A DNA stretch of 64,000 bases from Mermis nigrescens (lineage: Eukaryota; Nematoda; Enoplea; Mermithida; Mermithidae): positions 19,700,764 to 19,764,763 of the forward strand of contig JAVLUZ010000142.1 of assembly GCA_036768485.1 (NCBI GenBank). Reading direction: 5' to 3'. Under the pieces are notes generated by a model, which did not search any database, was not told the origin of the DNA, and worked only from the letters and a program-made list of their open reading frames with translations. The position numbers and the translations under genes were made by a program. Each line of letters begins with the position of its first letter. Position 1 is the stretch's first letter. Positions 1 to 64,000 of this stretch are shown here, one piece after another.

Positions 1-511
1 GGCTCTTCAGCGTAAATTTACTAAATACATAGTTGTATATCATAGCCCTCTTTCTTACGACGAACGCCTTAACCAACGTAACTTGTGTCGATTAGAATTA
101 CGTCGCCTTCATATTTGCTTATGTATGATGTATCAGATTATTAGTCAAAAATCTTGTCTTTCCATGACAGATTTTTTTGTGCTCAATCAAAAACACTACT
201 CGCTGCACAAATCGTTTCAAGCTAGTTGTTCCTCTTGTCCGTTCTAATTTACAAAAATTTGACTTTTTCTATAAGTATATCTCTGTTTGGAATCACCTAC
301 CTGATTTTGTTGTCTCTTCCCCTAACTTAAATATATTCAAATCTAGATTAATTGATGTCGACTTATCCAAATTTATTATAGGGCGGGCTTAAATCGTCAT
401 TTTCATGACTCACTCATCGTCTTTTGCTGTACGCTTTAATTCTTTTGACCGTACATTTTATTACTCTTTTACATCCTTCGTAATTGTCGCGTTTCAGTAA
501 TAAATTATTTC
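1..511 (+). pseudogene. 3' end of a CR1/Jockey-like LINE (C-terminal RT-ORF fragment plus 3' UTR)
   Basis: The sequence enters the window inside a LINE ORF. Reading the + strand with at least one frameshift near 190 gives a C-terminal tail including FDFFYKYISVWNHLPDFVV (around 257-312). The same tail appears in the better preserved minus-strand LINE at 38492-38968, so both belong to one family. The 3' UTR ends with GTAATAAATT-like sequence near 497-507, matching the other copies at 42905-43040 and 43690-43850. It is non-coding now. The hAT element at 520 was inserted immediately next to its 3' end. Confidence 0.75.
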
Positions 512-1002
512 ATTCATTCTAGGGAACGACCGAAGCTTCGGCTTTGGCCGAAGCTGGGTATTTCTTTGCTTGGCCGAAGGCCGAAGCAAGAAGGAAAAAG
601 GCGAAGGCAAGCTTTTTGAGGTAGTTTTTATTAGCATTAAGGTTTAGACAATGTGCAATATAACTAACCCAAGACGACGCCATTTAGCTCAATTCATCTT
701 CTAGTCACCTTAAGTTTTGTTAAAATATGCTCACAAGAGTAACTGACTATATAAACAGCAAGCAATCATGTACTAATAGCAAAAGCTGACTCATCTAAGC
801 ATTATATCCGCTCCGCATCTGATTCCATTTTAAAAAAGTTCGACTATGAATGAATCGATAGTGATCGCGAAAATGATGAGACACTTAAGGGAAAAGCCAC
901 ACCTTTATTCCTACATGTCTCACATTTGAAGGCATGTCTTTGTTTACTCGAAATTCCAACCCCATCTTTGTACTTGTTGTATATAGTGTCTCTACTGTGT
1001 AC

Positions 1003-1755
1003 CAGTGTTTTTTTAACAATGTCCGTTTGTAGATGTACAAGGATGGTCCCAAAAAGCCTTTGTGTACATTTTGTACACGCAAATTTTTGTGTACTATATT
1101 ATAGTACAGTAGCAATTTTAGTGTGGTAAAACAGGGTTTTCGATCTGTGATAGTGTATATTAGCTAATTTTTGGGTTTCTGACTCCAAAAATTACTGAAA
1201 ATTGTCTCAAAATGGCTCAGAGCGCCGGAAAATTTGACCTTTTTTCATTCTAAATGCAAATTTTGCCATTTTAAAGATATGTAGGACAAACAATTACTCA
1301 TTTCGGCTTGCAAGCGCTAAAATTTTCGGTAATTTTACACCTTTTTACAGTTTTTGTCTTCCCAAAAATTTTTGTATATTTTATACACACAAATTTTTGG
1401 GTACTAGAATAATGGTACAGTAGCGATTTTAGTGTGGTAAAAACAGAGTTGTTCGACTTTTTGGTAGTGTATTTTAGCTAATTCATGGGTCTCTAAGGGC
1501 AAAAATCACTAAGGATCGTCTTAAAACGGCGCGAAGAGCCGATAAATTTGACGTATTTCCTTTTGAAATGCAATTTCTGTCATTATAAAGATATTTAGAA
1601 CGCACAATTACTCATTTCGGGCGTAGCGCCGAAAATTTTGCGAATTTCAGACCTTTTTTACAATTCTTGTCTTCCCAAAAATCTTTGTACATGTACAAAG
1701 ACAGTCCCAAGAATCTTTGTACATCGGGAAAAATCTGCCGAGTATAAAAAAACTT
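1003..1755. mobile_element. M3-family hAT-type MITE (long, internally duplicated copy)
   Basis: It begins CAGTGTTTTTTT and is flanked by perfect 8-bp repeats CTGTGTAC (995-1002 and 1756-1763), which fit the hAT pattern nTnnnnAn. The interior holds FTGTACATGTACAAA-type palindromes near 1686-1702 and degenerate GGCGCGAAG motifs near 1530. It resembles 42548-42890 and 57882-58317 but contains a second copy of its central part (about 1375-1640). No coding capacity. Confidence 0.75.
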
Positions 1756-1989
1756 CTGTGTACCATTCTGCTTTGTATTAAATAATTGCTCCATGGTCGA
1801 CGTGTCAACTTTCTTAAACTTCTGCATCTAATAATGGGAAGAAATCTCTATTTGTTTTTATGTCTACCTTACTTTTACAAATTTAAGTATCAGCATGAAA
1901 ATTAGGAATTAATCAATTAATTGTTTTCATAATTCTCAAGAATTCCAGGCTTTATACCTAATAATACATTATATTTTTTATATATTCAG

Positions 1990-2149
1990 GATACTGAATC
2001 TGATAGGGATGCTGCGGGTGCACGTTTTTTTGGAATAGCGGGTGCGGGTATCCGCTACATCCCTAGAATCTGATGATGATCAATACGTATTAGCTGCTGA
2101 TATAGATGAAATGTCTAATAATGAAATCAGTGCTAATGAAGAGAATTAA
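1990..2149 (+). pseudogene. Acidic terminal-exon-like frame, probably the hAT transposase C-terminus, interrupted by a micro-element
   Basis: An acceptor-like TATATTCAG precedes 1990. The frame then reads DTES, is interrupted by the 62-bp insert plus duplicated target (2004-2073), and continues as an acidic tail rich in D and E to a TAA at 2147-2149, with AATAAA at about 2161. Acidic tails after the dimerisation domain are common in hAT transposases, and it lies inside a hAT element, so I infer a transposase last exon. A host exon cannot be excluded. Confidence 0.4.
2004..2065. mobile_element. 62-bp micro-MITE (hAT type) with perfect 8-bp TSD
   Basis: The ends TAGGGATG...CATCCCTA are inverted repeats. 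The target duplication GAATCTGA is exact at 1996-2003 and 2066-2073. The interior is little more than the two tips, with GCGGGTGC repeats. Confidence 0.8.
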
Positions 2150-2509
2150 TTGCGTTTTTGAATAAAATTTTTGCAATTAATGACAGTTTTATTACTCAAT
2201 ATTCACCCCTGAAACATAATCAAGCTTAACTTTCATATTCATGACTCAATTCGCAATTAATTCTTCATACTCATCATAATTAGACTAAAGAATTTGTACA
2301 GATTCGGCCTTCGGCCGAAGCATCAGCCGAAGCCAAAGCAAGAGCTGGCCGAAGCTTCGGCTTCGGCAGAAGCAAAATTTTGGAGCTTCGGTCGTTCACT
2401 GATTCATTCATTCATTCATTACTGAATAATTGGTTAGGCAACTCATGCCTGTTCTTTAATTTAGTTATTTTTAATCATAATCAAGCATACACTTATATAT
2501 ACTCACGAT

Positions 2510-2636
2510 TAAGATATAAAAACCAAAATTTAACCATTAAAAAACCTTAAAAAACCATTAAAAACCATAAATAACCAAAAAAAACCAAAAAACCAAAATA
2601 TCGGAAATTTTCAAACTTTGGTTTTTTCCAACCCTG
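2510..2636. repeat. AACC-rich tract ending in a hAT-like tip
   Basis: Irregular runs of AACCAAAA/AACCATTAAAA lead into a right end whose reverse complement starts CAGGGTTGGAAAAAACC. The same tip occurs at 36890-37030. The left end of the parent element was not found. Confidence 0.45.
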
Positions 2637-2736
2637 AAAATTATATGCTGTCAAAAACCAGCGGCCTGGACTGCAGGTAATATAGCACACAACGTAAAAT
2701 TATATGCAGTCAAAAACCAGCGGCCTAGACTGCAGG
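2637..2736 (+). repeat. Two tandem copies of a 60-bp unit with TGCAGTC/GACTGCA palindromic arms
   Basis: The unit contains GTCAAAAACCAGCGGCCT, then GACTGCA, and is present twice (about 2642-2676 and 2702-2736). A related but diverged set is at 41283-41470. Confidence 0.7.
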
Positions 2737-3520
2737 ATCTTTTACAGGGGATTTTGAGGTTGAGATAACGCTATTATTCACCGTGTAAACCATTCGAGAA
2801 TTATTATGACCAAAATGAAGGACCTGACATTTTGGTAAGGATAAAAAAGCTGCCAGAAATCGGACCATTCATAAATTTGATTTAGCAAATTATGAAGGTG
2901 GAAAGAGTGCTCAGGCTTTGCATAAATCTTAATATCATCTGCAAATATTAGGATTCTTTTCTGCCTGTCGTTTTGTCTTACTATATCTAAGTAAACTTAA
3001 TAAATGTGTATATTATTTATTGATGTCTATACTGATTATATATGAATGTACTAGACTGTACGTAAACATAAACATACAACTTTAATAAATACTTGTATTA
3101 CTTATATATCTATACACCGTATATCCTTAAGCATGTAAGCCCGGGCCCGGTTTTTTGAGCCCGTTCGATGATTTCCCCTACCTCAGAATTTCTGCCGCTT
3201 CCCAGGTATGAGTGCCATTATGTTATAAATTACTTTTACCGCATCGTGCATAATAGTAAAATTCCATGATATTTATAGAAGTTTTAGATGCTATGGAGAG
3301 AGTGGTTATTGTTTAATGTTTGCAGTTTAGGTCTACGTATTATTTTATGCCGAAAACTATGTTTTTTACCGCGTTTTAAGAAGTTGGGCATTTTAATCTG
3401 GACGATGAAAAAAGAGACGTTCCTAAAGCAAAATTTTTTCATTATTTCTGTTTGGAACGGCTTAAAAGTACGATGCTAGACGATGGCTAAAAGACATCCC
3501 AAATCCAATTTCTTAAGTAT
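2737..3520. other. Intergenic, nothing recognised
   Basis: AT-rich unique-looking sequence. The 63-codon frame at 3288-3479 has no recognisable motif and is probably chance. Confidence 0.5.
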
Positions 3521-3523
3521 GTA

Positions 3524-3701
3524 CACTACTCGCCACGAATGTTTACGCTTTAATAAGCTTCCAGAGCTTGTCAGGGTTATATTTTTAACACGTTGGTCCT
3601 ATTTCCGCCCACGCACAACCGACGTGTTAAACATATAAGTCTTAACAAGCTCTATCATCCTATGGAGCATATTAAAACGTAAACATTCGTGGCGAGCACT
3701 G
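3524..3701. mobile_element. Tc1/mariner-type MITE, 178 bp
   Basis: Inverted repeats of about 33 bp: left TACACTACTCGCCACGAATG continuing to about 3556, and right end reading TACAGTGCTCGCCACGAATG on the other strand. TA dinucleotides flank both ends (3522-3523 and 3702-3703), as expected for Tc1/mariner target duplication. No ORF. Confidence 0.75.
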
Positions 3702-4000
3702 TACGTCTAGCTCCCTAGAAATTGTTGCATGAGCTTAAAAGCCATCGTTGTGCAGAAAAATATATGCCTACCTATTTCCTTGAAAAACCCTTAAAAAACC
3801 TTGCGATTTTTCAAACGTTGTTTAAAAGATGCTCCGAGGCTGTAAAGGATAATGTTATAGATTAGATTTACTGAATGCGACAGATGCGTACTTCTCAATT
3901 TTATTTTTCTAATTTTGAATCGCCATTATCGAGTTGGAGCTTAATCGCGTTAAATTGATGTTAAGGTAATTCTTTAAATATATCAAAGTCAATTTTAACG

Positions 4001-4237
4001 ATGATAAAAACACGTATATTCCTGATTAAAAATCTTCCGCGTACGATAAGTGTCTCAATGTGTTCGTCCGTTTGCTGTCCCTCAACACCAGTTGAAGAAG
4101 ATCAGAAGAAAGTTAAACGACGCGAAATGGTCGATCGAATAATTCGCGTTGATCACGCTGGTGAATTAGGCGCTGATCGAATTTATGCGGGTCAGATGTT
4201 CATCTTAGGGAAGACCACTGTCGGGCCTACCATAAAA
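4001..4237 (+). CDS. COQ7: COQ7 coding exon 1
   Basis: ATG at 4001 is the first Met of the frame; the exon ends ACCATAAAA before donor GTAAGC (phase 0). It encodes the presumed targeting peptide and the first iron-ligand helix. A later in-frame Met at residue 20 is less likely because it would shorten the targeting peptide. Confidence 0.95.
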
Positions 4238-7200
4238 GTAAGCTTGATTAATACATATAAATAGACAGAGACAAGGTAATCAATCACACATAAGGTGATA
4301 GATCTTCGTCTTTAATATTCTTTAATATTTTAGCTCATTTGCTGAGAAGTAACAGCTATATTTCTAATTATTAGGGAGAAATAAAACTAAGCTATCAGAA
4401 TATTTTCAAAACCCCAGAGTTATCAGCGTGATGATCAAAAGGTAGTTTTTGGCTTCTCTTGTTTACCCGTTTGGAAATGAAAGGAGGAATCAACCTTACC
4501 CATTACCCTTACTTGAAAATGCTTCTCGACTAATGGAAAATTCCCAATTCTGAACCTTTGCACGGACAGAATTCGGGAAATTCAGGACAATGTAAGGTTA
4601 AGCAGGAGAATTTTAGAGTTCAATGCAGTGATCTGACTGAGGCTTTGACCTCGAATTTCAAAGGGGTAAAAAAGGTGTATGATGACTATAGGTAGGCAGC
4701 AGCCAGCCAAATTCTGCGGTCCGATGCGAGCAGAATCGTCAGAAATAGCACCGAAAATTCGATTCTGCGGGTGTATCGATTTCGGAGTTCCGAGATCCCC
4801 CATCCAGACCTCCCTGCCAAAGTGTGATTGTGATCAGAATACCATTCACTATAATGACCTTGTGTTCGCTTCTTTCTTTTCTACCTTATCAATCTTTGGT
4901 TCAGAAGACTAAAATGTTAAGAATATTTCTAGCGGCATTTACCTTTTAGAGAAGCGTTGCTTAATTGTACAGGTAATATAGCGGGATGGAATCGTTAACT
5001 TGTCATAGCATCTGATCTTTTGAAAAAGTATATTTTTCTGTTCGATTTTTAGTATTTGAGATGTCATTGTGAATTATATGTATTTTTTAGATAAGGCTAA
5101 AAATACAGAGGTGGCAGTGCTGGGGATCCATCTACCCCACGTTCATGTGTGGTTGGTATTAAGTTTTAACGTATTTAATACATGTAAGTGGGTATATGGG
5201 GGGACTTTTCACACAAAATTGGCCGTTCCCCTGTCCCCTAGTCAGAAAATTTCGGACCTTCACCCGGAGATTTTGGCGAAAAGTTGCGTTTTTTGGGTTA
5301 TTTTAGGGCATTTTTTGCTATTTTTTGGTCAAAAATTGCAGCCATGTACCTCTTCTCCCTCAAAAATATCGGAACCCCCACCCAGAATTTTGAGCTATTG
5401 AGTCCTTACGTATGCTCCATCTCATACATCGATATCGTTGGCCTTTAAGCACATGTGGGAACAGGAGAAAGAACACTTAGAAACCTTTGAAAGGCTTATC
5501 CCGAAATACCGAGCTCGTCCAACAGTATTACTTCCTTTTTGGAATGTGGCGGGCTTCATGCTAGGTTAGCTATTTCGAACATTTGTTTTGGAAGCACGTT
5601 AATAGTTGCCTATCACTACGCGATCGTCACACTTCTTCTTGCATTTATAAGTATCATTCGTCATTACAGTGCGTTTGAAGTTATCTTATGCTGTTTGACT
5701 ATTATTAAGAAGACGTACTTTCATATCATGCAGCATAAATGTAACACTCTGAATTTCGGGTGGGGTGGGTGGGGGGGTCCCTGGCAGATATGCACAGCAG
5801 GGAATTCTGGGGATGGTGTGAAATTTAAGAGTGCCTTTTTGGGCCCACAAATGGTACGTACGTACGTACGCGTCAAAAACATCGTTTTCGGCGTTTCTGA
5901 CGATGCTCTATCTTTCTAGAGCAAAAAACATTTAAAAAATCTCGAAAAAAACGAAAAAAGTCGAATAAATTTTACCAAATATAGTCAAAACATGAGTATG
6001 TGGCGCGAAGAGTTGATAAATTGACACTTTTGAACAAATAGATAGCTAGAAACGCCTGAAACACCTTTTCTTCGACTTTTTAACAAATTTTAGGACACTT
6101 TCTAAAAATCACGAATTCTGGTGGGATTGAAAAAAATCTCCGGGTGGGAGTGGAAATTTTTCTGGTGGGAAATTCCTCCCCTCCCCCTCAAGCCCCCTAC
6201 GATAATGTATGGTCCTTGGCTAATTTTAGGGGAGGAGGTGAATGACCGACAATTTTTGGCCAATAAGGACCAAAAAACGCAATTTTTTCCAAAAATGGGG
6301 GAGTCAAAAAGTTTATTGCTTTGGGGGATAGGGGGACGACCAGATCCCCTGCTACTTGTATGGTACGAAGACTTATACAGCATGGGAATCATGGGAAGAG
6401 GGGGATGACATTTTGAAATTACTTTTGGCCTTAAAAAGGATGGATATCACACATGCACATAAGGGTTGGCTTTATCTCAAGGAAGAGTCTGACAAGGAGG
6501 CAGGCACGTAGCTCTGGGGGGAATGGGGAGGGGGGTCGGGACCCCCAAAATTCAGAAAGAAACCGAAAAATAGGACTTTTTAAAAGTTATTTTGTGTTAT
6601 TTTGGCCTTTTTGCACCCCGGACCACCAAAATTGGTGTTGGTCCCCCCAAAAAATAAGACGGCCAGCTACGTGCCTGCAGGGAGGTACTGTCCGGCGATT
6701 TAGAGCTGACAGAACATTTTCTGTAACATTTTGAGGACATAATCAGTAATAATCCTTAGTTTTTCCCTTCGCGCCCCATTCGTAATTTTATGTACTGCTT
6801 ACTCAAAAAACACCCACATATTGTGTCAAAATGGTCTAAAACATCAAAATTTATTGCTTGATTGATCAATTTCTATATTTTTTAGTGTTATAAGCGATAT
6901 GATGCAGTAAAGATGAATTAAAAATACTTAAAAGTGGGGTATTACCATTCGAAAGTGTTTTATATATTTGGGCTATCTTGACCAGTTCGTTATTTTACTA
7001 GCAAAAATGCGTGAACACAAAATTTACTTTTTGGATTTCTGAGATTTACTCTCCCCCTGCCGACCCTGACCTTGTGTATCTGTTGTGGATACACGTTAAA
7101 ACACTATTTTTCGGTGTTTCTGACGATGCTCTATCTTTCACGGGCGTAAAAATATTTAAAAAATTTCCAAAAAAGTATCAGGGAAATTCGAATAAATTCA

Positions 7201-10200
7201 ACAAAATATTGTCAACAAATAAATAAATGGCACGAATCGCCGAAATTTCAACACTTTTAAGTAAACAGATAGCTAAAAAGGCTTACAAGTTACAACAGTG
7301 CCTTTCTTACTATTTTTTTGTAAAATAGCGAATTCTGGGAGGGGTGAAAATTTTTCTTGGAGGGGTGAAACCCTCAGATCGTGTATAATAGCATACATGT
7401 GGCTAGTAAGATTTTACTTTGTGCTTGTTTCATTATTCGAACTGTTTTTGATTTTTTTATTAATAAATCCTGCACATGTATATAATAACGTTTTTGCGCT
7501 GTTAGTAGATTGTATATATTAAATTGATTTTAAAAGTGTACGGCGATCGGAAAATATTCTGAAATGATATGGGGAAATTAAGATATTGTCTGAGATAATT
7601 TCCGAGTTTTGCTTTAGTGTTTATGACGAAATGATTATTTGTAGTTTATCTATTTTGCTTTTGTGCGTGATGAACATAGGCATAGCTAGGATTTTTTGCC
7701 AGGGGGAATCTGGAAAAATTTTTTAATCTAAAAAACCCATAAAAACGGACGGGGACCATTAAATAACCTGTTTTTTGGGCTTTTCACATTGTTCTGCACT
7801 ATTTAAGCAACAAAAAATAATTTTTTTAAAAATTTGTCCATGTTTTTGACGGAAAATGCTTATAACGCGCGCGAAGCGCTATTTTTTTACCTCCCCTGCA
7901 ATGAAACGATAGAAACTGCCAAAATATAGAAGAAATCGGCGCGAAGCGCCGAATTTTCGATTTTACGTCGCAGAACAGCATCATGCAACTATATTGTTCA
8001 GTTCTTGAACATGTCAAAATTTTCCTCAGGGAGGGAATTTCCCTGGCTATGCCAGTGATGATGAACAATTTTAGAACCATCGCTCACAGTTTATAAATCA
8101 TCAACGTACTGAAGGAACTTTTTGGCTTTATGAGCACGTTGATGCAATCATCATGAAGGTGATTACTGTAGAAAGAGATATTCTGATGTGTAATCTGTAA
8201 GCAACTAGCTTGTTTGTTGTGTAACAGATAAAAAATGAACTATAAGTATTTTAAGTCCATCCGTTGTCAAAGATAGTGTAGGTTTAAGATAATATGTCAT
8301 GTCTAAAATAGAAGCTTCTGGACGCCAGTATGTAGGTACGATTGAGAATAAAAAAAGTGAAAACGAAAACACCGCAAATAAATATACTTACAGTCACTTC
8401 TAATGCAAACGAAGTCGAAAATGTCACGACATTCTCTGGTAGGGATTTCGTTTAGTAAATTTATCAGTTAAGATGATTGGTTTTCAATTGGTTAATCGAA
8501 ATCTGATAATAAACCCTTCTAGAAAAATTTCTCTTATTTCCTGTTTGGTTCTTCAGTTTATACATGCACATAGGGAGCGGTGAGAGGGGGTATTGGCCAC
8601 TTTTGAAGGATCCAAAAGTTAGGTTTGGACGAGCGATTTGATCTAAAAATAGTAAACTTTCCAGCGATTTCGACGTACATAAAAATAGCCCAAAGCTCAA
8701 TTTACTGTAGTAAAAATCCGTGGGTTTTATCCTTTACTGATACCAAAATCTCGATTTTACCCCTTTGGCCAATCTGACCATCTGCATCTATGCTTCATTC
8801 GCTTACTCATTCTGAGTAAATATTGACACTTTCAGGAGCTACGACAGCACTGCTTGGTAAAGAAGGAGCTATGGCTTGTACAGTAGCCGTTGAGGAAGTT
8901 ATAGCCGATCATTATAATGAGTAGGCCACACAAAAACAGTTTCTCTTTATCTCTGGTTTATTCATTACTATTTACTTACGAAAGTCAGATCCGAGAAATG
9001 ATTGAAGATGACTCATCTGAACACAAAGAATTACTAGAAGTAAAATTTATAGTTTGAATTTAACATACTTATGCACTGCATAATTGTATGTGAGTTTCCC
9101 CCAACGAATATCTACTTATTCTAAACAAATGAATTATTTTTCTATGATCTAATTATTCCTACATCTATTTACTTATTCTGACCATTTGCTTAGATTTATT
9201 TTTTGAATGTTTTTATCGTATTAGCACTCACAAAACTATTAAATAAACGTGTATTTAAAAAGTTTTATATAATTTTGAATATCAAGTGTACTGAATATTA
9301 AACAGGTACTAAATATTAGACAATCGACATCATAAATATAAAGCTTAAGCAGAGCTGTGCCGGGACCGAGGCCTGATAATATAGAAGTTGATTGACATTT
9401 ATACTGAAATGTAGCACCATTATCAGCGTTAGGCTGTGTGCGCACTCTCAATTTCGTAATATTCAATATAACATGCATATATATATTGCAAGTTAAGTGA
9501 ACTATACTAAAAAATCAAACACATTTGAATAATCAAATCACGGCTCTAAAAGTAAGCGATACGAGCTAGCTGATGGAAGTAAGACTTATTTCAATCGAAC
9601 AATCCACCGAGTTTGCACCTTACAATAATGATTGTTGAATGTTGTTGAGGTATAAATTCTAGTCATAGTCCTGGGGGCAGACAGAATGGTGTGGGGCTCG
9701 AAATTCTGGGTGGGGTTCCCGGCTATTTTTTGGGGGGGGGGGTAAATGACTTTCCGATTTTTAGCTAGAAATGGCATGAAAACAGCTAAAAATAGCCCAA
9801 AAAAGCAAGTTTTTTTCCAACAATGGAGATCAAAAATATTCTATTTTTTGGGGGACGACCCACTGGGTGGGCTCCACACGTGGGCGTGGGAAGGGCTTTG
9901 AGGGTATGCACCCCTTCCAGAAGGCCGAATACTCCTCCAGGAACCAAAATCCCCCAGAATTCAATTTTTTAAAATTTTTTTCGCAATTTTTTGATGCCAA
10001 TGGATAGTGCTCGATGAGAAACGTTAAAAAATTGTAATTTTTTTGCCATACCACCATTTTAGGACCACTTTTTGACCTTTGAAAAATCTTGCACGCACCC
10101 ACCCCAGAATTTTGGTGCTGCCCATCTATGGTGGGCTCCCCCTATTACATGTATGCGTAGGACTTTTTAAAAAATGGTGTTTGAAAGATGCTTTTATGTA

Positions 10201-13200
10201 TTAATAATAATTAATAATATCAATTATCATTTTTATTATTGTTGTTATTGTTATTATTTATATTATTATTATTATTTCTTTTATTATTGTCATTATTACT
10301 ATTTTTATTAATATTTTTGTTATTATTCGCACAACCAAACAACAACTTTGTAAAAGGATAAACAACTAACAAATTAGGCTGCCGGTATCAAAAGGAAGAC
10401 CGGTCTTTGTCCATGTATGCGGCTGCCCAATTTTTTGGTTGGTTGTCCTTTTAAAAAGTGGTTGTTTAGTTAATTATAGGTTGTTATTGATTGTTAATTA
10501 CTTATCATTGGTTATTGCTTATTGTTTGGTTAGTCATTGGTTGACTGATCAGTTGATTTTTAAATCATTTTCATCATTGATGCACACGGTCAAAAGTTCT
10601 GGGAGGGAGTAAACAGGGTTTCCTTGGGAGAGGGGGTAAACAAGTGTTTTTTATCTATTCAATGATAAATTTTGACAAATTTTAATACTTAATCCGTTTT
10701 ATTTCATTCTTCATGAACATTTATAATTAAATTTGCATGAAAATTGTCTGGATGAATTAATTTGACAGTCTACTGCTCGAAAAATTAGTTTTTGTACCGG
10801 AAACTATAGTGCTAGACGGCCTTTTCCTTGTTCGAGTAACAGATTTGGTTGGTCCTAAAACGGCCTGAGGGTGGTATGCACACCTGGGCGTGGGAGGGGG
10901 TTGGGGTATGCACCCCCAGAAACCAAAATACCCTCCCCCAGAAATCAAAATACTCCCCAGAATTCAATTTTTGAAAATTATTTCGTTTTTTTCGCAATTT
11001 TTTGATGCCAATGGATAGTGCTTGATGAGAAACGTCGAAAAATGGTGTTTTTATCGCCATACCACCATTTTTAAGGCCATTTTTTGGCCTTGAAAAATCT
11101 TGCACCCCCCCCTCAGAATTTTCTTGCTGCCTACGTATGGTGGTATGCCTTCAAGAAGTTGTGGTAGGGGGATACCCCCATACTCCCCCAGTGTGCGTGT
11201 GTGATTCTAATGTCTTTAGAGACATCTTTCTTTTCTTCTAATTGATCGACTGTTCATTTGGTTTTAGTATCATTTTTATATATTATTATTTCACTTCGAT
11301 TCGAAGGGCATTTTGCCAAATTTTCATTGATACTGGCGGGTCTTCCCATTAATATCAACCCGGCCTCCATTAATACCGGGTTGAATGAAGTTGTACGGCT
11401 TGTCCTAGTATGTCCGATACTACTCTACTATTAAGTACAGGCTTGGCTAAAAGTTTAAGACACCCTCAAACAATAGTACAAACAATGCCGTTTAAACTTG
11501 TAGCGAGATTTACAAACTTGGATTATTTTGAACTAACGCACATGAATGAATCTAGGCCAGTTTTTTGCATACTTTTCGAAGAACAAAGTCTCATTCAAAT
11601 CTATTTAGCCGTCCTCATGATACCATCGGCAAAGCTAAATCTTTTTAACCTTATTGTTGAGCTAGAATTGTCTTCATGATTCATCTTGATGCTCAAATAT
11701 CTTTAAAAAGACATATTGCCAAAATTTACCATTGATTAATGATCGATCGATTTCGACTTATTGATTAATGGCCAAGGTTTCTGCAACAAAGCTTTCAAAG
11801 GCATTTGAGCGTCATGAAACGTGGAGGTAATTCTCGTTCGTAACGTAGACAAAAAGGTTAGTTTTTTCAAAAATATCTCGAGAAGAGCTAAACTGGTTTG
11901 AACGAAACTTTGTTTTTTGAAAAGTACGCAAAAACTGGTCTAGCTAGACTTATTCATTTGTGCTCACTGTAAATTAACCCGAATTTGTAAATCTCTTTGC
12001 AAGTTTAAAGGCATACCGAGTTGGGTGTCCTAAACTTTTGGCCAAGCCTGTGCCTACAAAACTAAATATTATTTAATCTGTATTCACTTAAAATCGTCGT
12101 CCCTCGCCTCCTACAAAAGCTTTTCTTTAACGTGAGAAAATAATAGCTCGTTCAAACCTCTTTGTGTTTTTACCGTATTGATCAAATATCAAAGGTCGTT
12201 TCACTCTCTTGCGGCAATTTGAGATTATTCATAGACGACTTAACAGCATACATACGTATTTTTTGTACGAATCATGTTGAAATCTGTTCATTGTCTATGC
12301 TTGGCTACTTTCTCGTTTTCATTCAATGAGAGTGCATGCTGTTTAAACTAGGCAGATATTAAGTGCATATTTTATGTTACGTATTTCCTAGACTACATTT
12401 TTGTAAAGCCTTGTTTATTTTATTATTACATTACGTATTTTGTCATATTCATCAGAAAATTGTTGTAAATTTTTTAGGACTGCATCCGAATTTTATTATG
12501 ACTCGGAAAATAAATTTATGCATGCTCTTTTACTTTTTGCTGAAACGATATTAAGAATAGTCTCTTTTCTATATCCTTAGTTTTTGTACCTTCATTTTCT
12601 TAGGGAATCTTTATTATCAATGAAATCACCGAATGGATATTCTGTCAGCTATTTACGGATGCCCTTATTTACCTTCTCGTATTCTTATACCAGTCGTTTT
12701 TTATCTGATTAATAGTGGTATGTGAGTTCCAGACATGCACAGTATGGGAATTCTGGGGAGGGTTGAAATTATAAACTACCTTTTTTGGGCCAAGAAATAC
12801 ATAATAAAAATTCGAAAAAATCAAAAAAAAGTCGAACAAATTGAACAAAATATCGCCAAAACATGAGTATAATGGCGCGAAGCGCCAAAACATCTGACAC
12901 TTTCTAGCAAACAGATGGCTAAAAACGCTGAGAAAAGAACCTTTTCTACTAATTTTTAGAAAATTTTTGGTAATTTTTGAAAAATCGCGAATTCTGGGGC
13001 GGGTGAAAAATTTCTGGAGGGGGGTGGAAATTATGTTGGGGGGAAATCCCTAAACCCCCCAAGATCATGTATGATGAGTTGATGAGTTCTATAGTCAAAT
13101 GTAGAGCTGTACCGGGGCCGCCTTTTTTTACCGGGCCGGAGCCGCGGCCCAGCCGTGGCCTGGAAACATACCATATAATGCGTTTATATGATATGTCATG

Positions 13201-13287
13201 CTGGCAATTTTTATTTAATATATATGCCAAGCTCTTATTCGTCACATATATTAGATTCATAATAGTTGTGATAGAAGATAATAGTGA

Positions 13288-13358
<71 letters not shown>

Positions 13359-13361
13359 TAA

Positions 13362-13426
<65 letters not shown>

Positions 13427-16400
13427 TCAAATAAAAACAATTATAATTACTAGGCATACCACTTTTACTCAATGTAAGATAATATTCAATTTAGAAATTG
13501 TATTTGTCTCATGATGAATACTTGTAAGTTGTTATTGCAAAATTAAAACTTTTTCCACTTAATTTTTCAGCTTTTTAACGAAGTAAGTGAATGTCCTTGA
13601 AATTAAAGCGACGTAATCAAGGAATTCATGAGGCATAGTATGAAAACAATTTAACTTTCAATTGGGGTTTTATACAGCGAAATATGTAGTGAACTGCATA
13701 CATGGGCACGCTCAGATTATTCAGGGTCAAACAAATGATTTTCATGGAAATTGCGGGGTTGGTCGTCATGACCATAGCTGCAGATCATGGTCGAATGGAG
13801 AGGGTGGAAAATGGAGCTGTTTTGTCCAAAATGACCTCAACGCTAGTATAAATGTCAAAGCGTTTAAACTACGTTATTCCACAGTTTCTGGTCAATTTCA
13901 AATAATTCTGAAGAGAATTTTCAATTTTCATCCTTTTTCGGTCTTCATTTTGCCTCATTTTCCTCAGATTTTCAGAACTCAGACTTGGTCCAGTTTCCCT
14001 TGCGGTGTCGCTCAGCCGCCAGGGTTAAGTCATTAGACCCTGAATTGACACTATGCATATGTATAGTGAGCTGCTTTCGCATGTACTAGAGCTGCAAGCG
14101 TACGTGTATGTGAGGTATGGTGAAAGGGCGGATTTCCTCAAGAAAACATAATAAAACGAACAGAAGTCAAGGCTTTTTCTCGAAAATAATTGAAATCGAT
14201 CAAAACCTCAGTTATTACGCTTTTTCAACCTTTGTACCCATTTTTGAAATCATTTTAGCTCGAAAATACGACTCCCAGTCTACGCTAACGACCCCAGACC
14301 GTAAATGCTATGCAGATGCAAGTGTGACTGAAAGTTATAACTCGACACCATTTGAAAAGGATTGTTGTAAGGTGAAAACTCGTTGGTTTGATTGATTAAA
14401 CTAAGTATGTATGAATCCTATTAGTGTTACTGTCTTATAAGAATTGAATGCACTTAATTTATCGACATCTATAACGAAATAAAAGTGTGACCCGCTCATT
14501 AACTGAGTGTTAAGCGCACTTATTTCAATCAATCAATGCAACAACTCGCATCTAGGAACAAAATTAAAATTTTCAGGCCCCGTTGCCGGGGCCAGGTCCC
14601 GGTACAGCTCTAGTCAAGTGTATATTGTTCGTTTAGGTAGTCAAGAAATTTCGCGATGATGAAATCGAACACCATGATACTGGATTGGAACACGATGCTG
14701 TTAAAGTAACATTCTTATATTTACTTTGTAAACTATTTTAGAAGGCGCATAAGACATTGTTACAATGTGTTTGAGCACGTTTAAAAATGATTTAGCTGAC
14801 AAGTGCTGCATTTTTAGGCAGTTCTGTATTGTCACAAATTGATATCACGCAGAAATTATCACAAATTTTTTGTTTTTGCTATGGACTTTTCGCAAATCAG
14901 CTGATTTACGTAATCAATTTAAACGAGCTTTGATGTTGCTCTGTTTTCTCTTTGTTTATGCTACAATTTTACGAATATGTATGCATGCGTCCGTAGATTC
15001 GGAGCCATGATTTTTTTCAGAGGGGGTAAAACCACAAGCAATGTAAAATTAATAAAAATTTAGTCTGCACGAGTCAAATGACGAAAACGAGTTCAATATC
15101 CGATATAATACGTTTTTTGCGGCAAGGCATCGTTTTTTGACATTTTTGACTTATTTTGACTGCGTTATGTCACTTTTGCGGTAAATATGTTTTAATTCAT
15201 CATGAAAACTCGGACTATTTACTCCATTTGGACTCAGTTAGGCAATTTATATACAAGTAAAAAGAATAATAAATTACATATCGGACGCATAGCGCCGGAA
15301 AAAGTTTTGATATTACTACATTTAAATTTTGTCCGAAAAACAATGTAGAAACTGTTCTTTAACATTGCCTTAAAAAAGTATTTATAAAAATTAGATTTTT
15401 CTCCGAAGGGGTCACCCTCTGGCTATGGGCTTGCGTACGTGTTTCGTTTATGACTATTATTTGCCTAGCTTTTTAGCGAAAAATCCATCAAAAATCTGGC
15501 GCTTCTTACCGAGGATACATGACCGCGAAAAATATCTTAGAATAAGTTTGATCTTCTTGTTCTGAGTGCAGGAAGTATGAAGTTCTTACACAAATTGCGA
15601 AATTCTTTGCAGTTCTTGAAAAAGGAGTAAAAAAGACGGAAAAATTCACCCAATTCAATCAATAAAAGTGTAGCATAAAAGAATTTTTCAGCAAAGCAGC
15701 TTTGCGTGATTATATATGGGCAGCAAATCAACCGAGCTTCGGTGGCCTGGATGGTGTAAAACTGGCAAAAGTCGCGAAAAACGGGCCGAAAATTCGATTT
15801 TGGTTGGGGGTCTACCGTAATCCATTAGGTTATTTTGAATTCTGGGGGTACGAATGACCCAACCACACGTTGGCATGGGCGGATGTTTGCTCCGCACATG
15901 GGCGTGGGGGTTTAGAGGTTTGTACTATAGTTGCACAAGGTCAGGGTCGGCAGGGAGCTGAAATCCACACCTGGGCGTCGGGTGTATGCACCCCCTGAGA
16001 AACCAAAAAACCCCCCTTAGAAACCAAAATACCTCCCCCAGAATTCAAGTTCTAAATTTTTTTGTTTTTTCGCAATATTTTGATGCCAATGGATAGTGCT
16101 CGATGAGACACGTTGAAAAATGGTGTTTTTTTCGTCATACCACCATTTTTAAGGCCATTTTTTGAACTTTGAAAAATCTTGCACCCCCCCTCCCGAATTT
16201 CAGTGCTGCCCACGTATGGTGAAATCCCGAAAATTCAAAACAGTAAATTTAACGTTCACGGTTTTTGTTGATATTTTAACGATGAAAATGGTCAAAATAG
16301 TCTATAAAACGTTTTTTCGTTGGAATATCGCATTTTAAAAGCATTTTTAGTTCAATTTGACTGCATTATATCACTTTTAAGACTAAAAAATGCAATAATT

Positions 16401-19400
16401 TCTCAATTTTAAGCGCTTTTTGAGTGAAGTACTTAAAAGCACTAATCTGGCGCGAAGTGCCGGAAAAATTTTGACGTTTTCACTGCTTTTGACCTCAAAA
16501 ATGTTGCAAAAAATGTTCCATCAGCTCCGCCGGGCAGTACCTATCCAGCTGACCCTTTAGGGGTTAATACCCCCCTCACCCTCATGTGCATGTATGGTAT
16601 GTACTCCCCTGAAGTTGAATACCCCCAGATAACTGTAGACTCCGATAATTCTATTTTTAGTAAGATTTTTGGCAATTTTACCTATCCTGACCCCTGGAAT
16701 TTTCTTGCTGCCTGTGCATGGTTCGCACCCCCAGATCTTGAAAAAACCCTCCACAGATTACTGTAGACCCCTAGAATTCTATTTTTAATCATATTATAGG
16801 TGATTTTCGGTAATTTCACTGAACCAGATCCCCAGAAGTTTCTCGCTGCTCATGTATGGCCCAACCCCTAAACCGATGTGTGAGGGTGATGCGATTTTGT
16901 TGCTAGCAAACGCTTCTGTTTATAGAACATCGACAATTGAACGTTCATATATGCATAAGTGCCTTGTATTGTGTCGTCGCATCGTGCATGACTTGTGACC
17001 ACACATGGGCATGGGGGTTTGGGGGTATACCCCCAGAAGGCCGGATATCCCCTCAAAAGACCAAAATACCCCCCCCTCAGAATTCAATTCTTAAATTTTT
17101 TTGTTTTTTTCGCAATTTTTTGGTGCCAAGACAACCTTTGAAAAATGGTGTATTTTTGCCATGTACTATTTTTAAAACCATTTTTTGACCTTTGAAACAT
17201 CTCGCACACCCCCCCCCCTAAGAATTTCGGTGCCGCCCACCTGTTTGTGACTACACGTGGGCGGTGGAAGATGTTTGGGAGGAGGGTTTAGTGAGATATA
17301 TCCCTATTAATCCGGCGGACCCCCAAAAATAATCGATAGACTACCCAGAAACTGAGATTTTGGAATTTTTTGTGCAATTCTTTGAACTTTTATCCCATCA
17401 AGACCCCCTCCCCCAGAATTTGGTAGCTGCCCAGGTATGCTCGTGACCATGCATGTAATGACCATAGGTGGGCTGCACCAAAATTCTGGGGGTGCAAGAT
17501 TTTTCAAAGATGAAAATATGGCCTTAAAAATGGTGGTATGGCGAAAAAAACACCAATTTTCAACTTTTCTCATCGAGCACTATCTATTGTAATCAAAAAA
17601 TTGCGAAAAAAAAAAAATTTCAAACATTGAATTTCGGGGGTTTCTGGGGGCTGCATACCCTCCGAACTCCCCCACGCCCAGGTGTCGTAATGAACTCCCT
17701 GCTCATTTTTTCCGAAAGTGGGGGTGGGTTAAAAATTTTCTGGCTTGGTGAGTGGGAGATGCTCGTGGCGTCGCGACGTGATATAATGTTTCTTATTCTA
17801 GACCTTTCAAACAAAAATCATCTGCATAAGTTGCTCTAAAAACTATTATACTTAAAATTAGGCAATTTTGCTCGCATATTGTAAAATCGTTTCATAAGGC
17901 TCTGTTTCCATAAAATTTGTATGGTGTCAAACACACGTGGGCGTGGGGTATGGGGGGTTCAGGGGTATTCACCCCCATAAACCAAAATACCCCTCACCAG
18001 AATTCAATTTTTGTAATTTTTTTGTTTTTTTCGCAATTTTTTGATACCAATGGATAGTGCTCAATAAGAAACGCTGAAAAATGGTGTTTTTCGCCATACC
18101 ATTTCACGTGGGCATGGGGGTGAAAAATCTTGCACGCCCCAGAATGTTGGTGCTGCCCGTTTATGCATACCACCACTTTTAAGACCATTTCTTGACGTCT
18201 AAAAAATCTTTGCATTCCCCAGAATTTTGGTGCTGCCCACCTATGATGCCAAATGTTTCACAGTCGTCAAATGCTTGATTGTTCAGCAAAAGAGCGTTAG
18301 AGCGGTCCCGTCCTCGATAGACCCACTGTATCGTTAGACCCACCGGCTCGTTAGACCCAATGTCTCAATAGACCCACCAGAAAAAAATCTCGATAGACCC
18401 ACTGTATCGATTGACCCACCGAAAAAATATCTCGATAGACCCACTGTATCGATAGACCCACCGAAAAAAATCTCGTTAGACCCACTGTATCGATAGACCC
18501 GCCTAAAAAATCTCGTTAGATCCACTGTATCGATAGACCCGCCGAAAAAAATCTCGTTAGACCCACTGTATCGATAGACCCACCGAAAAAAATCTTGGCA
18601 GACTCAATGCATGTAAAGACTTGCCGACAGATGTTCCGCTCAAATCACTTATTTAGGCTCCTTAGCGTGTGATAATTTATTCTTTATGAAATTACACATA
18701 GGTACATTATGTAATTTCACTAATTCATAATGAAAAGAGTGGACCTTTTTTATTTATCTGCTCAACTTATATGTATTGCGCATCACAAAGATAATTAGGT
18801 ACTAAATAAGATGACTGTTCTATTGTGAATGAGCTTCTCTTCTTTTACTCGGGATGGATTAGATATGCAGTTACATTACACTTAAAAACTCATTCGAAAA
18901 TTATGTAAATATTAACAGGGATTTGAGCGGTTTAAAGTCTGTTTCAGATAATTTCGTACCTACCTAAATTTTCAAACTATCCTCTAACAAAAAGCTGACA
19001 GATTGTGAGCATAGAATCAATCTAATACATAATTACCGTAACCTTTCGGCTCACTGTCGATGAAAATTCGTGAAATTTATGCACAAATTTATGTGAAATA
19101 GACTTAATTTAATACTATGGTCACATTGTTTGCAAAATGCAAATTGTGCATGAAACTCGATTCCTATTAGGTGTTCGTTTATTAATTGCGCTTTATGTGA
19201 GTTTAACAATTGTCGATGCCGGCCATATGAAAACACAAGTAGATGGTTTCAAAATTTTATTGCTCATGTATTCACTTATAAGGTAAGATCACACATTCCC
19301 ACGGAACGGAATACCTCCCACTTTGAGCGCTAAATATAGAAAGAGTTCATTAGCGATTCAGCTGCAAAAAGGAAATCCATCTCAATTTCGTCAATAGCGT

Positions 19401-20778
19401 CATATGAAAATATTGAGGCGTGTCAAATGTAAAAATGTTTTTTGGGAATTTTGTTGAACTCATTACAAATTCAAAGGCAAAATCTAGAGAGAAAATCTAG
19501 TGTGCAGATTTTACTCAATCTGTTTTCGGGCATTCTTCAAATCAAACGTTTTACGATTTCGCGATGAATTCTGGCGAGGCACATTTCTTGCTCACGTAGT
19601 ACATGAATAAGCGCTTGCTAGTATGGAAAATGAAATGATACGAATTCGTACCATATTTTTCGATGATTTACTCAGAAAATATATTAAATTACTGCAAAAT
19701 GATGATACATAAGAAAATTATAAGAACCGAGTGGGTAATTAGATCTTTCAGGCGAAATTATTCTCGGTGGGACTGCCTTTTACATTACGGTCTAACGAGA
19801 TTTTTTGGTCGGTCTCTCCTTAAAGTGAAAATTCTAACACTGTTTTGTTCGGTAGGTATCGATAAATTGGGTTTACGATATTTTTTCTGGTGGGTCTACT
19901 GTGGGTTTTTTCGGTGAGGTCTAGCGGTACAGTTGGTCTAACGAGATTTTTTCGATGGTTCTATCGATAAATTCGGTCTAATAAGATTTTTTTCGGCGGG
20001 TCTATCAATACAGTGGGTCTAACGAGATTTTTTTTTCGGCGGGTCATCGATACAGTGGGTCTATTGAGATTTTTTTTCGGTGGAGTCTATCGAGATTTTT
20101 TTCTGGTGGGTCTATTGAGACATTGGGTCTAACGAGCCGGTGGGTCTAACGATACAGTGGGTCTAACGATGCACAATCGTTAGAGCAATAACCAACAGCT
20201 TGTGCGCATATAGGGGCAGCGAAGCGACTAAATTCTGTGAGGTCATTTGTATCCTGAGGAGTCAGACCAGACCCCCATGCCCATGTTTGCCTGTACCTAC
20301 GAAATGTATACTTGTTCTTACATGTGCATTGTGTGGCAATCATACATGGGCAGCAGGGTAGCCAAGTTGGGGGGTTCCCCCATTTTGGGGTTTTTTTAAG
20401 GCCTTTGGAGGCATTTTTTATCGATTGAGGTTCTTTCGCGCCTATGTTTAACAATTGGTTGGGGGCTTTTAGGCAGTTAGAGGTGGAAATCGGGGGTTTT
20501 TTGACAAGAGCACTTGGCAACCCTGATGGACAGCAACCAAAGTTAGGGGGCAGATGGGGCAAAATAACCAAAAGATGTTACTAAAATTAAAATTCTGGGG
20601 GGTTCTGGGGTCTACAGTAAACTGCGGGGGTTTTTCAACTTTGGGATCAAACCCCCCACGCCTGTGTATGTGGTGATAATATGGTTATCGTGCTTCGCAG
20701 GCTCCCTTTTACAGTGTGCTCAAACAGACTATTCAACTGGGCTGCAAGGGTGCGATTTGGGTTTCCGAGAGAATTTGA
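4001..20778 (+). CDS. COQ7: COQ7/CLK-1, 5-demethoxyubiquinone hydroxylase (six coding exons)
   Basis: Joining 4001-4237, 5450-5564, 8836-8920, 8985-9039, 14637-14705 and 20701-20778 gives 639 nt (212 residues plus TGA) with GT-AG introns and consistent phases 0,1,2,0,0. COQ7 hydroxylates demethoxyubiquinone in ubiquinone synthesis at the mitochondrial inner membrane, working with COQ9. Visible family motifs: RVDHAGELGADRIYAGQ (exon 1, first iron Glu), the E-x2-H in EKEH (exon 2), VAVEEVIADHYN (exon 3) and FRDDEIEHHDTGL (exon 5, second E-x2-H); the end GAIWVSERI matches the family C-terminus. The first ~30 residues are basic and hydroxylated, fitting a mitochondrial targeting peptide. The length is normal for the family and no lesion is seen. 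Introns of 1.2, 3.3, 0.06, 5.6 and 6.0 kb hold many transposable elements. Confidence 0.96.
4238..5449 (+). other. COQ7 intron 1
   Basis: About 1.2 kb. The 3' part (about 5190-5400) is an inverted, diverged M6-family copy (GGGGACTTTTCAC..., then a TTTTTTGGTCAAAAATTGC stretch) that ends about 50 bp before the exon 2 acceptor. The rest shows nothing recognisable. Confidence 0.7.
5450..5564 (+). CDS. COQ7: COQ7 coding exon 2
   Basis: Acceptor CCTTTAAG, then HMWEQEKEHLETF...PTVLLPFWNVAGFML; ends CTAG before donor GTTAGC (phase 1). It supplies the E-x2-H iron ligands. The donor is weak but the phase match with exon 3 is exact. Confidence 0.94.
5731..6362. mobile_element. M6-family MITE, split by an M5 element
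   Basis: The left part (5731-5784) and right part (6212-6362) align together with the M6 copy at 9672-10150: G-rich start, then AATGACCGACAATTTTTGGCC and a GGGGGACGACC end. The M5 element at 5785-6211 sits between them. Confidence 0.55.
5785..6211. mobile_element. M5-family MITE, 427 bp
   Basis: Begins CAGATATGCACAGCAGGG and ends AATGTATG. Flanks are GTCCCTGG (5777-5784) and GTCCTTGG (6212-6219), a 7/8 target duplication. It carries the M5 signature TCTGACGATGCTCTATCTTT (about 5896). Confidence 0.8.
6501..6677. mobile_element. 177-bp hAT-type MITE
   Basis: Inverted ends CAGGCACGTAGCT / AGCTACGTGCCTG, with 7/8 target duplication CAAGGAGG (6493-6500) and CAGGGAGG (6678-6685). Internal sequence is G-rich on the left and C-rich on the right. 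Confidence 0.75.
6686..7090. other. COQ7 intron 2 segment with a small M2 fragment
   Basis: Mostly unassigned. Around 7053-7085 the reverse complement of the M2 start (AAGGTCAGGGTCGGCAGGG) is present as a truncated tip. Confidence 0.45.
7090..7395. mobile_element. M5-family MITE, 5'-truncated
   Basis: Starts inside the family at ACGTTAAAACACTATTTTTCGG, keeps TCTGACGATGCTCTATCTTT and the final GAATTCTGGGAGGGGTGAAA...ATCGTGTAT block. The left tip is missing. Confidence 0.6.
7675..8057. mobile_element. 383-bp hAT-type MITE with two GGCGCGAAGCGCC-type hairpins
   Basis: Ends CATAGGCATAGCTAGG and CCTGGCTATGCCAGTG are inverted repeats. Target duplications are GTGATGAA (7667-7674) and ATGATGAA (8058-8065). 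Hairpin motifs lie at about 7866-7879 and exactly at 7938-7950. Confidence 0.75.
8066..8835 (+). other. 3' part of COQ7 intron 2
   Basis: No repeat recognised with confidence. It ends in the exon 3 acceptor ACTTTCAG. Confidence 0.5.
8836..8920 (+). CDS. COQ7: COQ7 coding exon 3
   Basis: Encodes GATTALLGKEGAMACTVAVE and on to the HYND junction; ends AATGA before GTAGGC (phase 2). Contains the conserved Glu of the third di-iron helix. Confidence 0.95.
8985..9039 (+). CDS. COQ7: COQ7 coding exon 4 (after a 64-bp intron)
   Basis: Acceptor CGAAAG, then QIREMIEDDSSEHKELLE; donor GTAAAA (phase 0). The preceding intron (8921-8984) is only 64 bp, the only compact intron in either host gene here. Confidence 0.92.
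9040..9660 (+). other. 5' part of COQ7 intron 4
   Basis: Mostly unassigned AT-rich sequence. At about 9352-9380 there is a tip AGAGCTGTGCCGGGACC related to the ends of the hAT at 13102-14612. Confidence 0.5.
9672..10150. mobile_element. M6-family MITE with an M1 element inserted
   Basis: Left part 9672-9874 (CAGACAGAATGGTGTGG start, GGGGGACGACCC near its right side) and right part 10131-10150 (CTCCCCCTATTACATGTATG). Similar to 5731-6362 and 54200-54370. No clear target duplication. Confidence 0.55.
9875..10130. mobile_element. M1-family hAT-type MITE, 256 bp
   Basis: CACACGTGGGCGTGGG start and CTGCCCATCTATG end; perfect 8-bp target duplication GTGGGCTC (9867-9874, 10131-10138). Core includes CCAATGGATAGTGCT and GCCATACCACCATTTT, shared by all M1 copies. 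Confidence 0.85.
10199..10330. repeat. ATT-rich low-complexity tract
   Basis: Irregular (TTA)n/(ATT)n sequence. Confidence 0.8.
10332..10472. repeat. Palindromic element, about 53-bp imperfect arms
   Basis: The left arm (10332-10384, CAACCAAACAACAACTTTG...GGCTGCCG) is complementary to the right arm (10420-10472, CGGCTGCCCAATTTTTTGG...). The centre contains AAGACCGGTCTT. It could fold into a long cruciform; it may be a small foldback MITE. Confidence 0.6.
10583..11203. mobile_element. M4-family MITE with an M1 element inserted
   Basis: Starts CACACGGTCAAAAGTTCTGG and ends CCCAGTGTGCGTGTGTG. The same internal order (GTCTACTGCTCGAAAAATTA, then TTGGTCCTAAAA..., then GGGGGATACCCCC) is found at about 59590-59875. 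Interrupted by 10879-11139. Confidence 0.55.
10879..11139. mobile_element. M1-family hAT-type MITE, 261 bp
   Basis: CACACCTGGGCGTGGG start, CTGCCTACGTATG end, perfect target duplication GTGGTATG (10871-10878, 11140-11147). Confidence 0.85.
11438..12050. mobile_element. Tc1-like element, non-autonomous, with roughly 200-bp inverted repeats
   Basis: The left end TACAGGCTTGGCTAAAAG (TA at 11436-11437) and the right end CTTTTGGCCAAGCCTG are inverted; similarity continues inward through GAATCTAGGCCAGTTTTT / AAAAACTGGTCTAGCTAGAC. Tc1 elements often begin with this AAAAGTTTAGGACACC-type sequence. The 89-codon frame at 11410-11679 spans the left arm and is not a gene. Confidence 0.65.
12051..12729 (+). 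other. COQ7 intron 4 segment, nothing recognised
   Basis: AT-rich; no repeats or coding signal noticed. Confidence 0.5.
12730..13073. mobile_element. M5-family MITE, 344 bp
   Basis: CAGACATGCACAGTATGG start and ATCATGTATG end. Left flank GTGAGTTC (12722-12729); right flank ATGAGTTG followed by ATGAGTTC (13074-13089), so the target duplication is partly obscured. Perfect hairpin GGCGCGAAGCGCC at 12874-12886. Confidence 0.75.
13289..13425. repeat. (AAT)n microsatellite
   Basis: More than 40 AAT units with a few interruptions. The long Ile, Leu or Asn runs in overlapping frames are products of this repeat, not proteins. Confidence 0.97.
13755..14040 (+). mobile_element. M7-family MITE, diverged copy
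   Basis: Shares GGAGCTGTTTTGTCCAAAATGACC..., ATTTTCATCCTTTTTCGG and CCTCATTTTCC with the 62590-63370 copies. Confidence 0.5.
14637..14705 (+). CDS. COQ7: COQ7 coding exon 5
   Basis: Acceptor GTTCGTTTAG; encodes VVKKFRDDEIEHHDTGLEHD and three more residues; donor GTAACA (phase 0). Carries the final E-x2-H di-iron ligands. Confidence 0.96.
14706..15000 (+). other. Start of COQ7 intron 5
   Basis: Nothing recognised. Confidence 0.5.
15003..15435. mobile_element. MITE related to 7675-8057 and M2
   Basis: Left GGAGCCATGATTTTTTTCAG and right CCCTCTGGCTATGGGCTTG form rough inverted ends; the interior has the M2-like line CATTTTTGACTTATTTTGAC...TGTCAC and a degenerate GCATAGCGCCGG. Target duplication unclear. 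Confidence 0.4.
15926..16596. mobile_element. M2-family hAT-type MITE
   Basis: Starts TATAGTTGCACAAGGTCAGG, ends CATGTGCATGTATG; target duplication GTTTGTAC (15918-15925) and GTATGTAC (16597-16604), 7/8. Interrupted by the M1 at 15966-16218. Confidence 0.8.
15966..16218. mobile_element. M1-family hAT-type MITE, 253 bp
   Basis: CACACCTGGGCG start, CTGCCCACGTATG end; target duplication CTGAAATC / GTGAAATC (15958-15965, 16219-16226). The interrupted M2 sequence joins up cleanly if it is removed. Confidence 0.85.
17000..17243. mobile_element. M1-family hAT-type MITE, first of a run of three
   Basis: CACACATGGGCATGGG start, CCGCCCACCTG end; flanks CTTGTGAC (16992-16999) and TTTGTGAC (17244-17251). 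Confidence 0.8.
17252..17439. mobile_element. M1-related MITE, diverged, second of the run
   Basis: TACACGTGGGCGGTGG start and AGCTGCCCAGGTATG end; flanks TTTGTGAC and CTCGTGAC (17440-17447). The interior differs from M1, so it may be a sister family. Confidence 0.6.
17462..17685. mobile_element. M1-family hAT-type MITE, inverted, third of the run
   Basis: CATAGGTGGGCTGCACC start, CACGCCCAGGTGT end; flanks TGTAATGA (17454-17461) and CGTAATGA (17686-17693). Confidence 0.8.
17932..18245. mobile_element. M1-family hAT-type MITE containing a 60-bp derivative of itself
   Basis: CACACGTGGGCGTGGG start, CTGCCCACCTATG end; flanks GTGTCAAA (17924-17931) and ATGCCAAA (18246-18253). At about 18104-18164 a minimal copy (CACGTGGGCATGGGGG...GCTGCCCGTTTATG) is inserted, with CATACCA repeated on each side. 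Confidence 0.75.
18304..20178. mobile_element. Foldback-type element with arms made of a 41-bp tandem repeat
   Basis: The left arm (18304 to about 18612) is a tandem array of a 41-bp unit built from GATAGACCCACTGTATCG and ACCCACCGAAAAAAATCTC. The right arm (about 19786-20178) carries the same units in inverse orientation. Exact 8-bp repeats GTTAGAGC flank it (18296-18303, 20179-20186). The 1.2-kb core has no recognisable transposase. Foldback/Galileo-type (P superfamily) elements have such arms; the assignment is by structure only. Confidence 0.75.
20341..20669. mobile_element. MITE with M1-like tips ending 31 bp before COQ7 exon 6
   Basis: CATACATGGGCAGCAGGG start, CACGCCTGTGTAT end; flanks GTGGCAAT (20333-20340) and GTGGTGAT (20670-20677). 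The interior differs from M1. The 141-codon minus-strand frame covering it is not a gene. Confidence 0.6.
20701..20778 (+). CDS. COQ7: COQ7 coding exon 6 (terminal)
   Basis: Acceptor GTGCTTCGCAG; encodes APFYSVLKQTIQLGCKGAIW and on to SERI, then TGA at 20776-20778. This is the family's final amphipathic helix. Confidence 0.96.
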   Translation, partial: APFYSVLKQTIQLGCKGAIWVSERI

Positions 20779-21160
20779 CAAACGAATACTTTACGTACCT
20801 ATCGTTTTTTATTTTTTAACCGTGATTTGTGTTTTGCTGTTGACTTGTTTGTTTAATAGGATAGATGACTAGAACTGCAAAAGAAATTGCTTAGTGTGCC
20901 TGTCGCACAAACAAATTTCGCAAGAAGCCTTCAATAGTATACATGTCTCACGGAACTTAGTGCGTGAAAAATAATTTCCAGCGATCAAAAATGTTTGTAC
21001 ATATAGGCAGCTACCAGCTACAAAAGTGGTTCCTATTTAGTTGCATAATATAACTAATATAAATCTTACCCGTAGATCACATTGTGAATACATGTAAAAA
21101 ATAAATGCATATGGGAATTTAATTTTACGTGTGACAAAGGTACCTAAAAGCCTTCGTCAC
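20779..21160 (+). other. COQ7 3' flank / 3' UTR
   Basis: AT-rich. An AATAAA at about 21100 is a plausible polyadenylation signal. Confidence 0.45.
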
Positions 21161-21400
21161 CATACGTGGGCAGCAAGAAAATTCTGAGGGGGTCCAAGAT
21201 TTTTTGGAGGTCAAAAAAATGGCCTTAAAAATGGTGATATGGCGATAAAAACACCATTTTTCGACGTTTCTCATCAAGCACTATCCATTGGCATCAAAAA
21301 ATTGCGAAATAAAAACGAAAAAATTTTCAAAATTGATTTCTGGGGGGTTCTTTTGTTTCTGGAGGGGGTCCAGACCCCCCCCCCCACACGCCCATGTGTG
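21161..21400. mobile_element. M1-family hAT-type MITE, 240 bp, inverted orientation
   Basis: CATACGTGGGCAGC start, CACGCCCATGTGTG end; perfect target duplication TTCGTCAC (21153-21160, 21401-21408), matching nTnnnnAn. Very similar to 25994-26253. Confidence 0.9.
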
Positions 21401-21819
21401 TTCGTCACGTACCTACGTATTAACAACCTGTGATGGAATACGTATGTATGTACATACTGATCGGTCATTTGAAATAGTAGATCGAGGATTTTCTGACAGG
21501 GTATGAAGCCCAAGTTTTCCTAATTGTGTCAAAAGTTGTGAGAAAGATCCGTTCGTTATGCATAAAGTACCGGTTTTTTTCGTTTTTTGGTAAACAATTT
21601 GTGATCCTAAAAATTGTTAGAAAATTTTTATTTTTCTACGAAAAAACTTAAGTGCAAAAAGGCACAACGTAAAAATAAGAAGGCAGCCTTGGGATTTGGT
21701 GGCTGCCGAGGGGAGATGGGCTTTGCTGCGCTAAAACCCTAATGAACATCCACGTCGGACAAAATAGAAATTTGGGCATAGCCCCACCAAGGATTTCAAA
21801 CCTCGAGTACCTAGAACAA

Positions 21820-22042
21820 ACATGACGTCAGTATAGGAGTGAAGAACCAAAATTATTGGGGGTGCTGCAAGATTTTCAAGGTTAAAACTGGTTTTAAAAA
21901 TGATGGCATGGCGGAAAACACCATTTTTCAACGTTTTTCATCGAGCACTATCCACTGGCATCAAAAAATTGCGGAAAAAGGGAGAAAAAATTTCAAAAAT
22001 TGAATTCTGGGGTGCATACTTCCCACCCCCCACGCCCACGTG
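21820..22042. mobile_element. M1-family MITE, left tip decayed
   Basis: GAACCAAAATTATTGGGGGTGC... through the M1 core to CACGCCCACGTG. The left end and target duplication are not clear. Confidence 0.6.
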
Positions 22043-22169
22043 TAATGAGCATTCTGAAATGAAAGAGGCGAATTAGTTAAAGGACTTTGAAGCACAACAA
22101 AGGTGGTACATACATACATATGGCAGTCTGCAGCACCGTACAAACGTACCGAGACAATACTCGTGGAAT

Positions 22170-22641
22170 TATCACGTAAAATTAGATAACGCAAATTTAA
22201 TATAAACTTACAGCAGGACATAACGAATACGAAACTATTAGGAGGAGACGACTCGCGACCCAAAACGAATAACTACGACCAAGACGACTAAAAACTATGT
22301 TATAGTATGTGATATTTAAACATCTCTTTAACATTAGCTTATGCGGATTCGGCTAATGGGTTTTTGAATAGGTTTCGGCAAACTTTTGAGTAATAAATAA
22401 ATGTAGTAGAACTGATACGCGAAAACTGTCAAGAATATACGAAGTAGCTAGTGTGCGCATGGACAATGAGACAATTGGGCGGAATTTGTCAGTTACGTAG
22501 GAAAAACAATAAAAGCGAATAAAACGATTAGTTTAAATCAAAGTCAAAAAAGAATAAGAACAAGTGTTTATATTTCACGTAGACCTTTTCCACTGAGGAG
22601 CTTATTCGTGCGGATTAATCTTGTATGCTTTGTACGTCACA
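22170..22641 (-). repeat. 3' LTR
   Basis: On the minus strand it starts TGTGACGTACAAAGC and ends ACGTGATA (TG...TA rather than TG...CA). 472 bp, apparently identical to the 5' LTR. Confidence 0.93.
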
Positions 22642-22653
22642 TCCCCCTTCTTT
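22642..22653 (-). other. Polypurine tract
   Basis: AAAGAAGGGGGA directly abuts the start of the 3' LTR on the minus strand, the normal place for plus-strand priming. Confidence 0.8.
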
Positions 22654-22807
22654 AATTCGGACGTCCTCGGACGATTCGGCTCCTTTTTTTGCTTGATTTT
22701 TCATAATGTAAACTACTTTAAAGCATAGAACCAAATAAACACATTTTATACAGGTGTAGCACTATTAAACTATGAAAACAACTACAAGTGCTTAAAATTA
22801 ATGATAA

Positions 22808-25800
22808 TTAATATTCTACTGATTCTGCTTCACTTGCATCATCAGCATAATCGTTATATTTACGGTCTAACTGTGGTTTGACTTGTTTACAAAAATACGG
22901 TTTTGTGCGGTTGACATGCACAGTTTCAGTAACCGATGATGTAAGAGACCGAATAGTTAAATTAGGATAATCAATAGCAATTACCTTGTAGGGACCTTGG
23001 AAAACTTGTGCAAGCTTTTTACACAAGCCACGCTTAATTATTTGTGAATCTTTCAACACTAAATCATTAATCTTGTAGCTTGTATCGTTTGCTCTTTTAT
23101 TGTAATATTTTGCATATTTTTCCTGCGATGCATGTATCTTATTTTGAATTACATCTAAAGATTGCGTGAAGTGTTGCTTGACTGCATCACTATATGAATC
23201 GATATCTAACAAATACGGATTCATATCAGCAGTTAGAGCAATATCTATTGGTAGCTTGGGTAAACGTCCATAAATGAGTTCACACGGTGCGTATTGTGTT
23301 GACTCATTAACACTAATATTAACAGCAAAAACTGCAAAAGGAAGATGGTCATCCCAATCCATTTGATTGCTTTCTACGTACATACGCATACGGGTGGCTA
23401 AAGTTTGATTTGCACGTTCAACTTCGCCATTAGATATCGGATGATATGCAGTGCTGTGCACCTTCTTTACACCTAGCATTTTCGTAACTTCAGTCATTAA
23501 CTGTGATGTAAAATCAGTTCCTTGGTCTGACTGCAAAATGTTTGGTGCGCCATGTCTGCATATGATCTGTGTTACAAAAAGTTTTGCAATCGTTTCTGCT
23601 GTAATATTTTGTGTTGCAAATGCTTCGACGTATTTCGAAAAATAATCAATGAAAACGACTATAAAGCGGTTGCCACTTTCAGTGATTGGCAATGGTCCCA
23701 TACAATCGACACCTAGTCGTTCGAATGGACCACTAACTGAAATGGGTTTTAGTTCGGCTTTAATTCTATGTCTCATTGGTTTGTTCAACTGACACTGCTC
23801 ACAAACCCTACAGTACTCAGTAATATCTTTAAGCATTGTGCTCCAATAGTAACGCTTACTTATTAGCTGAATAGTTTTTCGCGCGCCAAAATGACCCGCT
23901 AACTCATCGTCATGATGGGTTTGAATAATAAAAACTTGCAACTTTTTAGGTACCACAATTCTAAAAGTTCCGTTTTCTTTGTAATACAAGATGTCATTTT
24001 TGTACTCAAATTGTTCCAATTCAGATGCATTAGTGTGATTTTTCAATTTATCTATGATAGGCTTAAGTTTATGATCCTTATGCTGTAGAATCTTCAGGTT
24101 AAAATTACTTTCGTGATCGAAATTCAGATTCACACATTCTTGAGGGCGACTAATAATATCATTTTCGATATCAAAGACAGGTGTTGCTTTTTCATTCGGA
24201 AAACGTGAAAAAGCATCAGCATTTTTGTTTTTGCTACCTTTTCTCGGTACGATATTTAGCTTTGTATCTGCAAGTGCCAAACCCCATCGTGCTATGCGTG
24301 GTGAGGCATTTTGTTTTCCTAAAACAGCTTTAACCGCAGTATGGTCTGTATGAACGGTGACTTCATGCATGTACAAGTAGGGTCTAAAGTATTTAACAAA
24401 CTCTACTACAGCAAGAGTCTCAAGCTCAGTAATGGGATAATTTTTCTCAGCTGGCTTCAATGTTCTACTAGCATAAGCAATTGGATGCTCGAAACCATCG
24501 TTGCTTATCTGGCTTAAGACTGCTCCTATTCCTAGAATTGAAGCGTCAGTCTGTAGAACAAAAGGCTTATTAAAATCTGGATGCGCTAGAATTGGCGGTT
24601 GAATTAGCATATTTTTCAGCAAGTTGAAGGCTTCTTGTTGCGACACAGTCCATTCGAATTTCTCCCCCTTCTTTAAGAGTCTGGTGAGGGGTTGAGATAA
24701 CTGAGCGCAATTTTTGATGAATCTCCTATAATACGATATAAGACCCAAAAACGCTTTTATTTCTTTTGCGTTTCTCGGTTCCTTTATAGCTCGTACAGCC
24801 TCAAATTTACTGTCATCCGGGAGAATTCCAGCATGTGAAATCTTGTATCCTAAATACTGAACTTCATTAAAGCTAAACTTACATTTATTTAGTCGCAGTT
24901 TCATACCTCCTTTATGTAAACGATTTAGAACATCTTTTAGCCTTAATAGCATTTCTTCATGGCTTTTTGCGAAAACTAAAATATCATCAAGATATATTAG
25001 GCACGAATTCCATTGTAAACCTGATAAGAGAATATCCATCAGCCGCTGAAAAGTTGCTGGGGCATTGCACAACCCAAAAGGCAAGTAATTAAATTCATAC
25101 AAGCCACATGGTGTTGAGAACGCTGTTTTTTCGCGGTCTTGATGAGCTATAGGAATGGACCAGTAGGCATTCGCCTGGTCTAACGTAGTGAAAAATTTCA
25201 TGTTTTTCAAAGTGTCCAGTATATCATCAATACGAGGCAAAGGGTACACGTCTTTTTTAGTTACTTCATTTAAACCACGAAAGTCTATGCATAACCTATG
25301 ACCTCCTGTTTTCTTTTTCACTAAAACGACGTTCGTTGCCCATGGTGATATACTTGGACTTATGATATTCTTAGACTCTAGTGCTTTAATCTCTTCCAGT
25401 ATTATCTGTTTTTCCTTAGGTGATGTACGAAAAGGCAAACGTCTTACTGGTCTATTGTCTCCAGTGTTAATAGTGTGAGAAACTAAATCAGTTTTTCCAG
25501 TGTCTTTTTCGTCCAAAGCATACAAGCTGGGAAAAAGACAAAGAACTTCGACAAGTTGCATCTTTTCTTTCGGCGTTAAATTATCAGAAATATTAGCATG
25601 CTGAATCACGTATTTGCGCGATTTTGCTGCTAAATTCGCCTTTGTGTTCACCAAAGACAAAATAAATTTCTCATTATTGTTTTTTTCGTAGCCTTTTATG
25701 TTTCCAATGCACATGCCTTTATGAAGTCTAATCGAATAGGCATAAAGATTAAGTGCTTGCACTAGAATATGCTGATTTCTCACACTGTTAACGGAGGCTG

Positions 25801-26029
25801 CAAAATATGCACCATAGTCAGAATTAATATTACATGGTTCGAATTGTACGTTGCTTACATTCTTATATAATGATGATACGTTAGCAGATACTAGCATAAC
25901 TGAACGCGCAGGTATATCGCAAGTATCTTCTACAGTAACTGCCCCTCGTTTTATGGGCGGATTATAGAGTAATCCACTGCAAGGTATCTCTACCATATGT
26001 GGGCAGCAAGAAAATTCTGGGGGGTCCAA
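22808..26029 (-). CDS. Retroelement Pol: reverse transcriptase, RNase H, integrase
   Basis: Open for 1073 codons. The first ~13 codons, and the TTG used as a nominal start, lie in the inserted MITE; originally the frame joined the protease upstream. Domains by residue: RT about 215-395 with the YLDD catalytic motif at 346-349; RNase H about 490-605 with acidic residues D494, E536 and D562; integrase HHCC zinc region about 705-746; DDE core with D775, D835 and E871 (exact 35-residue spacing). No internal stop. All catalytic residues are present, so the enzymes look intact although separated from the protease. Confidence 0.95.
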   Translation of the reverse strand: MDPPEFSCCPHMVEIPCSGLLYNPPIKRGAVTVEDTCDIPARSVMLVSANVSSLYKNVSNVQFEPCNINSDYGAYFAASVNSVRNQHILVQALNLYAYSIRLHKGMCIGNIKGYEKNNNEKFILSLVNTKANLAAKSRKYVIQHANISDNLTPKEKMQLVEVLCLFPSLYALDEKDTGKTDLVSHTINTGDNRPVRRLPFRTSPKEKQIILEEIKALESKNIISPSISPWATNVVLVKKKTGGHRLCIDFRGLNEVTKKDVYPLPRIDDILDTLKNMKFFTTLDQANAYWSIPIAHQDREKTAFSTPCGLYEFNYLPFGLCNAPATFQRLMDILLSGLQWNSCLIYLDDILVFAKSHEEMLLRLKDVLNRLHKGGMKLRLNKCKFSFNEVQYLGYKISHAGILPDDSKFEAVRAIKEPRNAKEIKAFLGLISYYRRFIKNCAQLSQPLTRLLKKGEKFEWTVSQQEAFNLLKNMLIQPPILAHPDFNKPFVLQTDASILGIGAVLSQISNDGFEHPIAYASRTLKPAEKNYPITELETLAVVEFVKYFRPYLYMHEVTVHTDHTAVKAVLGKQNASPRIARWGLALADTKLNIVPRKGSKNKNADAFSRFPNEKATPVFDIENDIISRPQECVNLNFDHESNFNLKILQHKDHKLKPIIDKLKNHTNASELEQFEYKNDILYYKENGTFRIVVPKKLQVFIIQTHHDDELAGHFGARKTIQLISKRYYWSTMLKDITEYCRVCEQCQLNKPMRHRIKAELKPISVSGPFERLGVDCMGPLPITESGNRFIVVFIDYFSKYVEAFATQNITAETIAKLFVTQIICRHGAPNILQSDQGTDFTSQLMTEVTKMLGVKKVHSTAYHPISNGEVERANQTLATRMRMYVESNQMDWDDHLPFAVFAVNISVNESTQYAPCELIYGRLPKLPIDIALTADMNPYLLDIDSYSDAVKQHFTQSLDVIQNKIHASQEKYAKYYNKRANDTSYKINDLVLKDSQIIKRGLCKKLAQVFQGPYKVIAIDYPNLTIRSLTSSVTETVHVNRTKPYFCKQVKPQLDRKYNDYADDASEAESVEY

Positions 26030-26253
26030 GATTTTTTGAAGATCGAAAAATGGCCTTAAAAATGGTGATATGGCGATAAAAACACCATTTTTCGACGTTT
26101 CTCATCAAGCACTATCCATTGGCATCAAAAAATTGCGAAAAAAACGAAAAAATTTTCAAAAATTGATTTCTGGGGGGGGTCTTTTGATTTCTGGGGGGGT
26201 CTTTTGTTTCTGGGGGGTCCAGACCCCCCAGATCCCCCCCACGCCCATGTGTG
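25994..26253. mobile_element. M1-family hAT-type MITE inserted between protease and RT
   Basis: CATATGTGGGCAGC start, CACGCCCATGTGTG end; perfect 8-bp target duplication ATCTCTAC (25986-25993, 26254-26261), fitting nTnnnnAn. It puts stops in the frame so that PR ends at 26112 and the RT frame restarts. Confidence 0.95.
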
Positions 26254-28592
26254 ATCTCTACTGCTTTAAACCTTACAAATTGCTTTTCATTATCAAATTG
26301 ATAATTTTTAAATCGAAACAAAAAATTCGATCCCAAAAGAAGAGGTTTGCTGCAATTTTCTTGAATATGCACCAAAACGGTTTCCTCTATGTCAGCAACT
26401 CCAACTGTAAGAAGACATTCACCTAAGAGAGGTATGAAGTCACCATTTGCCGCTAGTGGTTGGGCAAAAGTAGGGAAGACTGAAACATCTCCGATTTCCT
26501 GAATTAATTTTGCATCAGCAAGTGAAAAGACAGCTCCTGTATCGATAAGTGAATCAACGATACATTTGCCATTTACTATGACTGTAATATGAGGCGTTCG
26601 TCTTTCGATATCTATGTCATGCACGTTTGCTAAAACAGAATCATGCATTTTAATATGATCATTGGGATTTAACTGATGGTCATTATCAGGTGACCAGCCG
26701 CTAAATCTACCAAAACTCCCTGGAACAAAACCACGTAGAGGGCGAACATTAAACGTAATATCATCTAAATCTTCTAATGTGAGATCACTAGATGCATTTA
26801 CATTTCTCTTGTTTTTCTCAAAAAATATTTTTCTATCAATATCGTATGACGAGTCTGCCTCCACGTAAGCCACTGATGCATTTTGAACTTTTATTTGATC
26901 AGCCCCTGTTTTATAGGATACAGTTGGATTTTTGACATTACTATTCTTATTTAATTTTAGTAAGGTTAATAAAGCTGTGCCAAGATTATTTGTAGACGTA
27001 TCAGTCACTCTACTACTTGCATTGCGTTTTCGATAAATATAAAACATGAGACATAAGTATGCCACATATCCTAATCCGGCAATAACAAGTATGAGAAGAA
27101 GTGCATTGATGATTAATTGTACTGGACCAGAAATCAAAGAATTAAGGCCAGAATTAAAATTTTTCTGGCTCTGATCGATAAAATGTTCTAAAGAATTGTA
27201 AACCCCTCCAGCTGCGCTTTTGACACCAGCACCAACTCCTGTAAGAACGTCATGTACCAAGTCAGGTTCTATGGAGAGGTCAGCCGTATATTTCAGGACA
27301 CTATTCAACTTATTTTCGAGGGCATGAGTACGAAAAATGTACTGTTTTAAGTACGAAAGAGCCACTGGAATTTCAGCAAGTTTATCATGAAAAACTGCTG
27401 GAGTATCAAACTGAAATATTTTATGCTCACCTTTCCACAACAAGTTTAACGGTATTTTACTCACATGAGTTGGTCCAGATTGCGTTTGCCAGAGTGAATC
27501 GTTACGATATACCGGTACGGTACGATGATTACAGTCTACTTTTGGTGAATACTGTAAGAGATCTGGGGAACCTGGACTAATAAAAAGTACCTCATTATTA
27601 ACAATAACTGGAGTATTGATGTAGCAAGTATCATTCAACTTATGATTATGTATGATTTTCGCATTTTCAATTTGTTTACAACGCCACACAGACAATATTT
27701 CGCCTGTGAAATGTGCCGTAATATCGTTGCGTTGTAGCAATGCACGTGCGCCTAACGTTGCATCAAACTGTAATAACTGCCACACTAAATCTAAATATTG
27801 CTGCGCATGACTACATAATTCGGTCCACATATAACGAAAATTATTCTTATCAGAATTTATCATATGATATTCTAAATAATTTAATTTAGCATTAACTGGA
27901 TCATTTTCACTTGAATGATTTCTGCTGACAGCATAATTATTAAAATCACGCCTACTACTCCCATTAAACTGAAGAATCGCACCTTGATGAGTATTAAATG
28001 CTGCACTTAAATGGCTACATGCCTTATAAGGTGACTTAATACTGAAAGATGCTTGCATTTCCTCAACAATTAAATAATGATCACTAGATAATGCATCATA
28101 ATTTCCTTTAAAACTAAGAAGACATGCTGATTCTATATTTGTCTCATTCCAGACAATTGTACCTTCATTACTAAAACATTGACTTGCATTTGCTAAACAG
28201 CCACCTAGATCGCCTAAATCGCTAAATACAGTTTTACCGTTATAGGTTGCTACTGTACCTAGTTCAAGCATGAAATTTTCTACTTCCTTACAGACTTGCT
28301 TGCAACACCACTGATACTTAACGGCCAGGGAATTGTTCGTTGACCATATCCCCGTAGGCATCAGAACCAGTTGTTGCCCATCATAATTTTTCGTTTTTGC
28401 GACATTTTTACAAACATCTGGAGCAACATTCTCAATTTTTACATTATCACTAAGTAACCCTTTTGCCCCAAAGAAGCCCATGTTTGTGCAAACTTTTCGT
28501 TTACGAGTTAAGCATTTATGAGCGTTAAAAGTGACAGGCTCATCTAAAGGCACAAAAACATTTACGTTCAATTTTTGGGGCCGATTTTGCAA
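26112..28592 (-). CDS. Env-like membrane glycoprotein fused in frame to retroviral-type aspartic protease
   Basis: One 826-codon frame. Residues 1 to about 485 are ectodomain-like: many Cys (including a CC-x3-C cluster near 96-101), several N-x-S/T sites and hydrophobic/amphipathic stretches near 430-490. A transmembrane helix covers about 491-518 (IINALLLILVIAGLGYVAYL), followed by basic YRKR. After a ~150-residue hydrophilic linker comes a retropepsin: active site DTGA at 684-687 and the LLLGSNFL helix motif at 751-758. The final ~45 residues are MITE translation. The listed start is a TTG; the frame is open a little further upstream. Fold class of the glycoprotein is unknown to me. The protein would be a type I membrane protein with the protease on the cytosolic side. 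Confidence 0.85.
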   Translation of the reverse strand: MQNRPQKLNVNVFVPLDEPVTFNAHKCLTRKRKVCTNMGFFGAKGLLSDNVKIENVAPDVCKNVAKTKNYDGQQLVLMPTGIWSTNNSLAVKYQWCCKQVCKEVENFMLELGTVATYNGKTVFSDLGDLGGCLANASQCFSNEGTIVWNETNIESACLLSFKGNYDALSSDHYLIVEEMQASFSIKSPYKACSHLSAAFNTHQGAILQFNGSSRRDFNNYAVSRNHSSENDPVNAKLNYLEYHMINSDKNNFRYMWTELCSHAQQYLDLVWQLLQFDATLGARALLQRNDITAHFTGEILSVWRCKQIENAKIIHNHKLNDTCYINTPVIVNNEVLFISPGSPDLLQYSPKVDCNHRTVPVYRNDSLWQTQSGPTHVSKIPLNLLWKGEHKIFQFDTPAVFHDKLAEIPVALSYLKQYIFRTHALENKLNSVLKYTADLSIEPDLVHDVLTGVGAGVKSAAGGVYNSLEHFIDQSQKNFNSGLNSLISGPVQLIINALLLILVIAGLGYVAYLCLMFYIYRKRNASSRVTDTSTNNLGTALLTLLKLNKNSNVKNPTVSYKTGADQIKVQNASVAYVEADSSYDIDRKIFFEKNKRNVNASSDLTLEDLDDITFNVRPLRGFVPGSFGRFSGWSPDNDHQLNPNDHIKMHDSVLANVHDIDIERRTPHITVIVNGKCIVDSLIDTGAVFSLADAKLIQEIGDVSVFPTFAQPLAANGDFIPLLGECLLTVGVADIEETVLVHIQENCSKPLLLGSNFLFRFKNYQFDNEKQFVRFKAVEITHGRGGDLGGLDPPETKDPPRNQKTPPRNQFLKIFSFFSQFFDANG

Positions 28593-28630
28593 ATTTTTAG
28601 GCCATAAACACGAAACTTTTCTCGGGATCT

Positions 28631-29218
28631 CTAGCGGGTGCCCACTTTTGAAATCCCACAGATTTGCAATGCCTTAGTCATGCTTAAACTGCAGATAAAC
28701 AAACAGATGAATATAATATTTCTAAGATTCAAATTTTGAAACGAAGTACTAAAATTATTTGCGCCGTTTGTTTTTTCACACTTTCGTTTTCCCTCCTTGC
28801 AGTCATCCTTAAATTTCGGCCTCGTCGCTGGCTGAAAAAATTTAAAGTAGTCAGTCAAAGTACCTATTTTGGACTTAAAGTATAGACTACTAGTACATTC
28901 TGTGAAACGCCGCAGATGCAATAGGTGTTTATCCGCGATTTTCAACGCGGCTTTAGCTTTTTCCTGCGCCGCTCGAAATTTCTTTTCCACCTTGTCGAAT
29001 TCTGGGTCCGGGTGGCGAACTATGCGCCGATAGTCACCATCGGGCGTTGGTGACTTCATCGGCGACGCTGGTGAGACCGGCTCGATGGCGGGGGCCTCCG
29101 TCGCCAATGGCGGCGCTTGGATTTTAAACGGCTCTAGCTCCGAAGCCGCGCGACGCCGTCGTAAAGGCCTATTTGGATTTTGGCCACTACCACCACGCCG
29201 GCGCTTTCGGCGCAGTCC
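28631..29218 (-). CDS. Basic leader and signal-peptide-like segment upstream of the env-like protein (broken)
   Basis: The frame has an Arg-rich start (RRKRRRGG), a Pro/Ala-rich middle and a Lys-rich helix. It ends with hydrophobic IIFICLFICSLSMTKA (about 28670-28720), which looks like a signal peptide, then a stop at 28631-28633. The main env frame is open in a different register across 28592-28650, so a frameshift or splice is needed to connect them. The reported start near 29236 is a TTG inside the Harbinger inverted repeat, not a real start; the frame is also open on the far side of that insertion (34102 to about 34175). Confidence 0.6.
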   Translation of the reverse strand, partial: GLRRKRRRGGSGQNPNRPLRRRRAASELEPFKIQAPPLATEAPAIEPVSPASPMKSPTPDGDYRRIVRHPDPEFDKVEKKFRAAQEKAKAALKIADKHLLHLRRFTECTSSLYFKSKIGTLTDYFKFFQPATRPKFKDDCKEGKRKCEKTNGANNFSTSFQNLNLRNIIFICLFICSLSMTKALQICGISKVGTR

Positions 29219-29426
29219 TAGGCCGGTATTCACCAACGTGAATTAAGCTTAATTCGAATTAAATATAGGGTCTTTAATTCGAATTAAGGTTAATCCGTAT
29301 TCACCAAGGCGAATTAGAATTAAGTAGGTGGAGTTACGATCACATTTAATTCGGCGTTTTAATTCTGCTCTGAGTAGAATTAGAAGGACGAATTAGCTAT
29401 TGTGAGAAACTGTGTTGTGATTTGTG

Positions 29427-29660
29427 ATGGAAGTTCTCAATTTGCTGGATATTATTGATGAATATGAGGAAAATGCTGATTTACGACGACAAATTTTGGA
29501 TCAGAGCAATCCGTTTAATGCTTACGATAATGAAAGTTTTCACATTCGATACAATTTGCGAAACGAAGTTGTGAGAGAATTGATAGAACTGTTATCCAAA
29601 ACTATTTTACTTAATGTATTCATGTGTTCTCAAACTGGCATTTTCATTCATCAAGTGTAG
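29427..29660 (+). pseudogene. Harbinger transposase, N-terminal fragment
   Basis: ATG at 29427. The region with NPFNAYDNESFHIRYNLR and VVRELIELL is the N-terminal segment seen in HARBI1-like transposases. The frame then runs into unrelated sequence and stops at 29660. The DDE nuclease core is absent, so it cannot transpose on its own. A truncated pseudogene, or exon 1 of a lost gene. Confidence 0.7.
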
Positions 29661-29692
29661 TTTTCTGCAAAAATTAAAAATCGCATGTTTGT

Positions 29693-29938
29693 TCAACTTA
29701 CTTGTTTCATGTTCTTCCAGCAAATCAATAGTTGTTCGTTTGATGGGTTGTTCACGGCAGGATTTCTCGAAAACGCCGCCTCGATTTCTTTCCAGGCGGC
29801 ATTTTTAGCAAACATAGTTTCTGAATCTGTCATCTTATTCTCAACAACTTCAACCCTTTCCGCAACACATTCCAATAAAAATTCCAATTCTTCTGTGTTA
29901 AAATTGGAATCCTTGTCGCGGCTCTTTGATGAGTTCAT
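29693..29938 (-). CDS. Myb/SANT-like DNA-binding protein of the Harbinger element, probably truncated
   Basis: ATG at 29938. The segment FNTEELEFLLECVAERVEVV...AWKEIEAAF...LLICWKNMKQ is the Myb/SANT-like trihelix that forms the second protein of animal Harbinger elements, which carries the transposase to the nucleus and DNA. It ends 33 bp from the convergent transposase piece. At 81 codons it holds little more than the domain; a spliced continuation is possible. Confidence 0.72.
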   Translation of the reverse strand: MNSSKSRDKDSNFNTEELEFLLECVAERVEVVENKMTDSETMFAKNAAWKEIEAAFSRNPAVNNPSNEQLLICWKNMKQVS

Positions 29939-30103
29939 TCTTTCGAAAGTAATACAAGCGAAAACCGGAAATATAGCAACCTGCTGTAAAGTAACGCGTA
30001 ATAAAGCAAGAAAATGTAAAAAAGAAAACAGACATCGGGACGTGCAGGCACAGCAGTGCCTGCAAAAAGCACTTTAATCGAAACTATCCTAGATATAATT
30101 CGA

Positions 30104-30866
30104 ACTAGCAAAGAAAAATGCTCCGATGGAACAAAAAAGATGAATATACTTGGAATTGTGGATTATTATGGATGTAAAAGGAGGGGACTAGGAAAAATCT
30201 ACCTAAAGTCGGAAAATCTGCTAAAAATCACACTTTCTCTAAGCAACGCAAAAAATCGATGTATATTCTGCGGCCAACAGATTAAAATAAATATTAAACC
30301 ATAACAATGATTGAAACAGCAGCACGTTAGCTATGCAGTAGCTATGGAAATGATATTAAGTAAAGTAACAGTCTTCCAAGCCAATTGAATGAAATAGCAA
30401 ACATCGAAGACAAGTGAAGACATGGTTGGTTTAAAACAGTAGGAAACGCGTAAGTTGACTTGAAACAGACTTAATGTAGATACACTAGCATGCCCGAAAC
30501 GATTGTGTGCACTAATCAATCGGCTCCTGCTTTGCTTGCTATAATGCTCATAAAATAAAACAACTTTAAATACAATACCTCTTAGTTTTCTATCAATCAG
30601 GTGCCAGCAATTTAAAAAAGTAACCTTGATAGATTTCGTTTATACACTCTTATCTGAAACTTCGAACATTATTTAAAAAATACACTTTTTTAGAGGCCGC
30701 AGAATATACATCGATTTTTTGCGTTGCTTAGAGAAAGTGTGATTTTTAGCAGATTTTCCGACTTTAGGTAGATTTTTCCTAGTCCCCTCCTTTTACATCC
30801 ATAATAATCCACAATTCCAAGTATATTCATCTTTTTTGTTCCATCGGAGCATTTTTCTTTGCTAGT
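30104..30866. repeat. 172-bp perfect-looking inverted repeat with 419-bp spacer
   Basis: 30104-30275 and 30695-30866 are reverse complements with no mismatch seen. The arms include CTCCGATGGAACAAAAAAGA and GGAGGGGACTAGG. Transcription would give a long hairpin RNA. Confidence 0.9.
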
Positions 30867-31185
30867 ACACTACTTTTAATTAGCGTGATTTGAGTACATC
30901 AGTCAGTAAACACAATCAGTAACATGCCACAATAATGACAACAGTCCAAGAACGCGGAAAACAATATTGTTCTTAACGTCAGCATTATCCTTTTTAAACA
31001 AGACAACCTTATTGACACCATCCATTTTCAAATTAAAACTGCATTAAGTTATTTCTTCTTAATGTGCAGTTCACTTATAATCAAGCACAAAAATTTAACC
31101 AACGAATTCACATTGCAAATCCTCACTCAATCAATACACAAGCACAATGTGTTGTGACTTTTGAAATTGAAAACGCCCAATTTTC

Positions 31186-31232
31186 AATTTTCAAATTGAA
31201 AATTGGATTAATTTTCAAATTGAAAATTGGGT
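31186..31232. repeat. Short palindromes CAATTTTCAAATTGAAAATTG
   Basis: Two overlapping perfect palindromes based on TTTTCAATTTGAAAA-type sequence lie in tandem. Confidence 0.7.
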
Positions 31233-31599
31233 GTTTGAATTTGCGATAAAGAAAATAATCAAAAGATAGTCACTTGGTTTATTTAAGCCGAGTAATAAAA
31301 TAACGACCGTCCACCAATTCCAAACTAAACGCGACTAATCTGATCACTATGAAAAAGTTTTGAAAAATGAGCTTGCTAAGCGAGAGTTGTAAACCAAGAG
31401 AAACTTAAAGTTAAAACCTACCATTAAATTATTAAGAGAATTATAAAAGATTTTAAACTTCAAGAAAATGGAAAAGGCGGGATGTTGGTAAATTAGAAGG
31501 CAAAGTTTTTCGGCAAAAATTCAAAAACTTCACGCAAATATCAAATGTAAGGAACACTAACTCTTTGATTTGGTAGTAGAATAAATTTGTAGTATAGAC

Positions 31600-32760
31600 T
31601 ACATATTAACAACAAATGAATAGTGCAAACTTTACACAACTACTAGGTGTAGAGAATACTAACAGTTTACGGCTTATTAATGTACATGATTACAATAAAG
31701 CTGCATATCTTTCACGACTTCTGTGCACAGTAGTGTGATTGCTGGTTCATTTTAAACCACTTTTGCAGGCAATTTACATCAATTAAACGATAGCTCTCCA
31801 TGTGCAAGATTTTGTGAAACATATTATAAACACGGCTAAGAAAGATTTAACTTTAATGCAACCCATTTAAGACAAAATTACATCTCTTCAATGATCTAAG
31901 GACACTCGAACATAATTTTTAAATCACTTTAGATTACTTTTGAGGGTAAACAAACTCACTTAGTTGATGTCTCACATATGAATCCTTGAAAATTTCTTGA
32001 CTTCAGTTACAAAGTCTCTGCAAGTCTATCGAATTAAGGTTAACACGTAACGTAAACTTTACACAAACACATAGCGTAAAGAATATTTTAGTCGGATTCG
32101 TAATTTTGATATTGCTCCGATATTTCTTTCAACATTTATGGAAAAATGAGTCTCCATAGTGTTTTAAAGACAATAAACATTAGGTTTAAACCACTTTGCA
32201 ATACTGCTGAGTGTAAGCAAGCGCGCCCAACTGACGTATATATTTCATTCCCTGTAAATTTTTATATCAGGAAAAAATTTCGGTTTTTGCAATGCTCTAG
32301 AACAAAGGCTAAATGCAGTGTAAAAAATTACTCGGATATTATGATCAACATTCATGAAAAAATTATGTCTCTACAATGGTCTGAGGACATATAAACAATG
32401 AGTGTAAACTACTTTACATCACTGTTGGATGTAAACAAACGCGCCTACGTGACGTCTCACATTTGATCCTTTGAAAACTTCTAGACTCCAAGAAAAAATT
32501 AGGTTTCTGGAATGCTCAAAAACGAAGATAAATACATATGTAGTGTAAACTTCATGTAAACACCTAGTGTAAAGAAGATTTTAGTCAGATTCGTAATTTT
32601 GATATTGTTCCGATATTACGATTAATATTTATGAAAAAATTAAGTCTACATAATGTTCTATGGGCAAACTAACAATTGGTGTAAACTACTTTACAACACC
32701 GTAGAGTGTAAACATATGCGCCAGACTGGCATATCAAATTTGGTTCCTGGTCCATTTCTA
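31600..32760. repeat. Degenerate long tandem repeats with GTGTAAAC/TTTACAC motifs
   Basis: Units of roughly 220-290 bp recur: e.g. TTTTAGTCGGATTCGTAATT at about 32088 and TTTTAGTCAGATTCGTAATT at about 32578; GATGTCTCACATATG at about 31967 and GACGTCTCACATTTG at about 32450. GTGTAAAC-like words continue sparsely to about 33770. Confidence 0.7.
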
Positions 32761-33985
32761 GACTTGATAAACGTGTCCCTGACTCGTAACCGGAGAAGCA
32801 GGTAGAAAAAACAAGACAGAAACGCATTTTAAACTCCAAATTTTTGACTTTACACTCGCTAAATATTAATGTATAGACAATTTGCTTTGACATGCACCCG
32901 ATATAAAGCACTTTATTTTTATTCTATTAGACTTATCCCGACTTCTGGACGGAGAAAGTGGCGAACAAAAAACGCAACAAAAACGCATTTTCCATCATTT
33001 AGAACACTGTAAACTTTAAAATTCCGTACCGAACTCCCCATTGAGTTTAAAGAAATTCGGTTTGGTACAATTTGTAGCTTTTAAATCGTAGTACATTCCT
33101 GTGTGCCAAAATTCTGTTGCAAAAATTATTTGGCATGATTTATCAATCAAACTTCGGAAAAAACGTGTTTTTTCGCCCATTTTTTACCTCTGATTTCGAA
33201 CTTTACACCCCCATAAATAAATCAATATTGCGTTTTTTTAAATGCGGTTTGCTGCGATGTTTAGCCCCTGTGAGGCACTTTATTAATGCTGTCTTCGATT
33301 TGCACTGACTCATAAGCGGAAAAATTTGGCAGAGAAATCTTAGTTAAAATCCGTTTTTTTACACCATCCACTAGAGTGTAAACTTTAAACCCCAGGATCT
33401 AACTCACCATAGAGCATAGAAGACTTTGCTTATATGCAGAATGTAGCCCTTGATCCGCTCTACATTTCTGTCAGAAAACATTTTAAAAACCTCATAACCG
33501 GAGTTAGTATCGGACATAGGAAGGTTGAAAACTCGACCAAAAAGTGCTTTTTCACCCCCAGATTTTCGCACTCTTTACACTGCCGTTCGATAAATAATGC
33601 GAATTTCAAAAAACAAAAAAAGTGTCATCTGTAGAATTCATCCCTCTATTATCCTATTCTGTTCAATCCTTCGAGTCATCAATACTCAGTTGTCCACATG
33701 CCGCAGTAAAAAGGTCCCAAAATTTGTCCTATGTTATAACGTTACACAAAAACTTTACACCTTCTTTACACAGTCAATTTTGAGTTTCAAGAAAAACAAA
33801 AAAACACGGGCAGCGAATTTTTTTATTATCTTTCTTTTAAAAAAAACCGCACCTTCCAGAAGTGTCCCGTTATAGCTGTAGGGGGGTGCCCAGGTGTTGG
33901 GGGTACCCAAGTATATTATAGGTACGCGCTAACGCGCTACCTATGATTAAAGGACTTTAATTCGAATTAACTAATCGCCTTTAAT
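32761..33985. other. Harbinger interior, non-coding
   Basis: AT-rich with scattered TTTACAC words; no coding signal found in several short frames. Confidence 0.5.
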
Positions 33986-34370
33986 TCGTATTGGTGAATA
34001 CGAATTAACTTTAATTCGAATTATTTGTTTAATTCAAATTAAGTAATTCGAATTAAGGCTCTAATTCGAATTAAGTTAATTCGCGTTGGTGAATACGGGC
34101 CCTAGTGTGATAAATGATAATTCAGAGCTGACTGCCTTAGAGGAAGTGAAGTGTGGCACAAAATAATTCATATTCATTTCGTTGCTATGCTTTTGTCATC
34201 TCAAAGTCAAGACTGACAGTATGATCATCTGTGTCTTACTTGCGCATGTTACCTTTATTTTCGATATTACAATTATATTTATTAAAAGGTCGTTGAGACA
34301 AACTTGATCTAATATTTTGATCAGTTTGAGAGTTGCTCCCACGCCGATAAAAATTATGATAATATTGTCT

Positions 34371-34769
34371 TTAAGGTAAATTACTATTTCTATAGCGATC
34401 TTGCTTATTATTAGTCATACCTTGTTGATTAGTAAAATGAATGCTATGCTTATAACGATTTTGCTTATCATTATTTGCACTCGGTTGACCAGAAAAATTA
34501 AAATTAGTATCCTTATAACGATTTTGTTTATCATAATTAGCACTTGGTTTGAAATTAAAACGATTTTTCCAATTATTAAAATTAGTGCTACCGTGTTTAT
34601 TAGTTCTATTAGCGAAATTATCCTTACTCTTTTTCCTCGGTCCGCCTGTAAAACTCCGATCGTGCTGTTGAATTGCCGTCTGCCTTTTTTCTTTGTCGCT
34701 GAGGACGATTTCAGTAAGTAGATCGAGATTCGCTTTCAAATCTGCGAGCTGCGTATGGCCTGAATTCAT
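34371..34769 (-). CDS. Gag C-terminal (nucleocapsid-like) frame
   Basis: 132 codons from an ATG at 34769 that overlaps the stop of the capsid frame (TAATG). Rich in Asn, Lys, Arg and Gln, with three imperfect repeats of the type SANYDKQNRYK; no CCHC zinc knuckle. A basic, low-complexity RNA-binding tail is the likely role. The same frame stays open for about 45 codons after its TAA. Confidence 0.6.
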   Translation of the reverse strand: MNSGHTQLADLKANLDLLTEIVLSDKEKRQTAIQQHDRSFTGGPRKKSKDNFANRTNKHGSTNFNNWKNRFNFKPSANYDKQNRYKDTNFNFSGQPSANNDKQNRYKHSIHFTNQQGMTNNKQDRYRNSNLP

Positions 34770-35713
34770 TAGAATATTTTCAGTCGTTTGTTCTTGATCA
34801 TGAAATTACTTCGTATTAGCTGGGATTCAACATAGCAAGCCGCTTTTAGGGCCTCTTCCAGAGAAGAAAATTCACGAAAACAGATTTTCTCTTTGATTTC
34901 CGGCAAGAGTCCCCTGATAAAAATTGGCTTGAAAATAGATTCTCGTAGCGTACTATTTAAATTCGGGTAAGCAATTTTTGCCATTTTCCTTAAATTTTCA
35001 AGGAATACGGAAACACTTTCGCCAGTTTTCTGCTTTTTGTCGTACAGAAACTGCTGAAAAACATCGGCATCTTTGCCGTCGGGAAAGTGCTCTTTTATTT
35101 TAATAATAAAACCATCATAAGAAAAGGGAGGTTGTGAGGTGCGCTTAATCTCCTGAAGAGCTGCTTGGGCTGCACCCGATAAATTTGCTTCTAAGAATGC
35201 AATTTTATATTCATCGTCTCCCTCAATTCCTTGTAATTTTAGAAATTGATTAAATTTTCCGATCCAGTCAGAAAAACATTCGCCAAACGATCCGCTGAAA
35301 ATCGGAGGAGGGCGTAAATTAAACAAAGGATTGACTGGAAAATACGGTCGTCTCCCATTTCCAAGAGCAACATCCGCTGGGTGAAGATTTTCGAATTTTA
35401 TATCTAAACTTTCCAATCTTTGAGCTAAAGGCTCAATTACTGTGCGGAGTGCATCTTTAACAGTGTTATCCAAAAGAGTCGCCTGGTCATGATTGGGCAT
35501 TTTTCTTTTAATAGTTTTAGAAGTAGATAATTTAGCTTCGTCAATAATTTTCCGAAATTCCTCACTCAGAGTTAATTTAGGAGAATTTCCTGACTGTGTA
35601 TTAAAACGACGAGTCAAAACGGGAAAGGAGCTCCTATTATTTTCCACGTTTGAGGAAAAATCAGAAAAAAAACAAATCGTTGGATTTAAAGAAATCTCAA
35701 CGAAACGAAGCAA
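34769..35713 (-). CDS. Gag capsid of the LTR element
   Basis: Open for 314 codons; the nominal start is a TTG, and the first ATG is residue 72 (35500), which I prefer. The capsid-like retrotransposon gag region covers residues 137-290, with DWIGKFNQFLKLQGI, FLEANLSGAAQAAL and ESVSVFLENLRKMAKIAYP. It ends in TAATG, overlapping the next frame by one base. It lies just downstream of the 5' LTR and should encode the particle shell. Confidence 0.82.
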   Translation of the reverse strand: MLRFVEISLNPTICFFSDFSSNVENNRSSFPVLTRRFNTQSGNSPKLTLSEEFRKIIDEAKLSTSKTIKRKMPNHDQATLLDNTVKDALRTVIEPLAQRLESLDIKFENLHPADVALGNGRRPYFPVNPLFNLRPPPIFSGSFGECFSDWIGKFNQFLKLQGIEGDDEYKIAFLEANLSGAAQAALQEIKRTSQPPFSYDGFIIKIKEHFPDGKDADVFQQFLYDKKQKTGESVSVFLENLRKMAKIAYPNLNSTLRESIFKPIFIRGLLPEIKEKICFREFSSLEEALKAACYVESQLIRSNFMIKNKRLKIF

Positions 35714-35918
35714 TGAGGTTCCTTAAATTTAGGAACCAAAAAAAATAAATCCGCTGTAAGTATAAGAATATCGGTCAGAAAACCGATGACAAAAGGTCCG
35801 TTTTTTAAAATCGAAAACCAAAATTCGATTTGGAAAAAAAACGGCAAAAATTATCGGAAAATTTCTTCTTCTAGAAAATTTCCGTAAAGCAGATTCGGTC
35901 AATTTTCGAAAGAAAATT

Positions 35919-35936
35919 TTTACTGGAGTCTCGCCA
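35919..35936 (-). other. Primer-binding site
   Basis: Directly after the 5' LTR on the minus strand: TGGCGAGACTCCAGTAAA. It starts with TGG, complementary to a tRNA CCA end. The tRNA cannot be named from sight. Confidence 0.65.
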
Positions 35937-36408
35937 TATCACGTAAAATTAGATAACGCAAATTTAATATAAACTTACAGCAGGACATAACGAATACGAA
36001 ACTATTAGGAGGAGACGACTCGCGACCCAAAACGAATAACTACGACCAAGACGACTAAAAACTATGTTATAGTATGTGATATTTAAACATCTCTTTAACA
36101 TTAGCTTATGCGGATTCGGCTAATGGGTTTTTGAATAGGTTTCGGCAAACTTTTGAGTAATAAATAAATGTAGTAGAACTGATACGCGAAAACTGTCAAG
36201 AATATACGAAGTAGCTAGTGTGCGCATGGACAATGAGACAATTGGGCGGAATTTGTCAGTTACGTAGGAAAAACAATAAAAGCGAATAAAACGATTAGTT
36301 TAAATCAAAGTCAAAAAAGAATAAGAACAAGTGTTTATATTTCACGTAGACCTTTTCCACTGAGGAGCTTATTCGTGCGGATTAATCTTGTATGCTTTGT
36401 ACGTCACA
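35937..36408 (-). repeat. 5' LTR
   Basis: 472 bp, same sequence and length as 22170-22641 by eye. Confidence 0.93.
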
Positions 36409-36412
36409 GAAT

Positions 36413-36889
36413 CATCAAAAGCACTAAAAAAATTTGTTCTGTGCATAAACTTGTAGTCTGTTCATTCCAAACAACGGCGTTTTTTGCGGAAGTCTTACTC
36501 CTGTAATAGACTTTAAATGCACAAATAGCGTCTTTTATGCTCTCGTAACAACTGGTTGCTTTAAATTCTTATTGATGCTTAATGTGCTTTGCTTAACATG
36601 TGACGCATCTCTTAACCGTAGCACACGTATTGGGGGTAAAGATTACCCCCAACATGATTCTTTGTAATAGATCTTCTTCATAGTGTTAGCTAAGTTTGAA
36701 TATAGTATGTATAAGAGTAAACAATGTTTTTACATCGAAATGTTAGGTAACAATCTGATATGGAGCCTAAAACATGGAAATTTGGCAAAAATATGCTAAA
36801 TTACTAGTTGGGGTAAATTTTACGCCCTACACAGCATGAATGAAAACTTATCTTAATTTGTTTGTTTCGTGTCTTGCAGCTGTTGGAAG
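36413..36889. other. Intergenic, nothing recognised except a small hairpin
   Basis: TGGGGGTAAAGATTACCCCCA at about 36632-36653 can form a short stem. Confidence 0.4.
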
Positions 36890-37030
36890 TATTCTCAGCT
36901 ACTGTATGTAGCTCTAGCTGTCATTTCCATAAAAACCCAATAAAACCCAAAAAACCTAGAAAAGAACTCACAAAATCCAAAGAACCCAACATTCAAAATA
37001 TTCAAATCTGGGTTTTTTCCATCCCTGACT
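36890..37030. repeat. hAT-like tip with AACCC-rich tract
   Basis: Ends TCTGGGTTTTTTCCATCCCTG, whose complement starts CAGGGATGGAAAAAACCC; same design as 2510-2636. Confidence 0.45.
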
Positions 37031-38459
37031 ACCACCCACAGTAAAAATAAGGAAGTTTGACCAGGAAAGGTGACTTCCAGGAAAAAATTCAGAAAAAATA
37101 ATTTTTTGAACTCCCGTGAGCGCGTGCGCACGCCATCATATACCTGTCGTGAACAATGTCTGCCAGTTCAAATTTCGACTATAAAGGCTCTTTTTATAGA
37201 TAAATGGACCGCGAATCTCATGAAATAAAGCATATATAAGTAATATATGTAAGAATTTGCATCAAAAAATGCAGAAAACAAGTAAAAATTCGGCACTGGA
37301 CTTCAAAGTGGCTTTTCACTTGCTACAAAGCTGATATCGCACCAGTATTAACTTGCGCATCTAACAAGATAAAATTTAACGATTTCTGACCGATAGAGAG
37401 GAAAATATGTCGATTTCTTTAAACCATACTTTTTCCCCATATTTTCGTATAGGTGTGCGAGGGCATCTAAAGGGCTGTCGCAACAACTAATTAAAAAGTC
37501 CGTTTCATTTAACTGAGGTTTTTAGAAAAGTTTAAAGTGCTACAAAGTTGGTTTAAATTAAAAGTATAGTTGTTTTATTCTACAGTATATCGAGTTATGA
37601 TGAGACGCTTGCTATTGTCAACCCGCATCACTGCATCAAAAGTTTAAACCACTGTTGTAGCCTGATTAAGGCAGATTAAATTTGAAAGAAAACCGCAAAT
37701 TTAAGTGAAACAGACGATTATGCTGGAGCATAAGTGCACATAATCGGCATATTTTCCCTCAATAGATTGCGTAATCCACGTATTACCATTGCATACCCCA
37801 CTTCGGCTTTTCTGTACGTACGTAAGTCGTACATATATGTATATACTTATGTACATATGTATATGTTTGTAGTTTTTGCATTTTTGTATTTTTTAAGTGT
37901 GTCGCTTTTTCATCATTCAGTATGTATTCATATTTTTTATTCGTCTTATTTTTTAACGCATTTAGTTTTTTCACCATGTGCTTTTGTCGAAGGAATAAAC
38001 TTCTTTTTCAATGTTTGGAGGAGATAAGCAAAATGCGTAAACTGGAACGCTGGTTAAAATCTAAAAACGGACACGGAAACGATGGCTAAATCCGGAAAAG
38101 GAAACGTTCTTTGTCCTGATACCGGTTTTCCCAAGTATAGCGCGTTAGATTGAACATCCCCAACCCGGTTTCCGGCTAAATTTCTCCCACTTCAAGTTTA
38201 TTTTTAGAATCTGAAAACAGGGCACTCCACTAAGCACATGTTTTGCTACACTCCCTTTCCGTCGGAGGTTTCTTCTCAATGAGCAGGTTTAACCTACTGA
38301 AACCGGGGTCTCCTTCAGTAGGTGGGTACATACGTGTGTTTATACTATTGTGCAATTTGCAACAGTGAAAATTGTTTGGCAAGTCAATTAATGAAATGAA
38401 AAGGTTCAACTGGAACGCTAAATAGAAGATGTAATAATTACTGTAAAGTGCAGTATATT
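37031..38459. other. Intergenic, nothing recognised
   Basis: Contains a TACGTAC/TATATGTA-rich stretch at about 37813-37865 and two copies of AACTGGAACGCT (about 38040 and 38408). No gene. Confidence 0.45.
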
Positions 38460-39640
38460 AAGAAAGAAAATTTTATTACTAATACCAACAGTTAAAATAC
38501 AAAATGACAAGATATATAATAAATGCAATTACGAATTAGTAAAGGGACATGCGAGTCAATGGAATGACAAGCTTTACGCGCGCCCACAAGATATCTAGAT
38601 AAATCAAAGTTTGCTAATCTAGATTTAAATATGTTTAGGTTAGGGGAAGAAACAATGAAGTCAGGAAGATCGTTCCAAACTGCGATGTATTTGTAAAAGA
38701 AATCAAACTTTTCTAAATTAGAATGTACAGTAGGTATGACTAATTTAAATCTATTAATGCTACGGGTAATATTATGATTAAATACAAAAAAATCATCAGC
38801 TTCCAAACATGATTTATGACAAATAATTTGATACATCATACACAGACAAATCTGCAAGCGTCTTAATTCAAGTCTGCACAATTTAAGTTGTGTTAAACGA
38901 TCCTCGTAAGAAAGAATATTATTATAGCCAAAAATATATTTAGTGAATCTACGTTGAACAGCTTCCAATCTATCTATATCCTTAAGATAAGAGGGGTTCC
39001 ATACACTGCAACAATACTCTAATAAAGGTCTAACATAACAACTATAAGCTTTAACAAGATTACCTTTATCACGCGAAAAAAATGATTTGCGTATTAAAAT
39101 ACATCTAAAGAAAGCTTTTTAATCAAAGAATTATAATGTTCCTTAAATTTTAAATTTCGAGGAATCAAAACTCCTAAATCACGGACAAACGGATCACTAG
39201 AAATAATTTCCCCATTTAGTCTATAAACAGCTTTTTGATTATTATTACCTAAATATAGAACTTGACTTTTGGTTCGAGAAATAGGTAAATCCCATGCAAT
39301 TGCCCTGTCAATAATCTTATCTAAATCAAACTGTAATAATTTACAGTTACGACTAATATTGAAAATTTTGATATCATCTGCGAACATATAAACCGTACTA
39401 CAAATATTATCACATATATCATTTATAAAAATCGAAAAGAGCGTAGGTCCAAGGACACTTCCTTGGACGACACCGCTGGTAACAGGCACATAATCTGAAA
39501 AAGACTGATTAACGCGAACACATTGGGAACGATTAAACAAATAGGCCTTTAACCATGCATACAAATTACCGTTTATTCCATATCCGTTTAACTTAATAAG
39601 AAGTTTTTCCATATTTTGCCAAAAATGTCCTTTTTCTGGC
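38460..39640 (-). pseudogene. CR1/Jockey-like LINE, 5'-truncated RT gene and 3' UTR
   Basis: Minus strand. 39642-39094 encodes RT: SGVVQGSVLGPTLFSIFIND, then FADDIKIF with the catalytic ADD. After a frameshift near 39100 comes the thumb/C-terminus (...YVRPLLEYCCSVWNP, EAVQRRFTKYIFGY) to a stop at 38492. The 3' UTR ends in ATTAGTAATAAAATTTT near 38470. The endonuclease and first part of RT are missing, the usual 5' truncation. Confidence 0.85.
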
Positions 39641-39926
39641 ACAAAGTAGGTGGGAGCCCCTAAAAGTAGGTAGGCTCCGCTCGTTGGATTAACTCCTCGG
39701 TATCGCAGTTTTTCAGCATTTAGAGGGTTTTTAAGAAGTAAAATTCCGCGATATGGAAAGAATTTTGGTGTTTGTTTACATTATGGAAAATTTTTGTAAT
39801 ACGAAAATGCGTTCTAGGAAGGCAAAATTCCGAAAAATTTCCGGCGCGATTGATTTAATTTTATACCTACCTACTTTTAGGGCTCCCACCTACTTTGTGC
39901 CAGAAAAAAGGACGTTTTTGGCAAAG
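39614..39926. repeat. Inverted repeat, 61-bp arms, abutting the LINE
   Basis: 39614-39674 and 39866-39926 are near-perfect reverse complements (CTGGCACAAAGTAGGTGGGA in each). The left arm overlaps the start of readable LINE sequence. GGGAGCCCTACCTACTTT recurs at about 41251-41270. Confidence 0.75.
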
Positions 39927-40676
39927 TCTAAATTGGCAAATGTTTACGGAAATCATACACAACTAAGCTAATACAAGACTAATACAATGAGATCAATGAA
40001 CATACTTATTGCTAGATTGAATTTGTCTAAGTAAGTTTTCGTTCTGAAAGCAGCATGAAAAGCTTAACACCCTACTTTTTATGGCAAAATGAGCAGTTCA
40101 GAATAATGCAAAATTACAGGAGGTAATAAAATAAGTACAGTAAATAAAACTATATTAACCTAAAAGAAAAAAAGTTGTCCAGAAAACGTCCATCATATTA
40201 GTGCAATGCGGCTAAACTTAAGAATATGGTTCTTTCGGAAAAGGTGCAAAACGAATATGGAATGCCAAAATTTTTTTGCCAAAATGATAGAACATGATAA
40301 ATTGAAGCGCGGGAAGAAAATTTGGTGAAAATCTGAGCCATATTTGCAAAGTTGCAGGCAACTCTCGATTTGAGTGTTGCGTGGGACGATTAAACGATCT
40401 CGATCCAAGGACTTACACATTTGTCAGAAATGAATAATATGGGCTGAAATTATGGAAGGAAGCATAGCAATGAAGAGAAAAAAGAAAAAGGCGCGGAAGC
40501 TGTTTGAAATTTTAAAATAACTTTTAAAAAAAATTTTCATTTTTTTGCATGTTTTTTCTCAGTTTTACTCGATAAGATATAGGAAAATCTAAGTTTTTGC
40601 TTCTAATATGCTTAGGCTTAGGCTTAGTATATCCTAAAAGGTGTTTTAAGCTGCTTAGGTCGAGGTCGCTCCCGCT
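39927..40676. other. Intergenic, nothing recognised
   Basis: AT-rich unique-looking sequence. Confidence 0.45.
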
Positions 40677-40806
40677 CAGGTCAATGTATAGATGCTTAGG
40701 TCGATGTATAGATGCTTAGGTCGATGTATAGATGCTTAGGTCGATGTATAGATGCTTAGGTCAATGTATAGATGCTTAGGTCGATGCATAGATGCTCAGG
40801 TCGACG
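40677..40806. repeat. 20-bp minisatellite, six units
   Basis: TCGATGTATAGATGCTTAGG repeated six times in exact 20-bp register (40681-40800) with A/G and T/C variants; flanking CTTAGGTCGA words hint at older units. Confidence 0.95.
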
Positions 40807-41282
40807 TAAATTGGGTATCTACATGTGATTCTGCATTCAGCTGTTTGGATCTTCAAATACTTAGGTCGAGAAGATGCTTGTTTAGGTCATGAAAAGGCTA
40901 ATTAAAGAAACCCATAGCTTTTGTAAAATTGATCATAGACGGATGAAATTTTTTTTCCAGCGCTTTCTTTTAACATGTTCTAAGTACTGAGCAAAAAAAT
41001 CCGCTCTTCTGAAGTTTATTTGTTAGTATTCAGAAAGTACCATATTCTTAAGTTACTCCGTGCAATGCTCATAATAACGGTACAACATTGATTTAAAACA
41101 AAATCCTTCGTCGAATGGCCAGTCACCCGACACAACGGTAATTGTGTAGAGATTTTTCAGGCTAAGTAGCGGAAAAAAGGACAAAAAAAGGACAGGTTTT
41201 AAAAAGGACGCTGATGCAAATAAAAGGACTGTCCTCTTAAAAAAGGACATATGGGAGCCCTACCTACTTTACTAGTTATTGA
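40807..41282. other. Intergenic with AAAAAGGAC direct repeats
   Basis: About 41172-41250 has AAAAAAGGAC repeated five times. No gene. Confidence 0.5.
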
Positions 41283-41470
41283 TATTTAAGGGCAGTAATT
41301 ATTTGCAGTCAAGTGCAAATAATGTAGCACCCAATGTAATATTATTTGAAGTCAGAGACCAGTGGCCTAGACTGCAAATATTTGGCGGACACAGTGTAAT
41401 ATTATTTGCTGTCAAAAGTGGGCTTAGACTGCAAATAAGATCGGGTTATTTGCAGTCTAGATTTTGTAAA
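41283..41470 (+). repeat. TGCAGTC/GACTGCA repeat module, related to 2637-2736
   Basis: Two to three units with AGACCAGTGGCCTAGACTGC and TTATTTGCAGTC, matching the pair near 2640. Confidence 0.65.
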
Positions 41471-41487
41471 AATTTTAACGGTACGAC

Positions 41488-41918
41488 CATATATGCACAG
41501 CATGGGATTTCCGGCGGCGGGTTGAAAGTATCAAGTGCCTTTTTGGTTTAAAAGTGGTAGGTACGCGTCAAAAATATCGTCTTTTAGCGTTTCTGACGAT
41601 GCTTTATCCTTCTCTAGTGCATTAAAAAAAATACGAAAAAAAAGAAATACTCAGTGGGAACAAATTGAACAAAATATAGTCAAAATACGAGTATAATGGC
41701 GCCAAAGCGCCGAAATGTTCGCACTTTTGAGCGAATAGATACCTGGCTAAAAACGATTAAAAAAGCATCTTTTCGGCAAATTTTCAGAAAATTTTAGGAA
41801 CTTTCAAAGAATCGCCAATTCTGGGGGGACGGTATGAAAAAATTTTGGGGGAGGGTGAAAATTTCTTTGCGGGAGGGGGTGAAATCCCCCACCCCCCCTC
41901 CCCCACGATCATGTATGG
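41488..41918. mobile_element. M5-family MITE, 431 bp
   Basis: CATATATGCACAGCATGG start, GATCATGTATG end; flanks GGTACGAC and TTTACGAC, sharing six bases. Contains TCTGACGATGCTTTATCCTT and GGCGCCAAAGCGCCG. Confidence 0.7.
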
Positions 41919-42335
41919 TTTACGACTCAAAATTGAAGTGCTCTTTTACAAAATGTTCCATGGCTCTGCTCCGGATCTCGCTGAGAAGCGCTTACCTCAG
42001 ACCCCCTAGCCCTGAAAGAGATAGTCTCCATTGGATTTTTCACCATATCTTAGGTATCCGGGTAACAAAATTTGAGAACTGAAATTCATCCTTTGGTCCC
42101 CCTTATTTTTAAAAAAATTGGTCGTGCCCCTCCCCGAAACAAAATACTGGATTTTTGCCTATTCGTCTTCTGTTTTTTGTGGTTTTTATGCAGAAAATAT
42201 GATGAGTTCAAAATGCGAGAATGATAAAACATGTTTTGGCGATAATAAAGAATTTTAATTATGAACCTTGACCATTTTTTGACTGATTTCATAAACAAAA
42301 CTATGCTGATTTTAGGAAAATTTTGTGGTTACGAT

Positions 42336-42450
42336 TAGTGATGCACCGTTACCTCATTTCCAGCCGGTACCGGTACTCGGTACCCTGGCATCTGCGCCGG
42401 TACCAGTATATATGTTATGTAATATGTATTGTGTACTTATATACTAGTGT
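42336..42450. repeat. hAT tip (TAGTGATGCACCG with GGTACCGG repeats)
   Basis: TAGTGATGCACCG followed by CCGGTACCGGTACTCGGTACC is the usual look of a hAT end. The other end is not in the window. Confidence 0.45.
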
Positions 42451-42547
42451 TTCATCTGATGTGTTTGGTCTGGATGTTGTTCCTAGAAACGGTTCAAATA
42501 CTTTTTACTACTGTGTTACTTAGAATCGGTTTTTTACAGCACCTTAC

Positions 42548-42890
42548 CAGTGTTTTTTTTGTACAAGGTCCGTTTGTACGTGTACGAAGATGGTCCCCAA
42601 AAGTCTTTGTGCATTTTGTACATGAAAATTTTGGTGTGCTGTAATATAGTACAGTAGCGATTTTAATGTGGTTAAACAGGGTTTTCGATCTTTGGTAGTG
42701 TATTTTAGCTAATTTATGGGTCTCTGAGGGCAACAATCACTGAGAATTGTCTTAAAATGGCGCGAAGCGCCGAAAAATTTGACATTTTTCTTTTGAAATG
42801 CAATTTCTGCCATTATAAAAATATATAGAACACACAATTACTTATTTCGGCACGAAGCGTCGAAAATTTTAGCGTGATTTATTTAGGTTC
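42548..42890. mobile_element. M3-family MITE, right-truncated
   Basis: CAGTGTTTTTTTTGTACAAG start; the family sequence runs to about 42890 and stops. Perfect hairpin GGCGCGAAGCGCC at 42759-42771, and a diverged one near 42850. Confidence 0.7.
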
Positions 42891-42904
42891 CTTTGCTGTG
42901 CGGG

Positions 42905-43040
42905 TATAAAATTTGTCATTCCATTGACTCGCATGTCCCATTACTAATTCGTAATTAGTATCGATTGTGCATTTTGCTGGTATTTTATTTTATCAGTTTG
43001 TATATTAGTAAGTAATAAATTTTTTGTTGTCTAAAACAGT
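42905..43040 (+). pseudogene. LINE 3' end, same family as 38460-39640
   Basis: GTCATTCCATTGACTCGCAT through CAGTTTGTATATTAGTAAGTAATAAATT matches the 3' UTR at 38470-38570. Confidence 0.75.
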
Positions 43041-43138
43041 AAAGGGGTGGCGCCCCCTATCCCCGCAGATGCGAGTCTTTGTCGACCTAAACGGGATAAT
43101 ATCGATGTAGGCAGGCTAAAATAATATTTTATCAGAGC

Positions 43139-43489
43139 CATAGGTGCACAAGGTCAAAAATCCAAAACAATTCATTTAACATTCACGAGTTTTTGCTGTT
43201 TTAAAATCAAAATGGTCAAAATAGCCTATAAAGCGTTTTTTTAATGGTAATATCGCATTTTAAACGCATTGTTAGTCCTCCATTTTGATAGCATTATGTC
43301 ACTTTAACATTAAAGAATGCAAAAATTCATCACTTTTGGGCGCTTTTTGAGTACTAATCTGTTCGACGTTTTTACTGCTTTTGACCTCAAAAATGATGCA
43401 AAAAACGTTTCATCAGCTCAAAATCGCCGAATAGTACCTTTCCAGCTGACTCTTCAGGGGAGCACCCCCTCCCCCTATGTGCTTGTATT
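43139..43489. mobile_element. M2-family hAT-type MITE, 351 bp
   Basis: CATAGGTGCACAAGG start, CCTATGTGCTTGTAT end; flanks ATCAGAGC (43131-43138) and ATCGAAGC (43490-43497). Confidence 0.7.
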
Positions 43490-43689
43490 ATCGAAGCATA
43501 AAAAAAATAAAGAGAAAACCGACTTACTGTATGAATGTCAAAAATGCCTATTACACAATATATATTATGCAATAATACAATTTTGAAATACGCAATGCAA
43601 AATGTCACAAGGAAAGACAACGCAAAAAATTATTTGAAATAAAAAAATTTAGAAAAAATTAAAAACCTAAAAAATTAACGAAGGCTTAG

Positions 43690-43850
43690 CAAAATTTATT
43701 AAAGGGCAAGCGTCATATATTGTCATTATTCTGACTCACTTGTCGCCTTTTGCTGTACGTTTTTACTTCATTGACTAGACGTTTCCGTTATTCTCTAGCA
43801 TTCTTTGTTATTGTCACGTATTAGCAAGAAAATATTTCAGTTCATTCAGT
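43690..43850 (+). pseudogene. LINE 3' end, same family as 1-511
   Basis: GACTCACTTGTCGCCTTTTGC and the following bases match 399-505 with substitutions. Confidence 0.65.
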
Positions 43851-44338
43851 TCAAAGTCTATAAATGCGAAAATCACACAGACAATTATCGAATTACGCTC
43901 AAGTGTGCTCTATCAAAAAACTTACTGAAATCAATAGTTTTGTATTTTTAACAGTATTGCGTATTAGTGATCAATTCGTTTATTCTTAAAAGTTATTGTA
44001 AATTTCTTCTTAAACGTCTCGTTAAGCAATGTTGTATTGTCCGGCAGCTTAATCAGTGTTAGTCGGATTTTCGTCAGAAATTTTTTTTGCGTTTTATCGC
44101 ATTTTCTGCACATTGTGCCCAAAATCCAAACTTCCAAAACTTATTTTTATCCATTGCTAAAAGATCCCACATTCTGCACTTTAGTCCTTCAATACAGGGT
44201 ATTACAAATTTTGAACACAGAAGAAACGTTAGATGGAGAAAACATTTGTTGTCAGAAGATATATACGGAAGCAGGTAGAATACGAGTTAGAATAATCCAA
44301 GACCGGTGTTATAATAATAAGCTATCACAAGTTATAAG

Positions 44339-45889
44339 TAGAGACCGGATTTTTAGGTGCCGCACCTTTTAATTTTTTTGACCCGCCTTGACAGGAGAAT
44401 GCCGGAAAAGCATAAATACAGTGTTTTTGAAGCATATAGTCAATGGTTTGTTGCACCTAATTGCACCTAGAATAGGATTTGCGCACCTAATTGCACCTAA
44501 TCTCGACTTTTGTCAATTTTGCACCTAAAACTCAATAATTTAGCTCACAAATTACACATTTTACGCATGTTTTTCAAAATTAGCAAAGTTACTGTAGATG
44601 GTACATGGCGTTTACTTTGTTGAGCGAGCGCGGGTGCATAATTCTGTTTTTGGCAACATGCCGAAAGTTGGGAACTGTAAATTGAATGCTTTAGCCAAAG
44701 ATTGCCATGCAGAGAAAATTATTACCAATGGCGCTTCCTAAAATGTGATGCCTGTGACGTCGTTATTCAGATTGATGAAAAACATCAAAAACAACGAGTT
44801 ACGCAGCATATTCAAAGTGCTCGGCATTCTGGGCAGATTTCAAGATTCAGCCAAAGTCTTTTTTGGCTGCTGGATTCAAAAAAGCTGAAAATTCTAAAGA
44901 ATTAGCCAAGGAATTTGAGTCAGATTTAAATGTAGCTTTTGTTTAATCGGGTTTTCCTCTGTTTAAAATTAATTCAGTGCCTATGAGAAATTTTCTTGAA
45001 AAAATATACCACCCGCACAATTTCTGATGAAAGAACCCTGCGTAAGAATTATGTTTTGCCAATTTACAATCGAACGATTAAGGAGATTAAACGGTTGATA
45101 GGCGATAATCCGGTGTATTTTGTTTTGTACGAAACAACGGATGCAAAACAGCATGCTGAACATACTGGTTGGACAATTAAATGGAAAGCCATCGAAGCCG
45201 ATGCTGCTGCATGGATTGTTTACAACTTTTATTAGTAGCTGTTTTCACACACGCTGGAGGTCAAACTCTTAGGGAGGGTAGGGTATAGTAATTTTTTGAA
45301 TTAAAAAGTGGATATAGTAAACTTTTTTCAGCAAAAATCGGCCTATGGTACCTACCTCTTTTGAACAGAATTGATAGGCTAATCTTTTTTCTGATCTAAT
45401 TTCAGTAAATTTTTCCCTCCTCACCCGCCCCTCCCACAGGCAGACATGTCGGCATTTCTGGATGGATCGATCTTAGAAAAATTTCGCGGAAGTATACAAA
45501 GAAATCCAGACGTTAAAGCTTTTGTTAGTGAAACGAATACTGATAAAAGACTGAAAATGCTTTTTGCACCCCTCGCTTCTGTGGACGTCGAGCGATCTTT
45601 TTCACTGTATAAATTAATCTTATCCGACCGCTGCCAAAACCTGACATTTGACAACATCGAAATGTACAATATTATCGCATTTAATAAGTTTTTGTTCGAG
45701 TAAAAGTGTTTTTTGCAAGTGATAGGCCAATAATATACGCATTTAACAAGTTTTTGCTTGAGTAAAAGCGCTCTTAGCATGTGGATTTCCAATAATAATT
45801 GCACCTAATTCTGCACCTAATTGATGAATTTTTTGCACCTTTTTTCGCACCTAATCTAACTTTTTTTGCACCTGAAAATCCGGTCTCTA
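44339..45889 (+). mobile_element. hAT transposon with decayed transposase, 1551 bp
   Basis: Inverted ends TAGAGACCGGATTTT..AGGTGC at both sides; perfect 8-bp target duplication GTTATAAG (44331-44338, 45890-45897). Subterminal GCACCTAATTGCACCTAA words repeat at both ends (44448-44525 and 45797-45872), all in one orientation. Transposase pieces lie on the plus strand. Confidence 0.92.
44696..45705 (+). pseudogene. hAT transposase (zinc finger plus C-terminal dimerisation domain), broken
   Basis: Near the start, FLKCDACDVVIQIDEKHQKQ followed by QHIQSARH is the zinc finger of a known hAT subgroup (C-x2-C...H-x5-H). A middle piece (44996-45235) reads ERTLRKNYVLPIYNRTIKEI. The C-terminal dimerisation region at 45446-45703 contains LASVDVERSFSLYKLILSDR and ends at a TAA. 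Frameshifts and a deletion remove most of the DDE core, so it is inactive. Confidence 0.8.
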
Positions 45890-45897
45890 GTTATAAG

Positions 45898-46186
45898 TCT
45901 CTTCAGTAATTACTCAATGCTTAAGTAGGCTCCAAAATTTGCCGCACTAAACTGACGAAAAACGGATAAAATGGGTTAGATAAAATATTTAAATTCTGTT
46001 AAAAAAAATTTTATCGCGTTCAGCAATGCTTTATAATTTATTTTGTCGTTTTTATGGAAACCATTCTAAAATTTTTGGCGAAGCTTAGCGGTTCTTTACA
46101 CTAAGCATGCGCGACTATCTTAAAGTATACGTTAGTCCTCTTACATAGAGCATTTGTTGATAAGAAAGATACGATTTCCTGCTGTC
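45898..46186 (+). promoter_or_regulatory. Upstream region of the EB1 gene
   Basis: The 289 bp between the hAT right end and the EB1 ATG must hold the proximal 5' UTR and perhaps the core promoter. No TATA-initiator pair is convincing. Confidence 0.35.
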
Positions 46187-46346
46187 ATGGCTGTTAACGT
46201 TTATCAAACGTCTGCTACGACTGAAAATTTGTCACGAAATGAGATGATTGGATGGGTAAATGATTGCTTACAAGCGTCCTTTACGAAAATTGAACAGCTT
46301 TGTACGGGTACAGCTTACTGCAACTTTATGGACATGCTTTTCCCCG
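46187..46346 (+). CDS. MAPRE: EB1 coding exon 1
   Basis: [20 protein letters not shown] start typical of EB1. An in-frame ATT-rich extension upstream (from 46154) is unlikely to be used. Donor GTGAGT (phase 1). Confidence 0.95.
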
Positions 46347-49300
46347 GTGAGTAAAATAAATATATACTGCTTTGTAAGGTCTGTGTCGCCATGTACTGCT
46401 TGATTTAATATGTGGAAAGAAGTTACGATGAACTATAAGAAAAATAAGATATTTATCGTTGAAAAACAGTCATGAAAATTTTAATAAGTAATCGAAAGAT
46501 AGCTCGTTTGTTGAAGAAGTCATTGAAATTTTGTGCTAATAAGATCATTTTTTCAATGGAAAATTACAAATTCTTTGTAATTTTTTGTAGAGTGCAATGC
46601 AAACTTATTTAGCCTGTCACAAAAACGATTTAGGAAGTTCTGCGCTAGAGCAAAGAAGAATTTGTGCATAAATAATATAAAAGATGCTTGGCTTCTTTGC
46701 ACAGTGTAAAAAGGTCCGTGCAAAAATTATTTGAAATCATTATTACTGTGAATGGACTTGGCCTCGAGACGATCTAGTGAATTTGTCCTTTTTAAGATCA
46801 AACCCTGTTCTGAGTGAATGAGAGATGATTAATATTATTTTTCTGCCGCAACTCGCAATAACTGTGTCATATGGTTTACAAACAGCGTTTTTAGCACGAC
46901 TCTTATTAGCACTGGTGCTAATGAAAAATTTTTTCATTTACGCGGGATGGCTCACATTAGCACGCTAGTTTTTTAGCTGTGTAATGCCTTTGTTGTTAGT
47001 AATGCATGTCCTCCTTTTAAATACAGCAGTTTGATAATGCTAGGATATTCTGCCGATCAGTATTTTTGTTCAATGTTTTTGTTAGATTTATAAGTTCAAG
47101 CTAAATCACAATTGTTAGTTTCCCGTTGCTCAATAAACTCAGGAAGCTAACTTCTTTGTTCCTATTCCAACATGAGAAATAATAATGTGGTAGATATCAT
47201 AGTTTCCCAAGGTCGAAAGTTCAGGGGGTGAAATCCCAAAATTCAGGACCACTAAATTTAGAGTCTAGCCTTTTTTTGCAGGCCAAATATGAAAAATGGC
47301 TAAAACATCCCATATAGCATGTTTTAATGTGAAAAACTGCATTTTTAACTACTTTTTGTCCCATTCTGACTAGTTTTGTCACTCTTGTAAGTAAAAAATA
47401 TAAGAATTCATCGAAAATTTTGACTTTTCAGATCATTTTTAGTTCATTCTAGGTATTTTATGGATAAACAAAACAGAAATGTACTAGTCGGCGCGAAGCG
47501 CGAAAAATTTTTATACCTTCGCTGCTTTTGTACCCAAAGATCATGCAGAAAATGTTTGATAGCTCAAAATCGTCCGACAGTGATTCAAGTCTCGGACCCT
47601 GAGGTGGGGGTAATACCCCCCTCACCCCCCTATGGGAATGTATGGTAGATATAATCTTTGCAGCTATTTCAACATCATCATGTAACGAAATAATTATGCG
47701 GGATTGCATTATAATTATTCTTTATATGATATCTTTTTACTGACCTCCCAGACCATCCGTCCTGCGCCATTATGGTGCCTTCTATTTCTATTAGGTGCCA
47801 TGCCAAAACTTTGTTTACGACTTTTAGTAGTGCGCTTTAGCAATTTCTGGGTCTCTGAGAATTAAAGGGGCAATAATTTGTCAATACAGCACGAAGCGCC
47901 GGAAAATTATACAGTAGCGTTTCAGTTTGAATTTGATACTTCATTTGGCCAAAGCGCGAAACAAGAAGATAATTTGCATATCTTGCATGAGCTGTGCGTC
48001 CCACTCCGACTTAAATGCTCTGTGCTACCATTGCAATATCTTTTATTGATCGCGTCTTTCAGCAAGCATCTTTCTCATTCAGTGTTATATTTTACATATA
48101 TATCTAACAATATAATTTATATATATTTTATATATATTTTTCAGGCAAATATTTAATTTTTTAATCGCTGCTTTTTGACTGCTTTCATCTGCAAGGTTTG
48201 CTCAGTTTGTCCTGCGTGAATAAATCGCTTGCTCACTGGCTAAAAATTTGCTACTTATAAGTTCAACTTGATGGAAACAAATAGTAGGAATGAATAACGA
48301 AATAGTTTTTCAAGCGGAATTTTATATGAGAATCATTTTGTGAAAAGGAGTTGAAAAGTCAACGTGGGGTGATTGAGAGAAAAGCGGCGCGAAGCGCCGA
48401 AAATTTCTGGAATTTTGACATAAAATAGTGGCGTTTTAGTGCTTAAAAATACTCGAATAAACCCGAATAAATTGTAAAAACATTCGGGTACTCAATATAA
48501 ATTTATTCGGCTACGAGTTCGGGTTCGGGTAGTCGAGTTCAGTTCATTCGGGTTCGGGTCCTGAATTTTGTTCGGGTACCCGAGTATTCCGGTTCGAGTT
48601 CGGGACCCGTCACATTTCTAATGTATGTCTTTAGCAGCTTGTCAAAATGCTGTCGTCGCCCATTAATGTATAATTTCTTCCTCCTTGATATAGATATATC
48701 AGGCATCCTGACAGTTCTATATTAATGATTTAATTACCAATGCAGCCTATTGATAAAAACTGATTTGTACTGACCAGGTTCGATTATGCTGAAGAAGGTC
48801 CGTTGGTCAACTAACTTGGAGCACGAATACTTGAGTAATTTCAAGTTGTTGCAGGAAGCTTTCAAGAAAATGAAGGTGGACAAAGTAAGATATCTCTGCT
48901 CTTACTTCTCAGCTTCAGGTCTTAGTCGGTAAGATTTTAAAACCCAATTACCATGTAATAATATATAATGTTTCGCCCTTGCGATGTCAAAATAGCACGG
49001 GACAAAACTGTGGTCAAACCACGCTATCTACAACTAGATTTAGTCTCATTCGTCGAATCCTCGTCTTACGTCGGAACATATAGACATTTAGATATCTGTG
49101 TAATAGCTGCAGTTTTGAAGCTTTGAGAGCTCTCCTTGCATAGGTGTACAAGGTCATGGTCGGCAGGGAGGGTGAAATCCAAAAAATCCAAAAGATTTAA
49201 TTCAACATTCACGGATTTTTTTGCTGTTTTAACGATCAAAATGGTCAAAATAGCTTATAAAACGTTTTTTCGTGGTAATATCACATTTTAAAGGCACCGT

Positions 49301-52300
49301 TTTTTGCATTCGGCAAAGATTTTTCCCGATGTACAAAGACTTCTAGGGACCGTCTTTGTACATGTACAAAGATTTTAATTCAAAATCTCCGGAGATTTCG
49401 CTCGATAGAATCAATAAATTTGTTTGATTTTTACGAAATCCTGGCGCGCAGCGCTGGAAAAATCGTGAAATTTAAGTCGAAGAACGTTTAGAAGCTTGAA
49501 TTGCTGTTAGATATTGTGTATTTGTAGCATTTGATGTTGAACGTCGTAAACTTTCAAAAGTTATGCCGCAGATCCACTTAACTTTGGCCATTTTTAAAAG
49601 TTAGACTTGCATAACCTAATGGATCTAGAATGGAATAATCTGTGACATAGCAATGGACTCTGTGTCCTCTGCATTCTCACAGCTAGGAAAGTTGCTGTGA
49701 TGCATGCATTTTTATAATTTTTAAAAAGGCGTGGCCAGAGTTAAGCGCCTTTCGCCTAATTTTGGCCAGCACATAGAAAGTTAAGCAAATATTGTATTTC
49801 AGCTAATATTTTGTGCCTGTATCGTAACATTGGCTACCAAATGTGTTTAAAAAAAAATTCGGCTGCTCTATGACCAAGCACTGAGCAACTCTTACAAAAT
49901 ACAAGTGGAATTACAACGATGATGACCGTAATAGCGGAGGACGAGAGAACAGAATATGGAATGAAATTATCGAGATTGCAAGTGGCTAAATTATCTGCTC
50001 CCTCTGACCACTGTTTTTTTGAACGGGATAATGATTTCAAGGCTCGTGCGAAGATTTTTGGAGCAATCTTTGTACATCTTAATTTACAAAGTATAGACAG
50101 TTTTTGGCCGATTTTCGATTATGCAAAAATGCAATTACGCGTTTTAGACATTATTTTCTGAAGAAAATAGTCAGATTTTCACCCCCGGTCGGGGTCGGGG
50201 ATGAAAAACCCCGGTTTTCGGGGTCAGGGTCGGGGTTGAAGATTAACAGTTAACATTGCATGATTTCATACCAATTCAAAAAGGATAAAAACGATACATT
50301 CACTTGTTTGTAGAGCACACTAATAAAGCTGGTTATGTTTAACATTTTATTTTCATTCCAAGTTCAAACATGGTTTTAACAATTTAGCATTCCTTCCAAT
50401 TTTAATCAATAATCGTTCTCGCTTTTTCGTATTCTTCCACATTTTTCCTAAACGGTATTCTATGGCGCGCTGATCACTTGTCAACAACGATTTTGCATGA
50501 GAAACAAGATCAATTGATTCTTAATCAGATTTTTTGAGCTTATTCTGAATCTGGCCTTAGAATTTCTCTAGCACGTCAACTTTTGAGATATTTGTATATT
50601 AAATTTATACAAATCAGAGCTTTCATTGATAATAATTGTGGAAATCTAGGAGCCACAACGATTTTTCAGGAGTTTAAACTCTAAAATTGTTCTTATACAG
50701 ACTTACTAGTGATTTAAATATCACTGGTGTTGCTTACTTTATTCTTACTTTATAAATATTACACCTAATTTGCAAATTTATTGTAGTGTAAAGTTTGAAG
50801 TATGTATATACATACAGCATAATCGTTCTACATCTAGAAAATATTGAATATCTTCTAAAACAGTTTTTTACGCTGATTACAAGTCTGCTTACGGTTTCGC
50901 GCTAGCATATCTAGTTTTTTTTAAATTTCTGCTTCAAAATATATTGCAAAACAGTATAAGTGGATCGAAAAGTTTCATACCAGGAGAACTTTTGAAAAAG
51001 GTTTACAATGTAAATTAAAAATCACAATCATGCCTTATTCGCACCTTTTAATACTGACAAAGTATATTATAATTGTTTGATAGAGTTGAAAGTCAACAAC
51101 TGTCCAGTTTTAAAAGTTTTTATGCTGTTCAATTCGCGTTGAAAATTTTTCTGTAGAATTTCTGAACATTTTATAAATTCTGAATTATTTGTAAGAATTA
51201 AATGGGCTAGCACAAAGCAAAAAACAGATTTCGAAATCGGCGCAACAAAATTAATCAAGAAAGTGTTGAAAATTATTTAGAGGCAGACATACTAGGCAGA
51301 CAAGGATTTATACTTTACACTAAGTGAATTAAGCAAATTATGTATTTTATTTTAAAGAAGTGAGTAAAATAAGCTACGGGAACAGTTTTACATTTAGGGG
51401 GAATCACGTTAGAATAATGTTTTAAGATTTTGTCCTTCTGTGATCACTTTGCCTTTCCCAATTTGATATTTACACACAGAGAAATTATTATTGGCATAAA
51501 TTTTTAAATGCAGATATCTCAAAAACTTGATGTGCTACAAAAATTCTGAAGCTAGATTTGAAATTAGCGTAAAAATCTGATATAGAATCAGTTGATTTCG
51601 TTTCTGATGCAAACAAAACGTTTAAATTTGTTGACGGGTGTTGTAGAGGAGCCAAATTAGCTTTTCAGCATTTTTGGGCAGCAAATATAAATTAATTTAA
51701 GCTAGCAGACAGACCGAAGTTACTTTAGGAATCAAATGGAGGCTAACGCGCAGATAGATGGAGGCTAACGCATAATATTATAATAAATCCATAGTGTATT
51801 TTTACGAATGACAAAATGAAGAGCGTTTTGGCGCACTTTATGGTGATTAATATGCGAACATGTATTTACGTGTTAACAACATGGCGACTAGGCGTACATT
51901 TTATGAAATATCGCGAGTGTCGAGTTTAACATATTCATTATGCTCGTGAATGAATCATCCTTGTTTGGTGTTTGCCGAATTTATTTGTATTTATACAATT
52001 CTCCTGTGTACCAAAAAATTAAATACTATATTTCACCCCCGAAAAAAGGTTCAACCCCAACTCGAAAAAAATCTTGCCCCCGGTCGGGGGTCGGGGTCGG
52101 TGTTAAGGCCGGGGTTTTCGGGATCGGGGTCCCCATACGATCACTGGTTTTATAGCATGTTAGACCCGATTCAATCACAATTTTGAAGATGGACAAAGTT
52201 GAGCGATTTTTGACGTTTTGGTCCCTTACTTTGGCTACCGGCTATCTCTAGCCACCAGGAAATTTCAACGAAAAAATTCATGTGACACATGAAAGAGTGT

Positions 52301-55300
52301 TTCTTCTAATCTGTACAAATGCACCAAAAATTTTCCAAAAAAAGAAAAAGTGAGGATTCCAGAAAGTTTGAAATATAAGAAAACACAACGAAGAAGTATG
52401 TTGTCAACCGAGTGATACGGTCATAGTACAAAATGGTGCAGTGACAAAAGTGAATGTGCATTTGAGAGCAGAAGACACGGTATCGGTCAAATTTTATTTC
52501 ATTTAAAAATATGCAATACATCAGGACTTATGTTATGAAACAAAATCTGCCAAAGTGACTAAAATTAGGATACAGGCCAAAGTCAGTTGGTTCTATGGTG
52601 CTTGAAAATAGAAGAAAACTATGCTGAAAAAGCTGTTTCTGCTCTTGAAATCGTTTTAACACTTATAAGCCTATTCTCTGCGGAAAAATATTGCTTCCAG
52701 GCTGCCGAGAAAGTAAATATATGATATTAATTGGGTATCATCCGGCTTGAATCGTCGGAAAAATTTTAGAAATTATGATCACAGACGTGACGATCAAAAA
52801 TCATTGCAAGATACATTTCCACTCTTTATCTGGCCAACTATTTTATGCCAGTGGGGGGGCGGCCGCCCCCTCCGCCTGAATCCGCTATGGAGCTGATTGC
52901 CTAAAGCGAAGAAGTTCATATTTTTTCGTTCGTGACACTGTGTGTATAATGTGTGTGCGCCTATCTTATCTATATTTGGTGTATCATTTTGCTTTTACGT
53001 TGCAGGCTGTGCCGATCGAAAAGTTGATCAAGGGCAAATTCCAGGACAATTTTGAATTCTTACAATGGTTTAAAAAATTCTTTGACGCTAATTACGATGG
53101 CCATGAATATAATGCATATGAAGCCAGGGGTGGGGAGGTATATATATTATTAAATCTGTGAACTCCGAGGTCGTGATCTCTTTATGATTTTCTGCACTTC
53201 TTAATTTAGGGATAAACTACATAAATAAAATTTTTTATTACTATTTATAATAATTTAGTTCAAGTCAGTGAAACAGATGAAATAAAATCAGGTACAATGA
53301 AACGCAATATGTATCGCAGTGCGATAATTTTGTTAAGTATAATTTAATGTTTAGTATTATTCATATCATATAATTAATTATAATTTATGATTTATAATTC
53401 ATAATAATTTAGTCCCATTGGGATCTATACTGTAGAAGCACAACAATTGAATTTGCTCAAGTCAGCCTTGGTTTGTATCCTTCACAATTTTGAAGTAAAC
53501 ATTGATTAACTAAGCAATTATCTAGCTAAAAACCTTTGCTTCTGTCAATCGCTTGAATTTTCGGCTTTCATCCCATTTAATAAGATAATGTGAAGTGCAG
53601 ACATGATCGAATATTATGTTCAGCAGCGTAGCTGGCCTTCTAAATTAAGGGGGCGAATTTTGGAGTTGAATATCTCAACAACGACTTGTAAGACAAACAT
53701 AATGGTGTTTTTGAGCTTTTCTTAGCGATTTACACATCGAAGAAGGAAACCTTAAAATGTACAACTTGAATTCAATTATATTAAACAAATATGTTGCATT
53801 TTGGGCTTCTTAGCTCAAAAAGCGTGCTAAAATCTATTCTAGCAGTTTATCAGAAATGCTTTGAGAATTTTTGATTTTTCCTTCGGAATATTCTTGTTAA
53901 AATTACTCATATTTCCAAAATTTTAGCGGGACTAGTCCCCCCTATGTCCCCACAACTATGCCCTTGGTTATGATATACATATATGTATATGTACGTTGTA
54001 ACATACATATATCGATTACCAATATAGCGAGAATCTTCTATTATAGAAAGCCATGAAAATGATAAATATTCTGATGGGCGAAATTTTTTGGGAGTCGGTG
54101 TGCTTGAAAAGGAGAATCTATTGCCTTTTTAATTCCTTCATATTATTTTCCGTGGTCATCTTGTGTTATCCTAGTTTAGCAAACACTAATAAATTCACGC
54201 AGACATGTAACGGCTCGAAGTTTTGTGTTGGGGGAGGGGGTAAGTGACCTCCAACTTGTGGCCGAAAATGGCAAATAAACTTCCGAAAATGGCCAAAAAC
54301 GCAAGTTCTCTTCGAAAACGGGTAGTGGTCAAAAATTATCTGACTTGAGGGTACTGATCTGACTATCAAGCTATTTGGTTTTGAGCACTTAATGTAGCAA
54401 AGACAGAAAATTTATTAAAAGTTCTTCAAGTACTGATTGCATGTACTTATTTTAATTAAATTAGAATGTTTAGCCTCTGCCAGCCGACTCAAGCGGCAAA
54501 GGCGCTGCGTCTAAAATGCCCATGAGTAGCAGGCCAGCTGCTCCTGCCAGGCCACCAACGGCGCCGATTTCCCGACCCACAACAGCTAGGACAAGTTTGT
54601 ACATGCTTAATTAATATCTACTTGCTATATGCTTAGAATCTTGCGGTATATGCATCACTGCTTCTTACTGTTACATACATATCATAGGTGCACAAGGTCA
54701 GGGTCGGCAGTGGGGTGAAATCCAAACAAATCCAAAACAGTTAATTTAAGATTCACGATTTTTTTGCTGTTTTTACGATCAAAATGGTCAGAATAGTCTA
54801 TAAAATGCTTTTTCAAGATAATATCGCATTTCAAAAGCACTTTGAGTCCATTTTGACTGCATAATAGCACTTTTAACACTAAAAAATGCAAAAATTTATT
54901 AATTTTGGGCGCTTTTTGAGTAAAAAACACTTAAAAGTACTAAAAAATTTCGACGTTTCTACTGCTTTTGACCTCAAAATTGATGCAAAAAACGTTCCAT
55001 CAGCTCAAAATAGCCGGGCAGTACCTGTCCGGCTGACCCTTCAGGGGGGTAATAATCCCCCCTCACCCCCTATTTGCATGTATGATACATATGTACATAC
55101 GGTGCTTATTGATTAATCACATATAATACTCAGACGAGCCATTATACATATATTTTTGATGATGAGTGTTGTATTTTTGAAGTTTGTTCATTTTGCTGTA
55201 ACACGAAAACTTTTTTTGCAGAATTTCTGTGGAAATGAGTACCTCTGATTCTTCTGTTTATATTAATAAATGAGCGTTTTCGAGTCATGCAGCAAATTTT

Positions 55301-58300
55301 GCATGCGACCTTCAGGTATTCTTTTACTCACTATTTTTCGAGAAGTATTTAATGCGTTCCGCATACTCTTTATAGATAAAACATATATTTATACTGCTAG
55401 TTGCTTTCGAATGAAAAATCTTTCGAGAGTCTTGATGCGCAGTATTTGTTAGTTTTTATGATTGGAAATTGGCGAAGATGAGAGCAAATCAATGTGCTAT
55501 CCAATGATTTTAAATTCATTTCGCGATTGATAGTTATGACTTTCTGGGACTCAAATTCTTAATTAGTTTAGCATGATAAACTGTTATGAGTACGTGTGAG
55601 CATAGGGTTATTTTCCATGTGACCGTTTCTGGAGCTCAATTCCCTCTGACCATCCCTATTTTGCCCCATCTACCATATTTTTTATTTTGTTTAGCAGTAA
55701 CCAACAAATTGTCGCCAGTTTCACCAGCTGCTGTTCGACAGGCTGTGAACAATTGCTCTACAGTAACTCCACAGCCTGTCGTCATGAAAGGTGATCATTG
55801 ATAAAAATTTTTAGCGTTCAGCTGAGACCATATGGCTGATCTAGGGGTCAACTGATTGGAGATACCTATGTATGTAATAAGATATTAGACTTTGTTGAGA
55901 TAAGTGGCCTTGCAAAATAGTGTAAACGTCAATCGACATAATATTTTTCTACGCAAAATACATTTTTTAAATAACTTTCTAAAATATATAACCTTAATCC
56001 ACAGAGTCGATTTCAAGTTTATTTAAGAAAAATAAATTCAAGATTTCTACGTATCTGTTCTTCTTTTTCCCCGTTAAGACTAGACCCTAAACTTCTACGA
56101 TACGTAGTAATACACAAATAAATAAATCAAACCAGATAAGTAAATTAATTCACTAAGTAATCTACCGTAACTCATAGTATTGTACGTATTTGTAGTGGTT
56201 TTATTAAAAATTTGAGTCGTCCGTTTCCTGATCTAATTTTGTTTTATTTTCTCCGTAATTATATTTTTTCCTTCATAAGGTCCACAGAACCTCTAAACTT
56301 TTACTTTTACGTCTGAAAAATATTTTCAGCTCTTTAGTTCCATCAGCTCAGCATAAATGCGGTGTTTACTTTTGCTGATATTTGTGGTTTATAAAGCCTA
56401 AATTGATTGAACGACTACACATACAATCCCTACCTTACTCTTTCCGCAGGTCGGATTTGATTATTAATTTATATGCATCTACCTTTATGTACTTATGCTC
56501 TTTTTCATTTTCTGTTCATGTCTCAGTGAAATGCCTTTGTTACAAATCTTACAGCTCAGTATCTTTAGGTGAGGTGATAAGTAATGCATGTATGTCATTG
56601 GGGATGTCTCAAACTCCGGTGGCAGGACTTGTGCTGTGCGCGCCCTGGGTCGGGGCAGAGTTGTTCCCCCAGGTCAGGGCTAAAGCATTTGTGACTTCAT
56701 TTAATATGAACATCACACTAAATAAACCGAGGCAATCCTTAGAATGGATAAGAATCGCGTATTTAGATATACCGACGAATTTAGATTGCAATGCATGATA
56801 GTTGGTCTTTCTGCAGGAAAAGCTTAATAAAATGATGTAAAAAGTAAACTAAATAAAAATTTAAAAAAATGAAAAATAAAAAACAGAATAAGTGTAGTTA
56901 GCTTTGTTTACTCGGCTGTATTAACATGTTTGGAATTTATTATTTCAAAACAACATAAATTTTATTTCATTCTGTTAAATTTTTTACGTGAAGCCTATGC
57001 TCGTATATGTATATACGAGCATGAACTTCATGTATATGATCTCTTATGCCTGGCAGGACAAATGCAACAAAATTGATTAAACGATACGCTTTGAAAGAAA
57101 GTGAGATGCTGTCCTTGGTTTCTTGGTCTAGACAGAAAATCATATAAACAATCGTCGTACTATTAATAATGTTACGGATTTTTCTATTACTATGTTTGTG
57201 CTTTCAAAAATTTTATCGCCGGGCCACACGATTTTTTTACTAAGAAAGAAAGGATGATTTAAGCTTGCAAATCAAGGATGCTTAAGGCGTAGTTCGGCTT
57301 AAGACGTGACTAAGCGTAATAAGGCAGTTTGGAAATGTTCAGAGGGTCTTGTAATGTACATAATGTAATGTAGTGTATGTAATGCGAAGTAATATGTAAT
57401 TTATGTAATTACAATTATTAATTAACATATGTAATTAATATAATTAATGCGATTCAATCCATAGTAAAGTAAGGTTTTTTTGCTGGGTACATTCATCTAG
57501 TCATTCTTCAGTCTTTCAAAATCAAAATAGACTTTAAAAGGATAAATTTGAACTTAAAATGCCTAGCATAAAATAGAATTCTTGTGTCGATTGATTTTTA
57601 TACGGATAATCTAATCATTAACATTGTATGAGCACGTAGCTTCACCGAAAAATTCTATTTATGCGCTTTTTTGTGCCGTATACTGCGCTAGTTGATATTT
57701 TCTGAAGATCAGTTTAAAGCTGTTCTGCAATTTGTTTTCGAGGATTGACAACCAAGTCAGGAAGTTCAGGAAAATTAGCAGGCAAAGCAGGTGGCGACTC
57801 CGGAGCGTCAATGGACTTTCATTTTGAACAACAGCAACAACTGCAAGCTCAAATCGTCGACTTAACCGAACAGGTTCACATCATTGTTTTTTGTATTTGG
57901 CAAAGATTTTTCCCGATGTACGAAAACTCTTCAAGACCGTCTTTGTACCTGTACAAAGATTTTTGGGAAGACAAAAATTGCAATAAAGGTCTAAAATTCG
58001 CAAAAAGTTTTGGCGAAATAAGTAATTGTGTGTTCTATATATCTTTATAATGGCAGAAATTGCATTTAAAAAGGGAAAATTTAAAATTTTTCGGCGCTTC
58101 GCGCCGTTTTAAGACGATTCTTAGTGATGTTTTGCCCTTAGAGACCCAGAAATTAGCTAAAACACACTACCAAAGGTCGAAAAACCCTGTTTTACCACAA
58201 AAAAATCGCTACTGTATTATATTATAGTACTCAAAAATTTGCATGTACAAAATGTACAAAGAGTTTTGGGGACTATCTTTGTACATGTACAATCGGACCT

Positions 58301-60246
58301 TGTACAAAAAAACACTGGTTCACGTACTTATTTTATTATGTATTTAATATAATAAAACGTGAAATCCTACAAGCAAATTTACGGAAAGCTTAGGGTTCGG
58401 ACCAGACACGCCTATGGGCGGTTGGGGGTCCAGACCCCCAGAATAAAAAAATGGGAAATTTTCTCGGGAAAATAATGCAAAATGAAGGCAAAAAGCGGGT
58501 GAAAATTGAAAATTTCCTTTACAAGCGCTTTAAATTGAATAGAAGCCGAGTGATAATGTAATTTTAAGGCTATTTTAGTGCTTATAACGGTTTTTGAGGT
58601 CATTTTGGCAAGAAAAAGTTCAATTTTAGACTCCCCAGACCGGCTTATCCTCGCATCTGTGGTTCTGACCGCACATGCACAGCGTGGACATTCTAGGGGG
58701 GACGTGAAATCAAATATATAAACATACCTTACTCAAATAGGTGTGGGAGTTATGGGGATTCCTCACTTATGGTCGGGCTTTCCCCATCCCTCCTCCCCGC
58801 CGATCCCATATCCGATTTTGGCAAAAACTTGTGTTTTAAGCTAATTTTTATTTCCTTATTTGTCATTCTTTTATCGAATATGGAAGGTCATTTACTCCAC
58901 GCAACTTTTCTTTTGCTACTCGTACATGTCTCTGGCTAAAGGATTTAGCTTTCGCTATTTTTATTTAAATATCTACATTAATAATTCAGCTCAAAGAATT
59001 ACAAGGAATAGTTGAAGGATTAGAAAAGGAAAGGGACTTTTATTTCGGCAAATTGAGGCAAATTGAAGTGTTGTGCCAAGAAAACGAGGAAACGTCTGCA
59101 TGCGGAACGGCGAAACTATTAGAAATTTTATACGCTACTGAAGTATGCATATTAAATCATATTTTTTTCTCATTAATCATTACTTTATTTCCAGAATATT
59201 TCTAAAACACCGGTAGAAAATGTGAAAACTTTAACTTCTTCTATTCTCTCTTTTTCAGATCGAGCTTTTTTATTCAATTCTCTGTCGCAATGGCATTAGC
59301 AATTTTGATACTACTCTACCAATTATTTAATTTTTTTATACCCATTGTACTCGTACATACATAGTTTGAGTTCTATTCAAAAACTCCTTATAAATAAATA
59401 AATCGCTTCCCACGGTTTTTAGCACCATGCTTTTTAAAGATGCCTCGTGCTAATGAAAATTTTGGCCGTTAGCAAGGTCGTACGAAGAATATGTGTTCTT
59501 GCAAAAATATAGTATAATAATGAAAACAATGAATAATTAATTTTTCAAATATTTAATGTCAACTTTTTATACTTAATTTTTTGATTTATTTTTTGATGAA
59601 TATTTATGGTTAAATTTGTATGAAAGCAATAATAATAGGGGTAATGTTATGACCTTTAACATCAAATATGTACAAAATAATGAAAGAAAAGCGTCTGGAT
59701 GGATGAAAGGAACAGTCTGTTGCTCGAAAAATAATTATATGTACTTGAAATTACACTCTTAGCCGTCATTTGATGCTTTTTCATGGTTCAAGCAACCCGT
59801 TTTGGTCCTAAATAGCCCCATGGAGTATGCTTTTTAAAAGTAATGGTGCTGGGATACCCCCTAGTGTGCATGTGTGGTGGTACATGTGCTAGACGTAAAG
59901 CGATTACGGTAAGGGAATTCGGACACTTGTGGTATTTTATAAGCCCTACTTACTTTGACAATCCCACAGATTTTGGATTTCATGGCCTTGCACATCTGTG
60001 GTGCTTTTTTCTGATTTTGTAGAAGAAATTTTCAGCCTAGAATTTTCATGGATTTATTCTTCCATTTGAATCAAATATTTTACAGGTATATTAGGAGTTT
60101 CATAATTCTATTCACGTACTGTAACGGTAAGCTGTCTATGAAAGATCCTTATTCTCTTAACTTGTATTTTTTATCTACAATTGTAGGATGGATTCGCTCC
60201 GCCGGAAAGCGTTGAGCTTGAAAACGGAGGCAACGAGGAGTATTGA
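46187..60246 (+). CDS. MAPRE: EB1-family microtubule plus-end-tracking protein (eight coding exons)
   Basis: Joining 46187-46346, 48778-48884, 53006-53137, 54474-54594, 55698-55790, 57743-57873, 58990-59142 and 60187-60246 gives 957 nt (318 residues plus TGA), with consistent phases. EB proteins bind growing microtubule ends and recruit CAP-Gly, SxIP and other partners. Exons 1-3 encode the calponin-homology domain ([54 protein letters not shown]). Exons 4-6 encode a Ser/Pro/Ala/Gly linker and the coiled-coil start. Exon 7 has the EB-homology motif [19 protein letters not shown], and exon 8 the acidic tail ending NEEY. Length is slightly above human EB1 (268) because of the linker. No lesion seen. 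Introns of about 0.9 to 4.1 kb carry MITEs. Confidence 0.95.
46347..47189 (+). other. EB1 intron 1, 5' part
   Basis: Nothing recognised. Confidence 0.45.
47198..47644. mobile_element. M2-family hAT-type MITE, 447 bp
   Basis: CATAGTTTCCCAAGG start, GGGAATGTATG end; perfect target duplication GTAGATAT (47190-47197, 47645-47652), matching nTnnnnAn. Contains GGCGCGAAGCGCG near 47490. Confidence 0.88.
47820..47925. mobile_element. M3 fragment
   Basis: AATTTCTGGGTCTCTGAGAATT and CACGAAGCGCCGGAAAATT correspond to the middle of M3. Confidence 0.45.
48386..48612. repeat. Hairpin motif and hAT tip with TTCGGGT repeats
   Basis: Perfect GGCGCGAAGCGCC at 48386-48398. From about 48480 there are many TTCGGGTTCGGGT words ending CGGGACCCGTCACATTTCTA at 48600-48619, a typical hAT right end. 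The matching left end was not found. Confidence 0.5.
48778..48884 (+). CDS. MAPRE: EB1 coding exon 2
   Basis: Acceptor TACTGACCAG, then [20 protein letters not shown] and the following helix to KVDK; donor GTAAGA (phase 0). Confidence 0.96.
49131..49500. mobile_element. M2 and M3 fragments fused
   Basis: An M2 start (CATAGGTGTACAAGG at about 49138) runs to about 49297. It switches to an M3 end (GCATTCGGCAAAGATTTTTC, TTTGTACATGTACAAAG at about 49357) and then GGCGCGCAGCGCTGG near 49443. An M3 insertion with loss of the rest of both elements is the simplest reading. Confidence 0.55.
50170..52155. mobile_element. Possible hAT element bounded by CGGGGTCGGGG repeats
   Basis: CCCCGGTCGGGGTCGGGG-type sequence is found at 50180-50240 and again at 52076-52135, the right block ending ATACGATCACTG. 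On the minus strand at about 50520-50342 a frame reads [20 protein letters not shown] and on to a stop, faintly like a hAT C-terminus. No target duplication found. Confidence 0.35.
52156..53005 (+). other. EB1 intron 2, 3' part
   Basis: Nothing recognised apart from GGGGGGGCGGCCGCCCCC (about 52853-52871), a GC-rich hairpin in AT-rich surroundings, possibly another repeat tip. Confidence 0.4.
53006..53137 (+). CDS. MAPRE: EB1 coding exon 3
   Basis: Acceptor TTTACGTTGCAG, then [20 protein letters not shown] and on to YEARGGE; donor GTATAT (phase 0). Completes the CH domain. Confidence 0.96.
53138..54195 (+). other. EB1 intron 3, 5' part
   Basis: AT-rich; TATAATTTATGATTTATAAT-like low complexity around 53340-53410. 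No element defined. Confidence 0.45.
54201..54372. mobile_element. M6-family MITE fragment
   Basis: CAGACATGTAACGGCTCG start, GGGGGAGGGGGTAAGTGACC, and AAAAACGCAAGTTCTCTTCG match the M6 order. The right tip is not clear. Confidence 0.5.
54474..54594 (+). CDS. MAPRE: EB1 coding exon 4 (linker)
   Basis: Acceptor AATGTTTAG; encodes [20 protein letters not shown] and a Pro/Ala/Thr-rich stretch. The donor ACAA/GTTTGT (phase 1) is chosen because it fits exon 5; a GTACAT four bases on would break the frame. Confidence 0.85.
54683..55084. mobile_element. M2-family hAT-type MITE, 402 bp
   Basis: CATAGGTGCACAAGGTCAGG start, TATTTGCATGTATG end; perfect target duplication ATACATAT (54675-54682, 55085-55092), matching nTnnnnAn. 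Best preserved M2. Confidence 0.9.
55093..55694 (+). other. EB1 intron 4, 3' part
   Basis: Nothing recognised. Confidence 0.45.
55698..55790 (+). CDS. MAPRE: EB1 coding exon 5 (linker), NAGNAG acceptor
   Basis: The acceptor TTTAGCAG allows starts at 55695 or 55698 in the same phase. Encodes [18 protein letters not shown] and on to VVMK; donor GTGATC (phase 1). Confidence 0.87.
55791..57742 (+). other. EB1 intron 5
   Basis: About 2 kb, AT-rich. A TGTAATGTA-rich stretch lies at about 57352-57445. No element defined; frames at 56382-56798 look like chance. Confidence 0.45.
57743..57873 (+). CDS. MAPRE: EB1 coding exon 6
   Basis: Acceptor TTTGTTTTCGAG, then [20 protein letters not shown], a Gln-rich run and IVDLTEQ; donor CAG/GTTCAC (phase 0). 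The start of the coiled coil. Confidence 0.93.
57882..58317. mobile_element. M3-family hAT-type MITE inserted 8 bp inside EB1 intron 6
   Basis: CATTGTTTTTTGTATTTGGC start, TTGTACAAAAAAACACTG end; target duplication GTTCACAT (57874-57881) and GTTCACGT (58318-58325). The left duplicate begins at the intron's first base. Perfect hairpin GGCGCTTCGCGCC at 58093-58105. Confidence 0.85.
58403..58661. mobile_element. M7-family MITE, 259 bp, inverted orientation
   Basis: CAGACACGCCTATGGGCGG start, CCTCGCATCTGTG end; target duplication GTTCGGAC (58395-58402) and GTTCTGAC (58662-58669), 7/8. Confidence 0.8.
58662..58989 (+). other. 3' part of EB1 intron 6 with a possible MITE fragment
   Basis: CGCACATGCACAGCGTGG followed by a G-rich line near 58670-58705 looks like an M5 or M7 left tip; the rest is not assigned. 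Confidence 0.4.
58990..59142 (+). CDS. MAPRE: EB1 coding exon 7 (EB-homology domain)
   Basis: Acceptor ATAATTCAG, then [20 protein letters not shown] and [12 protein letters not shown]...LEILYATE; donor GTATGC (phase 0). Holds the coiled coil and four-helix-bundle region that binds SxIP partners. Confidence 0.96.
59143..59585 (+). other. EB1 intron 7, 5' part
   Basis: Nothing recognised. Confidence 0.45.
59590..59875. mobile_element. M4-family MITE fragment
   Basis: AACAGTCTGTTGCTCGAAAAAT, TTTTGGTCCTAAATAGCCCC and GGGATACCCCCTAGTGTGCA match the right half of 10583-11203. The left end is not defined. Confidence 0.55.
60187..60246 (+). CDS. MAPRE: EB1 coding exon 8 (acidic tail, EEY)
   Basis: Acceptor ACAATTGTAG, then [19 protein letters not shown] and TGA. 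The final EEY is the tubulin-like signal recognised by CAP-Gly domains. Confidence 0.95.
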   Translation, partial: DGFAPPESVELENGGNEEY

Positions 60247-61002
60247 TTATGTTTAAACGACGCCCTTAATTACTAACCTTCATTTTTTGCGAATTTTTCC
60301 CCGCTATTCTTGATCGTTACCTATATTGTTGTGCATTTTTCGTTTTGTATCAATTATGTTATTATGATACAATGATTCGTCCTCTCTCAACATTGTCGCT
60401 TGCCGCTCTCACTTGTTTCCTCATAAATCGCGGAAGCCACCTTTAGTTCCGTGCGATAAGTTTAGCACCTTGCTACACTTTTACCGTAGTGCATAGTGTT
60501 GCCATGTAATTTGTATGCTAATCCGGTATTTTCGTATGCATGCTGTTTAAGGACGCTTAGCAGCTTATACGACGTAGTTTTTTCCAAAAAACGGAAGCGA
60601 AACGTTGGTTTCGGCAAGTTTTTGCTTACTCATTGAAAAATTGTGTAAACAAAGCTTAGCTTGCAGATTTTACTCTGGATTAGTTAGGATTAGGAATACG
60701 AAGATAAAGTCTCAGAAGCAATGAAGAAGATATGTGTTGATATAAAAGCTGCTGTTATTTATAAAATCATCATATTTTATATAACGATGTAAAGCATTTA
60801 GTTTTCTGATCATGAGTATTTATGTTCAAATTTTACGCATGTACCAATATCGGTTATAAAGTGTTTACTGCGCTACGATATACACGTCTGCTTAATTTAT
60901 TATTGTATCTCTTGACTTTTTTCTTTTTCTTTGTATGTCAACAAAAATGAAAAATCACGTTTAATTATGAAAGACCGAAGCCTGTGAAACTGACCATGCC
61001 CA
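60247..61002 (+). other. EB1 3' flank
   Basis: Presumably includes the 3' UTR. No canonical polyadenylation site stands out. Confidence 0.35.
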
Positions 61003-61393
61003 CAGACATGCACAGCATGGGACTTCTGGGGGGAGAAGGGTTGAAATTATGAATTGCCCTTTTAAGCCCAAAAATGGTGGGTACGCGTCAAAAACATCGT
61101 TTTTCGGCCTTTATGACGATGCTCTATCTTTCTAGAGCATAAAAACGACGTTTTTAAAAAACTAAAAAGGTTGAATAAATTGGACAAAATGTAGTGAAAG
61201 CATGAGCATATGGCGCGAAGCGCTAAACATTTGACACTTTTGAGCAAATATATAGCTAAAAACGCTTAGAAAAGCACCCTTTTGCGAATCCTCAGAAAAT
61301 TTTTGAAACTTTTGAAAAATTGCGAATTCTGGGGAGGGGAGGGGTAAAAATATTTGTAGGGGGAGCAAACCATCTCTTCCAAAATCATGTATG
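61003..61393. mobile_element. M5-family MITE, 391 bp
   Basis: CAGACATGCACAGCATGG start, AAATCATGTATG end; perfect target duplication CATGCCCA (60995-61002, 61394-61401). Hairpin-related GGCGCGAAGCGCT near 61211. Confidence 0.9.
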
Positions 61394-61401
61394 CATGCCC
61401 A

Positions 61402-62505
61402 CCATTGCACTAAATTATATTGATGAAACTGCCAAACTGCTCGCTAGTTTTCTCGCTAAATATCGTTTCGCTTGTTTGTATCACTTTGCCTTATGTGCTT
61501 TTCACGAGAAATGCTTGTTTACATAGGCTTGCTTTTTTTGTTTTCATTAGGCACAAGTCGCGTAAAACTTATTCTCTTCATCTTACGCGCACGCCATGTC
61601 TATTAAAACAACATCGTTTATTTGCGATGTTGCACATAATTGATAGGTATTTTATGTACCTGCCTAACTATTTGTCCATAAATTTGATGAATAAATTTTA
61701 ATTACTGAACGTCTGTGCGTGAATCACGCACTGAATTTAGCGTAGTACAAGCTCCAAAATGACTTGCCTGATTTATCCTTTGCGGTATGAGCTCGCAAAA
61801 CATTTAAAAAAATGAGATTACCCGGCCGTATGGAGGTTAACCACGAGGCCTGTATTCAGGATTTGTCCACGGGGAGATGGACTTCAGATACTTAGCCCTA
61901 CATATATCGCAGAGACTTTTAGGCTGGCGAAAATAAAGTGCATTTTTCGACGTCTTTCAACAAGTTCTACATATATTTATTGATATCGTGAATTCAAATT
62001 TCCGCTTAAAAAATTCATGTACAGTTTATGGTAAATAGCGATGAGATGCATAGCGCCGAAATCTTCGTTTCTACTGGGAAAATCGTTTTGCATCTTCGCA
62101 TTTACGCATTATTTTAAGCATTTAATTACTATCATTAAATTATCCCAAATCAAGTCTTGTACGATTTACGAATAAAAAGTGCAGATTCTTACATTTCTTC
62201 CCCAGAATGTTAATGTGGGGTAAGTTTATGCACGTAAAGTGTAATTTTCGATCCACAAAATACTAGAATATAGTAAATAGTAAGGCGAAATTCGAACCTT
62301 TTTAATGGAATTTGATAGAAGCTCCGTATTTTCTTGCATGGACTCAACTACATAACTTTCAAAATTTTTTGATGGCTATGAGGGGGAGGTAGCCAATCTT
62401 CCGAATTAAATATGTGCCCGTGGATGAATGACCCGATTTTTCAGTATAGGCACTAAATATCCAATTTTATTAATTTTTCTATTGAAGCCTGATGAAAAAT
62501 GCAGT
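61402..62505. other. Intergenic
   Basis: No gene. GCATAGCGCCGAAA at about 62048 and nearby sequence suggest a worn MITE (about 61820-62230), but ends were not found. Confidence 0.4.
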
Positions 62506-62514
62506 CACGTGCAG

Positions 62515-63375
62515 ACGTATGTACATGGGCAGTAGTAGAATTTGGGGAAGGAGTAGTGTAAAACTCAAAAATCCTGAGAAACATGCCAAAAATTCTGCAC
62601 AGCATGGCCGATCTGGGGGAGAGTTCAAACATTGAGCTTTTTTGGGCCAAAATGACTTGAAAAACTTATAAGATCGGTAAAACTACGTTTATACAGTTTC
62701 TGTTTTTACACAGCTCTTTTGAAGAAAATTTTCAATCATCCTTTTTCGGCCTTCATTTTGCCTCATTTTTCGTCCACAAATTTTTTGTTCTTCCATTCTA
62801 GGGGGTCTTGACCAGACATGCACAAGGGGGATTGGAGGGCACCTGACCCCGCTTACCCCAGAATGTAAAAAAAATTTTGTCGGGAAAATGAGGCAAAATG
62901 AAGGTCAGAAACGGATTAAAATCGAAAATTTTATTCAAAGATGCTTCAAATTGACCGGAAATCGTTTAATGTAGTTTTGACGCTATTTTAGCGCTCATAC
63001 TAGTTTTTCAGATCATTTTGGCCCAAAAAGTTCAATTATTGACCCCTTAAATCGGCCATGCTGTGCACCTATGGTATAGACCCCCAAACCCTCCACGTAC
63101 ATGTTTGGTCTCTACCTGTAGATGCACAGCATGGCCGGTCTGGGGGGTCAAAAATTGAGCTTTTTTGGGCCAAAACGACCTGAGAAACTTGTATAAGCGC
63201 TAAAATAGCGTCAAAACTACATTATTACACAGTTTCTCGTCAATTTTAAGCACCTTCGAATTAAATTTTTTAATTTTCATCCGTTTTTGGCCTTCATTTG
63301 CCTCATTTTCACCTCAAAATTTTTCATTTTCCCATTCTAGGGGGTCCCCACGTGCATGTCTAGTCTCTAATCCCT
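62515..63375. mobile_element. Cluster of three M7-family MITE copies in alternating orientation
   Basis: Forward about 62590-62810 (GCACAGCATGGCCGATCTGGGG), inverted about 62811-63072 (ending GGCCATGCTGTGCACC), forward about 63117-63365 (GCACAGCATGGCCGGTCTGG to GTGCATGTCTA). The last copy has flanks GTCTCTAC and GTCTCTAA. Each has AAATTGAGCTTTTTTGGGCC or its complement. Confidence 0.7.
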
Positions 63376-64000
63376 AACCCTTCATCGCCCATAATTGATT
63401 TCAAGGGCGGTGTTTAGTGTGGTAGCCGCCGCTCCCCTATTGTGGCCTTATATATGAACATAGTTGTTGAGAGAAGGAATGGATCGGTTTCGTTTCGTAA
63501 TAATGTTCGGCTGCCTGCATAATTTTTTAAATTTTAATAAATTTCAAACTTTGAATTAATAACACTTTATTCAGATAAAGGCAAAAGTAAAACGCCACAA
63601 AGAAAGATATCATACATAGTACATGTAATAAATGCGGAATATTGTTAGCCTGAAAGATAGTTTCTTGTAGCCTGAAAGCCCTATATTTTTATAGCAGTTT
63701 TGAAAGCCGTTTTAGGTCAGAAAAGTTCTGCTGGTCCCCTCCCCAAAATAGCGGTCATTCTGTGTGCCCACATGTCGTTTTGTTTGTATTGTTTATCAAG
63801 TTGGTTAGATTTCTCATGTGCCATTGAGCATGCTGAATTAACTGAGATTAAGCACGCTGATAATAAATATGTACCATCTAACATTAAAAGATCGATCTCT
63901 CATAATCTGTTTCACATTTTGTCATAAATTTAAAAACTATTTCATCTCTGACAATAATCTGACAGATTGCGATTATAGCATTGATCTGCTCTGTCATTAT
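63376..64000. other. Intergenic, nothing recognised
   Basis: AT-rich; TAGCCTGAAAG occurs twice near 63650 and 63670. The window ends without a further gene. Confidence 0.45.

What the first reader, a model, noticed from the sequence alone, without database searches (positions are those of the whole stretch)
22808..35713. LTR retroelement with the env-like glycoprotein upstream of, and fused to, protease-RT-RNaseH-integrase
Seen: on the minus strand, gag is followed by a Cys-rich glycoprotein with a signal-like leader and a transmembrane helix (residues about 491-518 of the 26112-28592 frame). The same uninterrupted frame then enters an aspartic protease (DTGA at 684-687), and before the MITE insertion this would have run into RT. 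Known: errantiviruses and vertebrate retroviruses use gag-pol-env. Inference: Pol would be made as the cytosolic tail of a membrane glycoprotein, so the fusion could deliver enzyme to a budding particle together with the glycoprotein, with PR then cutting them apart. I do not recall a standard lineage with this order, but cannot search.
Basis: partly seen in the sequence, partly recalled or inferred. Interest (0 to 1): 0.88.

Follow-up and report, generated by a model that had tools for sequence, protein, structure and literature searches.

The report
Retroelement with envelope inside its polyprotein
A virus-like mobile element carries its cell-entry-type glycoprotein between its shell protein and its copying enzymes, and some relatives make all of these as one long protein chain, an order that the official description of this group does not give.

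Summary
The window has a Ty3/Metaviridae-type LTR element (22170-36408, minus strand): identical 472-bp LTRs, 4-bp target duplication, PBS- and PPT-like stretches. Its order is gag, an envelope-type glycoprotein, then PR-RT-RNaseH-IN; only 166 bp lie between pol and the 3' LTR. The glycoprotein matches Pfam Monjiviricetes_fusion (E 4.8e-18). Its low-confidence model resembles class III fusogens. One frame runs from it through a transmembrane helix into a retropepsin.

This copy is broken by two DNA-transposon insertions and two apparent frame changes. The layout is not private: three protein searches gave 8 homologues on separate contigs. Glycoprotein leads into a protease motif in 7 of 8 and into an RT match in 6 of 8; the eighth ends at the transmembrane helix. 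Four are single ORFs of 2293-2707 aa holding gag-like part, env, PR, RT, RH and IN. In none of the 8 does env follow integrase.

Predicted topology: capsid inside, glycoprotein outside, enzymes inside, as in a flavivirus polyprotein. How it is expressed is inferred. The host genome could not be searched, so copies, dN/dS and an RT tree are untested. Ten paper searches in one open library listed no description of this order.

The parts
36409..36412 (.). target-site duplication GAAT, 5' side of the element
35937..36408 (-). 5' LTR (472 bp, TG...TA on the minus strand)
   Evidence: 472 of 472 bases identical to the 3' LTR
35922..35936 (-). primer-binding-site-like stretch directly after the 5' LTR, starts TGG
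   Evidence: read by eye; matching tRNA not identified
34769..35722 (-). gag capsid ORF
   Evidence: Pfam Ty3_capsid E 2.9e-07; BLASTP to the N-terminal part of P0008, E 7e-13
34371..34805 (-). gag C-terminal part in a shifted frame, N/Q/K/R-rich, no CCHC knuckle seen by eye; ends in a stop
   Evidence: no Pfam match at E 0.1
29221..34101 (.). inserted DNA transposon (imperfect 41-bp terminal inverted repeats, Myb/SANT-like ORF at 29693-30073; PIF/Harbinger-like by recall); separates gag from env in this copy
28631..29220 (-). frame upstream of the glycoprotein with a hydrophobic signal-like segment (residues 176-194 of the 28631-29242 frame); nearest ATG codon before it is about 113 codons away
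   Evidence: first residues of the frame (29221-29242) lie in the transposon
27126..28673 (-). glycoprotein ectodomain; 14 cysteines between residues 37 and 518 shared by all nine sequences aligned
   Evidence: Pfam PF24664 E 4.8e-18; 14 Cys in 9 of 9 at invariant columns; fold matches
27060..27116 (-). transmembrane segment
   Evidence: hydropathy 2.58 at residues 520-538
26250..26606 (-). retropepsin-like protease, same frame as the glycoprotein; DTGA at 26532-26543
25992..26245 (.). MITE insertion between protease and RT
   Evidence: nine other blastn matches in the window
22808..25991 (-). PR-RT linker, reverse transcriptase, RNase H, integrase (GPY motif near the end)
   Evidence: Pfam RVT_1 1.3e-34, RT_RNaseH_2 8.9e-38, Integrase_H2C2 1.2e-21, rve 9.6e-11; GPY
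22642..22653 (-). polypurine-tract-like stretch next to the 3' LTR
   Evidence: read by eye
22170..22641 (-). 3' LTR; 166 bp separate it from the pol stop, too short for an env gene
22166..22169 (.). target-site duplication GAAT, 3' side of the element

Best explanation
This is a damaged, probably recently inserted copy of a Ty3/Metaviridae-type LTR retroelement. It belongs to a group of elements in which a class III-like membrane-fusion glycoprotein, related to those of chu- and rhabdo-like RNA viruses, lies between gag and pol and is read in frame with Pol. Shown: the order, the in-frame join from glycoprotein to protease, and the same order in independent elements, some with one gag-env-PR-RT-RH-IN ORF. 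Inferred: a hydrophobic signal before the ectodomain threads it into the ER and the TM stops transfer, so Gag and Pol stay on the cytosolic (virion-inner) side of one membrane-spanning chain. Such chains would gather at a membrane and bud as enveloped particles, and signal peptidase plus the built-in retropepsin would cut them apart. One translation product would bring shell, fusogen and enzymes to the same particle without a separate env mRNA.
For: Window anatomy. Homologues P0001-P0008 from three searches: PF24664 above cut-off in 8 of 8; RVT_1 after env in the same ORF in 6 of 8; PR motif after env in 7 of 8; CCHC knuckle motif before env in 5 of 8. P0008 (2499 aa) matches the window's gag, env, PR and pol in that order: gag 25% over 168 columns, E 7e-13; env 38% over 543; PR weakly, E 0.010; pol 43% over 1039. 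Hydropathy segments above 1.8 lie only before and after the ectodomain: both in 6 of 8, only the TM in P0001 and P0004. Between P0006 and P0007 the ectodomain (70.5%) is as conserved as IN (70.9%) and near RT-RH (78.3%), while the cytosolic linker is 33.3%. Fold matches: chu/rhabdo-like and gB glycoproteins, retropepsins.
Against: This copy is no working polyprotein: two insertions, two apparent frame changes, and gag ends in a stop (34371) before the transposon, so a gag-env fusion in this family is not shown by the window. Not all relatives fuse gag: P0003 and P0005 begin with a signal peptide, P0001 within the ectodomain. A Pfam capsid/gag match passes its cut-off only in P0002; in P0004, P0006 and P0007 gag rests on the knuckle motif and its place. 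PR between P0006 and P0007 is less conserved (51.5%) than env. Models have low confidence (mean pLDDT 52.3 and 58.9). Env and pol identities agree by Pearson (0.88, leaning on one close pair) but not clearly by Spearman (0.44, P 0.10), so joint inheritance is not proven. Contigs are unnamed. No expression data.
Confidence: 0.6

Rival explanations
1. Env is in frame but acts like a removable exon: spliced RNA gives an ordinary cytosolic Gag-Pol, unspliced RNA gives Gag-Env(-Pol). The full fusion would be a minor product.
For: Env of insect Metaviridae is typically made from spliced RNA, in one subclade from a donor within gag (PMC12992720, passages), and Cer1 makes a spliced cerv mRNA from an RNA without a stop between gag and pol (PMC10309623, passages). 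It would ease the problem of making Env, Gag and Pol in equal numbers.
Against: An exon that is simply removed need not stay open and in frame into PR and RT, as env does in 6 of 8 relatives. DNA of the relatives was not at hand, so splice sites were not tested.
Confidence: 0.25
2. Gag and Env-Pol are two ORFs in the working form of this family, and Env-Pol is a type I membrane protein with its own signal peptide; the gag-env fusion of some relatives is secondary. (This differs from the best explanation only in whether gag joins the chain, so the two odds are not exclusive.)
For: P0003 and P0005 begin with a hydrophobic signal and show no gag; the window's gag ends in a stop before the transposon insertion.
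Against: 5 of 8 relatives have a CCHC knuckle motif and an N-terminal extension in the env ORF; in the window frame ATG codons are only at residues 62 and 188, the signal at about 175. Starts and ends of database ORFs are predictions.
Confidence: 0.35
3. Private rearrangement or assembly artefact in this genome.
For: The copy carries two insertions and apparent frame changes.
Against: Same order in eight proteins from eight other contigs (the two shortest end before RT domains are complete); intact LTR pair and target duplication.
Confidence: 0.02
4. The glycoprotein is no longer a fusogen but a membrane anchor for intracellular particle assembly.
For: Fusion activity is untested; most Metaviridae particles do not appear to be infectious outside the cell (PMC7879559, whole text).
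Against: All 14 ectodomain cysteines are kept in 9 of 9 sequences, more than an anchor should need.
Confidence: 0.12

Closest known systems
Metaviridae (Ty3/Gypsy)
   Same: LTRs, PBS- and PPT-like stretches, Ty3-type capsid, PR-RT-RH-IN order, GPY motif; best solved-structure match of Pol is Ty3 Gag-Pol, 448 bits against 196 for the next non-Ty3 chain, labelled 'Enzymatic polyprotein'
   Different: Env lies before protease and in its frame; [quoted passage not shown]
Errantivirus / insect ERVs (gypsy, ZAM)
   Same: Ty3-type pol with a viral fusion glycoprotein
   Different: their Env is the baculovirus F type, a third ORF typically made by splicing (PMC12992720, passages); here a class III-like glycoprotein within the pol frame
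Anakin (mosquito BEL/Pao with chuvirus glycoprotein)
   Same: glycoprotein of chuvirus kin captured by an LTR element
   Different: BEL/Pao pol. The paper says that Roo, Tas and Cer-7 carry their envelope-like protein downstream of the polyprotein (PMC7642597, passages); Anakin's own gene order was not read. Dezordi 2023 reports no clear capture of such glycoproteins by Gypsy elements (PMC10084718, passages)
Lokiretroviruses
   Same: Env resembling Mononegavirales fusion glycoproteins (PMC9040795, passages)
   Different: dual RNase H and an additional env gene there; here RNase H models match at one place and env is inside the ORF
SIRE1 (plant Ty1/copia)
   Same: an envelope-like protein made as an extension of the polyprotein, by stop suppression (only a title in a reference list seen)
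   Different: copia-type element, envelope-like ORF downstream of the polyprotein (PMC6317226, passages)
Flavivirus polyprotein (recalled, no call)
   Same: capsid, internal signal, glycoproteins outside, then protease and polymerase on the cytosolic side, in one chain
   Different: RNA virus without reverse transcription; a likeness of layout only

Membership tests
Metaviridae | two LTRs, PBS after 5' LTR, PPT before 3' LTR | tested here: met
   LTRs; PBS and PPT read by eye, tRNA not identified
Metaviridae | gag with Ty3-type capsid | tested here: met
   PF19259 30.6 bits, cut-off 29.1
Metaviridae | PR-RT-RH-IN order with Ty3-like RT | tested here: met
Metaviridae | Env, where present, downstream of integrase | tested here: not met
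   166 bp between pol stop and 3' LTR; env upstream of PR; feature from PMC7879559
Metaviridae | position within a broad RT tree | not tested
   no reference set of Ty3 elements could be fetched; viral-contig scans confirmed none
Errantivirus | baculovirus F-type Env | tested here: not met
   Env matches Monjiviricetes_fusion; three Pfam families listed for the frame at E 0.1, none F-type
Anakin-type BEL/Pao | BEL/Pao pol | tested here: not met
   Ty3_capsid and Ty3 Gag-Pol best match; no BEL/Pao sequence was compared directly
Monjiviricetes-type (class III) fusion glycoproteins | sequence homology to the family | tested here: met
   PF24664 64.9 bits, cut-off 27; above cut-off in 8 of 8 relatives
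Monjiviricetes-type (class III) fusion glycoproteins | class III fold of the whole ectodomain | tested here: inconclusive
Monjiviricetes-type (class III) fusion glycoproteins | membrane fusion activity | not testable with these tools
   needs an assay

The most novel reading that the evidence does not exclude
A distinct lineage of enveloped reverse-transcribing elements in which shell, entry glycoprotein, protease, polymerase and integrase are made as one membrane-threaded polyprotein, laid out like a flavivirus genome. The glycoprotein would itself carry Gag and Pol into the budding particle in fixed proportion, with no spliced env RNA.
Probability: 0.45. Interest if true: 0.93.

Novelty: new variant of a known kind. 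Interest (0 to 1): 0.83.

Why it matters
It breaks the gag-pol-env rule and the written description of Metaviridae. It gives a natural case in which capsid, fusogen and enzymes share one chain, which makes it testable how a reverse-transcribing element incorporates envelope without a separate message. It is also a capture of a chu/rhabdo-type glycoprotein by a Ty3-type element, which the earlier survey (PMC10084718, passages) did not find, and by insertion within the polyprotein instead of addition at the end.

Tried and rejected
Rejected: assembly artefact or private rearrangement (relatives). Rejected: env as a solo host gene, since it lies inside an LTR pair with target duplication. Weak or empty: sequence-only comparison of the env frame with solved structures gave one chance-level hit (E 0.46). 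The nine-row profile A4, whose rows are whole relatives, gave pol chains in the 60 of 352 rows shown, no glycoprotein among those 60. tblastn of the env frame against phages: no match. Viral-contig scans with A1, the pol frame, A2 and A3 confirmed no relative, nor did genome contigs with P0001. Rfam: no match in the window. The upstream frame 28631-29242 has no significant match in P0008 (best E 1.0; a short stretch at the signal area E 2.2). The congruence test of env and pol is not decisive. A regular expression meant to find GPY/F in the five relatives with integrase returned nothing, as it was written too narrowly; the motif is claimed for the window only. An earlier count said each gag-env-pol relative has just two hydrophobic segments; that was too strong (P0004 shows only the TM), and the report's 6 of 8 is right.

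Absence from print rests on ten searches of one open-licence library. Several listings were capped (for instance 20 of 132, 20 of 26, 12 of 234, 15 of 943, 15 of 30, 10 of 99), and most listed papers were seen only as title and abstract start. In one search no paper held two of the terms gag-env-pol, Env-Pol fusion, gag-env-pol polyprotein and retrotransposon. Five papers with the words 'between gag and pol' were opened for passages; none describes an env there. Others with these words were not opened.
Full report
What is in the window. On the minus strand an LTR element lies between two LTRs of 472 bp that are identical at 472 of 472 bases (22170-22641 and 35937-36408) and are flanked by GAAT on both sides. 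A primer-binding-site-like stretch follows the 5' LTR and a purine run precedes the 3' LTR (by eye). Gag capsid (34769-35722) matches Ty3_capsid at E 2.9e-07, above the Pfam cut-off. RT, RNase H, the integrase zinc domain and the integrase core lie in one frame at 22808-26101. Pol's best solved-structure match is Ty3 Gag-Pol at 448 bits; the next non-Ty3 chain ('Enzymatic polyprotein') scores 196 and a 'Peptidase A9/Reverse transcriptase' chain, foamy-virus type by recall, 123 (60 of 221 rows shown). Only 166 bp separate the pol stop from the 3' LTR, so there is no room for an env gene after integrase.

Damage. A DNA transposon with imperfect terminal inverted repeats and a Myb/SANT-like ORF (29221-34101) separates gag from env. 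A MITE of about 254 bp with nine further blastn matches in the window lies between protease and RT. Apparent frame changes occur within gag and at the start of the ectodomain; for gag a programmed shift is not excluded. The window copy is therefore very unlikely to be functional. Identical LTRs suggest a recent insertion, possibly moved by enzymes of other copies.

Is it private? No. Three protein searches (1, 3 and 6 hits at E 1e-3 or better, self-hits included) gave 8 distinct proteins, each on one contig. PF24664 passes its cut-off in 8 of 8; RVT_1 follows it in 6 of 8; the integrase zinc domain follows RT in 5 of 8. A protease motif follows env in 7 of 8, and a CCHC knuckle motif precedes env in 5 of 8. 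P0002 (1056 aa) is gag-env and ends at the transmembrane helix; P0005 (1079 aa) ends at the start of RT (by eye); P0001 (1130 aa) ends within RT and begins within the ectodomain. P0003 (1925 aa) is env-PR-RT-RH-IN with its own signal. P0004 (2707 aa, with a dUTPase before env), P0006 (2293), P0007 (2294) and P0008 (2499) are single ORFs with a gag-like part, env, PR, RT, RH and IN. A Pfam capsid/gag match passes its cut-off only in P0002 and falls below it in P0008; in P0004, P0006 and P0007 gag rests on the knuckle motif and its place. In none of the 8 does env follow integrase. Searches are limited by length (0.55-1.75 of the query) and by shared words, so other layouts of this glycoprotein may exist unseen.

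Match of the window to a whole relative. Against P0008, the window's gag aligns to residues 94-261 (25%, E 7e-13), env to 659-1196 (38%), protease to 1304-1425 (E 0.010, weak) and pol to 1436-2457 (43%). The pieces of the window element thus have the same order in an uninterrupted ORF.

Topology and conservation. With a 19-residue hydropathy window above 1.8, both a segment just before the ectodomain and one just after it are seen in P0002, P0003, P0005, P0006, P0007 and P0008; P0001 and P0004 show only the second. No other segment passes in the eight. All nine ectodomains (window and eight relatives) have 14 cysteines between the same bounds, and 14 cysteine columns are invariant. Between P0006 and P0007, with bounds set by hand, the ectodomain is 70.5% identical, capsid 73.1%, RT-RH 78.3%, IN 70.9%, but PR 51.5%, the PR-RT linker 47.3%, the cytosolic linker 33.3% and the gag-signal linker 47.4%. 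This is protein-level evidence that env is kept; no dN/dS was computed. The env and pol identity tables over six elements agree by Pearson 0.88 (P 1.7e-5), which leans on the P0006/P0007 pair, and by Spearman only 0.44 (P 0.10). So I do not claim that env and pol always travelled together.

How it may work. The chain would be Gag (cytosol), signal, ectodomain (lumen, then outside), TM, PR-RT-RH-IN (cytosol, then inside the particle). Flavivirus polyproteins are laid out in this way (recalled). Capsid and enzymes would be bound to the membrane by the glycoprotein itself, and processing by signal peptidase and the built-in protease would free them. Each of these steps is inference. Equal molar amounts are a difficulty that splicing, decay or internal starts could solve; the splicing rival is kept at 0.25. 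Whether gag is part of the chain in the window's own family is open, since this copy is interrupted there.

Literature. ICTV's Metaviridae profile (PMC7879559, whole text) places Env downstream of the integrase domain. Dezordi 2023 (PMC10084718, passages) found Gypsy fragments near chuvirus-like glycoproteins but no clear capture other than in Pao. Dezordi 2020 (PMC7642597, passages) describes Anakin. The bdelloid paper treats env-like genes as ORF3, an ORF downstream of pol (PMC5408684, passages). Lokiretrovirus Env resembles Mononegavirales glycoproteins (PMC9040795, passages). Troyka elements have no envelope (PMC12440569; abstract, first fifth of the text and the protein domain section). 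MDG1-group elements use a small transmembrane protein instead of Env (PMC11952523, passages). Five more papers with the words 'between gag and pol' (PMC10309623, PMC2829016, PMC2577118, PMC3599292, PMC6317226; passages) describe no env there. The ten answered paper searches listed no paper that names env between gag and pol within one ORF, judged mostly from titles and abstract starts of capped lists; papers outside the held library are not covered.

Limits. Host and relatives are unnamed. The genome of the window could not be searched. There is no RT tree, no nucleotide test of selection and no expression data.

Noticed in passing
P0004 residues 622-742: A dUTPase domain sits between gag and env in one relative (E 6.9e-21), so this interval accepts further inserted domains.
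   Followed up: no
22170-22641 and 35937-36408: LTRs are identical although the inside carries two insertions and apparent frame changes; the copy may have been moved by enzymes of other copies, or the damage is very recent.
   Followed up: partly
25992-26245; also within 9883-11141, 15980-18245, 21159-22012: A MITE family with nine further blastn matches in the window to the 25985-26245 query.
   Followed up: partly
30104-30275 and 30695-30866: A perfect 172-nt inverted repeat with 419 nt between the arms, nested inside the DNA transposon.
   Followed up: no
38492-39780, minus strand: Two overlapping ORFs that look by eye like a non-LTR retrotransposon reverse transcriptase.
   Followed up: no
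12949-13440, minus strand: An ORF with a long poly-isoleucine run, probably a simple repeat.
   Followed up: no
P0003 against P0004, P0006, P0007: P0003 is close to them in env (0.41-0.43) but less so in pol (0.375-0.377); possible env exchange or fast pol evolution.
   Followed up: no
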